A stretch of 64,000 bases of DNA from Candidatus Hydrothermarchaeum profundi (lineage in GTDB: Archaea; Hydrothermarchaeota; Hydrothermarchaeia; Hydrothermarchaeales; Hydrothermarchaeaceae): positions 210,332-274,331 of the forward strand of contig MTMF02000009.1 of the NCBI GenBank assembly GCA_002011125.2, read 5' to 3'. How positions within the stretch are numbered: position 1 is the first letter of the stretch; the number at the start of each line of letters is the position of its first letter. Position numbers and translations under genes: made by a program. The notes below the pieces were generated by a model. That model searched no databases. It was not told the origin of the DNA and saw nothing but the letters and a program-made list of their open reading frames with translations. Shown piece after piece: positions 1 through 64,000 of this stretch.

Positions 1-897
1 GAGCTAGATAGAAATATTAAAGACATCACGGTCTGTGCTAGGGTTTCCCCAAGTCATAAAATTAGAATTGTCCAAGCCCTAAAGAATAACGGGCATATCG
101 TCGCTATGACCGGAGATGGAGTAAACGATGCTCCAGCTCTCAAAAAAGCTGATATAGGCATTGCTATGGGCATCACTGGCACGGATGTTACTAAAGAAGC
201 CAGTGACATAGTATTAGTCGACGATAATTTTGCTACTATAATAGCTGCCATAGAAGAAGGCAGGGTTATCTATAACAATATAAAGAAGTATATCCTCTTT
301 TTACTTTCCTGCAATATAGGAGAAATATTAGCCATGTTCTTTGCAGGGCTACTTGATTGGCCTTTGCCATTATTAGCAATACATATACTATATGTCAACC
401 TTGCTACAGATGGATTCCCGGCCATAGCGTTAGGCGTCGATCCACCAGAGCCTGATGTGATGAGAAGGCCCCCCAGAGACCCCAAAGAAAGCTTATTCAA
501 GAAAATTAAAGCTTCCATTGGTATTATGAGCATATATATTTCAATAGCAATACTTTTAGTCTTCTATTGGGCCTTACAAAGAACAAATTTAGATATCACT
601 CGCACCATAGTCTTTGCATCGTTGATTATGATTGAACTATTTAATGCTTATAATTGTAGATCAATAGAACACTCCATCTTTAAAATCGGGCCTCTAAAAA
701 ATAAATGGTTGAATATAGCTGTAATATGGGAATTTATACTATTAAATATCATTATCTTTGTAGCTTTTTTCAATCCTCTACTGCATACCGCCCCCATTTC
801 TCTTACTCAATACGCAGTGGTTTTCTCCATAGGTTTCTCTATAATCTTTTTTATAGAACTCTGGAAGAAGGTTGTCCAGCATCAAGTACGAGCTTAA
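1..897 (+). CDS. Cation-transporting P-type ATPase, C-terminal part
   Basis: ATP-driven cation pump of the plasma membrane, cut by the left window edge. The frame is open from base 1, so the first ATG at 106 is internal. The hinge motif TGDGVNDAPALKKADIG is complete, followed by GTDVTKEASDIVL and about six hydrophobic segments ending at a TAA stop. The segment IHILYVNLATDGFPAIALG resembles the transmembrane region of type II Ca2+-type ATPases (SERCA/PMR1), so calcium is the likeliest ion, but the phosphorylation and most ion-site residues lie partly outside. The last 47 bases overlap a convergent small gene. Confidence 0.93.
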   Translation, partial: ELDRNIKDITVCARVSPSHKIRIVQALKNNGHIVAMTGDGVNDAPALKKADIGIAMGITGTDVTKEASDIVLVDDNFATIIAAIEEGRVIYNNIKKYILFLLSCNIGEILAMFFAGLLDWPLPLLAIHILYVNLATDGFPAIALGVDPPEPDVMRRPPRDPKESLFKKIKASIGIMSIYISIAILLVFYWALQRTNLDITRTIVFASLIMIELFNAYNCRSIEHSIFKIGPLKNKWLNIAVIWEFILLNIIIFVAFFNPLLHTAPISLTQYAVVFSIGFSIIFFIELWKKVVQHQVRA

Positions 898-1213
898 TAG
901 CTTTTACTTCTCCTTTAGGAGTAATTTTAAATTTTTCAACAAGATCACCTGTTTCTTCCTCAATTTCATAAGCTACTAAAACTTCTCCCTTTTTACAAAG
1001 GAGGTCGAGGTCATCGAGTATAAGATGAAAAAGGGGGTGTTTTTTCTTTTCTGCATATTTAAACTTCAGGTGCTTAAGGCTTCTCGGGAGGTTAATACCA
1101 AAAATCTCGTCAACTCTTTTATCAATATTCTCTACCGCTCCCTTGATATCTTTGAAATGTAACTCTTTTTTAATTAGTAATACCAAAAGCCAAATATCTG
1201 GATTTGATAGCAT
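851..1213 (-). CDS. Hypothetical protein, last gene of the TauE/UspA operon
   Basis: I do not recognise this roughly 120-residue protein. It is soluble, charged and rich in Lys, Asp and Glu, with no cysteine cluster or membrane segment. The ATG at 1213 is preferred because GAGG lies about nine bases upstream; a TTG at 1228 would add five residues. It follows the UspA gene on the same strand, with a 20-bp inverted repeat in between. Its 3' end overlaps the convergent ATPase gene by 47 bases. It could be a small regulatory or binding protein, but nothing in the sequence proves that. Confidence 0.55.
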   Translation of the reverse strand: MLSNPDIWLLVLLIKKELHFKDIKGAVENIDKRVDEIFGINLPRSLKHLKFKYAEKKKHPLFHLILDDLDLLCKKGEVLVAYEIEEETGDLVEKFKITPKGEVKAIKLVLDAGQPSSRVL

Positions 1214-1233
1214 AATGTTAATCCTCAAAACTT

Positions 1234-1253
1234 AATTCTACTTAGGTAGAATT
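1234..1253. repeat. Inverted repeat with 8-bp arms
   Basis: AATTCTAC and GTAGAATT are perfect inverted arms around the four-base centre TTAG. The element lies between the UspA stop and the start of the downstream small gene on the same strand. It could be an operator or a hairpin at the operon's internal boundary. There is no T-run typical of an archaeal terminator next to it. Confidence 0.6.
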
Positions 1254-1296
1254 ATTTGTATATTCCCTAATGGGAAGCGGGTTATATACATTTATA

Positions 1297-2103
1297 TTAC
1301 TTTTTTACAACTAAAACAGATACAGGAGAATTTTTCACAATATGCGAGGAAAGACTGCCAGTAAGTTCCGCCAAGATGCCACGAATACCTGAATCCCCAA
1401 GAACTATTAAGTCAAAGTCTTTTTCTTGAGCTTCTAATACGATTTCCTCCTCTGGCACTCCCTCTCTAAAAACTGAACACGCCTCCAAGCCTTCTTTAAA
1501 TGCTCTTTCTACTAACTTATCTGCGATTGTCGCTTTATCCTTATATATTGACTTCAACTCATCACTTGCTCTTTCACTTCTAATAGGATACAAAAAAGGC
1601 TCTGGAACCACATATAAAAACTCTAAGGGACTTCTTGTAGCTTTAGCAAACTTAATAGCGTTTGAAACGACATATTCTGAATATTTCGGCAGATTAATAC
1701 ATGCCAAGATTTTTGATATCTTATTTCCTCTAAACACCAGCGTAGAAGTATTTATATTTTCAATTATATGCTCAGCATCCCCTCCTAATAACTTTTCCAA
1801 CGCTCCAGTTAACCCATGGGACCCTATTATCAAATAATCGAAATTTTTAGATTCTTCGAGTATCTCTTTTGCCGGATTTCCTCTTCTAACCCTTTTATCA
1901 CATTTAAGCCCATATTTACTAAGAATCTGATCTACTCTCTCCTGAACTTGGCGAATATCGATCTTCCTTTTAGGATCGTCTACCGTCAGTAAAGTTATGC
2001 TAGCATCCAAACCTTTAGCTAACCTCGCGGTGCCTTCAATGGCATTATATGACTCCTCAGATCCTCCGCTAGCATAAAGAATTTTAGGTTTATTTACTGC
2101 CAT
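1297..2103 (-). CDS. Tandem-domain universal stress protein (UspA family)
   Basis: Cytoplasmic stress protein of 268 residues with two UspA domains, about residues 6-135 and 136-268. Each domain starts with a hydrophobic strand (PKILYASGG, SKILACINL). The C-terminal copy retains the ATP-binding pattern of Gly-rich turns (GDSGIRGILAELTGSLSSH) and the N-terminal copy a similar one (GSHGLTGALEKLLGG). The start lies 14 bases inside the end of the TauE permease gene, so the two are probably translationally coupled. UspA proteins are commonly encoded beside transporters and may modulate them; that role is inferred here. Confidence 0.9.
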   Translation of the reverse strand: MAVNKPKILYASGGSEESYNAIEGTARLAKGLDASITLLTVDDPKRKIDIRQVQERVDQILSKYGLKCDKRVRRGNPAKEILEESKNFDYLIIGSHGLTGALEKLLGGDAEHIIENINTSTLVFRGNKISKILACINLPKYSEYVVSNAIKFAKATRSPLEFLYVVPEPFLYPIRSERASDELKSIYKDKATIADKLVERAFKEGLEACSVFREGVPEEEIVLEAQEKDFDLIVLGDSGIRGILAELTGSLSSHIVKNSPVSVLVVKK

Positions 2104-3100
2104 ATTTCTTCTCCCACATGACTCCTCTGATTAAAATATAAATTATGTTAAGACTCATTAGGGCAGCTGCAGAGATAATAATATATCCCGCCGCCAATCC
2201 CACACTTACGTATCCAAATGTTATTGATACTTGTTTTAAAACAACTGATATCGCTCCTGCAAATATTGTTAAAGCGAAATACAATCTTATCTTCATTCCT
2301 CTAACATACCTAGTTGCCACTGTGCCTATTTGAGCCCCGATAGAAGCTCCCACCAGCATTACCATAGCTGCAACGACATCCACCCGTCCTTCAATTGCAT
2401 ATAGTAATGTACCAATACCAGACGAAAATATTATCTCAAATAAGTCAGTACCTATTGCCACCGTAGTAGGAACGCCTAAAGTATAGATTAACGCAGGCAT
2501 CCTTACAAATCCGCCGCCTACACCTAAGAAACCTGCGAGAAAACCTGTTATAAATCCAATAATAAAGATCGCCCAAATCGATATCGATTTTATCTTTGAA
2601 GTTGGAAGTGAAATTTTTGGTGGGAGATTTATTGATTGCACCGCACTAGAAAAACTTGTCCCTATTTTTTCCGCTACACCATCATCTAATTCCCGGTTAA
2701 ATCTAAAGTAATCAAACACCATATAAAAACCAACACCGCCTAGTAGGAGAATATATATACCCCTAACTACCCCTCCCACAGCCCCGATGTCTTCAAGGTA
2801 GAGAACTAACTCTTTACCGACCTCGACCCCTAGAGCTGTGCCAATAAACATTAAAACTCCAAGCCTCAAATCAACGTTTCCCATTTTTCTATGCTTTAAG
2901 GTAGCTATAATAGACTTCCCCATCACATGAGCTAGGTCAGTACCTATAGCATACGCCATTGGAAATCCAAAGATATTAAGAGCCGGAGTAACTATAAAAG
3001 CGCCTCCTATACCAAAGAACCCTCCCAGGACCCCTACACAAAAACCTATTATTATAAGAACAAAAGAACTTATTTCAACTCCTGCTATTGGAAGATACAT
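2090..3100 (-). CDS. TauE/SafE-family membrane permease
   Basis: Integral membrane protein, about 336 residues with 8-9 hydrophobic helices in two repeated halves. Each half opens with a glycine-rich motif (GVLGGFFGIGGAFIVTPAL and GFLAGFLGVGGGFVRMPAL), the hallmark of TauE/SafE (DUF81) anion exporters. Family substrates are sulfite, sulfonates or other organic anions; the substrate here is unknown. The ATG at 3100 is preferred over a longer start at 3133. It begins one base after the stop of a 58-codon ORF, and GAGGAG lies just upstream. It is followed by the overlapping UspA gene. Confidence 0.9.
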   Translation of the reverse strand: MYLPIAGVEISSFVLIIIGFCVGVLGGFFGIGGAFIVTPALNIFGFPMAYAIGTDLAHVMGKSIIATLKHRKMGNVDLRLGVLMFIGTALGVEVGKELVLYLEDIGAVGGVVRGIYILLLGGVGFYMVFDYFRFNRELDDGVAEKIGTSFSSAVQSINLPPKISLPTSKIKSISIWAIFIIGFITGFLAGFLGVGGGFVRMPALIYTLGVPTTVAIGTDLFEIIFSSGIGTLLYAIEGRVDVVAAMVMLVGASIGAQIGTVATRYVRGMKIRLYFALTIFAGAISVVLKQVSITFGYVSVGLAAGYIIISAAALMSLNIIYILIRGVMWEKKYGSK

Positions 3101-3101
3101 T

Positions 3102-3278
3102 TTAAGAAAACTCCTCTTTCGCTTCAATTCCAAACAAACTAAATATAAAATCAGCTAGTATGCCCAGGATTATTCCCTCAAGAATAATAAGGATGATAGA
3201 TAAAATAGCGAAAGTGTGAGGGTCTGTTTGACTAATCTTACTCAAATATGACAAAGCCTCGGATAGACCTACTACCAT
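3102..3278 (-). CDS. Small membrane protein coupled to the TauE permease
   Basis: A 58-residue ORF with ATG start and TAA stop. It has one strong hydrophobic helix (about residues 23-48, AILSIILIILEGIILG) and charged ends. Its stop is one base before the TauE start, a tight coupling that suggests it works with or regulates the permease. I know of no named family. A TATA-like stretch on the minus strand about 30 bases upstream (around 3309-3318) could be the promoter for the whole operon. Confidence 0.6.
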   Translation of the reverse strand: MVVGLSEALSYLSKISQTDPHTFAILSIILIILEGIILGILADFIFSLFGIEAKEEFS

Positions 3279-3320
3279 ACAAAAAAGGTCTCCCTAACGT
3301 AGGATTGTATAATAAATAAC

Positions 3321-3404
3321 CGGGAGGCTGTAGATTGCCCCCCACCTGCTCACAACTACCCTGACCAACTCCTTATGGAGCTTTTAGTGACGGCCTTGAC
3401 ATCA
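3321..3404. ncRNA. GC-rich intergenic island, possible structured RNA
   Basis: This stretch between the alba stop and the TauE-operon promoter is markedly richer in G and C than its AT-rich flanks. AGGCTGT (3325-3331) can pair with ACGGCCT (3390-3396) as a seven-pair stem, and CTCC-TTAT-GGAG forms an inner hairpin. On the plus strand the outer stem is followed by TG, then ACA three bases before TCA, reminiscent of an H/ACA guide RNA. No upper stem or k-turn is convincing. The strand is unresolved; it could also be the alba 3' UTR. Confidence 0.3.
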
Positions 3405-3408
3405 ATTT

Positions 3409-3678
3409 TTACTTTGCCAAAGTAATTTCCATTGCTGAAACATTCATCGTTGTGCCGTCTTCTCTTGTCAGCTCCTCAGTGCTTATATTTATGTTCTTTA
3501 TTTTCACACCTGGCATGAACCTATTTCTAACGATCTCTGCTGCATCTACAGCGCGGCTTATTGCTTGTCCTCTAGATTTGAGGACAACTTCACCTGCTCT
3601 GCTTAGCTGCGTTGTTACAGCCAGGACATAGTTCATAACGGGTTTATTGCCTACGTATACCACATTGTCTTCTGCCAT
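3409..3678 (-). CDS. alba: Alba chromatin/RNA-binding protein
   Basis: Small basic dimeric nucleic-acid-binding protein that coats archaeal DNA and also binds RNA. The 89 residues match the family over their whole length: [15 protein letters not shown] at the N terminus with the acetylatable lysine region, then [19 protein letters not shown] and a C-terminal beta-hairpin. It lies upstream of, and parallel to, the TauE operon and downstream of the Sm-like gene. A purine-rich GGAGG-like site precedes the ATG. Confidence 0.96.
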
Positions 3679-3752
3679 GCTGACTACCTCCTTCGCTTAA
3701 CTTGGAATACCTCTCGCATTACATTTCAAATGTTTATATTATAAAACATTTT

Positions 3753-3968
3753 CTATTGTGTGGATATGAGCATTATTTTACTTCCTTTTATTATCTTATT
3801 TCCAGCTCTAGATCCTTCCTCGCCAGTATAAGTCTCCAGGGTTAAATTTATATAATCATCATAATTCCTCAGAATCCCCTTTACCTCCTCACCATTTTTC
3901 AGTATCACTAACACAGGCTTATTTAAGGAAAATTTAAGTAGGTCATCAGGTTTAATTACCATCGTCAT
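3753..3968 (-). CDS. Sm-like archaeal protein (LSm/SmAP)
   Basis: RNA-binding LSm protein that forms heptameric rings, 71 residues. Sm1 is visible as LNKPVLVILKNGEEVKGILRNYDDYINLTLE, and Sm2 as the terminal IIKGSKIMLIS strand with the Gly-Ser turn. The N terminus could start at the second ATG (position 3962), which would leave a nearly leaderless mRNA from a TATA element near 3989. The gene ends with TAG. Reading through that codon would add only eight further residues before TGA at 3726-3728. Confidence 0.95.
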   Translation of the reverse strand: MTMVIKPDDLLKFSLNKPVLVILKNGEEVKGILRNYDDYINLTLETYTGEEGSRAGNKIIKGSKIMLISTQ

Positions 3969-4010
3969 TATTTATATACTTCATATATAAAAAGTATTGG
4001 AGGTTTTGGC
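3969..4010. promoter_or_regulatory. Divergent lsm / tbp promoter region
   Basis: This 42-base spacer holds two overlapping AT-rich TATA-like elements (TTTATATA and CATATATAAAAAG) serving the divergent Sm-like and TATA-binding protein genes. A strong GGAGG site precedes the tbp ATG. On the minus strand the distance from TATA to the lsm start (about 21-27 bases) suits a leaderless transcript. Because tbp encodes TBP itself, autoregulation is possible, but nothing in the sequence shows it. Confidence 0.6.
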
Positions 4011-4550
4011 ATGGCTAAAGTAGAAATTGAAAATGTAGTAGCTAGTACTTCGCTCGGACAAAAATTTGATCTCGGATTAATCACAGTAGCCCTCGATAAT
4101 GTTGAGTATGAGCCGGAGCAGTTTCCCGGGCTCGTATATCATTTAGATGAACCAAAGGCCGCCGCATTAATTTTTGGGTCAGGCAAAATAGTATGCACTG
4201 GAGCAAAAAGTATTGAAGAAGCAAAATTGGCGATTGACAGAATCGTTGAAAGAATTAGAGAAGCGGGAATAGAAATTAATAAAAAGCCAGAAGTAATCGT
4301 TCAAAATGTAGTGGCTACTGCAAATTTAAATACGGAACTAAACTTAGATGCCATAGCTATCGGCTTGGATAATACAGAATATGAGCCGGAGCAGTTTCCC
4401 GGGCTCGTATATCGGATGCAAGACCCAAAAGTTGTTCTCCTATTATTCGGGTCAGGCAAAATAGTATGCACTGGAGCAAAAAGCGTGGAGGATGCTGAAA
4501 GAGCGGCTGAAAATGTCGCTAAAAAACTTAAGGAGTTAGGATTGTTTTGA
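4011..4550 (+). CDS. tbp: TATA-box-binding protein TBP
   Basis: General archaeal transcription factor of 179 residues that binds the TATA box and recruits TFB. Two direct repeats of about 91 residues form the saddle; each contains EYEPEQFPGLVY and LLFGSGKIVCTGAKS-type motifs. There is no acidic N-terminal extension. Two stretches, 34 and 35 bases long, are identical between the repeats at the DNA level. The TGA stop overlaps the TTG start of the aIF2-beta gene, so both are likely co-translated. Confidence 0.98.
   Translation: MAKVEIENVVASTSLGQKFDLGLITVALDNVEYEPEQFPGLVYHLDEPKAAALIFGSGKIVCTGAKSIEEAKLAIDRIVERIREAGIEINKKPEVIVQNVVATANLNTELNLDAIAIGLDNTEYEPEQFPGLVYRMQDPKVVLLLFGSGKIVCTGAKSVEDAERAAENVAKKLKELGLF
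4107..4413. repeat. Identical DNA tracts within the two TBP repeats
   Basis: Bases 4107-4140 are identical to 4380-4413. A second pair, 4176-4210 and 4449-4483 (the latter just past this feature), is also identical. Both pairs share a spacing of 273 bases, exactly 91 codons. Protein repeats of this age normally diverge at synonymous sites, so recent gene conversion between the halves is a reasonable inference. Confidence 0.85.
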
Positions 4551-5167
4551 ATTACGAGGAATTACTAGAAAAAGCTTACTCAGAATTACCAGATGTAGTG
4601 AAGGAGCACCATAGATTTGAGAAGCCCGAGATATATTCTATAATACAGGGGAAGGCCACGGTAGTCCAGAACCTAGGAGAAGTTTCAAAAGCAATTAATA
4701 GAGACCCAGATATGCTTGCCAAATTCCTCCTTAAGGAATTCGGTACCTCAGGTACCCATGACGGCCAGCATTTGGTAATGAAAGGGCAATTCCGGAAGGA
4801 GCAGATACAGGAGCGCTTCGAGGCATTCTTAAATGAGTATGTCTTATGCGGAGAATGTGGAAGACCTGACACCAAAATCGCTAGAGAAGGAAGAGTGAGT
4901 TTCCTTAAATGCGAAGCCTGCGGCGCGAGGCAGCCTTTAGGAGTATTAAAGACTACCCCCAAAAGGGAAGAGAATAAAAATCCTGAAGTCGGGGACGAAA
5001 TAACGATAGAGATTACACGGACAGGGAAAAAAGGCGATGGAATGGCAAGAATGGGAGGGTATATCGTTTTTGTTTCAGGCGCAAAGATCGGTCAGAAAGT
5101 AAAGGCAAGGATCACAGGAGTTCAAGGTAGCACTCTATTTGCTAGCGTAATAGAAGTCCTTAATTAA
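4547..5167 (+). CDS. Translation initiation factor aIF2 subunit beta with TRAM domain
   Basis: Beta subunit of the archaeal initiation factor 2 trimer, which brings initiator tRNA to the ribosome. Residues 1-130 form the aIF2-beta/aIF5 fold, with zinc-finger cysteines in CGECGRPDTK and CEACGA. Residues about 145-206 are a TRAM domain (IEITRTGKKGDGMAR), a fusion found in several euryarchaeal lineages. The start is TTG, overlapping the TBP stop. Family length with TRAM is about 200 residues, as seen here. Confidence 0.95.
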   Translation: MNYEELLEKAYSELPDVVKEHHRFEKPEIYSIIQGKATVVQNLGEVSKAINRDPDMLAKFLLKEFGTSGTHDGQHLVMKGQFRKEQIQERFEAFLNEYVLCGECGRPDTKIAREGRVSFLKCEACGARQPLGVLKTTPKREENKNPEVGDEITIEITRTGKKGDGMARMGGYIVFVSGAKIGQKVKARITGVQGSTLFASVIEVLN

Positions 5168-5197
5168 AATATTCTAAGTGTTGTTAAGGAGAGGAGA

Positions 5198-5233
5198 GTG
5201 CTATGGGGGAAAATAGCACCCGGACCCCATAGC
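5198..5233 (+). other. Two mutually exclusive hairpins after the aIF2-beta gene
   Basis: GTGCTAT (5198-5204) can pair with ATAGCAC (5213-5219). Alternatively GCTATGGGG (5200-5208) pairs over nine bases with CCCCATAGC (5225-5233). The arms overlap, so only one stem can form at a time. A T-rich run (TTTTTTATTTTTT) follows about 30 bases later, between two convergent genes, so a terminator or a small structured RNA is possible. Confidence 0.5.
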
Positions 5234-5297
5234 TATAGAAGGGCATAAAAACTATTAGTATGTGATTTTTTATTTTTTACTTAAAAAAAAATTTAAT

Positions 5298-7301
5298 TTA
5301 TTCTACCTTGCTTCCACTCTCGATCTCGCTGTCCGTGGTTATCAAGGAAATCTTTTTAGGTGTAACTGCCGCAAGGAGCATCGCCTCGCTTTTTATACCC
5401 TTAATGATGCGGGGTTTCATATTGTTGACTATCACTATAGATTTTCCGTTAAGCTCTTCTGGAGTGTAGTGCTTACCGATGCCCGCTATAAGTTGTTTTT
5501 CTCTACCCCCTACGTCTACTTTAATCTTTACTAAATCAGAATTTTTAATCCTCTCAGCCTTAATTATTTTAGCGGTTCTTAAATCAAGCCTAGAAAAATA
5601 CTGATAGTCAACTTCCTCAAAGAGTTTGTCAAGTTCTGACACCTGTGATGTTACTTTTTTAAGGTCCTCAATATCTCTATCCCCCAGTTTTGGGAATAAA
5701 GGTTTTGGCTCATTAATCTTATGCCCAGCATTTATCCTCCGCCCTATGGATCTCATATCTCCTAATTCAACATTCAATTGTCGACATATCTCGTGTGAAC
5801 TCTTCGGAAGATAAGGACTTAAGAGCACCGCTAAATCATAGCAGAGGTTTGCACAAACATGTAATGTAGTTGCTGCTTTTTTTCTATTTTCTTTTACGGC
5901 TTTCCAGGGTTCATTAGCCTGAAAATATTTATTTCCCCTATCCGATAATTCCAATACCTTCCTCAAACCGTCACGCAAATGTATATCCCATATTAGGTCG
6001 CTTATAACTTCAGCATATTCCTTGCCTAAATCTATCACTTTCTCATCTTTATCTTCTAATTCCCCTTCGGGAACTTTACTCTCAAAATTCCTCTGGATAA
6101 AACTAAATGTGCGATAAATGAAATTTCCTAGATTTCCTACTAGCTCTTTATTAACCCTCTCTTGGAATTCTTTCCATTTCCATTCTGTATCATTAGTTTC
6201 AGGTATAAGAAGAGTTAGATAGAAGCGCCAGATATCTGAACTAAGACCCGCCTTAGGCAGATTTTCGCAGAAAACTCCCCAGCCTTTAGACTTAGAAATC
6301 TTGTCTCCTTCATAATTCAAATATTGTAATCCCGCAACCCTATAAGGTAGAGTGTATTCCCCACATGCTAAAAGCATTCCAGGCCAGAATATCGTATGGA
6401 ATGGGATATTATCTTTTCCAATAAAATGGAAAATAAAAGAATCATCCTCCTGCCAAAATCTCCTCCATTCCTCTGGCTTTCCAATTTTCTTAGCCCATTC
6501 TTTAGTTGATGAGATATATCCTATCGGGGCATCAAACCACACATAAAATACCTTATCTTCATATCCTTTTAGAGGTATTTTTACCCCCCATTTTATATCC
6601 CTAGTAATACATCTGGGTTTCAATCCTTCTCCCATCCACCCCATTGCCATATTAACTACTTGACTTGACCATAATTTCTCTTTACTTTTTATCCACTCCC
6701 TGAGTTGCGGTTCGAGTTTATCAAGGTTGAGAAAGAGATGCTTAACTTTCCTAAAAACAGGCCGAGTGCCACATATCGCACATCTCGGTTCATTTAACTC
6801 ATCTGGATTTAATAATGTAGAACATCTCTCACATTGGTCTCCTCTGGCATTTTCATATCCACATTTAGGGCAAACTCCCTCAACATACCTATCTGGTAAA
6901 ATTCTTTTATCTTTTTCACAATAGGGAAGCTTTAATACTCCCTCACTAATGTACCCATTTTCATAAATCTTTTTGAAAAATTCTTGAGTCGTTTTATGAT
7001 GCTCAGGAAGAGAGGTCCTCGAAAAGTTGTCATAGGAGATATCAAGCCAATCGTAAATCCCCTTATGGATCTCATAATACTTGTCGCATAATTCTTTTGG
7101 CGTCACTCCTGCCTTTTCCGCGGACACCTCGATAGGAGTTCCATGCTCGTCGCTCCCACCTATAAATACGGTCTCGTACCCAGCTAACCTACAAAACCTA
7201 GCAAAAATGTCGCTCGGCAGATGTGATCCTGCTATGTTCCCAATATGCGGAACATTATTTACATAGGGTAATGCACAGGTTACTAGTATTTTCTTTTTCA
7301 T
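5298..7301 (-). CDS. metG: Methionyl-tRNA synthetase
   Basis: Charges tRNA-Met in the cytoplasm. The 667-residue protein has the class I HIGH-type motif HIGN (19-22) and KISKS (334-338). Four-cysteine zinc knuckles lie at 144-177 (CPKC, CERC, CAIC). The C-terminal 110 residues are an EMAP/Trbp111-like tRNA-binding domain (FSRLDLRTAKI), so catalytic and tRNA-binding parts are on one chain. It stands alone on the minus strand, convergent with aIF2-beta, and has no unusual features. Confidence 0.98.
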   Translation of the reverse strand: MKKKILVTCALPYVNNVPHIGNIAGSHLPSDIFARFCRLAGYETVFIGGSDEHGTPIEVSAEKAGVTPKELCDKYYEIHKGIYDWLDISYDNFSRTSLPEHHKTTQEFFKKIYENGYISEGVLKLPYCEKDKRILPDRYVEGVCPKCGYENARGDQCERCSTLLNPDELNEPRCAICGTRPVFRKVKHLFLNLDKLEPQLREWIKSKEKLWSSQVVNMAMGWMGEGLKPRCITRDIKWGVKIPLKGYEDKVFYVWFDAPIGYISSTKEWAKKIGKPEEWRRFWQEDDSFIFHFIGKDNIPFHTIFWPGMLLACGEYTLPYRVAGLQYLNYEGDKISKSKGWGVFCENLPKAGLSSDIWRFYLTLLIPETNDTEWKWKEFQERVNKELVGNLGNFIYRTFSFIQRNFESKVPEGELEDKDEKVIDLGKEYAEVISDLIWDIHLRDGLRKVLELSDRGNKYFQANEPWKAVKENRKKAATTLHVCANLCYDLAVLLSPYLPKSSHEICRQLNVELGDMRSIGRRINAGHKINEPKPLFPKLGDRDIEDLKKVTSQVSELDKLFEEVDYQYFSRLDLRTAKIIKAERIKNSDLVKIKVDVGGREKQLIAGIGKHYTPEELNGKSIVIVNNMKPRIIKGIKSEAMLLAAVTPKKISLITTDSEIESGSKVE

Positions 7302-7362
7302 ACGCCCGCCATATTAGGTTAAGAAAATATATAAATTCGATGCTCCTTGTTTGCTTAATTAG

Positions 7363-9735
7363 CTACGTAGTTAGCTTCCTGTAGACTTCAGGAAGCTTCC
7401 GAGGCAAGTCTCTAACGTCATCTAATATTATATAACTCACATCTCCATACATATGAGAAATATAATCCCTTGCTTCTTTGTCTATTGTAATGCAGAAGGG
7501 CTTAATGTGCTTCTTTTTAGCCTCTATTAAGGCTTTTCGCGTGTCCTCAATGCCATGTTCACCCTTATACTCGTCAAAGTCCTCTGGCTTACCATCACTT
7601 AATATAATCATAAGCTTTACCTTGGCAGGTATCTCCTCGAATATCGAGGTCAAATGCCTTATTGGTGGCCCCATTCTGGTGTAATCGAAGGCGTCCATTC
7701 CCGCTATTCTAGCTTTAACCTCGGCATTGTATTCTTGGTCGAATTCTTTTATCTTATAGAAATCGCATTGCTTTCTTGTTTTCCCAGAAAAACCATAGAT
7801 AGCATACTTATCACCTAGTATTTCTAAGGCTTCACACATTAATACGATTGCTTCTTTCTCAGTCTCAATAACCCAGCCCGTAGTAGAGCCACTTAGGTCC
7901 ACCAAGAAGGCAACTGCGATGTCTCTTTCCCTTTTATCTGTTTTTATATAAACCTTCTCTGACGGAGTTACCCCCGCAGCCATATCAGCTTTAGCTTCAA
8001 TAAAAGCGTCAATATCTATCTCTTCCCCATAGATCTGCTTTCTCAGTTTTTTGTATTCCGGTCTCAGCATCTCAAACTGCCTTCTTATTTGCGTAACTAA
8101 TCCTAAATGCTTATCAATAGTCTTTTGAACGAATTTTTCATCTCCCTTCTTGATGTCTTTTTCTCTTAAGGCACACCACTTTGCTCTATAATGACCCATC
8201 TCGTGGTCCCATTCGTCATAAAGAAAAGCATTTTCTATATCCTCCTCTTCAAGCTCGACTTGGAATTTCGTTTCTTGAGCCTCTATCTCTGCCCTTACCA
8301 TTCTCCCAGCACTATCCAGCACTTTAGTTAATAGACTTGCATCTATTTCCCCAAGCTCCCCTAAGCGCCTTTCTATCTCTTTTTTTATCTTCTCCCATAC
8401 TTCGTCTGGTATCCTAATATTTAATTTTGCAAGAAATTCGAGGGGCGCCTCATGCATCAAAGGATCTAGAACCTCATTTTTGACTTCTACTATTTTTTTA
8501 TCGAGATCCTCAGGCGGCTCTAAGTCTAATTGTTTAATCAAGTTCCTCATTTTATCCGCAAGTTCTTTCTCCGTGAGTTTAAGAGCAACCGTTATCCTTG
8601 CTGGTTTTATATCGCCTCTGAATAACACTAACGGTGCCTTGTTATAGCCGTAATCTAAAAACTCTTCAAAAAGTTCGTATATTTTTACAGTTAACGCCGC
8701 AGAGTCCTCAGCAGTAGCCCTGCCTTTCAACATATTATGAAGCAGCTTTACAGCCTTATCTACTGGGGCTTCAACTTCTTTGGGTATCTCTCCTTTCACC
8801 TCCCCCCAATAAGTTTTCTGCAAAAAAGCCTCCACAGCCGCTTCGCCAAGAGGAAGCTCGGAGGGTAATGGCCTTTCATCCCACACTATCCTAGAGAGAA
8901 ACTCAATGTCCCTTTTAATGCCTTTAAATTCTTGTGTAAGGTTTTTTTCTACTCTAGAGTTCTCTACGATACTGAAGATATCAATAGCCAACTGCTTGTT
9001 AGGAAATAGCTCAAAGAAGGTTTCTAATGTCGACCTATCTCTTATGATATTTCTATAATATTTTTTCTCAAGATAACCTAAAACTTTAGACAACTTATGG
9101 GGATTTAGGTCAAAACTCCGATACCTTATCTGAGCATATTTATGGGCTACTATAACCTTATACACCCTAAAATTGTCTTCATCCGACTGAAAAAAGGAAA
9201 CATTATTAGGGAGATAAATGTTCCTTGTATCCGTATAGATTTCTTCACTACCTTGTATTTTCAGCTTCCCGCCACTTAAAGCCTCAACATAGATCTCCAG
9301 TATCCGTGCTACTTCTTCTAAATCTAATCCTACTGCACGTATTTCCTCAATAGTTTCTCTAGTTATACCTTTGAAAAAATTCCTACCTGGTACCTCTCCA
9401 TACCTCTCATAGAATTGAATGCCCTTTTCTACCCACTTCTTCATATCATCCATATTGAAATGCTTGAGGGCATCAGCACATGTTCTGAAAAAGTGATACG
9501 CCATCTCTGAGTCGCGCTTTGCAAGCTCTTTGCCCAGCTTATATATCTCCTCCCTGATTTCTGGATCCAAAGTTACTACACTGTCAACTGCTGCATCTAT
9601 ACTCATCAAGCCCCTCGCAAAATGCACTCCTGTAAATCTCTGTTCGATAAAGTCCTCTCCAAAGGTCGATCTCCCTAAAATCTTAAAAAGTTCAGCCTTA
9701 ACTTTTTCTACATATTCAGTGCTATTACCTGCCAT
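7363..9735 (-). CDS. CbbO/NorD-type von Willebrand A protein
   Basis: A 790-residue partner of a MoxR ATPase. The C-terminal VWA domain (about 600-790) has a complete metal site: DLSGST (Asp613), Thr686 in DYTRMGPP, and Asp714 in LSDGKPED. The long helical N-terminal region resembles CbbO/NorD proteins, which work with CbbQ/NorQ to remodel metalloenzymes such as Rubisco or NO reductase. Neither client is encoded here, so the target is unknown. The gene follows the ATPase by nine bases. It ends with TAG, and read-through would run into metG. Confidence 0.85.
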   Translation of the reverse strand: MAGNSTEYVEKVKAELFKILGRSTFGEDFIEQRFTGVHFARGLMSIDAAVDSVVTLDPEIREEIYKLGKELAKRDSEMAYHFFRTCADALKHFNMDDMKKWVEKGIQFYERYGEVPGRNFFKGITRETIEEIRAVGLDLEEVARILEIYVEALSGGKLKIQGSEEIYTDTRNIYLPNNVSFFQSDEDNFRVYKVIVAHKYAQIRYRSFDLNPHKLSKVLGYLEKKYYRNIIRDRSTLETFFELFPNKQLAIDIFSIVENSRVEKNLTQEFKGIKRDIEFLSRIVWDERPLPSELPLGEAAVEAFLQKTYWGEVKGEIPKEVEAPVDKAVKLLHNMLKGRATAEDSAALTVKIYELFEEFLDYGYNKAPLVLFRGDIKPARITVALKLTEKELADKMRNLIKQLDLEPPEDLDKKIVEVKNEVLDPLMHEAPLEFLAKLNIRIPDEVWEKIKKEIERRLGELGEIDASLLTKVLDSAGRMVRAEIEAQETKFQVELEEEDIENAFLYDEWDHEMGHYRAKWCALREKDIKKGDEKFVQKTIDKHLGLVTQIRRQFEMLRPEYKKLRKQIYGEEIDIDAFIEAKADMAAGVTPSEKVYIKTDKRERDIAVAFLVDLSGSTTGWVIETEKEAIVLMCEALEILGDKYAIYGFSGKTRKQCDFYKIKEFDQEYNAEVKARIAGMDAFDYTRMGPPIRHLTSIFEEIPAKVKLMIILSDGKPEDFDEYKGEHGIEDTRKALIEAKKKHIKPFCITIDKEARDYISHMYGDVSYIILDDVRDLPRKLPEVYRKLTT

Positions 9736-9744
9736 TGCCTATCC

Positions 9745-10563
9745 TTAAAAAACGGTTGAAATTAACTCCCTTATCGCCTTTTGCATTTCTGTGTCATCTG
9801 TTACAGGGTTAACCATAGCTACTTCACAGGCGGTATGTGGATCTATACCCTGACCAATAAGCTGACCGGCATAAATTAATAGCCTAGTACTTACTCCTTC
9901 TTCAAGTCCCTTATCTTTAAGATTTCTAATCTTCTCACCCAATATAACAAGGTCCTTAGCGATATCTGGCTTTATATTGCTTTCATGAGTAATAATCTCA
10001 ACCTCCAAGTCTTTTGGGGGAAAATCAAAGTTTATGCCGATGAACCTCTGCCTTGTACTGTGTTTTAAATCCTTTAATACACTTTGATATCCTGGATTAT
10101 AGGAGATTATGAGCATGAATTCATCAGAGGCTTTAATTAGTTCTCCTCTTTTCTCAATTGGAAGTATCCTTCTATCATCCGTAAGAGGATGGATAACTAC
10201 TGTAGTGTCTTTTCTCGCTTCAACAATTTCATCCAAATAGCAGATTGCACCGGATTTCACTGCCTTTGTAAGAGGTCCATCGACCCATACTGTTTCCCCG
10301 CCTTTAACTAGATATCGTCCAACCAGGTCACTTGACGTGAGGTCATCATGACATGCAACAGTTATTAATGGTCTTTTGAGTTTCCACGCCATATATTGAA
10401 CAAACCTAGTTTTACCGCAGCCGGTGGGGCCTTTTAGCATAACAGGCAGACAATTTTTGTAAGCTGCCTCAAAGATCTCTACTTCTCTTCCTATAGGAAG
10501 ATAATAAGGCTTCTTGGTGATTGTGTACTCTTCAATCCTTAGTACTCTTTTTTCTTTTGGCAT
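9745..10563 (-). CDS. MoxR-family AAA+ ATPase, CbbQ/NorQ type
   Basis: ATP-driven chaperone of 272 residues in the cytoplasm. The Walker A motif GPTGCGKT is at 45-52 and Walker B ends in CYLDE (Asp111, Glu112). The C-terminal CbbQ-type region ([14 protein letters not shown]) follows the sensor and arginine regions. It is the first gene of a two-gene operon with the VWA protein. GGTGAG precedes the ATG, and a T/A-rich promoter element (around 10590) lies upstream. Its metalloenzyme client may be one of the Mo, W or Ni enzymes of the region, but that is only inference. Confidence 0.9.
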
Positions 10564-10742
10564 TGTCTCACCTTTTCGTACACTAATTTAAATAATTTAG
10601 CCATCATGGTCCCTTTGTGAATCTTATTACACAACCAGTTTTAGATTGTGCATTTATTTGAGCATATCTATTAAAAGTAAAAATATTTAAGTTGGAGATA
10701 ACACATTTGCTCTTGGGTTTTAGCTTCTGGAGGTGAAAACCC

Positions 10743-11435
10743 TTGCATGAAGAAACTCTTATTGATAAAGACCTTAAATCAATTGCTGACAATATTTCAG
10801 TCTTCATCGGTAAGGATGAAGAGACAATTAGAATATTAAAGCAAATGGGCCTTACACTTGAAGATATATCTGATGAGTTGAGGGAGGAGGTAAAAAAAAT
10901 ATCAGAAATTTTAGAGGATACGGAGAGTGACCCTATCCAGAGAATCGATATGGTTTGGGGGACTATAGAAAGGCTAAGCAATAGCCCTGAGGTTCCAGCG
11001 AATATAAGAAAGCTAATTTTTGGCTCTGCCCTTAGTAGGCTAGACACAGCGAGATCTAACATTATGTGGCAGAAGGGAGAAGAAAGTACAATGATGGATA
11101 TAGGGAAAATCTCCTATTCCCTAGACCTCTTTATTAAAGATGATAGAGAAACGAAGATGAAATTGAGAAAGATAGGAATAAAAGAAGTCCCAGAATCAGT
11201 GCGACAAGCTGCGTTGGAGGCAAGGGCTATAATGGAAGATAAAAGGCTAGATGCTAAAGAGCGGGCCATACGAGCTGCGGATATACTTACCTCACTAATG
11301 ACTCCTGCGGCATTAAGTAAGAGACTTAGGGACATACGAGAAGTCCACAGGGAACAGTTACAATTAGAGATTAAATGTGTGCTTTGGGAGATTGCTAACG
11401 ATTTCACTTATAGGGCGGCTAAAGAAGATACTTAA
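10743..11435 (+). CDS. Helical two-repeat protein, UPF0147-like
   Basis: Charged all-helical cytoplasmic protein of 230 residues, function unknown. Two segments (about residues 36-100 and 134-205) share the pattern VPxxVRxxAxEAxxI followed by a second helix pair, similar to the single-domain archaeal UPF0147 family of about 85-90 residues. It may therefore be a fused or duplicated form. It starts with TTG; GGAGGTGA at about 10730-10737 gives normal spacing. It diverges from the CbbQ gene and converges with a Tfx-like regulator. Confidence 0.55.
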   Translation: MHEETLIDKDLKSIADNISVFIGKDEETIRILKQMGLTLEDISDELREEVKKISEILEDTESDPIQRIDMVWGTIERLSNSPEVPANIRKLIFGSALSRLDTARSNIMWQKGEESTMMDIGKISYSLDLFIKDDRETKMKLRKIGIKEVPESVRQAALEARAIMEDKRLDAKERAIRAADILTSLMTPAALSKRLRDIREVHREQLQLEIKCVLWEIANDFTYRAAKEDT

Positions 11436-11677
11436 GGGATTATTGCTTCTCCACGGTATCCGGATGCTCTTATTTTTTCTATGTATCTAATTTCCTGACT
11501 AAATTTAACGGTTACTTCTGCTTTTTTTATCTTTTCTTTTGCTTTTTTTAAAGCCGCGGAGACCCTTGGTTGTGATATTCCTAAGGCTCTTGAGATTTCC
11601 TCTTGATTCATTCCCAATGCTGCCATGCGTAAAACTTGTGCCTGCCTCTCTGTAAGAATTCCTATCGAGCTTTCCAT
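11432..11677 (-). CDS. Tfx-like helix-turn-helix DNA-binding protein
   Basis: Short regulator of 81 residues. An HTH of the LuxR/sigma-4 kind is clear (LTERQAQVLRMAALGMNQEEISRALGISQPRVSAALKKA), as in archaeal Tfx proteins. The founding Tfx binds downstream of the promoter of a molybdenum formylmethanofuran dehydrogenase operon in Methanothermobacter. Given the many Mo genes nearby, a similar target is possible but unproven. The ATG at 11677 is preferred over upstream codons because a TATA-like stretch (TTTTATATTATA) lies directly before it, fitting a leaderless mRNA. Confidence 0.75.
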   Translation of the reverse strand: MESSIGILTERQAQVLRMAALGMNQEEISRALGISQPRVSAALKKAKEKIKKAEVTVKFSQEIRYIEKIRASGYRGEAIIP

Positions 11678-11767
11678 GGAGTATAATATAAAAGTATTAT
11701 ATTTATAGCTTACTATAAGCATGTTTTTAGCAAAAAATTTTAGTTACTTTTCAGTTAAATGTATGGT

Positions 11768-12046
11768 ATGGTAGAAATTCTCAGCTATGGAGTTGAAGAA
11801 GAGTTTGAGATCGAAAAGCTGTTGGCTTCAATAATTAAAGCCGGAGCTAGTAAAGAATTAGCAGAAGAAGTGGCTAAAAACATTAGAATCAGAGACGGCA
11901 TGACAACTGATGAGATAAGAAAACAAGTAATGAAAGAACTTGAGAAACGAGCCCCGGAAGTAGCAAAACAATACGATTTATATAAGAAAAAGAAGCTGGC
12001 AAAATTAAAAAACAGAATGGATTCAGCATACATGGTATCTTCATAA
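11768..12046 (+). CDS. ATP-cone domain protein
   Basis: Free-standing ATP-cone of 92 residues, a nucleotide-sensing domain known from ribonucleotide reductases and NrdR. The pattern is visible as SYGVEEEFEIEKLLASIIKAG, then MTTDEIRKQVMKELEKRAPEVAKQYDLYKK. No zinc ribbon and no reductase are attached, so it may act as an independent allosteric sensor or small regulator. The ATG at 11768 is chosen; another ATG at 11759 would add three residues. The neighbours do not reveal a partner. Confidence 0.75.
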   Translation: MVEILSYGVEEEFEIEKLLASIIKAGASKELAEEVAKNIRIRDGMTTDEIRKQVMKELEKRAPEVAKQYDLYKKKKLAKLKNRMDSAYMVSS

Positions 12047-12148
12047 CTCGGTTGTGCAATTTACATCAGAACCTGTTTATTATAAAAAACTATAAATATA
12101 TACGGTAACTGCTTCCATAATAAAATACTATTATTTGGAGGCGAAGAA

Positions 12149-12490
12149 ATGGGAAGATTGTATGTTGATGAAAAGGTAACGCCATATGTTGAAGAGATCA
12201 CTGACGCTGATATAAAAGAATGGGAGAAAAAAGAAAAAGATGGAAGAATAGTAGATGATGTTGCAGGCGGTACAGATGTAAGTATACCCATCAGAGTAGA
12301 CTACGCAAAGGATTTCCATAAAGCATGGGACCTGCTCCAGAAAAATAAGATTCCCCTTAAATACAAAACGGTTATGACAGTTCCTCCTTTCCATGCAACA
12401 ATACACGTTTTCCCAACTCATGGCGTAAAAGCGATGAAACTCTTGAGAAAAGCCGGAATAAAGATGTATAAAGCAAAGCCTGTATTTTAA
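12149..12490 (+). CDS. Conserved-looking hypothetical protein, 113 aa
   Basis: I do not recognise this soluble protein. The N-terminal half is acidic and charged; the C-terminal half is mixed alpha/beta (VMTVPPFHATIHVFPTHGVKAMKLLRKAG) with two histidines and no cysteines. A clear GGAGG site precedes the ATG, and a TATA-like AAATATATAC run lies about 55 bases upstream, so it looks expressed. The next gene begins 38 bases later and may be co-transcribed. Confidence 0.7.
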   Translation: MGRLYVDEKVTPYVEEITDADIKEWEKKEKDGRIVDDVAGGTDVSIPIRVDYAKDFHKAWDLLQKNKIPLKYKTVMTVPPFHATIHVFPTHGVKAMKLLRKAGIKMYKAKPVF

Positions 12491-12528
12491 AAATTCCTTT
12501 ATTTTTTTATCTGAGAGGTGAATTTAGA

Positions 12529-13056
12529 GTGGGGTGTATCCATAGAGATATCGATGACTGTAAGCTAACCAACAGCCCATGTTTTGGTCTAGTTTACAGC
12601 GAGCAAGATGAAGAATATGTCATAGACCCCTGGAAAGAGAGTATGTGCAATTCTTTTATCAGCGACGGCAAGAATGCAGAGATTTCAACTAAAGATGAGT
12701 GGAATATTAAGGAAGGAGAAAAATTCAGTGTATTAATTAGAATTTTTGGTAGCAAAGAAGACTCTCCCAGTTATTGCAATAATGAAATCTGTATTCCAGG
12801 AGAATATCGAACCCCAGAAGAAGATGCTGAAATATTGGAGTCCCTCCTGAATAGGAGATATTCTGGTGGGATAAAAGTAGAAGGATTCAGCTTAAACTCT
12901 CCGAGGATGAGCGAATTCCCTGAAATAAGAAAGCTGATTGAGGAGGGAATGGAGCCTCCAATCACTATGGTAAATGGTGAGATAAAGTTTATTGGAGACA
13001 TACAGCTGAACCTACTTAAATTAGAAATAGAAAAGTTAGGTTTAAAACCCCGGTAA
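12529..13056 (+). CDS. Cysteine-containing hypothetical protein, possibly thioredoxin-like C terminus
   Basis: A 175-residue soluble protein of unknown role. The first 60 residues hold several cysteines (CIHRDIDDC, SPC, MC). A second group, CNNEIC, comes before a C-terminal half whose helix-strand layout (PPITMVNGEIKFIGDIQLNLLKLEIEKLGL) recalls thioredoxin-like or ArsD-like folds with a cis-Pro. Metal binding or redox use is therefore possible, not shown. The start is GTG, with GAGAGGTGA eight bases upstream. A weak hairpin and T-run lie past the stop. Confidence 0.65.
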   Translation: MGCIHRDIDDCKLTNSPCFGLVYSEQDEEYVIDPWKESMCNSFISDGKNAEISTKDEWNIKEGEKFSVLIRIFGSKEDSPSYCNNEICIPGEYRTPEEDAEILESLLNRRYSGGIKVEGFSLNSPRMSEFPEIRKLIEEGMEPPITMVNGEIKFIGDIQLNLLKLEIEKLGLKPR

Positions 13057-13211
13057 TTTTGTATAGAGGATATCATTAATTTGGAGGGATGGTATCCGTA
13101 GCTTTTTTGCACTATCTTTTTTATCTACATATAATTGATAGAAAACTGAAAATCCCTCTCTAATAAATAGAAAATCTCCTTAAAAGTTTAAGTCTCCCGA
13201 ATAGTTAAAAT

Positions 13212-15473
13212 TTAAAACCTCTCTATTACTTTTTCAAATTCATCTAACCAGTTTAATAATCCCTGTAAAGTTCTCCTCCCTCCTAAATAAGGATAAATTT
13301 TTTCTATATATGTGATCGTTTTCCTTCTAATCTCTTCTGTTTTTTGTAAAGCTAACTCGGAGTTCTTAGCCCTTTCAGCTTCTACTAGCTCCTGCTTCGT
13401 TAGTGATAAATATTCATTGATTTCTAAATTGAGCTTACCTGCCGCTTCCCTAAGATTTTTCATTATTCGACTACATCTCTCATGTACAGATTCCTTTTCT
13501 AAGGCAGATTCCCTAAAAATCTCCCTTATCCTACTTCTCATTTCAAGAGAGCCGTCTTCCATGACTGTTTTTAGAAATGTCTCTGGAGAAACCTTGCCAC
13601 TGAGAATTAGCATCTCAATATCAGAGAGATCACTGCACACTATATTGCCCTCTTTTGCTAGCTTGCTAACCAAGTTGGGGCAATTCCTTTTCCCCTCTTT
13701 CTTCATCTCTCCTATAAACTCTAATGCAGTGCCTATTGGAGTCACCAAGTGCTCTACGGCGATTTCTAATGCTTGACATAGGTCGTCTATATGTTCCCAA
13801 GTTTCATTAAGAAGCTCTGGGGGCATTCCCCTGCGTCGCCCTATTTTAGCTTGTATTCCTAAAAAGTTTGCGAGAGCCATACTTTTTAATCTGAAAATGT
13901 ATGGGATTTCTAAATACTCTACTCTCGCTTTATTACCGTCCCTTATAACTCTCAAAGGTACTAGAGTTTTATTGTACTCGTCGCTATTTATTAATGCAGA
14001 ATTAGGATATGCCATCAGGACATCGCTAAAACTAAAAATAGGCAATACAGGATAATTGATAGACCCCTTGATGATATCAGAAACTAATAATAGCTCCTCT
14101 GAAACTTCAGATAGCGCATTTTTAGCCTTTGGTCTAGTAGTAATAATAAAAACACCGGGAATTATCCCCTCCCGTAGACACATCGAAATAATCTCTTTAG
14201 ATTTTTTAATATAGTTCAGCTCGCAGCCATCAGAGGTTTTCTTAAAATATTTAATTTTTGATAGAACAAAACTTTCAACGCCTATCTGCAGTTTCCTGAA
14301 GTTTGCTTCCTTAAATTTCTTTAACAATGCATAATCGATGCTTTCCACTCTAACCATGGCGCCAAAAATAAGTTTATCGCTTAATCCATGCAATCTTATC
14401 TTATCCAACAAGTTCTCTACCCATCTTCGATTCTGGACAAAGTGATCATCCTCGAAGGTAATCCTTGTTAAACCATTTTCAGCTGCCTTCTCTATTACAT
14501 TAAGGACCTTGCCTACAGGATATCTCCTACCGGGTAGATTGCTAACACTGCAGTAAGAGCATTTTCCCCAGTTGCATCCTCTTTGCACATAAAGGCTTAA
14601 ACCATCCCATTTTCTTTTTTTTATTTCGTCCCATGGGAAATCCAATGGGAGGTCTTCCATCTCACTTCTTGAAGGATATGTATATAAATTCCGAGAAAAT
14701 TCTTTATATCCTATTGGAAACTCCTCTTTATTTTCTTCCTCCCACGCTCTCTTGGATTCCTCATAAGCCTCCTCCGAATCTACTTTCAAAATATGCTTTC
14801 CATTCCTTGAATTAACGATTACACCACTAAGAGGAAACGAAATCTCTATGCCTTTAATTTTTCTTTTTATATGGATATTTTTAAGACAATCTGCCTGCTT
14901 CTCAGTTATAGGACTCTTATACTGCGCAGAGCTTATAAGTTCTATTAACTCTTCGCCTAGAAAATCCACGTCTTTTCTAGCAAATTTCAAGCTCTCTTCC
15001 AAAGGCACTTTAAGTTCTTCATTTTCCGGGGCTCTTTTTAGATATTCAAGGATAAGGGGAAAAACTAAGTCTCCTTCCCCTTCTACCACGACATCAATTC
15101 CTACCGCATTCGATAAGGGTATGGCATTATCTTCGACGCCATGTCCTCCAACGACAACAACTACTCGGGGATCAACCTCCTTAACCTTTATTACTGTTAT
15201 AAGGTTCTCTTTAAGTTCTATAGAGCTTAATATCGAGACAGCAACTACATCGTAGTTTCTACTCGCTACCTTTTCTAATAACTCCTCCTTATCTATAGAA
15301 AAATCAACCTCATGGCCTACATTTTTCAATAGTTGGACAAACTGCAGGATCGTTGGAGCTTCATCCCGGTTATACTTACTATAATCGAGATAGAAAGCTA
15401 TCTTTTTTGGAGAGGTCGTTTTTAGCATTTTAACTAGTATCTCACCTACAACTAAAAAACTATTTGTATTCAT
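13212..15473 (-). CDS. B12-binding radical SAM protein
   Basis: Large cytoplasmic protein of 753 residues. Residues 20-150 resemble the cobalamin-binding Rossmann domain (VVVVVGGHGVEDNAI, VEGEGD). A radical SAM core follows with cluster cysteines 300, 305 and 308 in CNWGKCSYC, a C-x4-C-x2-C spacing rather than the common C-x3-C-x2-C. The helical C-terminal third matches nothing I know. Class B enzymes of this kind often methylate unactivated carbon or phosphorus; the substrate cannot be read from the context. It diverges from the HD hydrolase with a 13-base gap. Confidence 0.8.
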   Translation of the reverse strand: MNTNSFLVVGEILVKMLKTTSPKKIAFYLDYSKYNRDEAPTILQFVQLLKNVGHEVDFSIDKEELLEKVASRNYDVVAVSILSSIELKENLITVIKVKEVDPRVVVVVGGHGVEDNAIPLSNAVGIDVVVEGEGDLVFPLILEYLKRAPENEELKVPLEESLKFARKDVDFLGEELIELISSAQYKSPITEKQADCLKNIHIKRKIKGIEISFPLSGVIVNSRNGKHILKVDSEEAYEESKRAWEEENKEEFPIGYKEFSRNLYTYPSRSEMEDLPLDFPWDEIKKRKWDGLSLYVQRGCNWGKCSYCSVSNLPGRRYPVGKVLNVIEKAAENGLTRITFEDDHFVQNRRWVENLLDKIRLHGLSDKLIFGAMVRVESIDYALLKKFKEANFRKLQIGVESFVLSKIKYFKKTSDGCELNYIKKSKEIISMCLREGIIPGVFIITTRPKAKNALSEVSEELLLVSDIIKGSINYPVLPIFSFSDVLMAYPNSALINSDEYNKTLVPLRVIRDGNKARVEYLEIPYIFRLKSMALANFLGIQAKIGRRRGMPPELLNETWEHIDDLCQALEIAVEHLVTPIGTALEFIGEMKKEGKRNCPNLVSKLAKEGNIVCSDLSDIEMLILSGKVSPETFLKTVMEDGSLEMRSRIREIFRESALEKESVHERCSRIMKNLREAAGKLNLEINEYLSLTKQELVEAERAKNSELALQKTEEIRRKTITYIEKIYPYLGGRRTLQGLLNWLDEFEKVIERF

Positions 15474-15486
15474 CTAATATTTTTTC

Positions 15487-16101
15487 ATGGACTTTGAAAA
15501 ACTAAAGGAAGAGGTTGCTAAAAAAATGAATGCGCCTGGCCATGATTTCCTACATGTTGTAAGAGTTTATAATCTTGCAAAAAAGATTGGAAGGAATGAG
15601 AACTGCGATATGGACATTCTACTAGCTGCTTCTCTACTGCATGACATAGGCAGAGGAGAAGGTGTAGAGCATTCTAAAAAATCTGTCGAAATCGCTGGAG
15701 AGATATTGAGAAAGATCGACTTTCCTGAAGAAAAAATAAGAGACGTACTGTACGCAATTAGCCTGCATAGATATCGGGATGGGATTACTCCTCATACGCT
15801 GGAGGGAAAGATTCTACAAGATGCAGATAGATTGGATGCTATAGGGGCTATTGGGATTATAAGATGTTTCACTTATGGTGGGGCCCATGGTAGGATGGAC
15901 TACCATCCAGAGGATCCATTCTTTGAGACGCCTAGGAGACTTGAAGGCGACCGGTATTCGTTAGACCATTTCTACGATAAATTATTCAAGCTTAAAAATA
16001 CTCTACATACAGAAATGGCCCGCAAAATAGCAGAAGGTAGGTATGAGTTTATGCGGGAATTTCTCAGAAGATTGAAAGACGAGATAGACAGCCAAAGCTA
16101 A
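15487..16101 (+). CDS. HD-domain phosphohydrolase
   Basis: Metal-dependent phosphohydrolase of about 204 residues. The HD signature is complete: His23 in HDFLHVVRV, His52-Asp53 in LLHDIGRG, and Asp in LQDADRLDAIGAIG. The family includes YedJ/YpgQ-like nucleotide hydrolases. The C-terminal segment (HFYDKLFKL, TEMARKIAEGR) is typical of those. The ATG lies 13 bases from the divergent B12 radical SAM start. Its last four bases overlap the convergent moaA-like gene. Confidence 0.9.
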   Translation: MDFEKLKEEVAKKMNAPGHDFLHVVRVYNLAKKIGRNENCDMDILLAASLLHDIGRGEGVEHSKKSVEIAGEILRKIDFPEEKIRDVLYAISLHRYRDGITPHTLEGKILQDADRLDAIGAIGIIRCFTYGGAHGRMDYHPEDPFFETPRRLEGDRYSLDHFYDKLFKLKNTLHTEMARKIAEGRYEFMREFLRRLKDEIDSQS

Positions 16102-17018
16102 ATTGTACTTCGTTGCCTTATTTGTTTACTAAGTTTTGCTGCCTCACTAAGGATCTCCATTATTTCTTCATCAGAAATGCCTCTCCTTATTGGTCCTAAG
16201 AGATCGAACACGTATCTATCATCGTCGATCATAAAAAATCTCAATTTGCCATCAGCCGTTATACGTAGCAGTTTACATCTGAGACCACTGCATTCATCTG
16301 GATCTTGGACTGCCTTACAAGTAACGATTTGAGAATTACCTACATGGTATACCATTCTATCATATTTAGATCGCCTGACCTCAAGACTGTCAGCTCTTTT
16401 TTCTAGATATTTTTCAAGCTCACTTATCGGATAATAGTTGTCTCCATAGAACTCTTTGTTTTCCCTTGTTTCTATAAGCTCGATGAACTGTATATTGCAA
16501 CCAACATCATTGGCAAAGACTATAATATCATCGATCTCATCTAAATTCTTTTCTTTCAACACCAAAGTGTTTATCTCAACGGGTATTCCTATAGATACAG
16601 CCTTCTTAATTCCCTCTAATACCTCTTCCAAGGTATCCTGTCCACCTATAGAGGCGTAGACTTCCTTCCTAAGAGTATCAAGGCTTACATTTATCCTATC
16701 CAAATAAATATCAGGATTCTCCTCAAGGAATTTCTTTAAAAAAACACCATTCGTTGTAATTGACAGTACCGAGATTTTTTTTAATTCTGAAAGTTTCCTC
16801 AATATCTCGGCTATATCCTTTCTTAAGAGAGGCTCTCCCCCTGTGATCTTTATTTTTCTTACGCCAATTCCAGTAGCTATATTGGCAATCCTTGCAATCT
16901 CATCGGGAGTAAACCTCTCACGACTAACCGTCTCCCGGTACCCCTCCTTATGGCAATAAATGCATTTTAGATTACAATCGGGGGTAACTGATATTCTTAA
17001 GCTTCCTATCAAGTTCAT
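16098..17018 (-). CDS. moaA: GTP 3',8-cyclase MoaA (variant C terminus)
   Basis: First step of molybdopterin synthesis: radical rearrangement of GTP. The 306-residue protein has the radical SAM motif CNLKCIYC near residue 15, the SAM-binding GGEP, and a C-terminal region ITADGKLRFFM. In typical MoaA that last part reads as a cluster site with three cysteines. Here the final cysteine position is Phe, and upstream cysteines are spaced C-x4-C. Either the second cluster is bound differently or this is a related enzyme. Stop codon TAG. TorD and Mo enzyme genes lie directly upstream. Confidence 0.82.
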   Translation of the reverse strand: MNLIGSLRISVTPDCNLKCIYCHKEGYRETVSRERFTPDEIARIANIATGIGVRKIKITGGEPLLRKDIAEILRKLSELKKISVLSITTNGVFLKKFLEENPDIYLDRINVSLDTLRKEVYASIGGQDTLEEVLEGIKKAVSIGIPVEINTLVLKEKNLDEIDDIIVFANDVGCNIQFIELIETRENKEFYGDNYYPISELEKYLEKRADSLEVRRSKYDRMVYHVGNSQIVTCKAVQDPDECSGLRCKLLRITADGKLRFFMIDDDRYVFDLLGPIRRGISDEEIMEILSEAAKLSKQIRQRSTI

Positions 17019-17026
17019 ATCTCGAA

Positions 17027-18121
17027 TTAAAACGTTTTTGGACTGGAAGGGAGATAAGGATAATCCTCCTTAATCATTTCCTCCTCCCTGACCAGATGGA
17101 AATTTTCCTTCAACATATTTTTTTCAGGAACACTCATGCAAAGCTTGGATATGCTACTGTAGTCTAATTGCTCTGCAGCTTTAATCATCGCTTCAACCTG
17201 AGTATAATCGTGCTCAATTATGGTTTTGGTAATCAAACCCAGGCCTCTATAAAAGTCCATGGCTACAATTCCCTCTCTGTATTCCCTCTTTATGTCTTCA
17301 TCGAAATTGTACTTATCTGCAATTTTTGATTTAAGCTCCTCGTTTACCAGGTCATCACAAAAATAGGGGACCCACTGTGCCATATGCTTAGTGATATGTT
17401 CCCTCTGTAGCTTTAAATACTGAAGGGCCAGTTCTTTGTCTCCCCTCTTCCATGCCTTAAGCTCGTCGTCACACAGCCTAAACATAAATTCTATCTCGAT
17501 TTTTATATCGTCAGGAGGATCATTTCCAAATCTCAGGGCAACATTATAAGATGCCATCCTGTAGAGGTCTTTAACTTCCTGGGTGGAATCCCCCATTGTC
17601 TGCTTTTCACTAAGATAAATGCTTTCATAACAGCAAACCCACGGCATTAGTCCATCGTAGAACACCATTAAATACTCTCCAGAGAGATCATCGGCTAGCT
17701 TTTTGACTTTTGCGCCTCTAAACCTCTCAACAAACTTAGAGATGAGATTTAGTCCTTCCTCTACCCGACTATCATTATAAATGCTGCATGCATCTCTTAT
17801 TTTCTCAGAAAAGGTTCCACTCAGTATATCCTTTACAAGCTCTAAAGAGGGATCAGTAAAGCTCCTGAATAATTGAAAATATATTTCCCTCCTTTTTTTT
17901 AAAAGCTTTACATATTCTTCCGGAGAATTCGGAATTTGTGGAACATGAGAAAAGTTAGGTTCCCTTCCCCGAATCAAATCATGCCATTCATCTTCATCGC
18001 TTACCAACATTGACTTAACCCAAAAAAGATAGCCATGTTTTTTATTCAATTTTTCCCATTTTTTACGCAGATCTGGATCTAACCAAGCTTTCACTTTTAC
18101 TGTGCTTCTATCCTTTTTCAT
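17027..18121 (-). CDS. TorD-family chaperone for molybdoenzymes (long form)
   Basis: All-helical cytoplasmic chaperone that helps cofactor insertion into complex iron-sulfur molybdoenzymes. At 364 residues it is much longer than usual TorD/DmsD proteins (about 200-220). The TorD part (about 85-310) shows PWVCCYESIYLSEKQTMGD and the PYFCDD motif near the end. The extra N-terminal 75 residues (KVKAWLDPDLRKKWEKLNKK) are charged and of unknown role. It belongs to the gene block of the cytoplasmic Mo oxidoreductase, directly after a small zinc ribbon. Confidence 0.82.
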   Translation of the reverse strand: MKKDRSTVKVKAWLDPDLRKKWEKLNKKHGYLFWVKSMLVSDEDEWHDLIRGREPNFSHVPQIPNSPEEYVKLLKKRREIYFQLFRSFTDPSLELVKDILSGTFSEKIRDACSIYNDSRVEEGLNLISKFVERFRGAKVKKLADDLSGEYLMVFYDGLMPWVCCYESIYLSEKQTMGDSTQEVKDLYRMASYNVALRFGNDPPDDIKIEIEFMFRLCDDELKAWKRGDKELALQYLKLQREHITKHMAQWVPYFCDDLVNEELKSKIADKYNFDEDIKREYREGIVAMDFYRGLGLITKTIIEHDYTQVEAMIKAAEQLDYSSISKLCMSVPEKNMLKENFHLVREEEMIKEDYPYLPSSPKTF

Positions 18122-18151
18122 CTCAAATCCTCCAAAAGAAAATCATTATAT

Positions 18152-18298
18152 TTAAAACCGTGGTTTCCGTGGACCATGAGTCACAGGTTTAACCAATTTG
18201 TTAATACTTCTCCTGCCGCACTCAGGGCACCCGTAGGTTTCCCACTCTTCTTTAACAAATCTGGTGCCACATCCACTACAACTATACCAGACAGACAC
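18152..18298 (-). CDS. Small zinc-ribbon protein (48 aa)
   Basis: Too short for routine gene calling, but well supported. It uses a GTG start at 18298, with AGGAGGTGA ending six bases upstream, inside the end of the preceding Fe-S gene. It has two paired-cysteine knuckles (CSGCG and CPECG) about 20 residues apart, as in rubredoxin-like zinc ribbons, and a basic C terminus. Its place between the Fe-S subunit and TorD suggests a role in assembly of the Mo enzyme, but no family is recognised. Confidence 0.7.
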   Translation of the reverse strand: MSVWYSCSGCGTRFVKEEWETYGCPECGRRSINKLVKPVTHGPRKPRF

Positions 18299-18304
18299 CC
18301 ACGC

Positions 18305-19144
18305 TCACCTCCTAACCTTTTTAACCCGGCTTAAGGCAGGCCTCCATCCCTTTTCCAATATAGGCACAGGGAAATCTTTAGGAATAGCGTAGAACACGTG
18401 GCCTATTCTCTCGATAATTCTCACCTTAGCCATCTCGCCAATATAGTTTTTCAAGTCTTCAAAGCGTCCAAATACCATACAACTCGTAGCACATTTCGTG
18501 GAACAAGCCGACCACATGCCATTATATTCAATTCTGGTGATAGGTTTCCTTTCTGCGAGTTTCTTTCCAGACAGTGGATTACCCTCCTCATCTACCAAGC
18601 GTCCTTTTTTGTCCCTTTTTATTCTGCCAATTTCATCATAAACTACGCTGTGAAGTTTGCCACCCCCCTCCAGAACATACCTGTAAATGTGTTTAATTTC
18701 CTCCTCGGTATAAGTCTTAGTGTAATCGACCCTTCTCATGCAAAAATCGCACTTAAAGACCCTCCCATATCTACTATCCCATTGCATAGCCCCAAAGGGG
18801 CATGCCTGCATACAACGCTTACATCCTATACAAGCAGGGGTATCCACATATACGATCCCATCTTTGGTTCTTCTCTTAACTGCATTCGTAGGACATGCTT
18901 CGAGACAAGGAGCAGGGTCACAGTGATAACAAAGCATTGGAATATAAAGCGTCTTAATCCTACCGTTAGATCTCACAGGTCCTACTTGCATCACCCGAAT
19001 CCATCTTGGTCCCATGGGTATATCATTCTCAAGCTTACAGTGTACCTCGCAACTAAAACAGCCTATGCATTTTTTTAAATCAATAAACATTACAATGTCA
19101 TTTGATGAAAGTTCTTTTTGGGGGGCCTCTGCCATTAATTCCAT
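18305..19144 (-). CDS. Four-cluster Fe-S subunit of the Mo oxidoreductase (paralogue with insertion)
   Basis: Electron-transfer subunit of the DmsB/PsrB/NrfC type, 279 residues, no signal peptide. Four cysteine groups are visible: CIGCFSCEVHC, CYHCDPAPCLEAC, CIGCKRCMQAC, and CDFC with CSTKCATSC. Compared with its upstream paralogue, about 65 charged residues (YTKTYTEEEIKHIY... to ERKPITRIEY) are inserted before the last cysteine group. A 44-base tract is identical to the paralogue. It presumably passes electrons between the Mo subunit and a partner; no membrane anchor lies in the block. Confidence 0.9.
   Translation of the reverse strand: MELMAEAPQKELSSNDIVMFIDLKKCIGCFSCEVHCKLENDIPMGPRWIRVMQVGPVRSNGRIKTLYIPMLCYHCDPAPCLEACPTNAVKRRTKDGIVYVDTPACIGCKRCMQACPFGAMQWDSRYGRVFKCDFCMRRVDYTKTYTEEEIKHIYRYVLEGGGKLHSVVYDEIGRIKRDKKGRLVDEEGNPLSGKKLAERKPITRIEYNGMWSACSTKCATSCMVFGRFEDLKNYIGEMAKVRIIERIGHVFYAIPKDFPVPILEKGWRPALSRVKKVRR
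18783..18826. repeat. 44-base tract identical to 19832-19875
   Basis: This stretch inside one Fe-S subunit gene is identical to 19832-19875 in its paralogue. It codes for the GCKRCMQACPFGAMQ region. Beyond it the genes diverge quickly. Recent gene conversion or strong constraint at the DNA level would both explain it. Confidence 0.85.
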
Positions 19145-19146
19145 TT

Positions 19147-19422
19147 TTATTTCTCCTTTACCTTAGGTTTCAATTTTTCATATGGAATGATCTCACGTTT
19201 TTCCGGATATGCCCATGAAGGGCTGATAAGAGTATTTTCTTCATCTCTTGCAAAGAAAGCACTTCCAAGTCTCCAAGCATTTTCCTCTCTTATAACCGTA
19301 GTTGCATATTTCCATTGTTTTCCCGGCTTCAAAATTATTTTCTGTAATTCCCTCTGTACCATGCCCATTACTTCAATTTTAGTACCGGGTATAAACCTAG
19401 AGGAAGATTTTTTTCTAGGCAT
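19147..19422 (-). CDS. Small satellite protein related to the tail of the Fe-S subunit
   Basis: A 91-residue basic protein with no cysteines. Its C-terminal half (RLGSAFFARDEENTLISPSWAYPEKREIIP) lines up with the C-terminal extension of the upstream Fe-S subunit (KLASVFLGGMGNDTLVCPAWAFPEKNFFIP). The protein thus looks like a detached version of that extension, perhaps a small structural subunit of the complex. It starts two bases upstream of the next Fe-S gene's ribosome site region and is clearly in the same operon. Function unknown. Confidence 0.6.
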   Translation of the reverse strand: MPRKKSSSRFIPGTKIEVMGMVQRELQKIILKPGKQWKYATTVIREENAWRLGSAFFARDEENTLISPSWAYPEKREIIPYEKLKPKVKEK

Positions 19423-19494
19423 TTAGACTCACATCAAACTTAAAATAAAAAATAAATAGGAAGAAGAGTTTCTTCCCATTTTCAGTTAAGCAAC

Positions 19495-20292
19495 CTATTT
19501 TTTAGCCTCGACCTTAAGCTTCACTGCAGGTGTGATTTTTGTTACCTTCTCAACTAAAGCTCCAGGTTTCCTCCTTATCCTTGGGATAAAGAAATTCTTC
19601 TCAGGAAACGCCCACGCTGGACAAACAAGCGTATCATTTCCCATGCCGCCTAGAAACACTGAGGCCAGCTTTCTCGCCGTCCATTCCCTAAAGTACGTCA
19701 TGATATCATCAGGGTTACCAACATAGATACAGTGCGTAGCACATTTCGTAGCGCATGCCGGCTGCAAACCACGATCTATTCTGTCTATGCAATAGTCGCA
19801 TTTTATAACCTTATTAGTCCTGCTATCCCACTGCATAGCCCCAAAGGGGCATGCCTGCATACAACGCTTACATCCAATGCATTTCTCACTATCCACGTAC
19901 ACTATACCATCCTTAGCTCTTTTAATAAGAGCTCCAGTAGGGCAGGATTCCACACAAGCTGCATGACCGCACATGAAGCAATTCATTGGATAATAGATTG
20001 TCTTAAGATGTCTTCCTACTCTCTTAGGTCCTATCTGCATTACACGCATCCTTCTAGGACCCATTGGATCATCGTGTTCAAGTTTACAGTGCGTTTCACA
20101 ACTGAAGCACCCTATACATCTCCTTAGATCTACGAAAAATGTTATATGATCCGGGATTATACCCCATCTATCCGCAGCTTGCACGTTCCAATAGTTCATC
20201 GCCTCCTTTCTCTCATTGGCATACCTGCCATTTTCAGGAGCCAGGTTCAACAGCTTATCTTTCAGTGTTAGTCTTTCAGACTGATTGCTCAT
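19495..20292 (-). CDS. Four-cluster Fe-S subunit of the Mo oxidoreductase
   Basis: Cytoplasmic electron-transfer subunit of about 265 residues. It has four [4Fe-4S] cysteine groups (CIGCFSCETHC, CFMCGHAACVESC, CIGCKRCMQAC, CDYC with CATKCATHC), an N-terminal 40-residue extension, and a C-terminal tail with PAWAFPEK. The second ATG (20292) is chosen because GGAGG lies eight bases before it; longer starts would overlap the upstream gene. It ends with TAG, followed by GTT GCT TAA, so read-through would add only three residues. Confidence 0.9.
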   Translation of the reverse strand: MSNQSERLTLKDKLLNLAPENGRYANERKEAMNYWNVQAADRWGIIPDHITFFVDLRRCIGCFSCETHCKLEHDDPMGPRRMRVMQIGPKRVGRHLKTIYYPMNCFMCGHAACVESCPTGALIKRAKDGIVYVDSEKCIGCKRCMQACPFGAMQWDSRTNKVIKCDYCIDRIDRGLQPACATKCATHCIYVGNPDDIMTYFREWTARKLASVFLGGMGNDTLVCPAWAFPEKNFFIPRIRRKPGALVEKVTKITPAVKLKVEAKK

Positions 20293-20305
20293 TTTCATCG
20301 CCTCC

Positions 20306-22756
20306 TCACTTCGTCTCCCATTTCTCTCTTGGTACGCCCTTATAATATATCGCGGAGCCCTTCTCTGCAAACCTCATATAATGTCCTATAGTAACCGTGT
20401 CATCCTTGTCAGGGGATATATAATGTTCTGGACCTTTGCCTATGCTTTTCAAGAACTCCTTTACTTTCTCAACAGCATCATCCGGATCTTGGTCAGGGCG
20501 GTAAACTCTCACTAGATTGCATTTGTATTGCACTTGAGTATAAAATGGGTCTTTAATTGTGTCGTCTATCAGTTCGTTAACGTTTTGATACGGATAAAAC
20601 GGCTGATATTTGTCAAATCCCTCAGGCATCCAACAAGATGCCTCATCTACCATCTCATTGACCCATGCAACAGCGTATACTTTGCCATGGTCATTTTCAG
20701 CGATAACTAAATCACCGTCCTTTATCCCCAGCGTCTTCGCTGTGGAAGTATTGATGTTTATTATCATATGAGTCTCTAGTTCTGATGTCCACGGCCACCA
20801 ATGCCCCATTTCATGGAAGTGGGCGACGAGTCTTCCAGTTGTCAAATTTAGTGGATATCTCTCCCATACGTCTGGCCTTGACACTGGGGTGCAGCTCGCT
20901 TCAATGTGCATTGGAAGCGGATTGAAGCCAAGTTGCTCTAAAGCCTCTGAGTAAAATTCTACTTTACCTGTAGGAGTTGGGAATCTTTTATCTGTCCCTG
21001 GATAGTTTACTCCCTCCTTATACATTATCCACTGAGCGCCTCTGATAGTGGCTTCTGGATCAGAGTACATCATGGCCTCGTCCTTTGTCTCTGCCGGCCA
21101 CATGACTCCTCCCTTCGGGGACTTCTCAGGATCCATACTATCCATCGTAATACCTGCCACAAAGCTCTCCTGAGAATGGAACCAGTCCTGACAAACACGC
21201 TCGTCTATAATTGTCTGCTCTTTATCCTTCCACCAGCTTTTACCATCTGGTGCATAATAGGCCTCGGCGAACTCAAATCTCTTAGCTAAGCCAGCCCAAA
21301 AATCTATATCGGCTCTGCATTCCCAGTTTCTCGGTATAACTTGGTTATGCCACTGGCAATGCCTATTATTTCCATGATGCACCACTCCCTCATGCTCTAA
21401 GAAGCTTGTTATCGGGAAAGTGGCATGCATCCAGCTTCCAGTCTCATTTGGTGTGAAGGAGATATGCACCCCACAATAAAGGTTTTTCATAAACTCCCTT
21501 ACCTTATTGTTGTTAGGCCATTGGAGTATGTGATTACCATTCCAAATAAGACCTTTTATTGGATATGGCTTTCCTGTGTATCCGGGATTAATCATGCATG
21601 CCGATGCTGTATCCCCCCATGGTATGATTTTATCAGCCAATATGGGCTCCTTTATCTTTTGGATATACGGCCCTAAGTCTTTACCAGCACTTAACACTGG
21701 TCTACAATTATGTAGCCAGTTCCAGCCCCCTCCTTTTACTCCAACATTACCTGTGATAGCCACTAGGAACTGATATCCTCTATTAGCTTGGGCTGCAGGA
21801 TATTGCTGTGCCGTTCCTAAACAGCCTGTGAAGTGAGTCCTGCGTGGATAGGCGATTTTCTCTGCTGCAAGCCTAATGTCCTCGGCAGGTACCCATGTGA
21901 TATTTTCTGCTTTCTCAGGCGTATAACCTTTCACGGACTCGGCGAACTTATCGAAGCCCACCGTCCATCTATCAATAAAATCGTGATCTATCCCATCTAT
22001 CTCATGTATTAAAACATTCGCCAAAGTTAAAGTGAGATAAGAGTCCGTTGATGGTCTAATTCTTAACGCTAGATCCGCTTTTGCCATCGAGGCATTAAAC
22101 CGTGGGTCAACACAAATGTAAAATGCTCCATTCTTATCTTGCGCCTCAAGATACCATTTTTCTGTAATTATCTCCAACGCAGCAGCATTAGACCCTGCCT
22201 GAAATATTGTATCACTGTTCATAGCATCTTGACAGGGGTTCATGAGCCTTAGAAACTCTTTAGCTCCAAAAACATACTGACCAATAGCCCCAGGACTCTC
22301 GCAACAAAGGGGGCCCTGACCATATACATTCGGTGTACCGTACATTGCAAGAAACCTTGCTCCTCCTAGCTTATTTCCATAACTGCTTCTACCTGTTCTA
22401 TGGCATCCAACAGTGTGTGCTCCCCATTTTTCTCTAATATATTTCAGTCTGTCTGCTACAAAATCCAGCGCTTCATCCCATGTTGCCCTTTTGAATTTTC
22501 CATTTACATTGTCCTCCCTAATCGCAGGATATTTATATCGAAGAGGGTTATAGGCATGCTGTATTTGAGCAGATCCCTTACAACAAAGTGAACCGTAATT
22601 TTGTGGATGTTCTTCATCCCCCCAAATGTCAACTATACGATTATCTTTAATGAAAATTTTCATGCCACAGCCGCTTTCACACATGTTATCGCAAGTCGTG
22701 TAACGGATAGTATCATAGTCTCTTATAGATTCCTGCGCCTGTTTTAAAAAAACCAC
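20306..22756 (-). CDS. Cytoplasmic molybdopterin oxidoreductase, catalytic subunit
   Basis: DMSO-reductase-superfamily enzyme of 816 residues that binds two pyranopterins and Mo or W. The N-terminal Fe-S motif is CDNMCESGC with LCCKG. A Cys pair in GPLCCESPG stands where the metal ligand usually lies, so a cysteine ligand is likely. There is no Tat signal, so it should stay in the cytoplasm. The GTG at 22756 is chosen because GGAGGTGA precedes it. The family includes thiosulfate/polysulfide reductases and acetylene hydratase-like enzymes; the substrate is unknown. Two Fe-S subunits, a 91-aa protein, a zinc ribbon and TorD follow. Confidence 0.88.
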   Translation of the reverse strand: MVFLKQAQESIRDYDTIRYTTCDNMCESGCGMKIFIKDNRIVDIWGDEEHPQNYGSLCCKGSAQIQHAYNPLRYKYPAIREDNVNGKFKRATWDEALDFVADRLKYIREKWGAHTVGCHRTGRSSYGNKLGGARFLAMYGTPNVYGQGPLCCESPGAIGQYVFGAKEFLRLMNPCQDAMNSDTIFQAGSNAAALEIITEKWYLEAQDKNGAFYICVDPRFNASMAKADLALRIRPSTDSYLTLTLANVLIHEIDGIDHDFIDRWTVGFDKFAESVKGYTPEKAENITWVPAEDIRLAAEKIAYPRRTHFTGCLGTAQQYPAAQANRGYQFLVAITGNVGVKGGGWNWLHNCRPVLSAGKDLGPYIQKIKEPILADKIIPWGDTASACMINPGYTGKPYPIKGLIWNGNHILQWPNNNKVREFMKNLYCGVHISFTPNETGSWMHATFPITSFLEHEGVVHHGNNRHCQWHNQVIPRNWECRADIDFWAGLAKRFEFAEAYYAPDGKSWWKDKEQTIIDERVCQDWFHSQESFVAGITMDSMDPEKSPKGGVMWPAETKDEAMMYSDPEATIRGAQWIMYKEGVNYPGTDKRFPTPTGKVEFYSEALEQLGFNPLPMHIEASCTPVSRPDVWERYPLNLTTGRLVAHFHEMGHWWPWTSELETHMIININTSTAKTLGIKDGDLVIAENDHGKVYAVAWVNEMVDEASCWMPEGFDKYQPFYPYQNVNELIDDTIKDPFYTQVQYKCNLVRVYRPDQDPDDAVEKVKEFLKSIGKGPEHYISPDKDDTVTIGHYMRFAEKGSAIYYKGVPREKWETK

Positions 22757-22824
22757 GTTTTCACCTCCAAGTAGGTATAGATGCACCAGAACTTACAGTG
22801 CGATATAGGAAAGAGTAGAAATAA

Positions 22825-22840
22825 TTGTATAAATAACTTT
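22825..22840 (-). promoter_or_regulatory. TATA-like promoter element of the Mo oxidoreductase operon
   Basis: On the minus strand a run reading AGTTATTTATACAATT lies about 70-85 bases upstream of the GTG start. It is the best TATA-like element in the spacer between this operon and the divergent mobA gene. This placement would leave a leader of around 45 bases carrying the GGAGGTGA site. The call rests on base composition and spacing only. Confidence 0.4.
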
Positions 22841-22947
22841 ACTCAAATATGGATTTGCTCACATAAATGCACAACTGTCGATAGATTATTCGAAAAAATA
22901 GATAGAGTATAAGTAAGATTAAAATTAAAAAAGAGGTGGGAAGAACA

Positions 22948-23556
22948 TTGCAAATTTCATGCATAATAGTTGCTGGCGGAAAAAGTAGTAGGATGGGTTA
23001 CGACAAAAAGTTTATTGAGCTTAATGGGTCTATCTTTCTAGAGTATGCTATTAGGGCAGCCGAGAAGATAGCAGATGAGATAATAATTGTGGTAGGTTCT
23101 AACACACAAAAAGATGAAACCCGTAGGTTTACTCATCTTAAGATTGCAGTTGATAAAGAGCTTAATAGAGGCCCAGTAATGGGTATCCTCACAGGACTGG
23201 AAAACTGTAGCCACAATTACGCTGCTGTAATGCCGGTAGATACTCCCCTTATCAACCCTGAGATCTATAAGTACATGATTTCGTTGTCCCATAGCTTTGA
23301 TGCGGTTATCCCTAAAGATGGTGAACATATAGAACCGATGCATGCGATTTATCATGTAAAAACAATGACTACTGCCTGTAAAAAAGCGTTGAAAAAGGGG
23401 GAAGAATCTGCCTATTTAACCGTGAAATATCTTAAGAAAGTTATGTTCGTTCCGGTAGAAGAACTAAGAAAATTTGACGAAAATTTAATGACTTTCCGCA
23501 GCGTTAATACACCGGAGGATGTAAAGAAGCTTAAAGAAATGTTAAAAGGACGTTAA
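22948..23556 (+). CDS. mobA: Molybdenum cofactor guanylyltransferase MobA
   Basis: Adds GMP to molybdopterin to make the guanine dinucleotide cofactor used by DMSO-reductase-family enzymes. It has the nucleotidyltransferase signature VAGGKSSRMGYDKKF near the N terminus and PVDTPLINPEIY for the metal/NTP site, with family-typical length (about 200). The TTG at 22948 is favoured because GAGGTG lies nine bases upstream; a GTG at 22936 would add four residues. The moeA gene follows after one base. It lies divergently beside the Mo oxidoreductase it would serve. Confidence 0.92.
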   Translation: MQISCIIVAGGKSSRMGYDKKFIELNGSIFLEYAIRAAEKIADEIIIVVGSNTQKDETRRFTHLKIAVDKELNRGPVMGILTGLENCSHNYAAVMPVDTPLINPEIYKYMISLSHSFDAVIPKDGEHIEPMHAIYHVKTMTTACKKALKKGEESAYLTVKYLKKVMFVPVEELRKFDENLMTFRSVNTPEDVKKLKEMLKGR

Positions 23557-23557
23557 A

Positions 23558-24799
23558 ATGGATGTTAGAACCAGAGGTTTTTATAGGAGAACTCCTGTAG
23601 ATGAAGCCCTAAATATCCTGCTCAAAAGAGTTTCCCCTATAGGGCAAGAATTTATCGATATAAGCGTAGCGGTAGGCAGAGTATTGGGGGAAGACTTAAC
23701 CGCTAAGGAAGATATACCTCCATTCGATAGAGCTGCAATGGATGGATATGCAGTTAAGGGCGAGAATACTTTTGGTGCTTCACAGACGAATCCCATTTAT
23801 TTTAAGGTAATAGGAGAAGCCAGTATTGGAAAGCTCTCTAAACTAGAAGTTAGAGAATTTGAAGCGGTGCGGATAATGACGGGCTCTCCTATGCCTAAAG
23901 GAGCTAATGCTGTTGTTATGTTCGAGCATACAAACGAGTTAGACGGGGAAATTGAAGTACTAAAGCCAGTGCCTCCGGGTAAAAATGTATCTCGCAAAGG
24001 AGAGGATGTAAAAAAAGGTGGAACTCTACTTAAGAAAGGCAGAGTACTTAAACCTCAAGATGTGGGAATGTTAGCTGCTCTAGGGATGAACCAGGTAAAA
24101 GTTCAAAAGAAACCGAGCGTATCCATCATATCTAGTGGAGACGAGCTTACTCCGCCTGGGGAGACGCTTCAAGAGGGAAAGATATACGATATTAACAGTT
24201 ACTCCCTAGCATCATATGTGAAGAAGTTAGGCGGAATACCATATATTTTCGGAATTGTGAGAGATAAAGAAAAAGATATCTCTAATGCTATATTGAAGTC
24301 ACTGCAACACGATATGATTATAATCAGCGGATCTACTTCGGTGGGTAAGAGAGATATAGTGCCAAAAATTGTTTCAGAGATGGGTAAGATACTAGTTCAC
24401 GGTGTAGCTATTCGCCCAGGTGAACCTACAGGGTTTGGTATTATATCGGATAAAATAGTTTTTATGCTCCCCGGCTATCCCGTCGCAGCTATAGTTGGAT
24501 TTGAAACATTTGTTAGACCTGCTCTGCAAAAGATGCAAGGAACTGAGCTTAAAAGCCCTTACCCTAAGATAAAAGCATATCTAAGCCGGAAGATATCATC
24601 AGAACTGGGGAGAAGAGACTTTGCAAGAGTCCGCATATGGAAAGAAGGAGATAAACTTATAGCAGAACCTGTTAGGACAAAAGGGTCAGGCATAATCTCA
24701 AGTTTGGTAAAAGCGGATGGGTTCATTATCGTGCCTGAGAATACAGAAGGATTGGAGAAAGGAACAGAAATAGAGGTGAACTTGTTCGATAGGTATTGA
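23558..24799 (+). CDS. moeA: Molybdopterin molybdenumtransferase MoeA
   Basis: Inserts molybdate (or tungstate) into adenylated molybdopterin. The 413-residue protein has the family order: N-terminal PPFDRAAMDGYA, MTGSPMPKGANAVVM, the MogA-like domain with SGDELTPPG and SGSTSVGKRD, then GYPVAAIVGFETFVRPAL and a C-terminal beta-barrel (PVRTKGSGIISSL). It is co-transcribed with mobA. A second, longer MoeA lies at 33.5 kb; archaea often carry two, possibly split between Mo and W. Confidence 0.96.
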   Translation: MDVRTRGFYRRTPVDEALNILLKRVSPIGQEFIDISVAVGRVLGEDLTAKEDIPPFDRAAMDGYAVKGENTFGASQTNPIYFKVIGEASIGKLSKLEVREFEAVRIMTGSPMPKGANAVVMFEHTNELDGEIEVLKPVPPGKNVSRKGEDVKKGGTLLKKGRVLKPQDVGMLAALGMNQVKVQKKPSVSIISSGDELTPPGETLQEGKIYDINSYSLASYVKKLGGIPYIFGIVRDKEKDISNAILKSLQHDMIIISGSTSVGKRDIVPKIVSEMGKILVHGVAIRPGEPTGFGIISDKIVFMLPGYPVAAIVGFETFVRPALQKMQGTELKSPYPKIKAYLSRKISSELGRRDFARVRIWKEGDKLIAEPVRTKGSGIISSLVKADGFIIVPENTEGLEKGTEIEVNLFDRY

Positions 24800-24877
24800 A
24801 TTTCTTACCACAATTTTTTCTAAAGTTAAGCGTCGTTAAGTTTTGCGCAAAATATAAAATCAGAAAGGAGTGTTAAA

Positions 24878-25096
24878 ATGAAAGAACAAGTAGCTGAGGT
24901 TATTAGGCGCATAAGGCCAAACTTGCAGGCAGATGGTGGCGACATCGAATTAATAGATGTAAAGGATGGCGTCGTGAAAGTTAAGCTGACTGGAGCTTGT
25001 GGTAGCTGCCCAATGTCTCAGTTGACATTGAAACTGGGAGTAGAGGCAGCTATTAAAGAAAACGTGCCTGGAGTTGAAAGAGTAGAAACCGTTTAA
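24878..25096 (+). CDS. NifU-like Fe-S scaffold protein
   Basis: A 72-residue protein matching only the C-terminal Nfu domain of iron-sulfur scaffolds. It has [17 protein letters not shown] and the paired cysteines CGSCPMSQ that hold a transferable cluster. Its supply role fits the many Fe-S enzymes around it. GAAAGGAGTG precedes the ATG. The stop codon overlaps the convergent aminotransferase gene by four bases. Confidence 0.93.
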
Positions 25097-26376
25097 GTAT
25101 ACTTCTTTAGAGATTTATCCAGAGAGCTTATAGCACATTCAACCTGCTCTTTAGTAATTACAAGGGGAGGTTGGAATCTGAGAGTGCAGTTGTAGTAGCC
25201 TCCTTTACCTATCAAAATTCCGTCTTCCCTCATTTTATTCTTAACCTTATCAGCAAGATCAACTAAAGGCTTTTTTGTATGTTGCTCCGCTAGCTCAACG
25301 CCTATCATCAGCCCTTTACCTCTCACATCACCAACAACAGGATATTTTTCCTTCAGTTCTAGTAGTTCATTTTTAAAAAACTCACCGATTTTTTTGGAAT
25401 TTTCTATTAACCCGTCTTCCTTAAGTGCTTTTATGTTACCGAGAGCAGCAGCGCAAGAAACCGGATTTCCACCAAATGTCGACAGATGGTCTCCTGACTC
25501 AAAGGCATCTGCAATTTCCTCCTTCGCTATAAAGGCGCCTAAGGGTAAACCTCCAGCGATACCTTTTGCGAGGGGCATTATATCAGGCTTTAGATCCCAT
25601 ATTTCAGATGCAAACATCCTGCCACATCTACCAAAGCCTGTTTGAACTTCATCCACTATAAAAAGAGAATCATTCTCTTTGAGAATCTCGTGAATAATCC
25701 TAAAGTACTCTCCATCCGGGGGGTGGATTATCCCTCCTTCTCCTAAAACTGGTTCAATAAACATTCCAGCAACATCTCCGCTTGAAGTTGTGCCGATTAT
25801 TCTCTCCAAGGACCTAGCACACTCTAGATCGCATTCAGGATATTCTAACCGATATTTACACCTAAAACAATAAGGAGCATCGGCATAGGTTACCCCAGTT
25901 AAAAAGGGACCCATTTTATTCTTATATTTTTTCTGTCCTGTTAGAGTTAACGCACCAAAGGTCCTCCCATGAAAGGAATACGTCAAAGAAATGAACTCCT
26001 TTTTCCCAGTATATTTCCTAGCAAGTTTCATTGCTCCTTCAACTGCCTCTGCTCCGCTGTTGGAGAAAAATGATTTTTTTAGTCCCTCTGGAGTGATCTC
26101 TGCAAGTTTCTCTGCCAGTTCTCCAACAGTCTGCAGGTAATACACATAGGAGCAACAGTGGAGATGTTTCTCTAGCTGTTTCTTAATTGCCTCAATTACA
26201 TGAGGATTCCGATGGCCAACATTAATCACGGATAATCCAGAAAAACAGTCAATATAAGTCCTCCCCTCAGTATCTTTTATAGTAGCCCCTTCGGCAGACT
26301 CTACTACAAAGGGATCCATTCCCTTAGATATAGGCATTATAAACTCTTCATACTGCTTTATGGTCTCCATATCCAT
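25093..26376 (-). CDS. Class III PLP-dependent aminotransferase
   Basis: Moves an amino group from an omega-amino or branched substrate to 2-oxoacid, about 427 residues. Visible are [41 protein letters not shown] and the PLP lysine in [14 protein letters not shown]. The Cys-rich insert [17 protein letters not shown] is typical of one branch of the family often named 4-aminobutyrate or acetylornithine aminotransferase. The ATG at 26376 (or 26370) sits right after the ferredoxin stop. It is the last gene of the mtbC-AOR-ferredoxin operon, where it could yield an aldehyde for the oxidoreductase. Confidence 0.9.
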
Positions 26377-26381
26377 CACCC

Positions 26382-26786
26382 TTAAGAAGTCTGTAATATA
26401 AGCGCGCCAGGATAACACCAAGATACACACTTAGGCTCTCCATTACAGACATCACATTTCATTGCCTTGTTAGCATCTTCATCCATATATATACCATTAA
26501 AGGGACATGCTGTAACACATGCGCGGCATCCAGTACACTTCTCTACATCTAACAGGGTTCTTCCTGTTTCTTCGTCTTTATAGAGAGCATCATATTTACA
26601 TGCTATAATGCATGGAGGATTCTTGCACTGCCTACAGACTGCTGGAACACTTTCTGCATATTTGCTATCAACATTCACCTTAATCAATGCTTTTTCTGGC
26701 CAAAAAACTTCTCTCTTCTCCATCGAACAAGCAAGTTGACACAGCTTACAGCCAGTACACTTCTCTTTTATGATTTTAACAAACAT
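26382..26786 (-). CDS. Four-cluster ferredoxin subunit paired with AOR
   Basis: Electron-transfer protein of about 134 residues of the HycB/AorB kind. It has repeated cysteine motifs CTGCKLCQLAC, CRQCKNPPCIIAC, CTGCRACVTAC and CDVCNGEPKCVSWC, enough for up to four [4Fe-4S] clusters. The ORF overlaps the end of the AOR gene, so the two subunits are made together. The likely job is to accept electrons from aldehyde oxidation and pass them to ferredoxin or another carrier. Confidence 0.92.
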   Translation of the reverse strand: MFVKIIKEKCTGCKLCQLACSMEKREVFWPEKALIKVNVDSKYAESVPAVCRQCKNPPCIIACKYDALYKDEETGRTLLDVEKCTGCRACVTACPFNGIYMDEDANKAMKCDVCNGEPKCVSWCYPGALILQTS

Positions 26787-26788
26787 CC

Positions 26789-28708
26789 TCAAAGTCGCTC
26801 CACCTCCTCGGCGAGGTCTTCCATACCTAGCTCTATGAGCTTTTCTTTTTTCGGTATTCCATTTTCATCCCACTGCCTGAGTTCGTAATATTCCTCCAGC
26901 ATCTTCTTGAAGTCCTTATACTTTATTTGAACTCCTTTAGTAGGTCCATCCTGAATCGGCTCATTGAAGATCCGCCATGGAAGGGCTTCGTCATCTTTTC
27001 TCCTTAGTCCCTCACGAACATTGAATAATCGAGTCATGTTTATTATTCTCTCGCTTGTCCTCTCAAGCTCTCTCCTATCTCTAATATCGTCCCAACCTGT
27101 AGCTCTTGCTACTAAATCAGCAATCGGATCAGAAATTGGAGGTAACGCAAAATCACACATTATAGAAGAAAACTTTAGACCATAATGATGCTGTTGCCTA
27201 TAAACGATGTATGCCTTACCCTCAGGATTCCATCTTTCAGTCTCAATTGGAATATTCTTCTCACCTTTTTCTGGGTCAGCATCCAACCAAAATGTACCCC
27301 ATACTTCCACCCCTATAGGCCATGATCTGAGGTGGCATCCCCCCCTATCGGCTGTTGCATAGGCCAAAGGCATACTTATAGCAGCCCTAGGTTCATATGC
27401 TGGGAGCTCTAGTCCTTTCACTTGCATGGCAAATCTTTCAGAGCCTTTTCCAATCTTCTCAGACGCTCGTTTTACCCCCTCTGCCAACAGATCTCCTATA
27501 CCTTCCCTTCTAGCAATCTTATTTACCATTGTGATCATTGCCTCTGAGTCCCCCCATCTCAACTCCACTCCGTCAAGGTCCTCCTTCGAAAGTATTCCTT
27601 TTTCGTAACACTCCATAGCCCAAGCTAATGTATTCCCAGTTGAAATTACGTCCATTCCCATCCTATCGCACAGGAGATTTAACGCAACTACTGCCGGTAA
27701 GTCTGAAAGATTGCAGTTTGATCCTAACAATGCTAGGGTCTCATACTCCGGGCCTTCGACCATTGAGCCAGCATACGGGCCTTCCTCTACCTTGAGAAAA
27801 TTGCTACACGCCATTGGACATTGAATGCAAGCCCTATTTCTGACTCTAAGTTTTTTAACAGCCTCTGGCCCCAGTTTCTCACCCATCTCTTTAAAAAATC
27901 CTGACTGGAAATTTTTGGTTGGAAGTGCCCCCACCTCATTCGTCCAACCAGATAACTCCGGAGTTCCTGCCTGATCTTTCCAGCTTATAGCAAAAAGTGA
28001 GTCTGGTTGCTCTATTAGATGCCGAGTTGTAGTCTCTTTTGCTGCTTCAACAAATCCTTCAGGATCTGCAACTTCAACCCTGCCTGTTCCCTTTACCGCT
28101 ACTGCTTTTAAATTCTTTGAGCCAAAAACAGCTCCAGCTCCACCACGGCCGTGCTGCCGATAATACTCATGATTAACCAGGGCATATCTGACAAGGTTTT
28201 CACCAGCTGGACCTATAGTTAGAACTGAGATATCTTTCCCGTATTTCTCCTTTAAGGCATCCTCTGTTTCGTGAGTATCTTTCCCCCATAAAGACTCTGC
28301 GTCTTCTATTTTTACTTTTTCATCTTTTATCCAAACATAACTGGGGTTCTCCGCTTTTCCTTCAACTATTAACGCATCATATCCTGCGTATTTGAGTTCT
28401 GCTCCAAAATATCCTCCAGCAAAACTATCCAAGAAAATACCGGTAAGAGGAGACTTAGTTACTAGCGCATACTTACCGCATGCTGGTGCAATTGTTCCTG
28501 TGAGAGGCCCGGTTACTATTATAGCTTTATTTTCCGGTGAAAGAGGATCGGTCCCTTTAGGTATCTCATGGTAAAGCATTCTAGCGCCAAGCCCCATCCC
28601 TCCCACGTATTTACGTGCCCATTCAAGGTTTAAGGGTTCATCTACAGCTTCTTTGGTAGTCAAGTTTACCCTTAATACCTTGCCCTTATATCCTCTAACA
28701 GATGTCAT
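26789..28708 (-). CDS. Tungsten-containing aldehyde:ferredoxin oxidoreductase
   Basis: Oxidises an aldehyde to the carboxylic acid with a tungstopterin and one [4Fe-4S] cluster. The 639-residue protein has the N-terminal pterin-domain pattern (GYKGKVLRVNLTT, YVGGMGLGARMLYHEIP) and the cluster cysteines in CIQCPMACSNF with a fourth in the C-terminal part. The ATG at 28708 replaces longer starts because the protein family begins right there. The preceding gene, mtbC, ends 30 bases upstream. Which of the AOR, formaldehyde or glyceraldehyde subtypes this is cannot be told by eye. Confidence 0.93.
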   Translation of the reverse strand: MTSVRGYKGKVLRVNLTTKEAVDEPLNLEWARKYVGGMGLGARMLYHEIPKGTDPLSPENKAIIVTGPLTGTIAPACGKYALVTKSPLTGIFLDSFAGGYFGAELKYAGYDALIVEGKAENPSYVWIKDEKVKIEDAESLWGKDTHETEDALKEKYGKDISVLTIGPAGENLVRYALVNHEYYRQHGRGGAGAVFGSKNLKAVAVKGTGRVEVADPEGFVEAAKETTTRHLIEQPDSLFAISWKDQAGTPELSGWTNEVGALPTKNFQSGFFKEMGEKLGPEAVKKLRVRNRACIQCPMACSNFLKVEEGPYAGSMVEGPEYETLALLGSNCNLSDLPAVVALNLLCDRMGMDVISTGNTLAWAMECYEKGILSKEDLDGVELRWGDSEAMITMVNKIARREGIGDLLAEGVKRASEKIGKGSERFAMQVKGLELPAYEPRAAISMPLAYATADRGGCHLRSWPIGVEVWGTFWLDADPEKGEKNIPIETERWNPEGKAYIVYRQQHHYGLKFSSIMCDFALPPISDPIADLVARATGWDDIRDRRELERTSERIINMTRLFNVREGLRRKDDEALPWRIFNEPIQDGPTKGVQIKYKDFKKMLEEYYELRQWDENGIPKKEKLIELGMEDLAEEVERL

Positions 28709-28738
28709 GATATAGTTTTTAACTAAAACCAAATATTA

Positions 28739-29377
28739 TTATTTCGGTAATACCTTTTTCGCTACAGCCACAGCACTTTTAGAGTCTTCTCCATACCCGT
28801 CCGCTCCTATTTCCTCTGCATAGTCTTCTGTTATAGGAGCACCTCCTATTAGTACCTTAAACTCAGATCTAATCCCTTTATCCCTTAGGATTTCTATGAA
28901 ATCCTTCATAGCGCCCATAGTCGTAGTCATCATCGCACTTAAACCAATTCCCTGAGCACTTTCTTTAATAGCAGTTTCAATTATTTTCTCCAGAGGAACG
29001 TCGGCTCCTAGATCGATTATTTCGTAGCCGTTTACCTTTAGCATTATGGTGACTATGTTTTTACCTATGTCATGAATATCTCCTTCAACAGTCGCCATCA
29101 CGATTTTAGGGCCTTTGCCATCTTTCTTTGAACTTAGTATATGAGGTTCAAGCACTTCTACAGCGGAAGTCATCGCATCGGCAGACATCAATACATGAGG
29201 CAAAAATATCTTACCCTTTTCAAATAACTCACCAACGACTCTCATCCCTGCCCCATATCCTTTTTCTATAGCGTCTATTGGGTTTACTCCCTTTTCTAGC
29301 GACAATTTGGCTAACTCAACTGCCTTATCTACATCTCTCTCTATGATAGCCTCTTTCATTGACTCAAATATCTCCAT
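28739..29377 (-). CDS. mtbC: Methylamine-type corrinoid protein (MtbC/MtmC family)
   Basis: Carries the methyl group on cobalamin between a methylamine methyltransferase and an acceptor methylase. The 212 residues hold an N-terminal four-helix cap (1-88) and a cobalamin domain with the axial-ligand motif DIHDIG (Asp100, His102, Gly105) and GGAPIT. It diverges by 69 bases from mtbB, its probable partner; the MtbC name rests on that adjacency. AOR, ferredoxin and aminotransferase genes follow on the same strand. The acceptor methylase MtbA is not in the window. Confidence 0.9.
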   Translation of the reverse strand: MEIFESMKEAIIERDVDKAVELAKLSLEKGVNPIDAIEKGYGAGMRVVGELFEKGKIFLPHVLMSADAMTSAVEVLEPHILSSKKDGKGPKIVMATVEGDIHDIGKNIVTIMLKVNGYEIIDLGADVPLEKIIETAIKESAQGIGLSAMMTTTMGAMKDFIEILRDKGIRSEFKVLIGGAPITEDYAEEIGADGYGEDSKSAVAVAKKVLPK

Positions 29378-29446
29378 AGCGAGGGTATTTTTTACAAAGT
29401 TTGATTTATATGTTTCTGCCTATAATAATTGAAAAAGGGTGGTTAA
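29378..29446. promoter_or_regulatory. Divergent mtbC / mtbB promoter region
   Basis: This 69-base AT-rich spacer must hold both promoters. A TTTATATG-type TATA element at about 29404-29411 lies 36-43 bases before the mtbB start, with GGGTGG as ribosome site seven bases before the ATG. The shared spacer implies joint control of the corrinoid protein, the oxidoreductase operon and the methyltransferase. No obvious operator palindrome was seen. Confidence 0.5.
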
Positions 29447-30835
29447 ATGGAGTATAGAACGAGAAGTGGAAATGGGAAGATCATCAGCATGAAAAAAAGA
29501 GAAATAGTACGAGAAATAGAGGACGGAATAAACGATGCAACTGAACGCGCTGATATCGAGCCCCTGTCAGATTCTGAAGTTGAACATCTATTAGATATCC
29601 TACTCCAGAAAGACAAAGTAATAACCGTTAAAGCCGGAGACGAAGTCATTCTCACAAGAGATGGAGGGACATTGAAGTATACCGGCTGCACCCGATATAG
29701 CGGCGTCCCATTATCAAGAGAACAGGCAGTGTGGGTTGGAGAGAGGATTCTCAGTCTTGATACTATGGAATTGGGGCATATAGATTATAGTATCAAACCG
29801 GTTAAACCTATTGCTCATGATGAATCGAGTGTCCTCGAGAATATTTTGCTAAGCTCCATTATTCCTATCTTCTATGGAGCCATGCCAAACCTAGGGCTTT
29901 ACTTCACTTCGCAAGGAGGGCAGTTTCCAGATTACTCAGCCTTAATGAACAAAGGAAAATTCAAAGAATCTCAAGAAGCACTTTATGAAGCAGCCCAGAA
30001 GTTAATAGAGGATATAAAGTATGTTTCTAAAGTATTCTCTAAATCAGGAACTGATGGAATAAATCTAGATACCGCAGCTGCTGCTGGCGACGCTGAATTT
30101 TTTGCTACGTTAAATGCAGTAGAGTTCATTAGCAGAGAAATTAAGATACCAGTACAAATTGGAATGGCATCGGAACAAGTACTAGGTCTCCACTGCGAGC
30201 TAAAATACAAGGGGGAACTATTGGCAGGGGCATATCCACATATACAAGGAAAGCTAGCTGAAAGAGCTGGAGCCACTATATTTGGGCCTGCAATAAATAC
30301 TAAGGTCTCTAAGTCTTTTCCATGGAACCTTGCTAGAGCGCTTACCTTCGTGAAGAGATGCATAAAGGACTTAAAGATACCCATCCATGTTAACATGGGG
30401 ATGGGAGTAGGAGGGATTCCTATGAGTGACGTGGCTCCAATGGACTCGGTTTCTCGGGGGGCTAAGGCTATGATAGAGATAGCTAGAGTTGACGGCATAT
30501 AGCTAGGAGCAGGAGATGTTGGAGGAGTAGACATGACTTATAGGGTATGCTCTGGCATGGGGGGAATAAGAACTTCTGGAGACCTAGTTGCTCGAGTGCA
30601 GCTGAGTAAAAAAGTGAAACTAAAAAAAGCTAAGGAATATGTAGCAAAAAAACTGGGTGTCGCCGTTGAAGTCTTATCTGACGAGTTCGGTATGAAAAAA
30701 ATTAGAGAGGAATTAGATATCGGTTCTCCATTGGCTACCACATATAAATCGAAGGGTATAATCGCCAAGAAAAATATCGCAGAGATACTCGATCTGCCTA
30801 TACCCTCTGTAGAAAGATCCTTTATTTCTTCATAA
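29447..30835 (+). CDS. mtbB: Dimethylamine:corrinoid methyltransferase MtbB with in-frame amber (pyrrolysine)
   Basis: Transfers a methyl group from dimethylamine to the corrinoid protein. The 462-residue product is collinear with methanogen MtbB: MELGHIDYSIKPVKP, FYGAMPNLGLYFT, NMGMGVGGIPM, then EIARVDGI-TAG-LGAGD. The TAG at 30500-30502 (residue 352) sits exactly where pyrrolysine is found in MtbB, and the 110 residues after it (SGMGGIRTSGDLVARVQLS) remain family-like. Pyrrolysine insertion therefore fits; a nonsense mutation does not. MtbB family length is about 465. pylS, pylT and pylBCD are not in the window. Confidence 0.95.
30500..30502 (+). other. Amber codon read as pyrrolysine
   Basis: A single TAG in frame within mtbB, flanked by GGCATA and CTAGGA. 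In Methanosarcina MtbB the residue at this point of the active-site barrel is pyrrolysine, and the surrounding ARVDGI and GAGD residues match. TAG is also used as a stop elsewhere in the window, so read-through must be tolerated or context-dependent. Confidence 0.93.
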
Positions 30836-30848
30836 AAATAAGTAAAAA

Positions 30849-32582
30849 ATGAAAGCTGAAACACATTTAGATGTAATGCTTAATAACTTGGGCGATGGCT
30901 CGCTAGAAGAACGCTTTATCAGGGCTAAGAAGACTTTCTTATTAGAAAAACTTGGCAATCTGCAAGAGGAGCTTGAGAGAAAGGGAGTGGCACAGGACCT
31001 GAGATTTTTGATAATGATGCTCTACATATTTGACTTTATAGAAAGAGAAGTCGGAGTGAAATACGCAGCCGAAATTTTAGACTCTCTCAAGCATAGTGAC
31101 TGGCCATTTGAATATTTTAAACCCCTATTGCGAAAGGATAATCTCGGAAAAAAAATCGAGGTAGGAGTCGACCTTAACTATAGGAAGCTAGATCCCACTA
31201 CCAAAGAAAAAACCGTTGAACTCGTCCATAAATTATGGAGAGACCTACGTCTCTCTGGAAACTTCTCAGAGGATATCAGTAGAATTATAGAGGATAAAAA
31301 AAAGAAATACCGGGCACTATCCTCAGAAATAGAAAAACTGCGGCGTGAGATAGTTACATATTTGACAAGTGTTAACGCCAAAAAAACAGAGATTAAACTC
31401 TTTAATATTGGCATCGTTCCCACCGAACTATGCCCAAATAGCTGTAGATTTTGTCTCGCAGCATGGAAGACCAGAACAAGCGAAAGGATCTCAAGACTCT
31501 TAAGTGATGAAGATTTTAAACAACTTGCTGACCAGATAATAGACTACGCAAATGAGAAGAAAGTGGTCATAACCATTACTGGAGGCGAGCCTCTTCTTGA
31601 ATTGGATAGAGTCCTCTATATTATAAGCAAAGCGGATACCAGGGTCGACCTCTCCACCAGTGGTTTTTGGGGCGGTGACAAGGAAGAGGCAACAATGATA
31701 CTCTCAAAGATCGAAAGGGCTATAAAAAATAATAGAAATACCGACTTTAGATTCTACCTCCAGATAAGCCTAGATTACTTCCACCAAGAGGTGCGGCTGG
31801 AAAATGGAGAACTACGCGAAAATATCCCTCTCTCTAATATCATCAATATAATAGAACTCTGCCAAACAAAATTCACAGATATACGGATATGCCCTATCAC
31901 TAAATACACTATCTATGAAGACCCATTAGCGTACCTAATTAAGGAGCTTAAAAGTAGAGGATGGAAAGTAGAACTCTATGAGAAAAAATATGACCTCCGC
32001 TTCCAAGTGCCTGTAATCGTAGACGATAAGTTAGTTAGAAAACCCGCATTGCTGATGGCGAAGCTCAGAGTTGGCAAAGGAAAGCCTCTTCTCATATCCT
32101 ACTCGGCTGTTGAGAGAATAGGAAAAGCTGAAGCCTTAGAAAAGTTTGAGTACCCAACATTTGAAAGTGACGCAGAAAAATTTTTAGAAGGTGAAGCCAG
32201 CGGGAAATTTCCAATAACGGGTATTGAAGTCAGCGATGATGGCAATGTATACCCTGGAGCCCATTCTTTATACTCTTGGTCGCTTGGTAACCTTTTGGAA
32301 ACCGATTTAAAAAACATACTTGAGATAGCAGAGCACGACCCCCTAATTATATACCTTCAAAGCAATCCGAGAAGAATAGTTGAATTCGCTCTAGAATATG
32401 ACCCTAAAATTGTAGACAAAGCTAAATCCTCATCTTCTCCTATGGCAGCAGTATTTAAAATCCTTGAAACACCCGAAGCTAGACTTAGCATTACAAGAAT
32501 GATTATTGAAAAAGATCAAGAGTATGGTAGAAAAATTAAAAAAGAGATTAAAAATATGAAAACAAAAACTTCCTTTAATTAA
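30849..32582 (+). CDS. Radical SAM protein with long helical N terminus, unknown
   Basis: Predicted radical SAM enzyme, 577 residues. Residues 1-180 are helical and charged. The core begins with Cys195, Cys199 and Cys202 in CPNSCRFC, followed by ITGGEPLLELDR and an ISLDYFHQE stretch seen in SPASM-type and other AdoMet enzymes. It is not PylB, which is about 350 residues. The start is 13 bases after the mtbB stop with no clear ribosome site, so it is probably co-transcribed and might act on the methyltransferase system. That is inference. Confidence 0.8.
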   Translation: MKAETHLDVMLNNLGDGSLEERFIRAKKTFLLEKLGNLQEELERKGVAQDLRFLIMMLYIFDFIEREVGVKYAAEILDSLKHSDWPFEYFKPLLRKDNLGKKIEVGVDLNYRKLDPTTKEKTVELVHKLWRDLRLSGNFSEDISRIIEDKKKKYRALSSEIEKLRREIVTYLTSVNAKKTEIKLFNIGIVPTELCPNSCRFCLAAWKTRTSERISRLLSDEDFKQLADQIIDYANEKKVVITITGGEPLLELDRVLYIISKADTRVDLSTSGFWGGDKEEATMILSKIERAIKNNRNTDFRFYLQISLDYFHQEVRLENGELRENIPLSNIINIIELCQTKFTDIRICPITKYTIYEDPLAYLIKELKSRGWKVELYEKKYDLRFQVPVIVDDKLVRKPALLMAKLRVGKGKPLLISYSAVERIGKAEALEKFEYPTFESDAEKFLEGEASGKFPITGIEVSDDGNVYPGAHSLYSWSLGNLLETDLKNILEIAEHDPLIIYLQSNPRRIVEFALEYDPKIVDKAKSSSSPMAAVFKILETPEARLSITRMIIEKDQEYGRKIKKEIKNMKTKTSFN

Positions 32583-32730
32583 TTTAATACCTTGTAATGG
32601 TTTATGCTCTACTCATTGGTTGACTTTTATAATTCCAGTCACACCTATCAAGATAAGTATACCTGAGTATGGGACTTCCAAGAGTATTCGTCTAACCGAT
32701 ATAACAGCAACATTATACAGTAAGATAGTA

Positions 32731-32766
32731 AACCTATAAAAGCAACTCTTGTCTAAGAAATCTATT
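32731..32766 (+). promoter_or_regulatory. TATA element and leader of marC
   Basis: CCTATAAAAG around 32733-32742 stands about 28 bases before ATG 32767. That is the archaeal TATA-to-start distance for a leaderless mRNA and favours the ATG over an earlier TTG at 32749. No ribosome-binding site precedes the ATG. Confidence 0.5.
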
Positions 32767-33405
32767 ATGATTGACCTGAATTTCCTGTTATACTCCTTTA
32801 TAGCATTATTCATTATAGTAGATCCCATAGCAAACGTTCCAATATTCATGGGCATCCTCTCAGACTTCAATAGGGAAACTCGCCGGGAAATTGTTAAAAA
32901 GTCGGTTATTATTGCAACGATAACTCTTGTGATCTTTACCATATCAGGAGAGTTTGTATTCCGTTATCTGCATATTGAAATATACTCTTTCAGAATAGCC
33001 GGTGGATTTCTATTATTTATAATTGCAATTGAAATGCTCTTTGGAAAGCGGACAGGTACTGTGAGTAGTACAGAAGAAGAAGAGGAAGCAAGGGTTAAAG
33101 AAGACGTAGCAATAACTCCCTTAGCAGTTCCTTTACTCTCAGGACCTGGTGCTATTACTACAAGTATCGTACTATTTAACTCAGCTCAAGGAATTAGTGA
33201 ACGTTTCATTGTCTTATTTGATATTGGAGCTGTATTCTTTATCTCCTATTTTATTCTATCTAGATCTGAGAAGGTTTTCGATGCTTTAGGTTACACGGGA
33301 ACTAGAGTGATAGTGAGGATTATGGGTCTTCTACTAGCGTCCATAGCAATTCAGTTCATTATCACAGGGATAAAGGAAGCATTCTTAGGAATAGGCCACG
33401 TATAG
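32767..33405 (+). CDS. MarC-family integral membrane protein
   Basis: Six-helix membrane protein of about 212 residues whose transport role is unsettled. Typical features are the first-helix DPIANVPIFMGIL motif, the charged loop (TEEEEEARVKEDVAITPLAVPLLSGPGAITTSIV) and its repeat at the end. The name comes from a discarded link to antibiotic resistance. It stands alone behind its own promoter. Its stop codon is TAG, with TAA after eleven further codons. Confidence 0.92.
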   Translation: MIDLNFLLYSFIALFIIVDPIANVPIFMGILSDFNRETRREIVKKSVIIATITLVIFTISGEFVFRYLHIEIYSFRIAGGFLLFIIAIEMLFGKRTGTVSSTEEEEEARVKEDVAITPLAVPLLSGPGAITTSIVLFNSAQGISERFIVLFDIGAVFFISYFILSRSEKVFDALGYTGTRVIVRIMGLLLASIAIQFIITGIKEAFLGIGHV

Positions 33406-33468
33406 AAGCTACTAGCCCGGGTCAACTATTACCGATAACGTTTTATTGAAGGCTTAAAAACTAGTTCT

Positions 33469-35448
33469 ATGGAACAAAAAGAGTTCCACGAAGTAGTATC
33501 AATAAACGAAGCTAAGCGTCTACTTTACTCTAACTATACGCCTACTCCGACATTTGAGGAAGTAGATCTGGGGGAGGCTCTTGGCAGAGTTTTATTTGAA
33601 ACTGTAGTTGCCCCGATAGATGTTCCGCCTTTCGACCGGGCGGCGATGGATGGATACGCAGTAAGAGCTAAGGATACATTTTATGCGGATGAAGAAAACC
33701 CTGCCGAACTGCGAATTCTCGGCTACATTCAAGCTGGTGATAGCCCAAAAGTAGTGGTGGAAGAAAACACGTGTGTAGGTATAGCGACCGGCGCCCCCAT
33801 GCCGAAGGGAGCTAATGCGGTTGTTATGGTAGAGTACACTGATAGAGAAAAAGATATTGTAAAAGTTTATCGCCCAGTCGCACCTGGAGAAAATATAATG
33901 TCAGCTGGGTCTGATATAATGCGAGGTGAAACTGTTCTAAGAAGGGATACGGTATTATCTCCAAGGGAAACTGGAGTGCTCGCAGCATTAGGGTTAAAGA
34001 AAATTAAAGTTTATAGAAGACCGCAGGTCGGGGTACTATCTACCGGGAATGAAATAGTGGAGCCCGGCTCTAAGCTGGAGTATGGAAAAATCTATGATGT
34101 AAACTCCCGGGCAATAATTGATGCTGTAATTGAAAATGGAGGGGACGCAAAATTTTTCGGCATAGTTAGGGACGACCCTGCGCTATTACGCAGAAAATTA
34201 AAAGAAATGTTGGAATGCGACATAATAATTACGTCTGGAGGAACCTCTGCGGGAGTAGGAGATTTGTTATATAAAGTAATTGATGACTTAGGATCACCGG
34301 GTATTATTGCTCATGGGATCGCCGTTAAACCGGGAAAACCTACGATTATAGGAGTTCTAAATAATAAACCTCTCTTTGGTCTTCCAGGATATCCAACATC
34401 CGCTATGGTGATTTTCGATGTATTCGTTGCTCCTTTGATAAGGAGATTGGCGGGTTTGGTTGAGAGGGAAAGAAAAAAAATAGAAGCAAAGACTGCTATG
34501 CGCCTATTCTCGGCTAAAGGAAGATATGAATACATGCTTGTAAACTTGGTCAAAAGTTCTGCAGGGGAATATAGCGCTTATCCTATATTGACTGGATCAG
34601 GTGCTATAACAACCTTGGCGGAGGCTGATGGTTACCTTGAAGTTCCAGAAAATACTGAGATAATCCCGGAAGACAGCTTGGTTAAGGTCTCCCTTCTTAG
34701 CGATATAATAAAACCTGCGGATCTAACTATAATTGGGAGCCATTGCATAGGAGTAGACCTCATACTAAACCTTTTAAATAAGAAGACTCAAATTCAAGCA
34801 AAGGTTATTAATGTGGGCTCTTCTGGCGGATTAGCTGCAGTAAAGCGGGGTGAATCAGATATATCGGGAAGCCATCTTATAGACGAGAAAACTGGTGAGT
34901 ATAACATTCCGTTTTTAAAGAAATTTGGCATAGAGAGTACAGCTTATGTTGTTAGAGGCTACGATAGAGAACAAGGTTTCGTTATTACAAAAGGGAATCC
35001 CAAGAAAATTACTGGAATTGAGGATCTCGCTCGGGATGATATTTTCTTTATAAATAGAAACCCTGGTTCAGGCACTAGAGTGTTGTTGGATATGGAATTG
35101 AAAAAATTTGCTTCTGAGAAAGGATTAGAGTTCAATGCCCTTATTAAGAAAATAAGAGGATATGAGATAGAAGCTAAGTCTCACAGTGCAGTAGCCGCTG
35201 CAGTAGCGTACGGCAAGGCTGATGTAGGATTAGCAATAAAAACAGTGGCAGAACAATACGGCCTAGACTTCTTACCGCTAAGAGAGGAAAAATATGACTT
35301 TGTTATACCTAAAGCTAAGATTAATAAGGTATCTGTGCAAAAGTTTATTGAAATTCTAAATTCTGATGAATTTAAAGATGTGCTTAGGAGAATCCCTGGC
35401 TTGAAACCTAATAATAAAACAGGAATGATTATACATGAACCCCAATGA
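33469..35448 (+). CDS. MoeA fused to a periplasmic-binding-like domain
   Basis: Molybdenum-cofactor protein, 659 residues. Residues 1-400 are a full MoeA (PPFDRAAMDGYA, GAPMPKGANAVVM, STGNEIVEPGS, TSGGTSAGVGD). Residues about 415-655 form a type-2 periplasmic-binding fold (TIIGSHCIGVDLIL, FINRNPGSGTRVLLD, AVAYGKADVGLAI) resembling the ligand domain of LysR or ModA-like proteins. It has no signal peptide, so the extra domain probably senses or gates molybdate or tungstate inside the cell. The 3' end overlaps the prenyl synthase gene by 14 bases. Confidence 0.92.
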   Translation: MEQKEFHEVVSINEAKRLLYSNYTPTPTFEEVDLGEALGRVLFETVVAPIDVPPFDRAAMDGYAVRAKDTFYADEENPAELRILGYIQAGDSPKVVVEENTCVGIATGAPMPKGANAVVMVEYTDREKDIVKVYRPVAPGENIMSAGSDIMRGETVLRRDTVLSPRETGVLAALGLKKIKVYRRPQVGVLSTGNEIVEPGSKLEYGKIYDVNSRAIIDAVIENGGDAKFFGIVRDDPALLRRKLKEMLECDIIITSGGTSAGVGDLLYKVIDDLGSPGIIAHGIAVKPGKPTIIGVLNNKPLFGLPGYPTSAMVIFDVFVAPLIRRLAGLVERERKKIEAKTAMRLFSAKGRYEYMLVNLVKSSAGEYSAYPILTGSGAITTLAEADGYLEVPENTEIIPEDSLVKVSLLSDIIKPADLTIIGSHCIGVDLILNLLNKKTQIQAKVINVGSSGGLAAVKRGESDISGSHLIDEKTGEYNIPFLKKFGIESTAYVVRGYDREQGFVITKGNPKKITGIEDLARDDIFFINRNPGSGTRVLLDMELKKFASEKGLEFNALIKKIRGYEIEAKSHSAVAAAVAYGKADVGLAIKTVAEQYGLDFLPLREEKYDFVIPKAKINKVSVQKFIEILNSDEFKDVLRRIPGLKPNNKTGMIIHEPQ

Positions 35449-36448
35449 GCCTCCAGAACAGTTATGGGAGATGATTAGCGAAATAAATAACGATTTTAAA
35501 TCTGACATGAGTTACATCGAGGAAGAACTTACTTGCTGTATCCTAAATTCATATCCAAGTGTTCTATATAACGCGTCTAAGCATTTAATAGTGACTGGCG
35601 GTAAGAGGATTCGGCCAGCTCTAACCACACTTTCTTATCGAGCGGTGGCTATGGAGGGGAATGTAGGATATATTGCTCCACTCGCCATCGCATTAGAGCT
35701 AATTCACACAGCTACTATTATACACGATGATATTATTGATAAGAGTTCAATGCGTAGAGGCGTGCCAACTGTAAACGAAAAATGGGGAAATGAAACAGCA
35801 CTTTTAGCCGGCGACCTTATCTTCTCGAAGGCTTTTGGACTTGTTGGAAAATACGAGAAAAAAGAAATTATAGACATAATATCCAACGCATGTATAAGAT
35901 TAGCAGAGGGGGAGATGCTAGAGACAGAGCATACCGGTAATATGAATATGACAGAGGAAGTCTACTTGGAGGTTATCGAAAGAAAAACGGCGGCCTTATT
36001 TGAAGCTTGCACAAAATGCGCTGCAATACTAGGTGATGGAACACCTGAAGAAATAGATGCCCTCTCAAGATTTGGGTATTTGAGCGGTATCGGTTTCCAA
36101 ATGACCGATGATATATTGGATATCGTATCGGGAGAGACTATTTTAGGGAAGCCTATAGGTGCTGATGTAACTCAAGGCAGACCCACTTTCGTGATATTAC
36201 ATGCTTTAAAGGTCGCCGGAGAGGAAGAAAAAGAAATTTTAAAAGATGTTATTACAGGTAAAAAACTCTCAAAAGATGAAGTAAAAACAGCTTTACAGAT
36301 CATAAATGAAAATTCGATAGAATACGCTAAAAAGAGAGCAAAGTCAATAATAGAAAAAGCTAAAAAAGAGTTAAGAGTGCTTAAAGATTCTAGTGCTAAA
36401 AAATCCCTAGAAATAATTGCTGACTATGCCATAAGCCGGAGCTTTTGA
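35435..36448 (+). CDS. Geranylgeranyl/polyprenyl diphosphate synthase
   Basis: Chain-elongating trans-prenyl transferase for archaeal ether lipids, 337 residues. Both aspartate-rich motifs are present (HDDIIDKSSMRRG and TDDILDIVSG), together with GGKRIRPAL and the lysines of the diphosphate site. Length and motifs fit GGPP synthase; product length is not certain. It is coupled to the MoeA fusion by a 14-base overlap, an unusual pairing. Its end overlaps hypF by 25 bases on the opposite strand. Confidence 0.93.
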   Translation: MNPNEPPEQLWEMISEINNDFKSDMSYIEEELTCCILNSYPSVLYNASKHLIVTGGKRIRPALTTLSYRAVAMEGNVGYIAPLAIALELIHTATIIHDDIIDKSSMRRGVPTVNEKWGNETALLAGDLIFSKAFGLVGKYEKKEIIDIISNACIRLAEGEMLETEHTGNMNMTEEVYLEVIERKTAALFEACTKCAAILGDGTPEEIDALSRFGYLSGIGFQMTDDILDIVSGETILGKPIGADVTQGRPTFVILHALKVAGEEEKEILKDVITGKKLSKDEVKTALQIINENSIEYAKKRAKSIIEKAKKELRVLKDSSAKKSLEIIADYAISRSF

Positions 36449-38703
36449 GTTGCGATGGCTGCCTGTCCTAGTGAAATCCCGCCATCACCACATGGAACTT
36501 CCTCATGTATATAAAAATATAACCCGCTTTCTTCAACCTTCTTTTTTATATACCTCACAATGGCTTCATTATAGGAAACCCCACCAGAAATCCCTACCGA
36601 TTGAATCTTCTCTTTTTTGGCGGTTCTTAAAGCCATATCAACCAGGCCATATGCAATTGCTCTCTGTGCTGACGCAGCAACATCTTTTAATGAGTATTCT
36701 TCTTTAAGACACAAAAGTGAGTCTATAACCGCTGTTGTATCAAAGATATACTTTCCGTCTTGCAATGTAATTCTTACAGGTATTTCAAGGTTATCACTAC
36801 CACCGTATGCTAAGGACTCAAGCTTCATAGCAGGCTCTCCCTCGTATGTTCTTTCATAACATACCCCTAGCAAAGTAGAAATTGCGTCCAGCACTCTACC
36901 AGCACTAGTAGTTAAAGGCGTGTTAAACCTTTTCTCGATTTGTTTTAGAACTAGGTCCACTTCGTCTCTACTTCTAAAACCCTTAGCAACATTCTTTAGT
37001 AAAATCTCCTTAAGTTCATCAGGAGGATATTTATTATAAAGTATTCCTGCTACCATTCTAGCAGGAAATCTAGTAGCTAAGTCTCCTCCTGGCATTATCT
37101 GTGGTAAAAGATGCCCTGTTCTCTTAAACCCTTCTGGATCCACAAGCAATATTTCCCCACCCCATACTGTCCCATCAACTCCAAATCCAGCTCCATCTAC
37201 TGCTATCCCCACCATTCTATCTATACCTTTCTCAGCCATCAAAGACGCTATATGAGCGTGATGATGTTGGCATTCCACCACTACTGCGTCGAATCTTTCA
37301 GCTATCTCTCTGCCTAGCCTAGAGGTGTTAAAACTGGGATGCATATCCACCGCTACTGCATCGATTTCCTCAATTTTTACAAGTTTAAGGAGGTTATACA
37401 CCGCACTTTCTAGGTATTCCAGCGTATTCGGCTTAGTTGTATTTCCTATATACTGAGTAAGGAAACACCTATCATTTTTCAAAATACATGCGACAACGTC
37501 AAGTTCAGGACCTAAAGCTATAACATTCGCTCCCCCCTGAGATATTCTTATATGCCTTGGAACAAATCCCCTAGACCTTCTTAAAAAAATAGGCCTCCCA
37601 CATATTAGTTTTATAACAGAGTCATCGCATCTATTCTGAATTCTTCTATCATGTATTAGCGAATAATCAGCTTCTAAGGATAAGACCTCCTCGTCCTTTA
37701 TCGCCATCGGTTCCCCGGGCAAGTTAGCAGATGTCATTAAAAAAGCAGGCTCATTAGAGTAATAGAACAAAAGATAATGGATACCCGAGTAAGGTAGCAT
37801 GACACCGATATTATGCAATCCGGGAGAGATATAATTAGACACAGTGCCCTTCTTGCGCAGTAGAAGTATTGGCCTCTGATATGAACTTAAAAGCTCCTCT
37901 TCTTTTTTATTAAGATATGCTATACTCTTTACAGCGGAAATATTTCTAGCCATCACTGCGAAAGGCTTTTCTTTTCTACCCAATATCTCCCTAATTCTCA
38001 AAATAGGTTCATCATCAGTTATCTTAGCTGCTAGATGTGTTCCCCCAACGCCTTTTATCGCTAGGATTCTGCCTTCATCAAGGATTTTACCTGACTTTCG
38101 AATGGCATTATCAGAAACTGCGATTTTTCTCTTTTTCTCATATAGAGCATATTTAGGACCGCATTGAGGGCAGCATATCGGTTCAGCACGAAACCTCCTG
38201 TCAGTAGGTTCTAAGTACTCCTCCTTGCACTTAGAGCACATAACGAATTCTCTCATAGTGGTCTTCTCTCGATCATAAGGAAGGCCTTCAATTATTGTAA
38301 ATCTAGGACCACAATCAGTACAAACGGTGAAGGGATATAAGTATCTTCTATTTTTTTCTTCAAAGATTTCCATAACACATTTATCACAGACACATACATC
38401 AGGAGGAATATCAGACCCGCCTTCGCCCTTTCCCTCGCTACTAAGGATGTAAAAATCATCAAACTTTTTATCTTCCGAGTATTTAGCATTAATAGAGAAG
38501 ATCTCGGCTAAAGGCGGATGCTCGTTTTTTATTATCTTAATTAAACCATCCATCTCCTTTCTTTCACCATCTACTAAAATCTCAACACTATTACCTACAT
38601 TTCTTACAAAACCTCTTAGGTTCTTTTCTTTAGCTATCCTATAAACAAAGGGGCGGAACCCTACCCCCTGTACTACTCCCTTTACGATAATCCGGTAGGC
38701 CAT
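36424..38703 (-). CDS. hypF: HypF carbamoyltransferase
   Basis: Supplies the cyanide ligand of the [NiFe] centre by activating carbamoyl phosphate. The 759-residue protein shows the acylphosphatase-like N terminus (VVQGVGFRPFVYR), two zinc knuckles (CVCDKC..., CPQCG), the YrdC-like domain (KGVGGTHLAAK) and the Kae1-like C terminus (QHHHAHIASLMAEKG). It lies divergent from hypE, near the other hyp genes and the hydrogenase. Stop codon TAG. hypB is not seen in the window. Confidence 0.96.
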   Translation of the reverse strand: MAYRIIVKGVVQGVGFRPFVYRIAKEKNLRGFVRNVGNSVEILVDGERKEMDGLIKIIKNEHPPLAEIFSINAKYSEDKKFDDFYILSSEGKGEGGSDIPPDVCVCDKCVMEIFEEKNRRYLYPFTVCTDCGPRFTIIEGLPYDREKTTMREFVMCSKCKEEYLEPTDRRFRAEPICCPQCGPKYALYEKKRKIAVSDNAIRKSGKILDEGRILAIKGVGGTHLAAKITDDEPILRIREILGRKEKPFAVMARNISAVKSIAYLNKKEEELLSSYQRPILLLRKKGTVSNYISPGLHNIGVMLPYSGIHYLLFYYSNEPAFLMTSANLPGEPMAIKDEEVLSLEADYSLIHDRRIQNRCDDSVIKLICGRPIFLRRSRGFVPRHIRISQGGANVIALGPELDVVACILKNDRCFLTQYIGNTTKPNTLEYLESAVYNLLKLVKIEEIDAVAVDMHPSFNTSRLGREIAERFDAVVVECQHHHAHIASLMAEKGIDRMVGIAVDGAGFGVDGTVWGGEILLVDPEGFKRTGHLLPQIMPGGDLATRFPARMVAGILYNKYPPDELKEILLKNVAKGFRSRDEVDLVLKQIEKRFNTPLTTSAGRVLDAISTLLGVCYERTYEGEPAMKLESLAYGGSDNLEIPVRITLQDGKYIFDTTAVIDSLLCLKEEYSLKDVAASAQRAIAYGLVDMALRTAKKEKIQSVGISGGVSYNEAIVRYIKKKVEESGLYFYIHEEVPCGDGGISLGQAAIATQKLRLMA

Positions 38704-38818
38704 TATTATTAGATTAGGAAGGGAGTATATGAAATTTTAGAACGAATTATCAATAGTAGATATATTCCAATAAACACGTCTCCGAAAAGATTAAAAGATA
38801 AAAATTCAACTCAAAAGC

Positions 38819-39826
38819 ATGAAGATAACTATTAACCACGGTGCGGGAGGGGAACTAATGGACCAACTCATAACTCGCAGCATCTTATCCCTAATCACTA
38901 AAAAAAGTATAGGTGAAGTAGGCCTTGAAGACCTTGATGATGGAGCATCTATTTCTCTTGGTGAGAAAGAACTAGTACTTACCACAGATGCCCATACAGT
39001 AAAGCCTATATTTTTCCCTGGAGGTGATATAGGGAGGTTATCTATATGCGGAACCGTCAACGACCTATCAGTTATGGGCGCTAAGCCTATAGCTATAGCC
39101 TGTGCGCTTATTATAGAGGAGGGGTTCTCCCTAGAGAAGCTAGAGAAAATAATTAGATCCATGGATAAAGCCGCTAGAGAAAGTGGAGTTTCCATAATAA
39201 CAGGGGACACTAAAGTTATGGAGAGAGGATCTATAGATGAAATCGTAATTACAACTACAGGTGTTGGAATTGCAAATAAACTCATACGAGACACGGGACT
39301 TAAGGTTGGAGATAAAATAATACTCACTGGTACAATAGGAGACCATGGCATATCCTTGATGTCATTCCGAGAAGGGTTTGGGTTTGAAACTTCTTTAAAG
39401 TCAGATATTGCTCCCCTGTGGAGCATGATAGAAAAAGCTCTAAAAGTTGGGGGAGTAACGGCCATGAAGGATCCTACGAGAGGAGGTTTATCAGCGGCCT
39501 TGAATTCTTGGGCTAGAAAGAACTCTGTGGGACTAATGATACATGAGCAGGAAATCCCTCTCAAAAAAGAAGTTGTAGCAGCCTCGGAGATGTTAGGAAT
39601 AGATCCTTTTTCTGTGGCAAATGAAGGTAAGGCAATTATTGCTGTAGATCCATCCAAAGCTGAGGAAGTTCTTCATGTATTGAGATCAGATAAATTAGGA
39701 AAAGACGCACAGATAATTGGCGAGGTAATATCCAAGCATAAAGGTAGAGTAATACTAGAAACTGTAGTGGGCGGAAAAAGGATACTAGAACCTCCGATAG
39801 GTGACCCAGTACCTAGAGTCTGCTAA
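38819..39826 (+). CDS. hypE: HypE, hydrogenase maturation protein
   Basis: Takes the carbamoyl group from HypF and dehydrates it to a thiocyanate for delivery to HypC-HypD. The 335 residues end in PRVC, the required C-terminal cysteine. ATP-binding PurM-like features are clear (GHG-type N terminus NHGAGGELM, TDAHTVKPIFFPGG, TGDTKVMERG). The start is close behind AAAGATTAAAAGATA, a TATA-like stretch near 38790, suggesting a leaderless mRNA. Confidence 0.96.
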   Translation: MKITINHGAGGELMDQLITRSILSLITKKSIGEVGLEDLDDGASISLGEKELVLTTDAHTVKPIFFPGGDIGRLSICGTVNDLSVMGAKPIAIACALIIEEGFSLEKLEKIIRSMDKAARESGVSIITGDTKVMERGSIDEIVITTTGVGIANKLIRDTGLKVGDKIILTGTIGDHGISLMSFREGFGFETSLKSDIAPLWSMIEKALKVGGVTAMKDPTRGGLSAALNSWARKNSVGLMIHEQEIPLKKEVVAASEMLGIDPFSVANEGKAIIAVDPSKAEEVLHVLRSDKLGKDAQIIGEVISKHKGRVILETVVGGKRILEPPIGDPVPRVC

Positions 39827-39834
39827 ATATTTTC

Positions 39835-40833
39835 TTAAATATCTACAGACATGTTTAAAGATATCTCAGCGATGTCGCTACAGTAGCTGAGAATTCTTCC
39901 TAGACTGTCTATTATGGATTTTCTATGAATCATAGAAGAAGGATTAGTTTTGATTTGAACCAACTTATTTGATAGCTTACCATGATTTGCTCTTGCTTTT
40001 TTCAGACTGAGAAATACATCTTCTGCCGAAGATTTTTCTCTATTGAAGATAGATAAAGACGAAGAATCATAAATTACTGCTACTTCTCTAGCTAACTCTA
40101 CAAAATCCTCTATGTCAGGGTTCTCCTCTACTTCAACGAGTGAGACATAGCTCTTAGCTATATTTTCTATGTGATCCGCAATCCTCTCTAAACTTTTGAC
40201 CATTATTCTATATCCAAGACTATCCCTTTGATTACCTATTGAGAGTTTCTCCGCAACTTGAGGATACTGGACAGCACTTTTCAACTGTCTAACAACTAAA
40301 AAATAAAGCCTATCAACTTCTTTCTCACGAGCTATGATATCTCTAGCAAGCTCGGGATCTCCTGTTTCCATAACCTTTATTATATCATTAAGCATGGACT
40401 TATTTATAAGATGAATTCTTTCTAACACTTTTAGAGTTGGCATCCTCTTATCATCAAGCAATATCTCCATAGTAATCGAGTTACCAAGGTCTTCAACTAT
40501 CTCAACTCCAACCAAGTAGTCCAAGACTTTCCTAGCGCTCTGTTTAAATCTCCCAGGATCTTTGTCTAGCTTTATCTTGAGAGTATCGCACCCAATTAGA
40601 TAATATGCGATTATAAGTCTTTCAAATGCTTCTCTTGAGGGCAACTGAGAAGTTTTTATTTCTACTATATTCTCTCCCCGCTCATGAACACTCGATTCAA
40701 TAAGTAAGGACCCGGATTGTTGTGTTATAACAAGAGAATCCCCCGCCTTTATATTGTTTTTTTCTACCCATTTTTTTGGTAAGGATATAACGTAGGTCGA
40801 ACCTCCCGTTTTATATACCTTCCTTACTTCCAT
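39835..40833 (-). CDS. PhoU-like regulator with N-terminal AbrB domain
   Basis: Phosphate-signalling protein of 332 residues found in archaea. Residues 1-50 are a SpoVT/AbrB swapped-hairpin DNA-binding domain (VYKTGGSTYVISLPKKWVEKN). The rest is two PhoU helical bundles (about 95-320) with acidic E/D-x-x-D metal motifs. Because it diverges from the phosphate-transport operon and faces a series of repeated sites, it probably represses that operon and itself when phosphate is plentiful. A second PhoU without AbrB closes the operon. Confidence 0.9.
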   Translation of the reverse strand: MEVRKVYKTGGSTYVISLPKKWVEKNNIKAGDSLVITQQSGSLLIESSVHERGENIVEIKTSQLPSREAFERLIIAYYLIGCDTLKIKLDKDPGRFKQSARKVLDYLVGVEIVEDLGNSITMEILLDDKRMPTLKVLERIHLINKSMLNDIIKVMETGDPELARDIIAREKEVDRLYFLVVRQLKSAVQYPQVAEKLSIGNQRDSLGYRIMVKSLERIADHIENIAKSYVSLVEVEENPDIEDFVELAREVAVIYDSSSLSIFNREKSSAEDVFLSLKKARANHGKLSNKLVQIKTNPSSMIHRKSIIDSLGRILSYCSDIAEISLNMSVDI

Positions 40834-40835
40834 TT

Positions 40836-40926
40836 TTCTATATCTCCATATTCTATATAGTTTCTATATAGTCTATATATTATTTGGAAAAAGTATATAA
40901 ATATTATTATAGAATTTATCCAATTG
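40836..40926. promoter_or_regulatory. Repeated operator-like elements between phoU-AbrB and the pst operon
   Basis: TTCTATATAG occurs at 40851-40860 and 40862-40871, with variants at 40836-40845 (TTCTATATCT) and 40872-40881 (TCTATATATT). They form a tight array just before the phoU-AbrB start. Further on, GTATATAAAT (40893-40902) is a good TATA box about 26-30 bases before the ATG of the plus-strand 54-codon gene, implying a leaderless mRNA. Binding by the AbrB domain is a natural guess. Confidence 0.6.
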
Positions 40927-41091
40927 ATGAGAAGAAGAAAAAATTTGATATGCGATAAATGTGGAAACCCCATAGAAGGAGTGGTGGTAGTAGTGGATTT
41001 CAGATGCTATCATCCCGATTGCACAGACAAACGGCCTTCTAGGGGAAGGGCCGTAGAGTCCTTTAAAATTATAAGGAGGATAAAAGCATGA
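40927..41091 (+). CDS. Small zinc-binding-type protein before pstS (54 aa)
   Basis: A 54-residue protein. Cysteine pairs ICDKCGNP and CYHPDC suggest a zinc finger, followed by a basic C terminus. Its TGA overlaps the pstS ATG (ATGA), and a TATA box lies just upstream, so it is the first gene of the phosphate operon. I do not know the family. A role in sensing or in control of the operon is possible. Confidence 0.65.
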   Translation: MRRRKNLICDKCGNPIEGVVVVVDFRCYHPDCTDKRPSRGRAVESFKIIRRIKA

Positions 41092-42029
41092 AAAAACTCA
41101 GCCTATTTATTTTATTTTTGGCATTTTTTTTAGCCGGATGCTTGGGAGGAACAACAAATCAAGAAGGAACTCTTTCAGGCACTGTTAAAATAGCTGGTAG
41201 TAGCACCGTTTATCCTATTTCGGTTGCTATAGCAGAAGAGTTTAACAAGAAATATCCAGAAGTCGTGATACCAGTCCAGTCCACAGGCACTGGCGGAGGA
41301 TTTAAAAACTTCTTCATTCCTGGAAAAACGGATATTAACGGTGCAAGCCGCCCGATAAAAGAAAGCGAAATAGAGGCTGCTAAGAAAAATGGAATAGAGC
41401 CGATTGAATTTCAGGTCGCCATTGATGCTATAACTGTGGTTGTAAATCCCGCTGCTGATTGGGTAGAGAGTATGAGTCCAGAGGAACTTAGGAAAATATG
41501 GAGACCCGATAATCCCGCAAAGAAATGGAGTGATATTAACCCAGAATGGCCTGATGAACTTATTGAGCTATATGGGCCAACAAGTGCTTCCGGTACTTTC
41601 GATTATTTTACCGAGGTAATTATGGGGGAAAGCGGGGTATCAAGGAGTGATTATCAAGGCACTGAGCAAGATAATACTATAGTACAGGCAGTATCCCGGT
41701 CTAAATATGCACTAGGGTATTTCGGGTTAGCCTTCTACCTTCAGAACAAAGATAGATTAAAAGCTTTGAAGATTTATAATGGAGAAAGATACGTCGAGCC
41801 TAGCATAGAAACTGCGAGATCTGGGGAATATCGTCCACTTTCACGTCCATTATTCATATATGTTAACAAAAACTCTCTTAAACGGCCTGAAGTCCGGGAA
41901 TTTGTAAGGTTTTATCTCGAGAGAACTAGTACTGAACTGATAACTCAAGTAGGGTATGTACCGGTGCCAGAGGAAATTAGAGAAGAAAATCTAGCTAAAT
42001 TGGAACGTATATTAAGCGAACTACAGTAA
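41088..42029 (+). CDS. pstS: Phosphate-binding lipoprotein PstS
   Basis: Extracellular phosphate receptor of the Pst ABC transporter, 313 residues. It has a short signal peptide with the lipobox LAGC at residues 15-18, so a lipid-anchored form is likely. PstS motifs are clear: GSSTVYPIS, QSTGTGGGF, and SASGTFDYFTE. It overlaps the small zinc-type gene and precedes pstC by 74 bases, where a second TATA element occurs. Confidence 0.95.
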   Translation: MKKLSLFILFLAFFLAGCLGGTTNQEGTLSGTVKIAGSSTVYPISVAIAEEFNKKYPEVVIPVQSTGTGGGFKNFFIPGKTDINGASRPIKESEIEAAKKNGIEPIEFQVAIDAITVVVNPAADWVESMSPEELRKIWRPDNPAKKWSDINPEWPDELIELYGPTSASGTFDYFTEVIMGESGVSRSDYQGTEQDNTIVQAVSRSKYALGYFGLAFYLQNKDRLKALKIYNGERYVEPSIETARSGEYRPLSRPLFIYVNKNSLKRPEVREFVRFYLERTSTELITQVGYVPVPEEIREENLAKLERILSELQ

Positions 42030-42069
42030 ATGACAGAGATTGAAATATCGTCGGTATACCAAAAAACAT

Positions 42070-42082
42070 CGGATTTATATAG
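42070..42082 (+). promoter_or_regulatory. Internal TATA element before pstC
   Basis: The stretch GGATTTATATAGG is centred about 28 bases before the pstC ATG. That spacing is right for a leaderless transcript and there is no ribosome site. The permease and ATPase genes may therefore have a promoter of their own, besides read-through from pstS. Confidence 0.45.
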
Positions 42083-42103
42083 GAAGATATTTGATAAGAT
42101 AAT

Positions 42104-43042
42104 ATGGTGGTGGAACCATCGAAGTTGACTTCCCTCACCGGTAAAAGTAGAAGCCTATCAGAAAGAGTAATCAAATGGTTTTTCTTTTCATGTGCTCTCC
42201 TTTCAGTTATAACTACTATCGGCATAGTGTTTGTACTTATCGTGGATGCTGCAGAGTTCTTCAGCAAAGTATCCATAATCGAGTTTTTCACTAGCACACG
42301 ATGGAGCCCAACTATAAAACCCGCAGAATATGGGGTGCTTCCGCTTATCAGCGGCACGCTACTGGTGACTTTTTGGTCCGCCGTAATTGCGCTGCCTTTA
42401 GGTGTGGCGTCTGCCATATATCTTAGCGAATATGCCTCAGAAAGAGTTAGAGCTATAGTTAAACCTGCTCTTGAAATATTAGCCGGCATACCCACGGTGG
42501 TCTATGGTTACTTTGCCCTAGTATACATCACCCCTCTTTTAAGCAAAATATTTCCTAGCATTAGCGCCTTTAATGCCTTGAGTGCCTCAATTGTTATAGG
42601 AATAATGATATTACCTATGGTTTCAAGCATGAGTGAAGACGCTATGAGAGCCGTTCCAAATACGCTGAGAGAAGCGGGATATGGTCTTGGGGCTACAAAA
42701 TTTCATGTCTCTACAACAATAGTTTTCCCCGCAGCACTATCAGGAATAATGGCATCTTTTATACTTGCCATATCTCGGGCTATAGGTGAAACCATGGCAG
42801 TAACTATTGCCGCAGGAAAATACGCTCGAGTAGTAAATCCATTCAACGTTGGAGATGCATTACTCAAACCCATCGAAACAATGACTGCTGCTATGGTAGA
42901 AATTGGAATGAGTGACGTTACAGGAGATTCTGTAGCTTACAAAAGCTTGTTCGCAGTCGGCTTGACCCTCTTTGTAATGACTTTCTTGATGAACGTTCTA
43001 AGTCAATATATCAAATCTAAGTACCGAGAGGTATATCAATGA
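42104..43042 (+). CDS. pstC: Phosphate ABC permease PstC
   Basis: Membrane subunit of the phosphate transporter, 312 residues with six hydrophobic helices and a long second extracellular region. The ABC-permease coupling loop is [25 protein letters not shown]. It is followed by pstA with a four-base overlap (ATGA). There is nothing unusual in length or motifs. Confidence 0.95.
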
Positions 43043-43908
43043 GTAGGGTGGTAGTAGGCGGTATAAGAGACTGGAAAGATTTTGGTTTTCTATTTTTATG
43101 TATCGGTGCAACATGGGTCGGGATACTTTCTCTCGCAGCGTTATTGGTATATGTTTTCTGGGACGCGATTGGATGGATTGACTGGCAGTTTATAACTAGC
43201 CCACCTTCAAGGTTCGCTGAAGAAGCAGGCTTATATCCTTCTCTTGTGGGGTCTATATTCGTAATAACTCTTGTTGGAATTCTTTCTTTACCGTTGGGTG
43301 TAGGGGCTGCCATCTATTTGCAGGAATATTCTACGAGTTCATTTCTCACCAAACTAATAGAAACAAATATATCAAATCTCGCTGGAGTACCCTCTATTGT
43401 TTATGGACTTTTAGGCTTAGGTATCTTTGTCTCTACCTTAGGATTGCCTCATGGGACAGTGATTGTAGGTGCATTTACTTTAACCCTACTAATCCTCCCG
43501 ATAGTGATAGTCTCTTCCCAAGAAGCTATAAAGGCTGTACCAGATACTCTTAGACATGCCGCCTATGGAATTGGCGCTACACGGTGGCAAACGATTAGAA
43601 GCGTTGTGCTACCTCAGGCCATCCCGGGGATCATGACTGGAACTATTTTGGCTCTTGCTAGAGCCATGGGGGAAACGGCCCCCCTAATAATGATTGGAGC
43701 TGCAACATCAATATTTACCTCCCCTCGTGGGATATTTAGCCCCTTTAGTGCTATGCCTCTCCAGATATTTGCATGGTCTGATCTCCCTCAGCGAGAGTTC
43801 CAGCATGGTGTTACTCCGGCTGCAATAGTGGTGCTTCTAATTATTTTGCTCTCTATGAATGCTGTTGCTATATTCATACGGCATAAATATCAGAAGCGGA
43901 GAAGATGA
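43039..43908 (+). CDS. pstA: Phosphate ABC permease PstA
   Basis: Second membrane subunit, 289 residues, with six helices. The coupling loop [25 protein letters not shown] is clear, as is the [12 protein letters not shown] segment typical of PstA. It overlaps pstC and pstB by four bases on each side, so the three are one translation unit. Confidence 0.95.
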
Positions 43909-44723
43909 AATTCAAAATGAAGTTACCAAGTAAAATAGAGCAGGAAATCATTGACAGTAGCACAAAATCTTCCACTGTACTAGAATGTAGAAATTTAAGT
44001 GTATTTTATGGTGATAAGCCCGCAATCAAAAATGTTAACATGAAGATTTTCAGGAACAAAGTCACTGCGATTATAGGGCCAAGTGGATGCGGCAAATCTA
44101 CTATTCTCAGATGTTTTAATAGAATGAACGATCTCATCAAAGGAGCTAAAGTTGAAGGAGAGGTATTATTTGATGGGAAAAATATTTACAGTCAAGATAT
44201 AGACCCAGTAGAGCTACGAAGAAGAATTGGTATGGTCTTCCAAGTGCCTAATCCATTTCCTAAAACGATATTTGACAACGTAGCATATGGCCCAAGAATC
44301 CATGGTGAAAAAAATAAAGAAAAGCTTAGAAGAATTGTCGAAGACAGCCTTAGAAAAGCTGCTTTATGGGATGAAGTAAAAGATCGTTTGAATACTAACG
44401 CCCTAGACCTTTCTGGGGGCCAGCAACAGAGACTCTGCATTGCCAGAGCCTTAGCGGTCCAGCCAGAGGTGATTCTTATGGACGAACCAGCATCCGCGCT
44501 GGACCCTATTGCAACTGCTAAAATCGAGGAGCTTATATTAAATCTAAAAAAAGAATATACTGTAGTAATCGTTACTCACAACATGCAACAAGCTGCCAGA
44601 GTAGGCGACTATACAGCGTTCTTTCTGATGGGAGAGTTAATAGAATATGACGTAACTTCGAAGATATTCGAAAAACCCTCTGACAAACGCACAGAAGACT
44701 ACATAACGGGGAGGTTTGGATAA
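43905..44723 (+). CDS. pstB: Phosphate ABC transporter ATPase PstB
   Basis: ATP-hydrolysing subunit, 272 residues, cytoplasmic face of the membrane. It has Walker [10 protein letters not shown], signature LSGGQQQR, Walker [14 protein letters not shown] and the switch histidine in [11 protein letters not shown]. The first 25 residues extend beyond the family norm. It overlaps pstA, and the following phosphoesterase begins with its last base. Confidence 0.97.
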
Positions 44724-45436
44724 TGTTAATAGTGCATATGTCAGACTTACATTTCGGTCCAAAATTCAATTCTACTGCGTTTGAACAAGCGGTAGATGAA
44801 ATAAACTCTCTTGATCCAGACATGATAGTCATAACTGGTGACCTCTCTAATGAAGGATTGCTCCCAGAATTTGAAATGGCTAAAGAAAAGCTTAGTGCCT
44901 TAGAATGTAAAAATATGATTATTTGTAGCGGTAATCATGATTACAGGAACACAGGATACTTACTTTTGAATAAATTTTTCCCGCTCAGGCAAACATATGA
45001 AATAGGAGGAGTATCGATAATAGTACTGAAAACTGCGAGACCTGATAAGGATGAAGGAGAGGTCGGGTTTAGGCAGACCCAATGGATGCTCAAACAGATA
45101 AAAAAAGATAAACTTACTATTATCGCAATGCATCACCACCTAGTTCCGGTACCTGATACAGGACTAGAAAGACATACCGTTATAGACGCAGGCGACGTGC
45201 TTAAAGCTTTAAGAAAAGCTGAAATTTCTGCAGTCCTCTGCGGACATAAACACAGACCCTGGAAATGGGATTTTGAAAACTTTTCAATAATCCATGCAGG
45301 TAGCTTAAGCGATTTTAAACTTAGAGGTTTCTTCCATAACTCTTACAATATAATTGAAATACAAGATAACGAAATTGACGCAAAAGTAAAAATTATAGGT
45401 GGAAAGGATTTAAGCTTCGAGGAGCTGAGGAATTGA
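44723..45436 (+). CDS. Calcineurin-like metallophosphoesterase
   Basis: Two-metal phosphoesterase of 237 residues. All blocks are there: SDLHFG (Asp8, His10), GDLSNEG, GNHDY, and GHKHRP. It lies inside the pst operon and shares one base with pstB, so it probably frees phosphate from organic esters under phosphate limitation. There is no signal peptide, hence cytoplasmic action. The exact substrate is unknown. Confidence 0.9.
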   Translation: MLIVHMSDLHFGPKFNSTAFEQAVDEINSLDPDMIVITGDLSNEGLLPEFEMAKEKLSALECKNMIICSGNHDYRNTGYLLLNKFFPLRQTYEIGGVSIIVLKTARPDKDEGEVGFRQTQWMLKQIKKDKLTIIAMHHHLVPVPDTGLERHTVIDAGDVLKALRKAEISAVLCGHKHRPWKWDFENFSIIHAGSLSDFKLRGFFHNSYNIIEIQDNEIDAKVKIIGGKDLSFEELRN

Positions 45437-45825
45437 AGGTTCTCTTTGTGTGTATAGGCAACTCGGCAAGAAGTCAAATAGCAAAAGCTTTCTTTAACTT
45501 CTTTACAAAGAGCGAGATGGCTGATAGTGCTGGCACAGAGCCGGCTCAAAAGGTGAGTAAAAAAGCTGTAAAAGTAATGCAGGAAATTGGAATAGATATA
45601 AGTAAAGAAAAGCCTAAACCGCTAACACGAGAGATGGTATCTCGAGCTGTGAGGATTATAACTATGGGATGTCTATCACAGGATTCCTGCCCAGCATTCC
45701 TTTACTCTTCAGAAAAAATAGATAATTGGGAGCTGCCAGATCCAAAGGGTAAGGATATAGACGAATTTCGAAGATTGCGTGATGAAATTAGCTACAGAGT
45801 TATAGAATTGATCAAGGAGGTCTAA
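45433..45825 (+). CDS. Low-molecular-weight phosphatase / ArsC-like protein
   Basis: A 130-residue protein of the LMW protein-tyrosine-phosphatase fold, also used by arsenate reductases. The P-loop is CIGNSARS (C-x5-R) near residue 6, and the general-acid Asp is in LPDPKG. The two functions cannot be told apart by eye. Its place in the phosphate operon fits either phosphoprotein control or protection from arsenate taken up by Pst. It overlaps the phosphoesterase by four bases. Confidence 0.85.
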   Translation: MKVLFVCIGNSARSQIAKAFFNFFTKSEMADSAGTEPAQKVSKKAVKVMQEIGIDISKEKPKPLTREMVSRAVRIITMGCLSQDSCPAFLYSSEKIDNWELPDPKGKDIDEFRRLRDEISYRVIELIKEV

Positions 45826-45828
45826 AAT

Positions 45829-46482
45829 TTGGTTAGGACACCCTTAGAAAAAGGCATGGACAAAATTGAGAGAGAAATATTGGAGATCGCGGAGATCGCA
45901 AAAAAAGCGGTTCTTTTGAGCGTAGAGTCTCTAAAAGAGCGTAATATTGAAAAGGCAAAAGAGGTTGCAGATCTTGAAGAGAAAAGTGATATTTTAAATC
46001 TTGATATAGACAATGACTGCCTGAAACTACTCGCACTTCAACAGCCAGTAGCGAAAGATCTGAGATTCGTGCACACAATGTTGAAAATAAGCGATAATTT
46101 TGAGCGTATTGCTGATCTTGCTCTTAAAATAGCCGAGATAACTCCAAAATACGAGAAAAAGCCTCTTCTTAAGCCATTAATAGATATACCCCGTATGGCT
46201 GAAACTATATCACAAATGATAGATACCGATATTACTGCAATTAAAACTAAAGTGCCCCCAGATACCGATAAGCTGATTAGTGAGGATGATTTCCTTGACG
46301 ATCTTTATAGTCAGATATATAATGAATTGTTATCCTTCATGCTACGAGATCCTCGCAATATTGACGATGCTACTGACCTTATATTTGTGGCAAGATATTT
46401 AGAGCGGATAGGAGACATCGCCGCTAAAACAGGCGCGAGGATCTATTATATGATAACTGGAGAACGGGTCTGGGTCAAATAA
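45829..46482 (+). CDS. phoU: PhoU phosphate-transport regulator
   Basis: Cytoplasmic regulator of 217 residues made of two three-helix bundles, each with an acidic E-x-x-x-D metal site (LEEKSDILNLDIDN, DATDLIFVARYLERIGD). It closes the pst operon three bases after the phosphatase. The start is TTG, with AAGGAGGT nearby. PhoU usually represses Pst activity when phosphate is high. Unlike the divergent paralogue it has no DNA-binding domain. Confidence 0.93.
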   Translation: MVRTPLEKGMDKIEREILEIAEIAKKAVLLSVESLKERNIEKAKEVADLEEKSDILNLDIDNDCLKLLALQQPVAKDLRFVHTMLKISDNFERIADLALKIAEITPKYEKKPLLKPLIDIPRMAETISQMIDTDITAIKTKVPPDTDKLISEDDFLDDLYSQIYNELLSFMLRDPRNIDDATDLIFVARYLERIGDIAAKTGARIYYMITGERVWVK

Positions 46483-46483
46483 G

Positions 46484-47245
46484 CTATTTACCTAGTAATA
46501 TTCTTCTTGGATGAGTATAAATATTCATCCTTCTACCACGTACAAACCCCACTAGAGTAAGGTCTGCTTTCTCTGCGCATTCAATACCTGATAATATAGG
46601 AGCAGTCCTACTACATACTATAGGAATATTGACTCTTGCCATCTTGATCACCATATCTCCTGGAAGTCTTCCAGAGCATAGAGCATAAGATTGCGAAAAG
46701 TCTACCCCTTTCAAAGCACCCATACCAATAATCTTATCGATAGCTATATGCCTGCTTATATCTTCCACTATCAAAAAATCATTACCATTAATAAGAGCCG
46801 CTGCATGCAGTGCTCCTGTGATCCTCCAGTTTTTTGCCCTCCTTTGTAGCTCTTTCATGCTATTAATTATCTCGCTAAATCCAACACTATAATCAGAAGA
46901 GACTTTGATGTCCTCAACTTCAACCCTCACTCTCCACCCGCTAATACAATCCGTAGAGAGATATTGTTCATAAGATTTTTCGAATTCTTTTTTAGCTTCT
47001 ACATAAGCGCAATTTTGCTCGATTCTCACATCTTTAATATCATTTATACCCCTAACTAGACCTTCACCTATAAGATAACCAATCGCAAACTCCTTTTCAA
47101 ACCCTGGAGAAAGCTTCGCCGTAGCAACAGGGATATCATTTACAAGTATCCTTAGCTCCCTCTCTTCCGCCACATATTCTTCGATTTTTTCACCATTTCT
47201 AAATGCAATTATTTTACGAATCATTTTTAAAACTCGCAAATTCAC
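46484..47245 (-). CDS. fdhD: FdhD formate dehydrogenase sulfurtransferase (variant)
   Basis: Adds the sulfur ligand to the pterin-bound metal of formate dehydrogenases. The 253 residues show CSGRLPGDMV and the GAL-type motif ALHAAALI. Most FdhD proteins have a CxxC loop; here the corresponding region (STDCISGW) shows one cysteine only. It lies between the phosphate operon and hypA. It ends with TAG, followed two codons later by TGA. Confidence 0.85.
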   Translation of the reverse strand: MNLRVLKMIRKIIAFRNGEKIEEYVAEERELRILVNDIPVATAKLSPGFEKEFAIGYLIGEGLVRGINDIKDVRIEQNCAYVEAKKEFEKSYEQYLSTDCISGWRVRVEVEDIKVSSDYSVGFSEIINSMKELQRRAKNWRITGALHAAALINGNDFLIVEDISRHIAIDKIIGMGALKGVDFSQSYALCSGRLPGDMVIKMARVNIPIVCSRTAPILSGIECAEKADLTLVGFVRGRRMNIYTHPRRILLGK

Positions 47246-47250
47246 TTTAA

Positions 47251-47619
47251 TTAATCTTCAATTTCAACTCGTATCTTTTTCAACTTTAATTCTTTACCTT
47301 CCAATATTTCAACTAATCCTTCACCACACTTAGGGCAAGTAACTTGTATCGCGTGAGGTTCATTATTAATTTCTCCTCTTCCAGTATAACCGCAGTTAAT
47401 ACATCTTATTCGGCCTCGTATTATACTTACCTTCAATGCTACATTGCCCATGATAGTATCTTTTGCGACAATTTCAAAAGCATCTTTTAACTCTTTTTCC
47501 GAGACATAGTAGAATTCTCCTAGCTCGACTTCTAATTCTTTAACCTCTTTTACTCTATGCCCTTCTAGCGACTTTTTTACATTTTCAATTATATTTAGTG
47601 CTAGTCCAATCCCGTGCAA
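47251..47619 (-). CDS. hypA: HypA nickel-insertion protein
   Basis: Delivers nickel to the hydrogenase large subunit. Zinc cysteines lie in CINCGY and CPKCGEG. HypA proteins begin Met-His, and that histidine binds Ni. An ATG at 47634 would put five extra residues before the histidine; starting at the TTG at 47619 gives Met-His-Gly-Ile-Gly-Leu-Ala, as expected. GGGGG about eight bases upstream, at the hypD stop, could act as ribosome site. The choice of TTG is inference from the family. Confidence 0.85.
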   Translation of the reverse strand: MHGIGLALNIIENVKKSLEGHRVKEVKELEVELGEFYYVSEKELKDAFEIVAKDTIMGNVALKVSIIRGRIRCINCGYTGRGEINNEPHAIQVTCPKCGEGLVEILEGKELKLKKIRVEIED

Positions 47620-47623
47620 GAGA

Positions 47624-48691
47624 TTAGCCCCCATATCGATAAGCTATATAACAGGTGCCTTCGATAGATACCATGCAGGGCCCTCTAGGTCTACTTGGGG
47701 TACAAGCTTTTCCAAAGAGCTTGCAATCTTTTGGATAAAGCCTCCCTATGATTACCAAGTGACAACTGCATTGAGGGTCTAGGTCCATTATATCCCCAAT
47801 CTCAATCTCGTATTTTTCTCTAGCATCATACCTACGGAAATTTTCATTCAATTCCAGTGCAGAGAAGGGTATTCTCCCAATACCCCTCCACTCACCGCTA
47901 ACAACTCTATATACTTTATCAAGGAGCGCCCTCGCCTTAGGGTTCCCTTCTTTCCTAACACTGCGGGAATAAACATTATCCACTCTATAGTCCTTTTCAC
48001 GGATTTGCTTAAGCAACATAACAATACCCATTAGTACATCAATAGGCTCAAATCCCGCTATAACAGTAGGCATCTGATAAGCCCTTGGAAGAATCTCATA
48101 AGGCTCTGTACCTATAATGGTAGAGACATGCCCGGGGGCTATGAATCCATCAAGTCTATGCTCTCCAACACCAACCATAAGCTCCATGGCTGGCGGAATA
48201 AGCCTATGTGATACTAATAGACTAAAATTTTCCGGCGGGTTAGATACAACCGTAGCTGCTGTAGTAGGTGAAGTAGTTTCAAAGCCCGTTGCAAAGAAGA
48301 CTATATCTTTCGAAGGATTTTCAGCTGCCATCCTTAATGCATCTATAGGACCATAAACTACCCTGACCTCTGCACCTTTAGCCTTAGCCTCAGCCAAAGA
48401 TGAGTTGCCACCAGGTACTCTAATAACATCGCCAAAAGAGCATACCACCACGCCCTGCTCAGCTAAATAAATCGCCTCCTCTATATCCCTAGCCGGTGTA
48501 ATGCATACCGGGCATCCAGGGCCTGCTATCACTTCTATATTTTCGGGCAATAGTGAACGAAGCCCATACCTAGTTATCGTATACTCATGGGTACCACACA
48601 CATGACAAAATTTAAACTTGTCTTTTCCTGCAAGTGCTTTTATTTTTTCAACTGCTTTGCTCACAAGCTTAGGGTCTCTTAAATCTTCCAT
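47624..48691 (-). CDS. hypD: HypD, Fe(CN)2CO assembly protein
   Basis: Iron-sulfur scaffold on which the Fe(CN)2CO group is built together with HypC. The 355 residues hold CHVCGTHE (residues 29-36), GPGCPVC (about 59-65), GFETTSPTTA and the C-terminal cluster cysteines. It starts inside the hypC 3' end (13-base overlap) and is followed by hypA, as in many archaeal hyp operons. Confidence 0.97.
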   Translation of the reverse strand: MEDLRDPKLVSKAVEKIKALAGKDKFKFCHVCGTHEYTITRYGLRSLLPENIEVIAGPGCPVCITPARDIEEAIYLAEQGVVVCSFGDVIRVPGGNSSLAEAKAKGAEVRVVYGPIDALRMAAENPSKDIVFFATGFETTSPTTAATVVSNPPENFSLLVSHRLIPPAMELMVGVGEHRLDGFIAPGHVSTIIGTEPYEILPRAYQMPTVIAGFEPIDVLMGIVMLLKQIREKDYRVDNVYSRSVRKEGNPKARALLDKVYRVVSGEWRGIGRIPFSALELNENFRRYDAREKYEIEIGDIMDLDPQCSCHLVIIGRLYPKDCKLFGKACTPSRPRGPCMVSIEGTCYIAYRYGG

Positions 48692-48912
48692 TCTTCATCT
48701 CCACCCAAGAGCATCTTCCATATTCTAAGAGACTCCTTAGCCTCTTCCACGCTCAACTTCTGTATCGCAAAACCCACATGTACCAGCACGAAATCTCCTA
48801 CCTTAACATCTTCTAATAGACTAATATCCACCTTTCTTCTTACTCCTCCATAATCAACAAGAGCTTCATGGCCTTTTATCTCAACGATTTCCCCAGGTAC
48901 CGCCAAGCACAT
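48679..48912 (-). CDS. hypC: HypC chaperone
   Basis: Small hydrogenase chaperone, 77 residues, beginning with the required MCLAVPG. GAGG precedes the ATG by about nine bases. It carries the HypD-assembled iron group to the large subunit. It is the first gene of the hypCDA order, which diverges from the hydrogenase operon. fdhD follows at the end. Confidence 0.95.
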   Translation of the reverse strand: MCLAVPGEIVEIKGHEALVDYGGVRRKVDISLLEDVKVGDFVLVHVGFAIQKLSVEEAKESLRIWKMLLGGDEEWKI

Positions 48913-49119
48913 TTTTAATCCTCAATTGGTTTTACAAATCTTTACCTTTAATATTTTGGGGGACTTCCACCAAAGCCCATGATAAAATAAAGTTCGACTT
49001 ATCTTGCCATCCAGGCTTTTATTATTAATGCCGTCGAATTAATCGCTTAAAAATTAAAGCGAAAATTATATATTTTCAAAAAAAATAATAGTAGAGGGAA
49101 GTAAAGAGGAGGTGATATT
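48913..49119. promoter_or_regulatory. Divergent hypC / hydrogenase promoter region
   Basis: AT-rich spacer of about 200 bases between the maturation operon and the structural hydrogenase genes. ATTATATATTTTC (about 49064-49076) is a TATA-like element for the hydrogenase operon, followed by GAGGAGGTGAT, which fits the 3' end of 16S rRNA well. I see no convincing operator repeat. Confidence 0.5.
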
Positions 49120-50151
49120 ATTTCTGAGCTGACAAGAAGAAATTTTCTTAAACTATTAGGAACTTTAGGTGCTGCTACATTTGTTCAAACTTACAGGAAC
49201 GAACTTATCGATGTATTTGCTGAAGCTGCAGATAAAGGAGTAAAACTGGTATGGATCCAAGGCCAAGGAGATACAGCGTGTTCTATATCCCTGTTGCAAG
49301 GCGTACATCCAGACTTATATGATGCGGTACAAATACTAAACGTGATCCCTGCCTTCCATAACACAATAATGCCGCCCTTTGGAGAAGAGGCGATGGAAAT
49401 ACTCGGATCAGTTGTCCCCGACATACTCGTGTTAGAAGGAGCGATTCCAAGCGACTCCATGAAAGGGGCATGTATTATAGGCGAGCGAGATGGAAAACCG
49501 GTATATTTAAACGACGAACTACGTAGGCTCTCCGACCTTAATCCTAATGCAGCCCATGTTGCAGTAGGGTCATGCGCTACTCACGGAGGTATTCCTGGGG
49601 CACGAGGCAACCCAACTGGAGCTATGGGACTCAAAGATTTATTAAAGGATAGAACTATTGTGAATCTACCTGGATGCCCTCCACAAGGCGAACATATTTT
49701 ACTAACTGCCGCAGCTGTAATCCTTGGACTGCCATTAAAATTGGATTCCCAAGGTAGGCCTCTTGCATTTTATGGAAGTTTACTTCATGACGAATGCCCA
49801 AGGAGAGGTTATTATGACAGCGGCAAGTTTGCGAAAAACTTTAGCGACCCTGAATGCCTTTATAAGCTGGGGTGTAGGGGTCCTGTAACTTTCGCTGACT
49901 GTGCTACTAGGAAATGGAACGGTGGCGTAAACTTCTGTATGCAAGCTGGAGCACCCTGTATAGGATGCTTTGATCTGAGATTCCCAGATGTCATGAGTCC
50001 ATTTTATGTAAGCCAGGACACCTTAGAGCTTGATGCAACCAAGAAATTCTTCGACGTATTAATTGCGGGCACTATGGCTACTGCCGCAGGATATGTCGCG
50101 CTTGACGCCTTGGGCAGAAGAAAGAAGAAAGATGAGGAGGAGGAAAAGTGA
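49120..50151 (+). CDS. [NiFe] hydrogenase small subunit, Tat-exported
   Basis: Electron-transfer subunit of an uptake hydrogenase. No ATG, GTG or TTG precedes the Tat motif TRRNFLKLLG, which follows an ideal GGAGGTGAT site. The best start is ATT at 49120; CTG at 49129 is the alternative. The protein has 343 residues. The proximal-cluster motif reads GDTAC, with Asp51 where the first cysteine usually sits and Cys54 normal. Other cluster ligands (GSCATHGG, PGCPPQG, CLYKLGCRGP, CIGC) are present. A hydrophobic helix near the C terminus probably anchors it. Confidence 0.9.
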   Translation: MSELTRRNFLKLLGTLGAATFVQTYRNELIDVFAEAADKGVKLVWIQGQGDTACSISLLQGVHPDLYDAVQILNVIPAFHNTIMPPFGEEAMEILGSVVPDILVLEGAIPSDSMKGACIIGERDGKPVYLNDELRRLSDLNPNAAHVAVGSCATHGGIPGARGNPTGAMGLKDLLKDRTIVNLPGCPPQGEHILLTAAAVILGLPLKLDSQGRPLAFYGSLLHDECPRRGYYDSGKFAKNFSDPECLYKLGCRGPVTFADCATRKWNGGVNFCMQAGAPCIGCFDLRFPDVMSPFYVSQDTLELDATKKFFDVLIAGTMATAAGYVALDALGRRKKKDEEEEK

Positions 50152-50801
50152 GAGAATATAAAAGGTTCACAGGTAACCAAAGGTGGCAACATATTATCCT
50201 CCTCACAACATTTACTCTCCTTGTAATCACAGGTCTCCCAATGAAATATAGATGGGAGTGGGGGCAGGCCATATTAAAATCAGTAGGATACGTGACTATA
50301 AAGTCCATCCATAAATGGGCGGCAATCGGTATGACTTCCGTAGGGGTCTACCATGTTATATGGTATGTCTTTATTGATAGAGGAAAGAAAAAGATTATTC
50401 CTACTACAAAAGATATAACTGATTTCGGGAGATTCATAAAATTCAAATTAGGAATCTCAGAAGAATATCCTAAATTCGATAGATTTAACTTTGTTCAAAA
50501 GTTTGACTACTGGGGCGCCTTTTGGGGAATGGCTATCATGATCATCACTGGCATTGTAATGTGGAAACCCGATTTGTTCCCCTTCCTTTCCATTACTGTG
50601 AGAGAAAGTCTTAGAATCGCACACAGCGAAGAAGCCGTGTTAGCGGCAGTCTTTGTCTTCACTATACATATATATACATCCCACTTAAGGAGAGAAGTGT
50701 TTCCATTTGACAAAGTATTTTTGACCGGCAAACTACCCGAGGAGAGAATGAAGGAGGAACATCCTCTGGAATATGAGGAGTTGACGAAAAAGGAGGTGTA
50801 A
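50148..50801 (+). CDS. Membrane cytochrome b subunit of the hydrogenase
   Basis: Quinone-facing b-type cytochrome, 217 residues with four hydrophobic helices. Histidines suited to two hemes occur in RWQHIILL, SIHKWAAIG, VYHVIWY and IHIYTSHLRREVFPFD. The last motif is typical of FdnI/thiosulfate-reductase gamma subunits. It overlaps the small-subunit gene by four bases. It would pass electrons from H2 oxidation outside into the membrane carrier pool. Confidence 0.88.
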   Translation: MREYKRFTGNQRWQHIILLTTFTLLVITGLPMKYRWEWGQAILKSVGYVTIKSIHKWAAIGMTSVGVYHVIWYVFIDRGKKKIIPTTKDITDFGRFIKFKLGISEEYPKFDRFNFVQKFDYWGAFWGMAIMIITGIVMWKPDLFPFLSITVRESLRIAHSEEAVLAAVFVFTIHIYTSHLRREVFPFDKVFLTGKLPEERMKEEHPLEYEELTKKEV

Positions 50802-50804
50802 CCA

Positions 50805-52307
50805 TTGGTTGAAATCGTAATAGATCCTGTTAATAGAATAGAAGGCCATCTTGGCGTAACTGTGAATATAGAAAACAACCAAGTCACAGATGCAAAAACT
50901 CACGCCAATATGTTCAGAGGGTTCGAACTAATTGTTAGAGGCAGAGACCCGAGAGATGCTCCTGTATTATTACAGAGGATATGCGGTGTTTGCCACACTG
51001 AGCATAGAATATGCAGCTTGAGAGCGATTGAGAACGCTGCAGGTGTAACGGTGCCAGATGGTGCCAGAAAAATAAGAAACATTATAGAAGTAGTAACCAC
51101 TTTGTATTCCCATGCTATCTGGTTCTATGCTCTCGCTGGACCTGACTTCAGTAAATCCTTTGCTGGTACAAATCTAGAGAGAATAAACTTCCTAACAGGG
51201 GCGGGTTATAAAGAAGCCGTAAGGATGCAGAGGACTCTTCACGAAGTTCTAGCGATTTTTGGCGCTAAAGTTCCCCACCATATGACCACGGTGCCCGGAG
51301 GAGTTACAGTTAAGCCTTCTGCTGACAATATAGGACGGGCCCTTACTAGACTAGTTGAAGTTTCAAATTGGATAGGAGCTACCGAGAACGTGCCTGCTGT
51401 GATTGACAATGTAGTTGACGGAAAATTCGATCCATCTCTTGGAAGCGCCTTGCATGATATAGTGGGTATGGTATTAGTAGCAAAAGAGATAGGAGCAGAC
51501 AAATGGGGCCAGGGTCCGAATAAATTCATATCCTATGGTGTATATGATATGGCAGACGGTTCCTCCTTCGAGCCAGCAGGATTCTTTGATGGAAAGAAGG
51601 CCCATCCTTTAGACGAAAAGAAGATAACAGAAGACGTTAAACATTCCTGGTATACTGACGATAGCGGGGGAATGTATGTAGGAGATGCGCCGCCTCTAAA
51701 ACCTGCTTTAGATAAGAGTGGCGCCTATTCCTGGGCAAAATCCCCAAGATATGAAGGCCATGCTGCAGAGGCAGGTCCTCTTGCGAGGATGGTAATGATG
51801 AATGAGATTAAAGGTTCTGCGTTAGGGGATCCTTTTGATCTCAGGAAGAAGCTCGCAGGAGGCGCAACTGTCGCTAATACTCTTGCGAGGATAATTGCTA
51901 GAGCTCAAGAAACCCTAATCTTGCGTGACGCTTTAGTAGAATGGATGGGTGAGCTGGTTCCTGGTGAAAAGGTCTCAGTACCATATAAAGTACCGGATAA
52001 CGCCTTCGGCGTAGGACTATGGGAAGCTCCTAGAGGAGCACTCGGACATTGGGTTAGCATAAAAGATGGTAAAATAGACAGATACCAAGTTATTACCCCT
52101 ACTGCTTGGAATGTTAGCCCCAGAGACGACAAGGGTCAGATGGGGCCTATTGAGCAAGCTTTAATAGGGGTACCTGAAACTGATTTTAAGAAGCCTTTAA
52201 ATGTTGTAAGAACGATCCGATCATTCGATCCCTGCTTGGCATGCACTGTTCACGTGGCAACGCCTAGTGGCAAAAGATATCAGTTAGAGGTTGGTCCAGT
52301 GCGCTAA
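50805..52307 (+). CDS. [NiFe] hydrogenase large subunit
   Basis: Catalytic subunit of 500 residues holding the Ni-Fe(CN)2CO centre. Both ligand pairs are present: RICGVCHTEH at the N terminus and DPCLACTVHV near the C terminus. The 17 residues after the histidine would be removed by the maturation protease encoded next. It starts with TTG behind GGAGGTG. The sequence looks like a group 1 uptake enzyme. It is exported as a complex with the Tat-bearing small subunit. Confidence 0.97.
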   Translation: MVEIVIDPVNRIEGHLGVTVNIENNQVTDAKTHANMFRGFELIVRGRDPRDAPVLLQRICGVCHTEHRICSLRAIENAAGVTVPDGARKIRNIIEVVTTLYSHAIWFYALAGPDFSKSFAGTNLERINFLTGAGYKEAVRMQRTLHEVLAIFGAKVPHHMTTVPGGVTVKPSADNIGRALTRLVEVSNWIGATENVPAVIDNVVDGKFDPSLGSALHDIVGMVLVAKEIGADKWGQGPNKFISYGVYDMADGSSFEPAGFFDGKKAHPLDEKKITEDVKHSWYTDDSGGMYVGDAPPLKPALDKSGAYSWAKSPRYEGHAAEAGPLARMVMMNEIKGSALGDPFDLRKKLAGGATVANTLARIIARAQETLILRDALVEWMGELVPGEKVSVPYKVPDNAFGVGLWEAPRGALGHWVSIKDGKIDRYQVITPTAWNVSPRDDKGQMGPIEQALIGVPETDFKKPLNVVRTIRSFDPCLACTVHVATPSGKRYQLEVGPVR

Positions 52308-52355
52308 CCTCATGTTTTCTTCTTTTTTTAGAAAATATTAAGTCTACATGGTAAT

Positions 52356-52808
52356 ATGAGAATTGCTATAATAGGTGTTGGGAATCTTCTGATGAAAGAT
52401 GACGGCATTGGAATTCATATTGTGAAGGACCTAGAAAAAATGGATCTACCGCCGAATGTAGAGGTCTATGACGCGGATACAAATGCTTTCGCAGTATTGG
52501 AGTTTATGAATGGAAAAGATAAAGCAGTGATTATCGATGCATATATGGGTGATGGAGAACCGGGCAGTCTCTACAAGCTTTCATTTAATCCAAGATGTGA
52601 AGAGCCTCCAGAAAACTTCAATCTCAGCCTCCATGACTTTACATTTGCAGATGCCATTAGAAGTGGAGAAGGCATATATGAACTTCCTAGAGAAATAATA
52701 ATAATAGGTGTCGAGCCTAAAGAAATAAATCTAGGATTAGAGCTATCTCACGAACTTGAGAGAATTAAATCCAAAGTCATAGAAGAAGTTATGAGAGAGC
52801 TAGAATAA
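52356..52808 (+). CDS. Hydrogenase maturation endopeptidase (HyaD/HybD family)
   Basis: Protease that trims the C-terminal peptide of the large subunit once Ni is in place. The 150 residues have the family start GVGNLLMKDDGIG, the metal-binding Asp/Glu and His positions (DADTN, LHDF), and GVEPKEINLGLELS. Gap to the large-subunit stop is 48 bases with a TATA-like AAATATTAAG, so a separate promoter is possible. Confidence 0.95.
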   Translation: MRIAIIGVGNLLMKDDGIGIHIVKDLEKMDLPPNVEVYDADTNAFAVLEFMNGKDKAVIIDAYMGDGEPGSLYKLSFNPRCEEPPENFNLSLHDFTFADAIRSGEGIYELPREIIIIGVEPKEINLGLELSHELERIKSKVIEEVMRELE

Positions 52809-52868
52809 CTTTGAAGCTTTGACTACTTACTTTATTATTTAAGGTATTTTTTAGATTTTTTGTGATCT

Positions 52869-52886
52869 AGGGATATATGAATCCCT
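52869..52886. repeat. Inverted repeat between hydrogenase and formate dehydrogenase operons
   Basis: AGGGAT and ATCCCT are six-base arms around ATATGA. It lies about 60 bases after the maturation-protease stop and 130 bases before the formate dehydrogenase start. An end-of-operon hairpin or an operator are both possible; no T-run follows immediately. Confidence 0.4.
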
Positions 52887-53015
52887 TACAAATAAAAACT
52901 ACCAAAGTCGTTTCCTAGATTCTAAAAATGGTTGTGCAGAGTAGGACACAACTTAACAAATTATAAATAACATAGCTTACTAATTTATTTTACCAAAAAT
53001 GGAGGAGGTAGAGTA

Positions 53016-55778
53016 ATGAAAATAACTAGGAGGGGCTTTCTTAAAGCTTCTGCAGTAGTAGGGGCTGCAGCTGCTTTAGGAGGCTATTCCACTTCTAAAA
53101 AATACTTCCCAAATGAATTATTTGCGCCAGTAGAAGCTTCACCGGCAAAGGAAGTAAAAAAAGTTAAGACCATTTGCTCCTTCTGCGCTATGGGTTGTGG
53201 CTATATAGGCGTTGTAGAAGACGGGGTTTTCACTAAGATGGAACCGTGGACTGATAACCCAATAAATGAGGGAAGGATGTGTTGCAAAGGCGCTTCTCTT
53301 CCTAGCGTTACAAATTCGCCTCGAAGACTTAGATATCCTATGGAAAAGTCAGGCGGAAAATGGAAACGCATTTCATGGGAAGAAGCCCTGGATAAAGTCG
53401 CAGAGAAAATGAAATACCATAGAGAGACACATGGCCCAGATTCTCTCTTCTTCTGTGGATTGGTCCATGGGTCAAATGAAGAAGCCTATATGTTTAGGAA
53501 ATTCGCAATGCTTTTCGGTACAAATAACATCGACCATCAGGCGAGAATCTGCCATTCTACAACTGTCGCAGGCTTACTAAACACCTTTGGGCACGGTGCC
53601 ATGACTAACACTACGATAATGATGAGGCATGCGAAATGCCACTTCTTTATGGGCTCTAATGCTGCTGAAGCACATCCGGTCTTTATGAAAAATGTTTTTA
53701 ATGCAAGAGATGAAAACGGGGCTAAAATAATTGTAGCAGACCCGAGATTTACAAGGACGGCTGCCTTTGCTGACCTATATCTGCGTTTTAGACCGGGATC
53801 TGATATTGCACTAGTCAATGGACTAATTAGAGAGATTATAAAGAATAACTGGGTAGACTGGGATTATGTAAATAATAGAACATATGGCTTTGAATATGTC
53901 GAAAAAGCCGTAGAACCCTATACCCCAGAGGTAGTTGAAGATATTACTTGGGTACCTGCAGAAGACTTAAAAAAAGCAGCCAGAATGCTCGCTGAAAATA
54001 GACCTAGTAATGTTATCTGGTCCATGGGTGCTACGCAACACAGCGTAGGAACCCAAATCATTAGATCCTTTGCTATTTTAAATTGTATCCTAGGTAATCA
54101 GGGACAGTGGGGCGGAGGCTGCGTGCCAATAAGGGGTCACGACAATGTTCAAGGAGTAACGGATATGTGTGTGCTATCCCATTTCTTACCAGGGTACTAT
54201 AGTGTAAAGAGCCAGGGATCATGGGATTACTATGCAAAGGTTTTCAGCGAATCCCCATATACCTCAGGTAAGATAACTCCCGCAGAACTGAAGGCAAGAT
54301 TTGGAGGAAAATTCACTGACGCGGCAGGAAAAGAAAAAGATCTGCAACTCCTGCCAGGATTTACTGTATCAAATTGGTACAATGGAGTATTATTACCGCC
54401 TATTGAGGGAATAGACCAACCGACAAACATACATATGGCAATATTCTGGGGCGAAGCAATAAGCTCTATAACGGAGATGAAAAAAGAGAAGGAAGCATTA
54501 GAGAAACTTGATATGCTTGTTATTATAGACCCATTCCCAACCGCAGCAGCAGCTCTTCCTGAGAGAGATGATGGTATCATATTACTGCCAGCTTCAACTA
54601 GACAAGAAGGCTCTGGCAGCGTTACTGATACAGGTAGAGGATGGTTCTGGAGAGATCAAGTTATCTCTCCTATGTTTGACAGCAAACCTGATATGTGGAT
54701 ACTACAAGAACTAGCTAAGAGACTTGGATTTGGAGACCACTTCGATTACAAGAGTATAGAGGATGTGACTAGAGAGATCAATATGGCTTGTAGGCCTATA
54801 GGACTGCAGGGTCAAACCCCAGAAAGATTAAAGAGGCAGAAAGAATATGCTCACCTTTTTTCACCTAAGACTGGTAGAGCAACGGGAGGACCTGTCGATG
54901 GAGAATGGTGGGGACTACCATGGCCGTGTTGGACTGATACCCATCCAGGAACTCCAGTACTCTATAGTGATCTATTGCCAGTTAACGAGGGCGGCCATGA
55001 CGTAAGAGCTAAATGGAAGTATCCCTCAGATGAGCCTAACGCTGGCGATCCTATAGTTCGTGGAGACACGCCTCCCTATGGATCAGCAGTTCCTCAATAT
55101 GCGGGCTATGCTACCGACCTTACCGGCGAAGTAGTTAAAAAAGCACTAGCTGACGGTAATCCCCCAACAGGCAGAGGTAGGGCTAGGCTTAGGATCGCTG
55201 GTTGGGCGGACGAAGTCCCAGTACATAGGGAACCTATAGAAAGCCCACGACCAGATCTTGTAGAGAAATACCCAACATACCCTGATCAGCCTTTCCAGTA
55301 TAGAATTACCAATGCGGAATTTGCTACAGAACAACAGCGCGCAATAGCTGAAAAACGCTATGAGAAGTATCCAATCGTCTTAACTAGCGGTCGTCAAGTA
55401 GAGCATCACGGCGGAGGTGCACAGACTAGGAGTTCCTATATCTTAGCAGAACTTATGCCAGAGTTATATGTAGAGATAAATCCAAAGCTCGCTGCATCGA
55501 AAGGTATAAACAATGGTGATATGGTATGGGTAGAATCTGCGAGGGGCAGGATAAAAGTTAGAGCCAAGATAACAGAGAGGGTAAATGAAAAAACGGCATT
55601 CGTTCCTTTCCATTGGAACGGTATCTTTGAGGGAGAAGACTATAGCGATAGGTGGCCTGAAGGAACTAAGGAACTAGTTCAAGGGGACTCCGTTAATATA
55701 ATCACTTCCCCGGGTGTAGATCAGATCACTCAGATGCAGGAGACTAAAGTAGCCTTGTGCAATATTTATAAGGCGTGA
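53016..55778 (+). CDS. fdhA: Formate dehydrogenase catalytic subunit, Tat-exported, Cys type
   Basis: FDH-N/O-type molybdopterin enzyme of 920 residues that oxidises formate outside the membrane. The Tat signal is TRRGFLKASAVVG. The Fe-S motif has Cys54, 57, 61 and 89/90. Residues 176-184 (ARICHSTTV) match the ARVUHGPTV of E. coli FDH-N, with cysteine 179 (codon TGC) replacing selenocysteine. The rest, including QGVTDM, is typical. Strong GGAGGAGG before the ATG. Fe-S, NrfD-type, polyferredoxin and TorD genes follow. Confidence 0.95.
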   Translation: MKITRRGFLKASAVVGAAAALGGYSTSKKYFPNELFAPVEASPAKEVKKVKTICSFCAMGCGYIGVVEDGVFTKMEPWTDNPINEGRMCCKGASLPSVTNSPRRLRYPMEKSGGKWKRISWEEALDKVAEKMKYHRETHGPDSLFFCGLVHGSNEEAYMFRKFAMLFGTNNIDHQARICHSTTVAGLLNTFGHGAMTNTTIMMRHAKCHFFMGSNAAEAHPVFMKNVFNARDENGAKIIVADPRFTRTAAFADLYLRFRPGSDIALVNGLIREIIKNNWVDWDYVNNRTYGFEYVEKAVEPYTPEVVEDITWVPAEDLKKAARMLAENRPSNVIWSMGATQHSVGTQIIRSFAILNCILGNQGQWGGGCVPIRGHDNVQGVTDMCVLSHFLPGYYSVKSQGSWDYYAKVFSESPYTSGKITPAELKARFGGKFTDAAGKEKDLQLLPGFTVSNWYNGVLLPPIEGIDQPTNIHMAIFWGEAISSITEMKKEKEALEKLDMLVIIDPFPTAAAALPERDDGIILLPASTRQEGSGSVTDTGRGWFWRDQVISPMFDSKPDMWILQELAKRLGFGDHFDYKSIEDVTREINMACRPIGLQGQTPERLKRQKEYAHLFSPKTGRATGGPVDGEWWGLPWPCWTDTHPGTPVLYSDLLPVNEGGHDVRAKWKYPSDEPNAGDPIVRGDTPPYGSAVPQYAGYATDLTGEVVKKALADGNPPTGRGRARLRIAGWADEVPVHREPIESPRPDLVEKYPTYPDQPFQYRITNAEFATEQQRAIAEKRYEKYPIVLTSGRQVEHHGGGAQTRSSYILAELMPELYVEINPKLAASKGINNGDMVWVESARGRIKVRAKITERVNEKTAFVPFHWNGIFEGEDYSDRWPEGTKELVQGDSVNIITSPGVDQITQMQETKVALCNIYKA

Positions 55779-55792
55779 GGGAGGTGTGAAGG

Positions 55793-56335
55793 ATGGTTAA
55801 TTTAAAATTTCTTCTGGATCACACAAGATGCATAAGATGTAAAGGATGCGAAGCGGCTTGCAAGACACAGAATGACGTGCCTGTGGGGATACGTAGAATA
55901 AGAGTCGTAGCTGTTAATGAAGGGAAACCTGGAGAAAAGAACGTCCCCCTGCCATGTTTACACTGTGATGATGCCCCTTGCATAAAAGTTTGCCCAACAA
56001 GAACTCTCTATAAAAGGGAGGACGGCGCTGTACTTCACGATAAGGATAAATGCATTGGCTGTGGATACTGCCTAATGGCTTGTCCCTTTGGGGCCCCGCA
56101 ATTTCCTGGCAGCGGCCCCTTCGGTTCTAGAGGCAAGATGGACAAGTGTTCCTTCTGCGTACAGCCTTTCATACAGAAAGAAAATGGTCAGAAGATTTTT
56201 AGAGAGCCTATCGCAAGATGCGCTGTCTTTTGCGCAACCGGGGCTTTGGATGCGGGAGACGCAACTGAGATATCAGCCAAATTTAGGGAGAGAGTTGCAG
56301 CAAAGATTCAGCCTCTCACCGGTACTTTAGTATAA
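55793..56335 (+). CDS. fdhB: Four-cluster Fe-S subunit of formate dehydrogenase
   Basis: Electron-transfer subunit of 180 residues, HybA/FdhB type. Cysteine groups are CIRCKGCEAAC, CLHCDDAPCIKVC, CIGCGYCLMAC and a final CSFC with CAVFC. No signal peptide, so it would be carried across with the Tat-bearing catalytic subunit. Fourteen bases separate it from fdhA. Confidence 0.93.
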   Translation: MVNLKFLLDHTRCIRCKGCEAACKTQNDVPVGIRRIRVVAVNEGKPGEKNVPLPCLHCDDAPCIKVCPTRTLYKREDGAVLHDKDKCIGCGYCLMACPFGAPQFPGSGPFGSRGKMDKCSFCVQPFIQKENGQKIFREPIARCAVFCATGALDAGDATEISAKFRERVAAKIQPLTGTLV

Positions 56336-56367
56336 ATAGGGGAGGCCACATCCCCCCTATTTATCAG

Positions 56368-57294
56368 GTGATATCTATGGTGATGTTATACGAACTCTGG
56401 CCCTGGGAAGTTCCTGAATATGCTCCATGGAGTTGGATAATAGCATTCTACCTCTTTCTTGGCGGAGTAGGAGCTGGTGCTTTAGTTACAGCATCGTTAG
56501 CCGATCTAATTGGTAGAGGTAAATATCGCGATATCTCTAAATCCGGAGTATTGATAAGTCCAATAGTACTAATTATTGGTTCCATACTCCTTCTTTTTGA
56601 TCTTGGAGATCCTCTCCGAGGGATTCAAATCCCAAGAGCTTTTGTTAACACGGGGTCTTGGTTAGCTATCGGCGCATGGCTGTTGATGATTACTATAATT
56701 TTAGGCTTTACATACGCTTATACTTTGTTTAGAGATAAAAGTAGGGGACTCCGCGTCTTTCTCGCAATAATTGGCATTTTATTAGGTATCGCGGTTGGAA
56801 CTTATACCGGGTTGCTTCTTCGAGTACTTCAATTTATTCCTCTTTGGCATTCTGACTTTCTCCCACTTTTATTCGTCCTATCCGCCCTATCTACAGGTCT
56901 AGCTGCGACTTTATTCTTCCCTCTGTTGACCAAACTAACTGAGGAAAAAATGAAAACGGTTCACAGACTGAGTATAGTCGACGATGCTATAGTTGCCTTT
57001 GAAATACTAGTGCTAGCTATATTCATCGATAGTGTTAGTAAGACTAATGCCTTCGGTATGGAGTCTGTTGCCGCGATAACGACGGGGGTTTATTCTCTAC
57101 TGTTTTGGGTTGGTGTAATAGGCATAGGCCTCGTGGCTCCGCTTTTCCTTTCCACTATGTCACTGACTGTAGTGAAGCATTCTAGAACACTACCAATTAT
57201 AGAATTTACCTGCGTTTTGATTGGGGGACTACTACTGCGATTAATAATAATATACGCAGCCATTAAACAACCAATTTTCTTTCCAGTAATTTGA
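56368..57294 (+). CDS. NrfD/PsrC-type membrane subunit
   Basis: Eight- to nine-helix membrane protein, 308 residues, heme-free quinol/quinone-interacting anchor. The first helix (SWIIAFYLFLGGVGAGALVTASL) has the family GGxGAG pattern; acidic residues in helices are typical of the proton or quinone pathway. It anchors the formate dehydrogenase and would reduce the membrane carrier pool. It precedes a cytosolic polyferredoxin gene by 21 bases. Confidence 0.9.
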   Translation: MISMVMLYELWPWEVPEYAPWSWIIAFYLFLGGVGAGALVTASLADLIGRGKYRDISKSGVLISPIVLIIGSILLLFDLGDPLRGIQIPRAFVNTGSWLAIGAWLLMITIILGFTYAYTLFRDKSRGLRVFLAIIGILLGIAVGTYTGLLLRVLQFIPLWHSDFLPLLFVLSALSTGLAATLFFPLLTKLTEEKMKTVHRLSIVDDAIVAFEILVLAIFIDSVSKTNAFGMESVAAITTGVYSLLFWVGVIGIGLVAPLFLSTMSLTVVKHSRTLPIIEFTCVLIGGLLLRLIIIYAAIKQPIFFPVI

Positions 57295-57315
57295 AGATCA
57301 AACTCGGCCTGGGTA

Positions 57316-59319
57316 TTGCAAATGAAATTAGGCGTATTCCTCTGTTCCTGTGGTAAAACATCGAATGTAAAACTAAATGCATTGAAAAAAATAAGAGGAG
57401 CGGATGTAGTAGAAGCCCATGAACTACTCTGCCAAGAAGATGGCTTATCTTACATTGCCGACGATGTTAGGAGAAAAAACCTAGACACTATTTTAGTGGG
57501 TTGCACAGAAAAGGAGGAGATATTTGAAGCTTTAGCGGAAAAGCTTGCGGTAGATTTGGTAACCTTGAACCTATGTGCGCTTTGCGGTTGGGTTCATAAC
57601 AGGCAAGAGGCTACCGAAAAAGCAAAGATACTTGTCGGGTGCGGAATAAAAAAGCTTGAAGAAACTCCAACTCCTACTACTATAAAAGTAAATGTCAATA
57701 AAAGCGTCCTAGTAGCCGGAAGTATGGGTGCGCTTAGGAAAATTGCAGTGGAACTTACCAAATTAGCAGATGTAACATACGTACCAGACACGCTAGGTAA
57801 AGTCATAAATGTGAAAGGACGTCTCGGGGATTTTGAGGTAGAAATTGAAGCAAATCCTATAGACTGGCAGAAATGCGTCTTCTGCGGTAAATGCTTGCTT
57901 AATTGTCCGGAAAACGCCATTAGTTTTGACAAGTTTTTCTACATAAATGAAAAGTGCACCAAATGCGGAAAATGTATAAAAATTTGTCCTGCTGGAGCAA
58001 TAGACTTTCAAGCGTCTAATAAAATACTGAATTTCGCTCAGGTAATCCTAGACTCAGAAGAATTTCCAAAAAGGTTAGGGATACATGTAATCAGGCATGA
58101 AGATGAAGCATTGACAACTTTCTCAGAGGTTGTAGCCCGGATAGGCGGAATAACCAAGGCTAAATTTATCGATGTAGATCTAAATAATTGTGCAGCCGGA
58201 AAATCTGGCATTATTGGTTGTAGAATATGTGAGTCTTCATGTCCTTATAACGCAATATTAAGGCAAGATGATAGAGTAGTGTTTGATGACATCTCGTGTA
58301 CAGGATGTGGCTTATGTACGTCTTTATGTCCCATCACTCTGCCGCAACTTAAAGAATATCCCAGCAAACTCATTTACTCGCAACTAGAAACTCTCCTTGA
58401 GGCGAAAGTGAAAAAGAAGATCGTGATGTTCACATGTGAATGCGGTATGGAGATATTATCCAAAACAGGTGCAGAGAGATTAGAATATCCTCCCGTACTG
58501 CCATTATTCGTACCTTGTCTTTCCATGGTATCTGAAACTTACATTCTTAGAGCCCTTGAGCTTAATGCAGATGGAGTACTGCTTATGAGAGGGAAATGTA
58601 TTCATGGCATTAAGAATGTCCCTGGGTCCAAGTTTGCTAGAATATTCCAACATGCCTTTGAGCTTGAGGACCGAGTTATGATTATAGAAGCAACTAATCC
58701 GCAAGATTTCACTCAGATGGTTAGAGAGTTCTATGAAAAATTGACCCCCTCTAAGCAGTTTAAAATGCTTTCAACTGTAGTGGGTAATAAGAGAGCGGAT
58801 TTAGTACGGATTACTAAGAGTTTTTTGCAAAATACTGGAATAAAGCCGTCACCACTCCAGATTCTGGATTTCCCTTTCGCTGATATATTAATAGATAAGG
58901 AAAAATGTACTCTGTGCTCTACCTGTATGAATATGTGCCCCACAGAGGCCATAAAGAGGGAGGACGCTGGTAAAATAGTGTTTTCATATTCATATTGCAT
59001 AGCCTGTGGGCTTTGCTGTGAAGCTTGCCCTGAGAAAGCTATAACTATGGCAAAGATTCTTGATTTACCGAGATTAGCTAATAATGAGAGAAAAGTGTTG
59101 GTAGAATCTGAGCTTTTAAAATGCAAAAATTGTGGAAAGCCTTTTACCACAGTTAGCTCTTTCGAAAAGGCTTTTAGCATATTAAAGGACTCTGGAAGTG
59201 CTGGTGAATTCGATCTTGAAAGTCAGAGAGAGCTGATGCTTTTATGCGAAAATTGTAGACCCCTTTTCGCATTAGATATTTATCAGAGGAAAGCTTATGG
59301 GGATAAGGGAAGTTCTTGA
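57316..59319 (+). CDS. HdrA/FlpD-like polyferredoxin of the formate dehydrogenase operon
   Basis: A mosaic of 667 residues without signal peptide. Residues 5-115 resemble the N-terminal domain of HdrA (FLCSCGKTSN, LLCQEDGLSYI, CALCGWVHNR). A short section follows where HdrA binds FAD, but the GxGxxG motif is not intact. Then come two ferredoxin-like pairs, a segment like MvhD/FlpD (FTCECGMEIL, NADGVLLMRGKCIHG), another ferredoxin pair (CTLCSTCMNMC, CIACGLCCEAC) and a final CKNCGKP...CENC. Up to six [4Fe-4S] clusters are expected. HdrB and HdrC are not here. Probably a cytosolic electron hub for the enzyme. Confidence 0.8.
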   Translation: MQMKLGVFLCSCGKTSNVKLNALKKIRGADVVEAHELLCQEDGLSYIADDVRRKNLDTILVGCTEKEEIFEALAEKLAVDLVTLNLCALCGWVHNRQEATEKAKILVGCGIKKLEETPTPTTIKVNVNKSVLVAGSMGALRKIAVELTKLADVTYVPDTLGKVINVKGRLGDFEVEIEANPIDWQKCVFCGKCLLNCPENAISFDKFFYINEKCTKCGKCIKICPAGAIDFQASNKILNFAQVILDSEEFPKRLGIHVIRHEDEALTTFSEVVARIGGITKAKFIDVDLNNCAAGKSGIIGCRICESSCPYNAILRQDDRVVFDDISCTGCGLCTSLCPITLPQLKEYPSKLIYSQLETLLEAKVKKKIVMFTCECGMEILSKTGAERLEYPPVLPLFVPCLSMVSETYILRALELNADGVLLMRGKCIHGIKNVPGSKFARIFQHAFELEDRVMIIEATNPQDFTQMVREFYEKLTPSKQFKMLSTVVGNKRADLVRITKSFLQNTGIKPSPLQILDFPFADILIDKEKCTLCSTCMNMCPTEAIKREDAGKIVFSYSYCIACGLCCEACPEKAITMAKILDLPRLANNERKVLVESELLKCKNCGKPFTTVSSFEKAFSILKDSGSAGEFDLESQRELMLLCENCRPLFALDIYQRKAYGDKGSS

Positions 59320-59950
59320 AACCCGCGCGCATCTTTACTCGTTTTTATCCAGAGTATTCTTGGAAGAACCTCCAAGGGAGATGATTAAAGATATAGTCAG
59401 TGGTAACTTTCCAATTCCCTATTCACTAGGCTCCCTAAACGAAGAGCTAGAAAAGGGTATTAAAATGCTGGGAGACTTCATAGAAAACGCTGAAAAAAAT
59501 GAGGATGCTCTTCTCGACCAGCTCACTTGTGAGTATACAGATCTTTTCATCGGTCCTAGCAGGGATATCATATTACCTTATGAATCTGGGTATACTAAAA
59601 TGGCGGAAAAAACAATTCCTGATGTAAAGAAGATGTATAAAAAAGCTGGAATTATGAAGTCAAATGAAGTTCACGAGCGAGAGGATCATATTGCGCTTGA
59701 GCTAGAGTATATGAGTTACCTTTGCTGGAAGGAGTTAGAAGCTTTAGATAAAGGAGATACTGCCCTAGAGTTGCTTGAAATACAAAAAGACTTCATGGAG
59801 AAACATTTAACTAATTGGACTCCAAATTTTTGCAACGATATTCTTAAAAGCAAAAAAGCAATTTTTTATAAAAGTATAGCATTGATCACCAAAGGATTCT
59901 TAGATTTTGATAAAAATCTTATCGAAGAATTAAAGGGTTATATGGATTAA
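59297..59950 (+). CDS. TorD-family chaperone of formate dehydrogenase
   Basis: Helical chaperone of 217 residues, normal for the family. Shows LTCEYTDLFIGPSRDIILPYESGY, LELEYMSYLCWKELEALDKGD and the final HLTNWTPNFCNDI. It starts inside the preceding polyferredoxin gene (23-base overlap) and presumably helps load the Mo cofactor before Tat export. It ends just before a convergent small gene. Confidence 0.9.
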   Translation: MGIREVLETRAHLYSFLSRVFLEEPPREMIKDIVSGNFPIPYSLGSLNEELEKGIKMLGDFIENAEKNEDALLDQLTCEYTDLFIGPSRDIILPYESGYTKMAEKTIPDVKKMYKKAGIMKSNEVHEREDHIALELEYMSYLCWKELEALDKGDTALELLEIQKDFMEKHLTNWTPNFCNDILKSKKAIFYKSIALITKGFLDFDKNLIEELKGYMD

Positions 59951-60096
59951 TTTACGAATCTCCATTTCCCTTGTCGGAGGGCCTGCTGAATATCTTTAAC
60001 CATATCCATATTTAAGTTATATTTCTTTAACAAGGGCGCTTGGTTCTTCTCTATAAGTATGTTTATTAGTTCGCTAAGTTTAATTCTAATTTTCAT
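59947..60096 (-). CDS. Small hypothetical protein (49 aa)
   Basis: A 49-codon ORF with an ATG at 60096. AAGGTGAT lies about six bases upstream, so it looks translated. It is helical and basic (KIRIKLSELINILIEKN, NMDMVKDIQQALRQGKW) with no cysteine. It converges on the TorD gene with a four-base overlap. An inverted repeat GTTAGC/GCTAAC (60113-60118, 60131-60136) stands upstream. I know no family. Confidence 0.5.
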   Translation of the reverse strand: MKIRIKLSELINILIEKNQAPLLKKYNLNMDMVKDIQQALRQGKWRFVN

Positions 60097-60211
60097 TAAG
60101 ATCACCTTTCTAGTTAGCTTTTCATTTTTGGCTAACGATTTAAAAATTTTATAAAAAATTGTATACTCATTTAACGAGAACATTTAAAAATATCTGATAT
60201 TAAAGAACATC

Positions 60212-60925
60212 ATGGACTCGAGTGACTTAAGACATGAGATACTACAAGAACTCAAGAGTAAATTTGGAAAGATAATACTAGTATTAATCCTTGGTGTTAT
60301 TATTGGATGGTACCTGGCTTTTATAACTATTGTAAAAATTAAAGCCAAACTATTGCCCAAGGGAGTTGAGATCATTGCTCTTACGCCTCTCGAATTTGTG
60401 ATCGTCCAGTTGAAGCTCTCATTAATCTTTGCTATAGTGATCCTAATCCCCGTTATAGTTTTTATAGCTACGAGAAGAGTGAGATTACGAATAAAGAAGA
60501 GAACGATGTTCACGTGGGGGATGCTGTTGCTCCTTTTTTTTGTAGGAGGAATCCTCTTCGCATACAATATTTTATTGCCTTTCGTAATAAGGATCTTAAC
60601 CTCAACTGTTGTAGAAACAGGGATAGAGCCTTTATACTCCCTCAGTGGTTTCATGTTCTTCTCAATATCTATGATGCTTATATTGGGTCTAGTATTTGAA
60701 TTTCCTGTAATAACAGCATGGTTAAGCAGGACAGGAATAATCTCCTCGCAGATCCTTACAGAAAGAAGAAAATATGCATACGTGGGGATTTTTGTTGTTG
60801 CTGCGGTTATTACTCCAGATCCATCCCCCGTAAGCCAAATGCTGGTGGCCCTACCATTTCTCTTTTTCTACGAGGTCAGCGTTATAACAGCTAAAATTTT
60901 TGGTAGACGTCAGAAAAGTACTTAA
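60212..60925 (+). CDS. TatC-like translocase component, divergent copy
   Basis: Membrane protein of 237 residues, six helices. The end is TatC-like (RRKYAYVGIFVVAAVITPDPSPVSQ), but the N-terminal cytoplasmic motif HLxELRxR, which binds the twin-arginine signal, is missing: the start reads DLRHEILQELKSKF. It opens a four-gene tat cluster. A TATA-like TTTAAAAATAT about 25 bases before the ATG suggests a leaderless mRNA. It might pair with the canonical copy or act on other substrates. Confidence 0.85.
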   Translation: MDSSDLRHEILQELKSKFGKIILVLILGVIIGWYLAFITIVKIKAKLLPKGVEIIALTPLEFVIVQLKLSLIFAIVILIPVIVFIATRRVRLRIKKRTMFTWGMLLLLFFVGGILFAYNILLPFVIRILTSTVVETGIEPLYSLSGFMFFSISMMLILGLVFEFPVITAWLSRTGIISSQILTERRKYAYVGIFVVAAVITPDPSPVSQMLVALPFLFFYEVSVITAKIFGRRQKST

Positions 60926-60983
60926 GTTAAAAGTAGAAGAAAATATATTAAGCCCTTCAGACTCTAATAGGAGGTAAAACTAA

Positions 60984-61181
60984 ATGGTTGGTTTTGTTGG
61001 TCCACAAGAACTGGTTATTATTCTTGCTATCGTCGTTCTTCTCTTCGGCGCTAAAAAGCTTCCTGAGTTAGCCAGGTCTGTTGGAAAAGCTAAAGGTGAA
61101 TTTCATAAAGGTCTAGAGGAGAGCACTGAAAAGAAAGAAAAAAAGGAAAAAAAAGAAGAACCCAAAGAAACTGAAAAATAG
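60984..61181 (+). CDS. tatA: TatA/B translocase protein 1
   Basis: Pore-forming Tat component, 65 residues. One membrane helix (ELVIILAIVVLLFG) is followed by FGAKKLPELARSVGKAKGEF and a very lysine-glutamate rich tail. AGGAGGT precedes the ATG. Stop is TAG, with TGA after eleven further codons. Confidence 0.95.
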   Translation: MVGFVGPQELVIILAIVVLLFGAKKLPELARSVGKAKGEFHKGLEESTEKKEKKEKKEEPKETEK

Positions 61182-61191
61182 GTGAAGGATT

Positions 61192-61518
61192 ATGGTCTTC
61201 GGGGTAGGGCCCAATGAGCTGATGGTTATTCTTATCGTGGCTCTCATACTTTTTGGGCCAAAAAAACTCCCAGAATTAGCTCGGTCTCTAGGTAAGGCTG
61301 TAGCGGAGTTCAATAAAGCTAAGGATGAATTCTCTAAGGAGAGTATGAAAAAGATCATTGAGAACGAGATAGAACCAAAGAAAGCATCTTATAGCGAGGT
61401 CGTGAAAATCGCAGAAAATTTAGGAATTGATGTCGAAGGAAAAAGTGAGCAAGAACTCCTTAAGGAGATAACTCGTAAGACTAGTGAAAAAGCTGTTGCC
61501 CAAAAAGATCATGAGTGA
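61192..61518 (+). CDS. tatA: TatA/B translocase protein 2, long tail
   Basis: Second TatA-like protein, 108 residues. It has a single helix (ELMVILIVALILFG) and FGPKKLPELARSLGKAVAEFN. The soluble tail is about 40 residues longer than in its neighbour, which may point to a TatB-like role. It overlaps the canonical tatC by eight bases. Confidence 0.95.
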   Translation: MVFGVGPNELMVILIVALILFGPKKLPELARSLGKAVAEFNKAKDEFSKESMKKIIENEIEPKKASYSEVVKIAENLGIDVEGKSEQELLKEITRKTSEKAVAQKDHE

Positions 61519-62236
61519 CGCCTACCTGCCTAGGGATAAGGAACTACCTATCGAAGAGCATCTTATAGAACTTCGAAAGAGGCTTCTGGTAATAGTTTTC
61601 GCCTTGGGAATAATCACAATAATAGCCTATCCATTTACTGACGAGATAATTTTCGGACTTAGGGATTCTCTCGTACCTGAAGGAATAAAGATTATAATTC
61701 TTAATCCAATAGAATATTTTCTCGCAAGGGCAAAACTTGCTGCCATGATAGCTCTTATCATAGGTATTCCGCTAGTACTCTACGAGATCTTTAAATTTAT
61801 GAGGCCGGGATTATTCCCCAGCGAAGAGCGGTTTTTTCTCACGGTTATACCCTCCTCTATTGTATTGTTCTCTATTGGAGCCACCATATCATATTTCACT
61901 TTCACTCCCTTATCCCTGAGGTATTTGATTACTACAACAGAAAGCGTGGCAATTCCAACATTAGTGCTAGGCAGATTCATTTCTTTCATAACTTTCATGC
62001 TTTTGGCTTTTGGATTGATTTTCCAACTTCCTCTAGTGATATGGTTGCTATTGAAGGCCGAACTTATAACAGTGCAAGAATTAAAAGAAAAGAGAAAGCT
62101 TATTTATATAGGACTTGGGGTAGGAGGGATAATTGTCGCTCCGGATCCTACGCCAATTACTCCATTATTAGTTGCTATTTCCTTAATTGTAGTTTTTGAA
62201 GTCAGCTTATTCTTGGCTGATAAATTAAAAGGTTAA
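61511..62236 (+). CDS. tatC: TatC translocase component, canonical copy
   Basis: Receptor for twin-arginine signal peptides, about 241 residues with six helices. It keeps EEHLIELRKRL at the N terminus and the TatC P-x-D-loop VAPDPTPITP near the end. ATG 61511 is chosen; the longer reading frame would start in the tatA gene with no ribosome site. Hydrogenase and formate dehydrogenase, both with TRRxFLK signals, are its likely substrates here. Confidence 0.95.
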   Translation: MSDAYLPRDKELPIEEHLIELRKRLLVIVFALGIITIIAYPFTDEIIFGLRDSLVPEGIKIIILNPIEYFLARAKLAAMIALIIGIPLVLYEIFKFMRPGLFPSEERFFLTVIPSSIVLFSIGATISYFTFTPLSLRYLITTTESVAIPTLVLGRFISFITFMLLAFGLIFQLPLVIWLLLKAELITVQELKEKRKLIYIGLGVGGIIVAPDPTPITPLLVAISLIVVFEVSLFLADKLKG

Positions 62237-62264
62237 TATATGAGAAAATGATATTGTGTAAAAG

Positions 62265-62504
62265 ATGCTTAAATGCCCAATATGTAAAAAGGAAACTAGG
62301 TTAAAGAGAGTTATAGGTGAAGGAGGAGAGATATTAAAAGACTACATATGTGAAAATTGTTATATAGGATGGTATATCCCTGAATCAGGCGGTGCTCCAA
62401 AAATAAGAGTATCTACCACTCATTCTATAGCTCAGAAACTCTCTGATGAAGAGTTCAAAAAGCTTTTAGAAAGAATTAGGAAATATGAAGAATCTCAGAA
62501 ATGA
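62265..62504 (+). CDS. Small zinc-ribbon protein
   Basis: A 79-residue protein with two cysteine knuckles (CPICKKE and CENCYIGW) about 25 residues apart, then a helical tail. The fold is a zinc ribbon, but the role is unknown. It begins 28 bases after tatC and converges with the thioredoxin gene, overlapping it by ten bases. Confidence 0.75.
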   Translation: MLKCPICKKETRLKRVIGEGGEILKDYICENCYIGWYIPESGGAPKIRVSTTHSIAQKLSDEEFKKLLERIRKYEESQK

Positions 62505-62887
62505 GGCCTTAGTTTTTCCAAAAGTTGTGGCTTTGGAAGAGCTCCAACGATCTTCTCCACTACCTGGCCATTCTTGAATAGGAGGAGGGTGGGTATGCTC
62601 ATTATGTTAAACAGAGTAGCGGTCTTCTTATTTTCATCCACATTGAGCTTAGCGCAGACAAGCTTGCCTCTATATTCATTAGCAAGGTCTTCTATAACTG
62701 GCGCTACTATTTTACAGGGGTGACACCAGTCGGCCCAGAAGTCTACAAGGACCAACGGATATTTTTTGATTACTTCACCAAAATCAGAGTCGGTTACCTT
62801 TATAACCCCTTGAGGAAAATCCTGTCCCCTGGCTTTTTTAAGCATCTCCTCCATTTTCTTTTTCTTTATCCTTTCCACTTCATCCAT
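62495..62887 (-). CDS. Thioredoxin
   Basis: Cytoplasmic dithiol protein of 130 residues. The active site reads WCHPCK instead of WCGPCK, and the cis-Pro is in MSIPTLLLF. The N-terminal 22 residues (DEVERIKKKKMEEMLKKA) are an added charged helix. No signal peptide. Likely reducing partner for metal enzymes or general thiol balance. Confidence 0.92.
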   Translation of the reverse strand: MDEVERIKKKKMEEMLKKARGQDFPQGVIKVTDSDFGEVIKKYPLVLVDFWADWCHPCKIVAPVIEDLANEYRGKLVCAKLNVDENKKTATLFNIMSIPTLLLFKNGQVVEKIVGALPKPQLLEKLRPHF

Positions 62888-62934
62888 GTCTTTTATAAAC
62901 CCTTAGAGGTCTACATATATAATTTGCGGTAACT

Positions 62935-63660
62935 ATGATGATACTTCACTTTAAAGAGGTAGATTCTACAAACGAGGTGGCTAAGAAGTTAGCAGCAATA
63001 GGTGCGCCTGAGTGGACTATAGTATCCTCGGACTCACAGACAGAAGGAAAAGGACGCCTAGGCAGAAGATGGATTTCACCCCAGGGAGGCCTGTGGATAT
63101 CCATAGTCCTTAGACCAGATATAGAAGAGTCTAGACTGCCGATAATCCCTATGGTAAGTGGTATATCGGTTGCAAAAGTATTATGTGATATGTATGGATT
63201 ACCAGCTAAGTTAAAGTGGCCGAATGATGTGCTCCTAAAAGAGAGAAAAGTATGCGGAATCCTAGCTGAAGCAGGTGAAAATGTTGAATATGTGGTTGTC
63301 GGTATTGGAATAAACGCCAATATAGATATGAACAAATTTCCTGCTCAACTTCGCAACAGTACAACTACTATCAGCACAGAACTAAAAAGAGAAGTTGACT
63401 TGAATGCATTAAAGATAGGGCTATTAGATCAGTTTAAAGAGGATTATAATAATCTCATAAGACAAGATTTCTCTATTTTAAAGGAAGAGTGGAGACACCT
63501 CTCCTCAACTCTCGGACAGAAGGTTAAAGTGATAACTCCAAAAGAGATCATAGAAGGAAATGCAATCGACATTGACGGCGAAGGAGCGCTGCTCATAGAA
63601 GTAAGTGGCCGTATCAAAAGGATTTTTTCTGGAGATTGCATTCACTTAAGTAACTTTTAA
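62935..63660 (+). CDS. birA: Biotin-protein ligase
   Basis: Activates biotin with ATP and attaches it to a carboxylase lysine. The 241 residues have QTEGKGRLGRRW (ATP/biotin loop), the KWPNDVLL motif and GIGINANID. No N-terminal winged helix, so it does not regulate genes itself. A TATA-like CATATATAAT lies about 20 bases upstream. The biotin transporter gene follows, so uptake and use are coupled. Confidence 0.95.
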   Translation: MMILHFKEVDSTNEVAKKLAAIGAPEWTIVSSDSQTEGKGRLGRRWISPQGGLWISIVLRPDIEESRLPIIPMVSGISVAKVLCDMYGLPAKLKWPNDVLLKERKVCGILAEAGENVEYVVVGIGINANIDMNKFPAQLRNSTTTISTELKREVDLNALKIGLLDQFKEDYNNLIRQDFSILKEEWRHLSSTLGQKVKVITPKEIIEGNAIDIDGEGALLIEVSGRIKRIFSGDCIHLSNF

Positions 63661-63687
63661 ATAGAAAAACTTAGATTTTGACCTTCC

Positions 63688-64000
63688 ATGGAGATCATAA
63701 CTTCGTATAGACAAGCTCGTTACAATTTCTATAGATGGAGATACGAATCAGGATTTGTGTATAAATTGGCATTAGCTTTTATGTTTGCCGGATTGACAGG
63801 TATTGGAGCTCAGATAAGGATACCCCTCCCTTTTACCCCAGTGCCAATAACTGGCCAAGTCTTTTTTGTCCTACTTAGCGGCGTAGTACTTGGAAAATAT
63901 GGCGGACTAAGTCAAGGAATTTACGCTGGGTTAGGGGGCGCTGGTATACCTTGGTTTAATGGTATGAAGGGAGGCTGGGGTGTTCTCACAGGCGTTACTG
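63688..64000 (+). CDS. bioY: Biotin transporter BioY, N-terminal part
   Basis: Substrate-binding membrane subunit of a biotin ECF transporter, cut by the right window edge after 104 codons. The BioY pattern is visible as FTPVPITGQVFFVLLSGVVLGKYGGLSQG, followed by GLGGAGIPWF, as in family members. It begins 27 bases after birA. The ATPase/coupling subunits, if any, would lie outside. Confidence 0.92.
   Translation, partial: MEIITSYRQARYNFYRWRYESGFVYKLALAFMFAGLTGIGAQIRIPLPFTPVPITGQVFFVLLSGVVLGKYGGLSQGIYAGLGGAGIPWFNGMKGGWGVLTGVT

Follow-up and report, generated by a model that had tools for sequence, protein, structure and literature searches.

Six genes stand in a row on the minus strand of the window, which is the whole stretch of 64,000 nucleotides that was analysed. 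The first encodes α, an 816-aa Mo/W-bisPGD catalytic subunit (20306-22756). It is followed by β1, a four-[4Fe-4S] subunit (19495-20298), by the 91-aa subunit γ (19147-19422) and by β2, a second four-[4Fe-4S] subunit (18305-19144). A 48-aa zinc-ribbon ORF (18152-18298) and a gene for a TorD-type chaperone (17027-18121) complete the set. The first-pass annotation called this a six-gene operon, and all of its ORFs are found, in the order it gave and on that strand. The arrangement α-β1-γ-β2 is kept in relatives whose α is 67-84% identical, so the operon is not a chance one.

Cofactor genes lie on both sides. moaA (16098-17018, minus strand, NF001199 over its cut-off) begins 8 nt 3' of torD and is probably on the same transcript. 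Divergent to α on the plus strand are a mobA-like gene (22936-23556, PF12804), which adjoins α in 9 of 13 relative loci, and moeA (23558-24799, PF03453, PF00994 and PF03454). Across the phylum the gene neighbours of the system are mostly cofactor genes.

The catalytic subunit had been described as cytoplasmic and Tat-less, in an operon with no membrane anchor. α, β1, γ, β2 and TorD all lack a twin arginine within their first 40 residues, and the Kyte-Doolittle maximum over any 19-residue window of the six proteins is at most 1.16. Neither a Tat signal nor a membrane helix is therefore evident, and α has no hydrophobic stretch. No gene for an NrfD-type membrane subunit is present among the genes between 16098 and 24799, nor among the identified genes of the relatives' operons. 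That description stands, as does the statement that the operon matches no known system. No characterised operon in the collections searched corresponds to it, the literature searches listed no description of this complex, and plasmid records gave only matches under 60% identity.

The catalytic subunit

The start of α is most plausibly the GTG at 22756, which is preceded by GGAGGTG. The subunit was first annotated as a member of the DMSO-reductase family, and this is right. PF04879 (51.6 bits), PF00384 (105.8 bits) and PF01568 (62.3 bits) all score over their cut-offs, and the predicted structure (pLDDT 80.2, pTM 0.86) has the fold of the superfamily, with fold matches of Z up to 39.7. These matches do not separate formate dehydrogenase (FDH), Nap, acetylene hydratase (AHY), arsenite oxidase, Arr and Psr, whose Z values overlap at about 32-40.

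Alignments place the [4Fe-4S] ligands of α at C22, C26, C30 and C58. An acidic residue, E27 (codon 22676-22678), directly follows the second of these. The same alignments give C151 (codon 22304-22306) as the metal ligand, and it is invariant. A pair of cysteines had been noted in this region. The motif P[LI]C[CTG]E holds C151 constant in 12 of 12 clade rows, but the next residue may be C, T or G. As aligned, the metal ligand is one conserved Cys and not a pair. Cys ligation is common to many families.

Quick trees were built with SH-aLRT support and no bootstrap, and α was compared over its N-terminal region. α falls in its own clade with homologues from the Altiarchaeales and Anaerolineae (99-100 support). 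In the N-terminal tree it lies on the Psr/AHY/Dms side, away from the FDH/Nap side (98 SH-aLRT). The phylogeny suggested by the first-pass annotation puts α on the side of the polysulfide reductases and acetylene hydratase, and the FDHs opposite.

The paired iron-sulfur subunits and γ

β1 (start ATG 20298) and β2 match PF13247 at 85.8 and 66.8 bits, and each forms one clade. Both have 16 Cys at the spacing of four clusters, and the 8 aligned sequences of each subunit keep every one of them, which confirms the claim of two paralogous four-cluster subunits. At its C-terminus β1 carries a long tail (residues 196-247, 19558-19713). β2 is without a tail of this type and has an insert of about 68 aa within its cluster-IV motif.

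γ is a free-standing copy of the β1 tail. Its residues 37-88 (19159-19314) align with β1 in hhalign over 52 columns (probability 97.7%, E 2e-12), while profile alignment with β2 gives no match. It has nothing in Pfam or NCBIfam and no PDB sequence match. A γ profile finds exactly two sites, γ and the β1 tail, in each of 16 of the 23 phylum genomes and zero sites in 78 genomes outside the phylum. A random small ORF is rejected on this homology and on the recurrence in 16 genomes. The 91-aa protein that had been listed as an accessory is therefore present, but as a detached tail copy and not as an unrelated protein. A tail split off β2 is not favoured, since γ aligns with the β1 tail and not with β2. 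Given this match and the position of γ upstream of β2, the simpler origin would be tandem duplication of the 3' end of β1.

The TorD had been called outsized, correctly: it has 364 aa and scores 66.7 bits to PF02613 against a cut-off of 22.2. Its N-terminal extension (YLFW..M) is conserved and is common to two chaperones of an Altiarchaeales locus (L104). Its PDB matches include TtrD, AF0160 and the TorA chaperone. The 48-aa zinc ribbon, proposed as one of three accessory proteins, fares worse. The ORF exists, yet its zinc-ribbon matches are all sub-threshold, the gap between β2 and torD is empty of it in 10 of 10 relatives examined, and 24 other genomes hold no convincing homologue (best E 0.002). 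It is not conserved, so it is probably not part of the system, and we reject it as a component.

Judged from its sequences, the system is very probably a soluble cytosolic Mo/W oxidoreductase, α-β1-γ-β2, with its own TorD, which would load it. By sequence, α has one [4Fe-4S] motif and a bis-pterin site ligated by C151, and β1 and β2 have four clusters each, for nine in total. The β1 tail may dock on α or on another subunit, and γ may be a second such docking piece for the tail-less β2. If so, β1 and β2 would form an electron wire, either long or with two ends, that leads to a soluble carrier and not to a membrane quinone. Hydrothermarchaeota, deep-branching archaea of heat vents, share an undescribed soluble Mo (or W) enzyme with doubled electron-wire subunits.

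The substrate

The substrate has to be argued by inference. Sulfite-node chemistry is our best-supported guess, and a tentative one. The enzyme would act on a sulfur oxyanion, taking sulfite to sulfate or thiosulfate to sulfite and sulfide. With such a substrate it would feed or drain DsrAB where the Sat-AprAB route is missing. For the whole statement, architecture and sulfite node together, we put the probability at about 0.35. If the sulfite-node reading is true, it would fill a gap in a phylum that has DsrAB but whose genomes, as far as examined, mostly have no Sat or AprA.

Gene associations hint at this substrate. The γ profile is found in 1 of 6 AprA-positive and 15 of 17 AprA-negative phylum genomes (Fisher p=0.0034). 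Counted by family this complementarity is not significant (3 vs 7 families, p=0.18). The present genome has AprA, Sat and the system all together, and Sat is found in 4 of the 23 phylum genomes. DsrA is over its cut-off in 13 of the 23, and 11 of those 13 have the system; so do 5 of the 10 without it, so the DsrA link within the phylum is weak. Outside the phylum, α lies about 6 kb from dsrAB in an Anaerolineae genome. Among 298 Anaerolineae genomes DsrA occurs in 14 (E<=1e-60), α in 2 and both in 1. α is present in three genomes from outside Hydrothermarchaeota, and two of them (G101 and G102) do not have DsrA. A gene for a TauE/SafE-type exporter follows β2 in G021, which counts for a sulfur role. 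Against it, no sulfur-specific active-site residue was identified in α. According to a published survey, no thiosulfate reductase was found in the phylum (PMC6775978).

A B12-binding-domain radical-SAM protein (13212-15473, minus strand, PF02310 and PF04055, motif CX4CX2C) is a candidate further component. Of the 16 genomes that carry the system 15 also encode this protein, whereas 0 of the 7 that lack the system do (p=3e-5; p=0.008 when counted by family). Its gene adjoins torD in G005, G008 and G021 and lies directly behind dsrAB in G022. The radical-SAM Cys are invariant in 9 sequences, and the protein has no PDB sequence match. moaA belongs to the picture, and so, by co-occurrence and gene neighbourhood, does this protein. 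It could be a maturase that modifies, for example, a residue of α or its cofactor, as Mmp10 does in McrA. Such a partner would make the maturation of DMSO-reductase-family enzymes testable in a new way. In a fuller proposal it is a dedicated maturase or pathway partner, and the matured complex, soluble and AMP-independent, works on sulfite/sulfate or thiosulfate and replaces Sat-AprAB beside an early-type DsrAB. We consider this conjunction quite unlikely.

The strongest competitor is an oxidoreductase for an organic substrate, with a dehydroxylase-type reaction for example and no sulfur role. Organic substrates are known for the DMSO-reductase superfamily. Near α in G101 there are lipoate-assembly and ETF-type genes and not sulfur genes, and in an Altiarchaeales locus a PadH-like flavoprotein, NAD(P)-linked, is encoded close to α. 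Against this, the neighbours within the phylum are mostly the cofactor genes, and the system has its links to AprA, DsrAB and the DsrAB-adjacent radical-SAM protein. We regard an organic substrate as possible, though somewhat unlikely. The lipoate-assembly genes of G101 could also be taken as a link to sHdr sulfur oxidation. That link is weak and we do not count it, because elsewhere on the contig the ORFs, as named by eye, are of ETF and membrane-oxidoreductase types, and sHdr is absent.

The enzyme could instead reduce polysulfide, sulfur or tetrathionate, having lost its export and anchor and drawing on soluble electrons. Such a reductase would differ from the sulfite-node enzyme in its substrate only. 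PhsA (NF012032) is the second NCBIfam score of α, but its 189.4 bits are far from the cut-off of 694. The Psr of T. thermophilus ties with FdhF among the PDB matches of α (171 bits), and β1 has its best PDB match in Psr subunit B. TtrAB is reported in some MAGs of the phylum (PMC6759336). However, the ligand loop of Psr is longer by one residue, there is no Tat signal, and the NrfD-type subunit is not in the operon. On balance this reductase is unlikely.

An acetylene-hydratase type of enzyme, non-redox or hydroxylating, would use E27 to activate a metal-bound water and would act on an organic substrate. We liken E27 to Asp13 of AHY, which we take to have this function. At the Asp13 position 12 of 12 clade sequences have Glu and not Asp, and the GxPN-x7-Cys spacing is that of AHY. 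AHY is also the fourth PDB match (232 bits) of a 41% paralogue, and the N-terminal tree has it on the side of α. However, for α itself it scores below Psr and the FdhF of HDCR. Ile142 is important in AHY, and the α clade has C, T or G after the ligand where AHY has Ile. AHY is a monomer and is not known to have electron-transfer subunits, whereas two four-cluster subunits imply electron transfer. This makes the hydratase reading quite improbable.

Automatic annotation might label α a soluble formate dehydrogenase or CO2 reductase. Its best NCBIfam score is to TIGR01591 (254 bits) and its top PDB sequence match is FdhF of HDCR (174 bits). This reading is very improbable and is rejected on motif, cut-off and tree: the Cys/Sec-His pair is missing in 12 of 12 clade sequences, the TIGR01591 cut-off is 666.25 (three clade relatives score 288-384), and the FDHs branch opposite α with 98 SH-aLRT. 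An FDH-type CH motif does occur in a different enzyme of the window, at 53016-55778.

Comparison with known systems

PsrABC/PhsABC (T. thermophilus Psr, 2vpw) shares with the system the superfamily fold, the Cys metal ligand, a four-cluster B subunit and the side of the tree. Those enzymes are exported and have an NrfD-type C anchor and one B subunit, whereas the system here lacks both Tat signal and anchor and has γ besides its two B subunits. SoeABC, compared by description only, has a cytoplasmic, Cys-ligated A subunit (PMC10100899) and a four-cluster B subunit (PMC10100899, PMC8076601), as the present system does. SoeC is an NrfD-type membrane subunit with no counterpart in the operon. The NCBIfam matches listed for α include no SoeA model, and its PDB matches no SoeA chain. 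Acetylene hydratase (2e7z) is likewise cytoplasmic and has the same GxPN-x7-Cys ligand loop. Behind its second cluster Cys the residue is acidic too, Asp where α has Glu, but its cluster spacing is C-x2-C where α has C-x3-C. HDCR is a cytosolic complex with several Fe-S subunits. With the soluble formate dehydrogenases (7qv7, 9vap) it gives the top overall sequence scores for α, but α is without the Cys/Sec-His motif and lies across the tree.

Outside the phylum there are simple α-β homologues of the same α clade, in the Altiarchaeales WOR_SM1_SCG (L104, L075) and the Anaerolineae (L039, L105). They have one short β, which in L104 and L075, where it is complete, measures 206-208 aa, and no β2 or γ is seen beside α-β, unlike the operon here. 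If the architecture holds, a soluble form is added to the membrane-bound iron-sulfur molybdoenzymes; it has a pair of wire subunits, and its third is a duplicated tail.

A conserved operon and its copied subunit tail

The operon is a minus-strand run from 22756 down to 16098, in a host genome of 2.19 Mb and 19 contigs. It opens with the Mo/W catalytic subunit α (20306-22756; 816 aa, three Pfam MopB domains). Then come β1 (19495-20298; 267 aa), γ (19147-19422; 91 aa, no Pfam match), β2 (18305-19144; 279 aa), a 48-aa zinc ribbon (18152-18298), the chaperone TorD (17027-18121; 364 aa, nitrate-reductase-delta family in Pfam) and moaA (16098-17018). Both β subunits have four-cluster ferredoxin domains by Pfam. 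The gaps from α to moaA, read from the sequence, are 7, 72, 2, 6, 30 and 8 nt, and mobA and moeA lie upstream of α in divergent orientation. The first-pass annotation had the gene set right. It also saw no Tat signal and no membrane anchor, and indeed no twin-arginine signal or membrane-helix-like stretch was found in any operon protein. The sole RR within the first 40 residues is in the zinc ribbon and is not a signal peptide.

The gene-order survey it suggested finds α-β1-γ-β2 kept across relatives. At E<=1e-60 α has matches in 15 of 101 genomes; the count takes in the window's genome and a genome whose sole match is a 41% paralogue. The relatives compared are 22 genomes of the same class (G001-G022), the remaining searched genomes coming from elsewhere in the domain. 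Thirteen relatives carry α at 69-84% identity (79% in Candidatus Pyrohabitans JdFR-17), and their 13 loci were surveyed with the paralogue loci L035 and L036 set aside. β1 follows α in 13/13, and γ and β2 come next in all 12 with a continuing contig. Of the 11 loci that extend past β2, 10 have TorD next; G021 instead has a TorD at another site (L154). A mobA-like gene adjoins α in 9/13. In G003 and G022 β1-γ-β2 is at contig edges, and α would fall past the contig end. The α of G011 is in two frames of 152 and 716 aa (L034, contig C80), a frameshift or assembly error. The 41%-identical paralogue (L035 283-2748; L036 11125-13554) has its own β and the ligand loop GPLCGENNG, sits behind two moeA and one moaA, and forms its own, deeper branch in the clade of α.

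A profile of 12 γ sequences aligns with a profile of 8 β1 sequences along 52 columns in the β1 tail (97.7% probability, E 2e-12) and does not match β2. Searched against 101 genomes, the γ profile has two hits, γ itself and the tail of the neighbouring β1, in each of 16 and none in the other 85. This implies, as judged from sequence, that γ is a copy of the β1 tail encoded as a separate protein. In a quick tree the β1 sequences group as one clade and so do those of β2, so the doubled β and the copied tail arose before the sampled families of the phylum spread.

Family and catalytic site

The first-pass annotation called for a phylogeny, and this places α in its own clade. In an N-terminal quick tree the clade (support 99) is on the Psr/AHY/DmsA side, AHY being acetylene hydratase, with FDH and NapA on the opposite side (support 98). 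The clade is also found, at support 100, in a quick tree of the whole protein. Polysulfide-type reduction is one rival for the activity. All 17 rows of an alignment, Cys-type formate dehydrogenases among them, share C151; within the clade the ligand motif is P[LI]C[CTG]E. Formate dehydrogenases have a His after the metal ligand, whereas 12/12 rows of the α clade lack it. Acetylene hydratase has an acidic residue after the second cluster Cys and the α clade has E27 at the same place, so acetylene-hydratase-like chemistry is another rival. No NCBIfam cut-off is reached by α (best Fdh-alpha, 254 of 666 bits). A structure prediction for it (pLDDT 80.2) shows the fold of the superfamily, and fold comparison did not discriminate families.

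Other metal enzymes lie in the window. A second Mo enzyme (53016-59950) has a Tat signal, an FDH-type ICHSTTVAGL ligand loop and 528.9 bits against TIGR01591 (cut-off 666). Its run holds an Fe-S subunit, NrfD, a polyferredoxin/FlpD protein and its own TorD, and NiFe-hydrogenase genes adjoin. It is probably an exported formate dehydrogenase. Upstream of an aldehyde ferredoxin oxidoreductase (26382-29377) the same gene run encodes a corrinoid-binding protein, and downstream of it a ferredoxin-type Fe-S protein.

Genetic associations

Within the phylum Hydrothermarchaeota we used 23 genomes (MAG data) of ten families, and the system, counted by the γ profile, is in 16. It must be noted that association p-values are guides only, because MAG completeness is uneven and ancestry is shared. 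The B12-binding-domain radical-SAM protein (13212-15473) is in 15/16 system genomes versus 0/7 others (p=3.3e-5), or 7/7 versus 0/3 by family (p=0.008). The sole system genome without it, G017, is 82% complete. In G005 and G021 the start of the radical-SAM gene falls within the torD stop (in G021 that of the TorD at the other site); in G008 the gene is 470 nt past torD, and in G022 25 nt after dsrAB. An HD-domain gene (15487-16101) adjoins it in the window, and in G020 (L150 2136-2657) it lies between an HD-type ORF of similar look and one that is MoaD-like (by eye).

AprA at E<=1e-30 is in 6/23 genomes, none above the curated cut-off. The system is in 1/6 of these versus 15/17 others (Fisher p=0.0034); by the ten families it is 1/3 with AprA versus 6/7 without (p=0.18). 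Sat is in 4/23. DsrA is above cut-off in 13/23, of which 11 have the system, versus 5/10 of the others. The window's own genome has an AprA cluster with AprB-like, Sat-fusion and AsrC-like ORFs (L138, C9:1015630-1021000), which resembles the sat-apr-asr cluster of related MAGs in PMC6759336. It also has two differing DsrAB pairs (L132, C9:126293-128411; L131, C9:741986-744147). The divergent pair (333 bits) adjoins ORFs resembling a cytochrome-c/NorB-type oxidoreductase, named by eye.

Outside the phylum, Altiarchaeales loci L104 and L075 have one β, without the extended tail where complete, and no adjoining γ. The Anaerolineae locus L105, which ends at a contig edge, also has one β and no adjoining γ. 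In Anaerolineae G256 α, dsrA and dsrB share one 13-kb contig, and the transporter between α and dsrAB resembles the MOT1-type one of G021. G101 has a transporter similar to that of G256, and DsrA is absent. Of two α homologues in Altiarchaeales G102 (56% and 48%), one lies near a PadH-like flavoprotein; DsrA was not found in this genome, and PMC4975002 likewise reports no dissimilatory sulfite reductase in these Altiarchaeales. In L104 (WOR_SM1_SCG) β is followed by a 77-aa ORF, and the surroundings of α also hold an additional Fe-S protein, a PadH-like NAD(P) flavoprotein and two TorD-like chaperones whose N-termini are extended.

Predicted activity and known systems

Our best guess for the predicted activity, at about one in three, is sulfite oxidation or thiosulfate reduction in the cytoplasm. 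The polysulfide and acetylene-hydratase-like readings compete with it, as does an organic substrate. PMC6775978 found DsrAB in its Hydrothermarchaeota genomes, and no thiosulfate reductase. PMC6759336 has TtrAB in some MAGs only, besides its Sat-Apr-AsrC cluster, and PMC12948486 places Hydrothermarchaeota DsrAB copies in the transitional archaeal type. SoeA and AH are described in PMC10100899 as cytoplasmic, Cys-ligated families. The predicted complex is a new arrangement inside the known MopB superfamily.

Follow-up and report, generated by a model that had tools for sequence, protein, structure and literature searches.

The gene considered here, mtbB1, encodes a protein of the MtbB (dimethylamine methyltransferase) family and is interrupted by an in-frame amber codon. 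This raises the question of whether pyrrolysine is inserted at that codon and, if so, on what the protein would act and where the methyl group would go. The gene lies in a stretch of 64,000 nucleotides (the window) on contig C9 of Candidatus Hydrothermarchaeum profundi, very probably JdFR-18, an archaeal genome of 2,186,281 bases in 19 contigs with a G+C content of 0.39-0.40; earlier reports describe JdFR-18 with 2.06 Mb, 22 contigs, 39.1% G+C, and 97-98% completeness (PMC6775978, PMC6759336). With a probability of roughly 0.92, we consider mtbB1 to encode a full-length corrinoid methyltransferase with pyrrolysine, in an archaeon that is not a methanogen; from this enzyme, methyl groups would pass into the Wood-Ljungdahl pathway. 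The gene and its amber codon were annotated as follows.

29447..30835, plus strand: mtbB1, MtbB-family corrinoid methyltransferase, 462 codons including the pyrrolysine codon, ending in TAA
30500..30502, plus strand: in-frame TAG as putative pyrrolysine codon (residue 352), from its register in relatives and a full pyl cassette
30500..30599, plus strand: match to Rfam PYLIS_2 (mtbB), 36.1 bits against a gathering score of 36

Translation of mtbB1 revealed exactly one internal TAG, at codon 352, in a reading frame of 462 codons with zero frameshifts, no second internal stop, and a terminal TAA. The read-through product matched TIGR02368 across residues 2-456 (463.9 bits; cut-off, 369.1) and PF09505 (Dimeth_PyL) from end to end (565-568.7 bits). 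Relatives were sought in 84,980 species genomes; 80 loci were recovered, and no relative was closer than 52-54% identity. In an alignment of 85 family members, covering methanogens and other archaea as well as Desulfobacterota, Bacillota, and Actinomycetota, the column of the mtbB1 amber codon was TAG in every sequence, and its occurrence in mtbB1 is therefore not a chance event; a random nonsense mutation would fall on that codon of the 462, and as TAG rather than TAA or TGA, with a probability of ~0.0007. The first-pass annotation had described a single TAG at 30500-30502 within an otherwise intact 462-residue MtbB, and both family models and the alignment bear this out. Taken together with the pyl cassette of the genome (below), UAG at codon 352 is very probably read as pyrrolysine.

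The same annotation had supposed that PylS, tRNA-Pyl, and PylBCD are encoded elsewhere in the genome and proposed a search for their genes. This search recovered the complete set in a single operon, ordered pylT-Sn-Sc-B-C-D, on the minus strand of a second stretch of contig C9 (L086) ~1.08 Mb from the window, with each protein scoring above its curated cut-off.

L086 13653-13584, minus strand: tRNA-Pyl with anticodon CTA (CUA), from anticodon and fold
L086 13577-13284, minus strand: pylSn, TIGR03912 97.4 bits, cut-off 51
L086 13268-12435, minus strand: pylSc, TIGR02367 294.5 bits, cut-off 178
L086 12390-11236, minus strand: pylB, 452 bits, above the curated cut-off
L086 11239-10079, minus strand: pylC, 380 bits, above the curated cut-off
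L086 10082-9279, minus strand: pylD, 222 bits, above the curated cut-off

The predicted tRNA folds with a single base separating the D stem from the acceptor stem, a D loop of five bases, and a variable region of only two, a compact shape that is a known trait of tRNA-Pyl. Among solved structures, PylSc was matched best by that of Desulfitobacterium hafniense (270 bits; PDB 3dsq, 2zni), with the Methanosarcina enzyme at 194 bits. None of the pyl genes of the operon ends in TAG. Twenty-two other genomes of the phylum yielded neither mtbB nor a PylS above cut-off; within this 23-genome sample, which represents a single class, the pyrrolysine system is confined to the present genome, through either gain here or loss elsewhere.

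The use of TAG as a stop codon was assessed in a 494-kb sample of genome stretches (the window, L086, L087, and L113-L132). TAG terminates 69 of the 396 open reading frames of at least 150 codons (17.4%) and 16.9% at 250 codons, shares that are approximate because the frames were called mechanically. TAG made up 31% of the three stop triplets in the sampled sequence, and relatives without pyl end 23-40% of genes in TAG, in small samples of other G+C content. Backup stops showed no enrichment, as the next TAA or TGA was no nearer after TAG stops than after the other two. A "Pyl code", in which UAG would be fully reassigned, was rejected on the basis of the ~17% share and of the lack of this enrichment. 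UAG stop use is given as below 6% for Pyl archaea and 21% for Sifarchaeia (PMC9723677). Rare use (<6%) is typical yet not strictly defining for Pyl archaea and was not found here; this genome is of the Sifarchaeia kind, with a dual meaning of UAG and no reassignment. Sifarchaeia would thereby be joined by a second lineage of archaea that uses UAG frequently as a stop and also as a codon for pyrrolysine, and the cell must therefore somehow distinguish the two. That TAG is a working stop for ~17% of genes is also what speaks for an ordinary stop at 30500, with mtbB1 broken and pyrrolysine not inserted, a reading made very improbable by the register of TAG across the family and in the paralogue MtbB2 (below), as well as by the complete pyl cassette. 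Because UAG retains its role as a stop, readthrough in mtbB1 must compete with termination. A dedicated RNA element for insertion was considered and rejected: the PYLIS_2 match only reaches threshold, and the matching stretch folds no better than shuffled sequences (z = 0.20). None of the four TAG contexts of the genome folds better than shuffles, and the match is therefore probably due to coding conservation rather than to a folded element.

Three further methyltransferase genes with exactly one TAG each were identified on contig C9.

C9:1878790-1880166: mtbB2, TAG at the same position as in mtbB1, product 52% identical to MtbB1
C9:1885113-1886459: mtmB, TAG at codon 202
C9:1898904-1900310: mttB, TAG at codon 333

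The amber codon of mtmB coincides with the site at which MtmB of M. barkeri contains pyrrolysine, position 202 (PMC9842639). All three genes lie within ~22 kb, every one with its own corrinoid protein, in a region that also holds an ammonium-transporter-like gene, cobalt transport genes, and the corrinoid activase RamA (TIGR04270, 790.6 bits; cut-off, 500). By gene content, this region is a complete predicted set for tri-, di-, and monomethylamine. Two CbiMNQO-like cobalt transport clusters (L086 14976-17500 and L087 6269-8834) each adjoin a methyltransferase locus.

Two additional loci were observed. A homologue of MtmB on the minus strand of L117 (7685-9046; C9:1059694-1061034) is free of TAG and has valine in place of pyrrolysine; its closest relative, at 42%, is found in Ca. 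Hecatella. Demethylation of tetramethylammonium has recently been shown for MtqB, a non-Pyl MtmB (PMC13044021). Separately, a cluster at L115 4734-15090 (C9:1584.7-1595.1 kb) combines MtaA/CmuA-like proteins, a corrinoid protein, and two MtrH-like genes with a LysR-like regulator and genes of a nitrate/taurine-type ABC transporter. It appears to be another corrinoid methyltransferase system.

The fate of the methyl group was then addressed from gene content. The first-pass annotation had suggested a fate other than methane and named mcrA and mtbA as genes to look for. No match to mcrA was obtained in the genome under conditions in which two positive-control methanogens matched, and Wood-Ljungdahl-side genes were present, namely, two of the MtrH family, Mer, and CdhC. 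These observations agree with the suggestion: with mcrA absent and genes for MtrH, Mer, and CdhC in place, the most likely destination of the methyl groups is the Wood-Ljungdahl pathway and not methane. The draft assembly is 97.65% complete, and mcrA could in principle be absent by chance. An MtaA/MtbA-like gene, divergent from pylT, was found (PRK06252, 374 bits) and falls below the equivalog cut-offs of both MtaA and MtbA. Carr et al. 2019 note that in Hydrothermarchaeota the methyl group has an alternate fate (PMC6775978), and Sun et al. 2021 argue for acetate as the outcome in Sifarchaeia (PMC9723677).

From these components, the following route may be proposed. PylBCD would synthesize pyrrolysine, which the split PylSn/PylSc would charge onto tRNA-Pyl(CUA). 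At codon 352 of mtbB1, some of the ribosomes would then decode UAG as pyrrolysine. This residue of MtbB1 would bind an N-methylated amine and offer its methyl group to the Co(I) of the neighboring corrinoid protein, MtbC1. An MtaA/MtbA-like or MtrH-like transferase could then pass the methyl group to a pterin carrier, and from there it would enter the Wood-Ljungdahl pathway, with either oxidation to CO2 via Mer or incorporation into acetyl-CoA via CdhC. The genes, the register of the TAG, the missing mcrA, and MtrH, Mer, and CdhC are observed; expression of mtbB1, charging of the tRNA, catalysis, substrate, and carrier are inferred from them.

The product of mtbB1 is a strongly diverged member of its family. 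It scores 565-568.7 bits against PF09505, compared with 765.7 bits for MtbB2, and its end branch in the MtbB tree, at 1.71 changes per column, is the longest of all (median, 0.043). Among 84 full-length MtbB sequences, 104 positions are invariant apart from MtbB1, with one exception allowed at most; MtbB1 retains 92 of these and differs at 12, and the next highest count of differences is 7. Four of the 12 changes follow the pyrrolysine (V355A, P358V, M361V, and H365Y), another 4 fall in the loop at 155-163, and the residues around the pyrrolysine are not those of dimethylamine enzymes. An AlphaFold2 model of MtbB1 (pLDDT 87.9, pTM 0.90) is TIM-barrel-like, with residue 352 on strand 350-353, both changed stretches after predicted strands, and a low-confidence loop at residues 80-86. 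A search of the PDB by sequence returned no MtbB structure, and the closest fold to the model was cobalamin-dependent methionine synthase, with a TM score of just 0.40. Regarding phylogenetic placement, membership of MtbB1 in a clade of Desulfobacterota with linked aminotransferase genes was rejected (AU test, p = 0.022), and a topology in which MtbB1 is a recent duplicate of MtbB2 was not (p = 0.143). MtbB1 does not look like the standard dimethylamine methyltransferase of the organism, for which MtbB2 appears the better candidate. The first-pass assignment as a dimethylamine methyltransferase accordingly holds for membership in the MtbB family; specificity of MtbB1 for dimethylamine is uncertain, because a canonical MtbB2 is encoded elsewhere and the active-site region of MtbB1 is changed.

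Genes surrounding mtbB1 were annotated as follows.

28739..29377, minus strand: mtbC1, cognate corrinoid protein, divergent from mtbB1; TIGR02370 (pyl_corrinoid) 234.7 bits, cut-off 215.3
26789..28732, minus strand: aldehyde ferredoxin oxidoreductase (AOR); PF01314 449.8 bits, PF02730 278.2 bits
26382..26792, minus strand: ferredoxin-like iron-sulfur electron carrier, from iron-sulfur subunit matches; overlaps the AOR end
25093..26430, minus strand: class-III (omega) aminotransferase; PF00202 398.4 bits, PRK08117 440.7 bits with the cut-off of 574 not reached
30849..32582, plus strand: radical SAM protein, 577 residues; PF04055 41 bits; 13 bases past mtbB1

MtbC1 contains the cobalt-ligand motif GDIHDIG, which fits D-x-H-x-x-G, and is the most diverged of the four corrinoid partners (43-51% identity to the other three, which share 54-69% with one another). 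The AOR gene begins 6 bases past mtbC1 in the same direction. As the called frame of the aminotransferase overlaps the ferredoxin gene, its true start probably lies downstream of 26430; its score against the GABA transaminase model (351 bits) is below the cut-off of 506.65. The radical SAM protein had no equivalog match and zero relatives in the 80 other mtbB loci, and its N-terminal ~185 residues match no known family. Elsewhere in the window, an ABC transporter with a PBP-like binding protein (41088-44723) lies near several molybdopterin synthesis genes and possibly takes up tungstate or molybdate for AOR and other molybdopterin enzymes, and a 753-residue protein encoded at 13212-15473 carries B12-binding and radical SAM domains.

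Three accounts of MtbB1 were weighed. The first, that it is a second, fast-evolving dimethylamine methyltransferase isozyme, expressed, for example, under other conditions, comes close to an even chance. MtbB1 scores above the cut-off of the dimethylamine methyltransferase equivalog model of NCBI and retains 92 of the 104 invariant residues as well as the pyrrolysine, and several methanogens have multiple copies of mtbB; the isozymes of methanogens, however, sit on short branches of the tree whereas MtbB1 occupies the longest, and its changes cluster around the catalytic residue.

It is also possible, though we hold this only tentatively, that MtbB1 has been neofunctionalized to demethylate an N-methylated amine with a carbon chain, such as an N-methyl omega-amino acid, with the amine then converted to the aldehyde by the aminotransferase and to the acid by AOR and ferredoxin. 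The 12 lost invariants, which include the positions now occupied by V358, V361, and Y365 as well as the loop at 155-163, the exceptional branch length (1.71 against a median of 0.043), the separate canonical MtbB2, the likewise most diverged corrinoid partner, and the operon of MtbC1, AOR, ferredoxin, and aminotransferase are all consistent with such a shift. An independent parallel is provided by the Desulfobacterota clade, where a GABA transaminase gene lies near mtbB in 5 of 10 loci. Against this, the aminotransferase of the window is only ~38% identical to the Desulfobacterota GABA transaminases and fails the GABA transaminase cut-off, MtbB1 itself falls outside that clade, and the operon may be unrelated to MtbB1, AOR and class-III aminotransferases being common in peptide-fermenting archaea. 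Decay of MtbB1 under relaxed selection, with the TAG kept, could likewise yield a very long branch and lost conserved residues and might account for the low-confidence loop at 80-86, but is improbable given 462 codons with neither frameshift nor second stop, the 92 retained invariants, and the intact adjoining corrinoid partner with its cobalt ligand.

Among the 80 mtbB loci, a class-III aminotransferase was found in 6 and AOR in 4, every one of them in a single clade of pyrrolysine-MtbB proteins from Desulfobacterota/Myxococcota; at five loci of this clade, the aminotransferase exceeded the cut-off of TIGR00700 (GABA transaminase). Genes of the aminotransferase type lie upstream of mtbB at L018, L024, L031, L032, L038, and L048, and at L021 (5366-10550), ferredoxin, AOR, an MttB-like gene, and mtbB stand in one row. 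The likeness of the mtbB1 locus to these loci is one of kind and not of descent, given the AU test and the ~38% aminotransferase identity. By analogy, this pattern suggests that the substrates of some pyrrolysine-MtbB proteins may be chain-bearing N-methylated amines. The GABA-transaminase-linked clade may thus offer a route for N-methylated GABA, for instance 4-dimethylaminobutyrate, a product of gamma-butyrobetaine that is described as having no known fate (PMC8604678). The literature searched contained no paper that connects MtbB with an aminotransferase or with AOR. The joint proposal that MtbB1 acts on a new, chain-bearing N-methylated amine subsequently degraded by aminotransferase and AOR, with the Desulfobacterota clade acting likewise on N-methylated GABA, is held with slightly less confidence. 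If true, it would extend pyrrolysine chemistry beyond tri-, di-, and monomethylamine; the rebuilt active-site region of MtbB1 beside amine and aldehyde genes raises the question of whether pyrrolysine also acts on compounds beyond these three.

Pyrrolysine decoding in a non-methanogen, as put forward in the first-pass annotation, is correct, although as a novelty it was anticipated in print (PMC9723677, PMC9499178, and PMC6775978). JdFR-18 was the first of the Hydrothermarchaeota with a reported pyl cluster (Sun et al. 2021, PMC9723677), and its methylamine methyltransferase genes and lack of mcr are described in PMC6775978 and PMC6759336. Split pylSn and pylSc, with PylSc nearer the bacterial form, were described for Hydrothermarchaeum by Guo et al. 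2022, as summarized in a review (PMC9499178). The system found here agrees with these accounts in its split pylSn and pylSc, pylBCD, methylamine methyltransferases, absent mcr, and Wood-Ljungdahl genes. That pyrrolysine decoding lets a non-methanogenic archaeon channel methylamines into the Wood-Ljungdahl pathway is thus supported but known. Three points of the present analysis were not encountered in the accounts of JdFR-18 consulted: where the TAG codons lie, the diverged second mtbB and its neighborhood, and how often TAG serves as a stop.

Sifarchaeia (Asgardarchaeota), as described in PMC9723677, are similar in being non-methanogenic and in having Pyl-MtbB, an MtrH-type transferase, the Wood-Ljungdahl pathway, and 21% UAG stops. 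They differ in that pylS lies ~6 kb from pylBCD, whereas here pylS is split and the genes form a single operon, and in that MtmB and MttB carry pyrrolysine here as well. MtbB/MtbC of Methanosarcina share the family, the position of pyrrolysine, and the corrinoid partner with the present pair; in contrast, MtbB1 alters residues that are invariant there, and the methyl acceptor and end product would differ, as Mcr is missing. The bacterial split PylS of Desulfitobacterium hafniense provides the best structural-database match for PylSc, but the pylT-Sn-Sc-B-C-D operon and the archaeal host set the present system apart. Relative to these known systems, what looks new is the diverged MtbB1 copy, with its changed active-site region and its neighborhood of amine and aldehyde genes.
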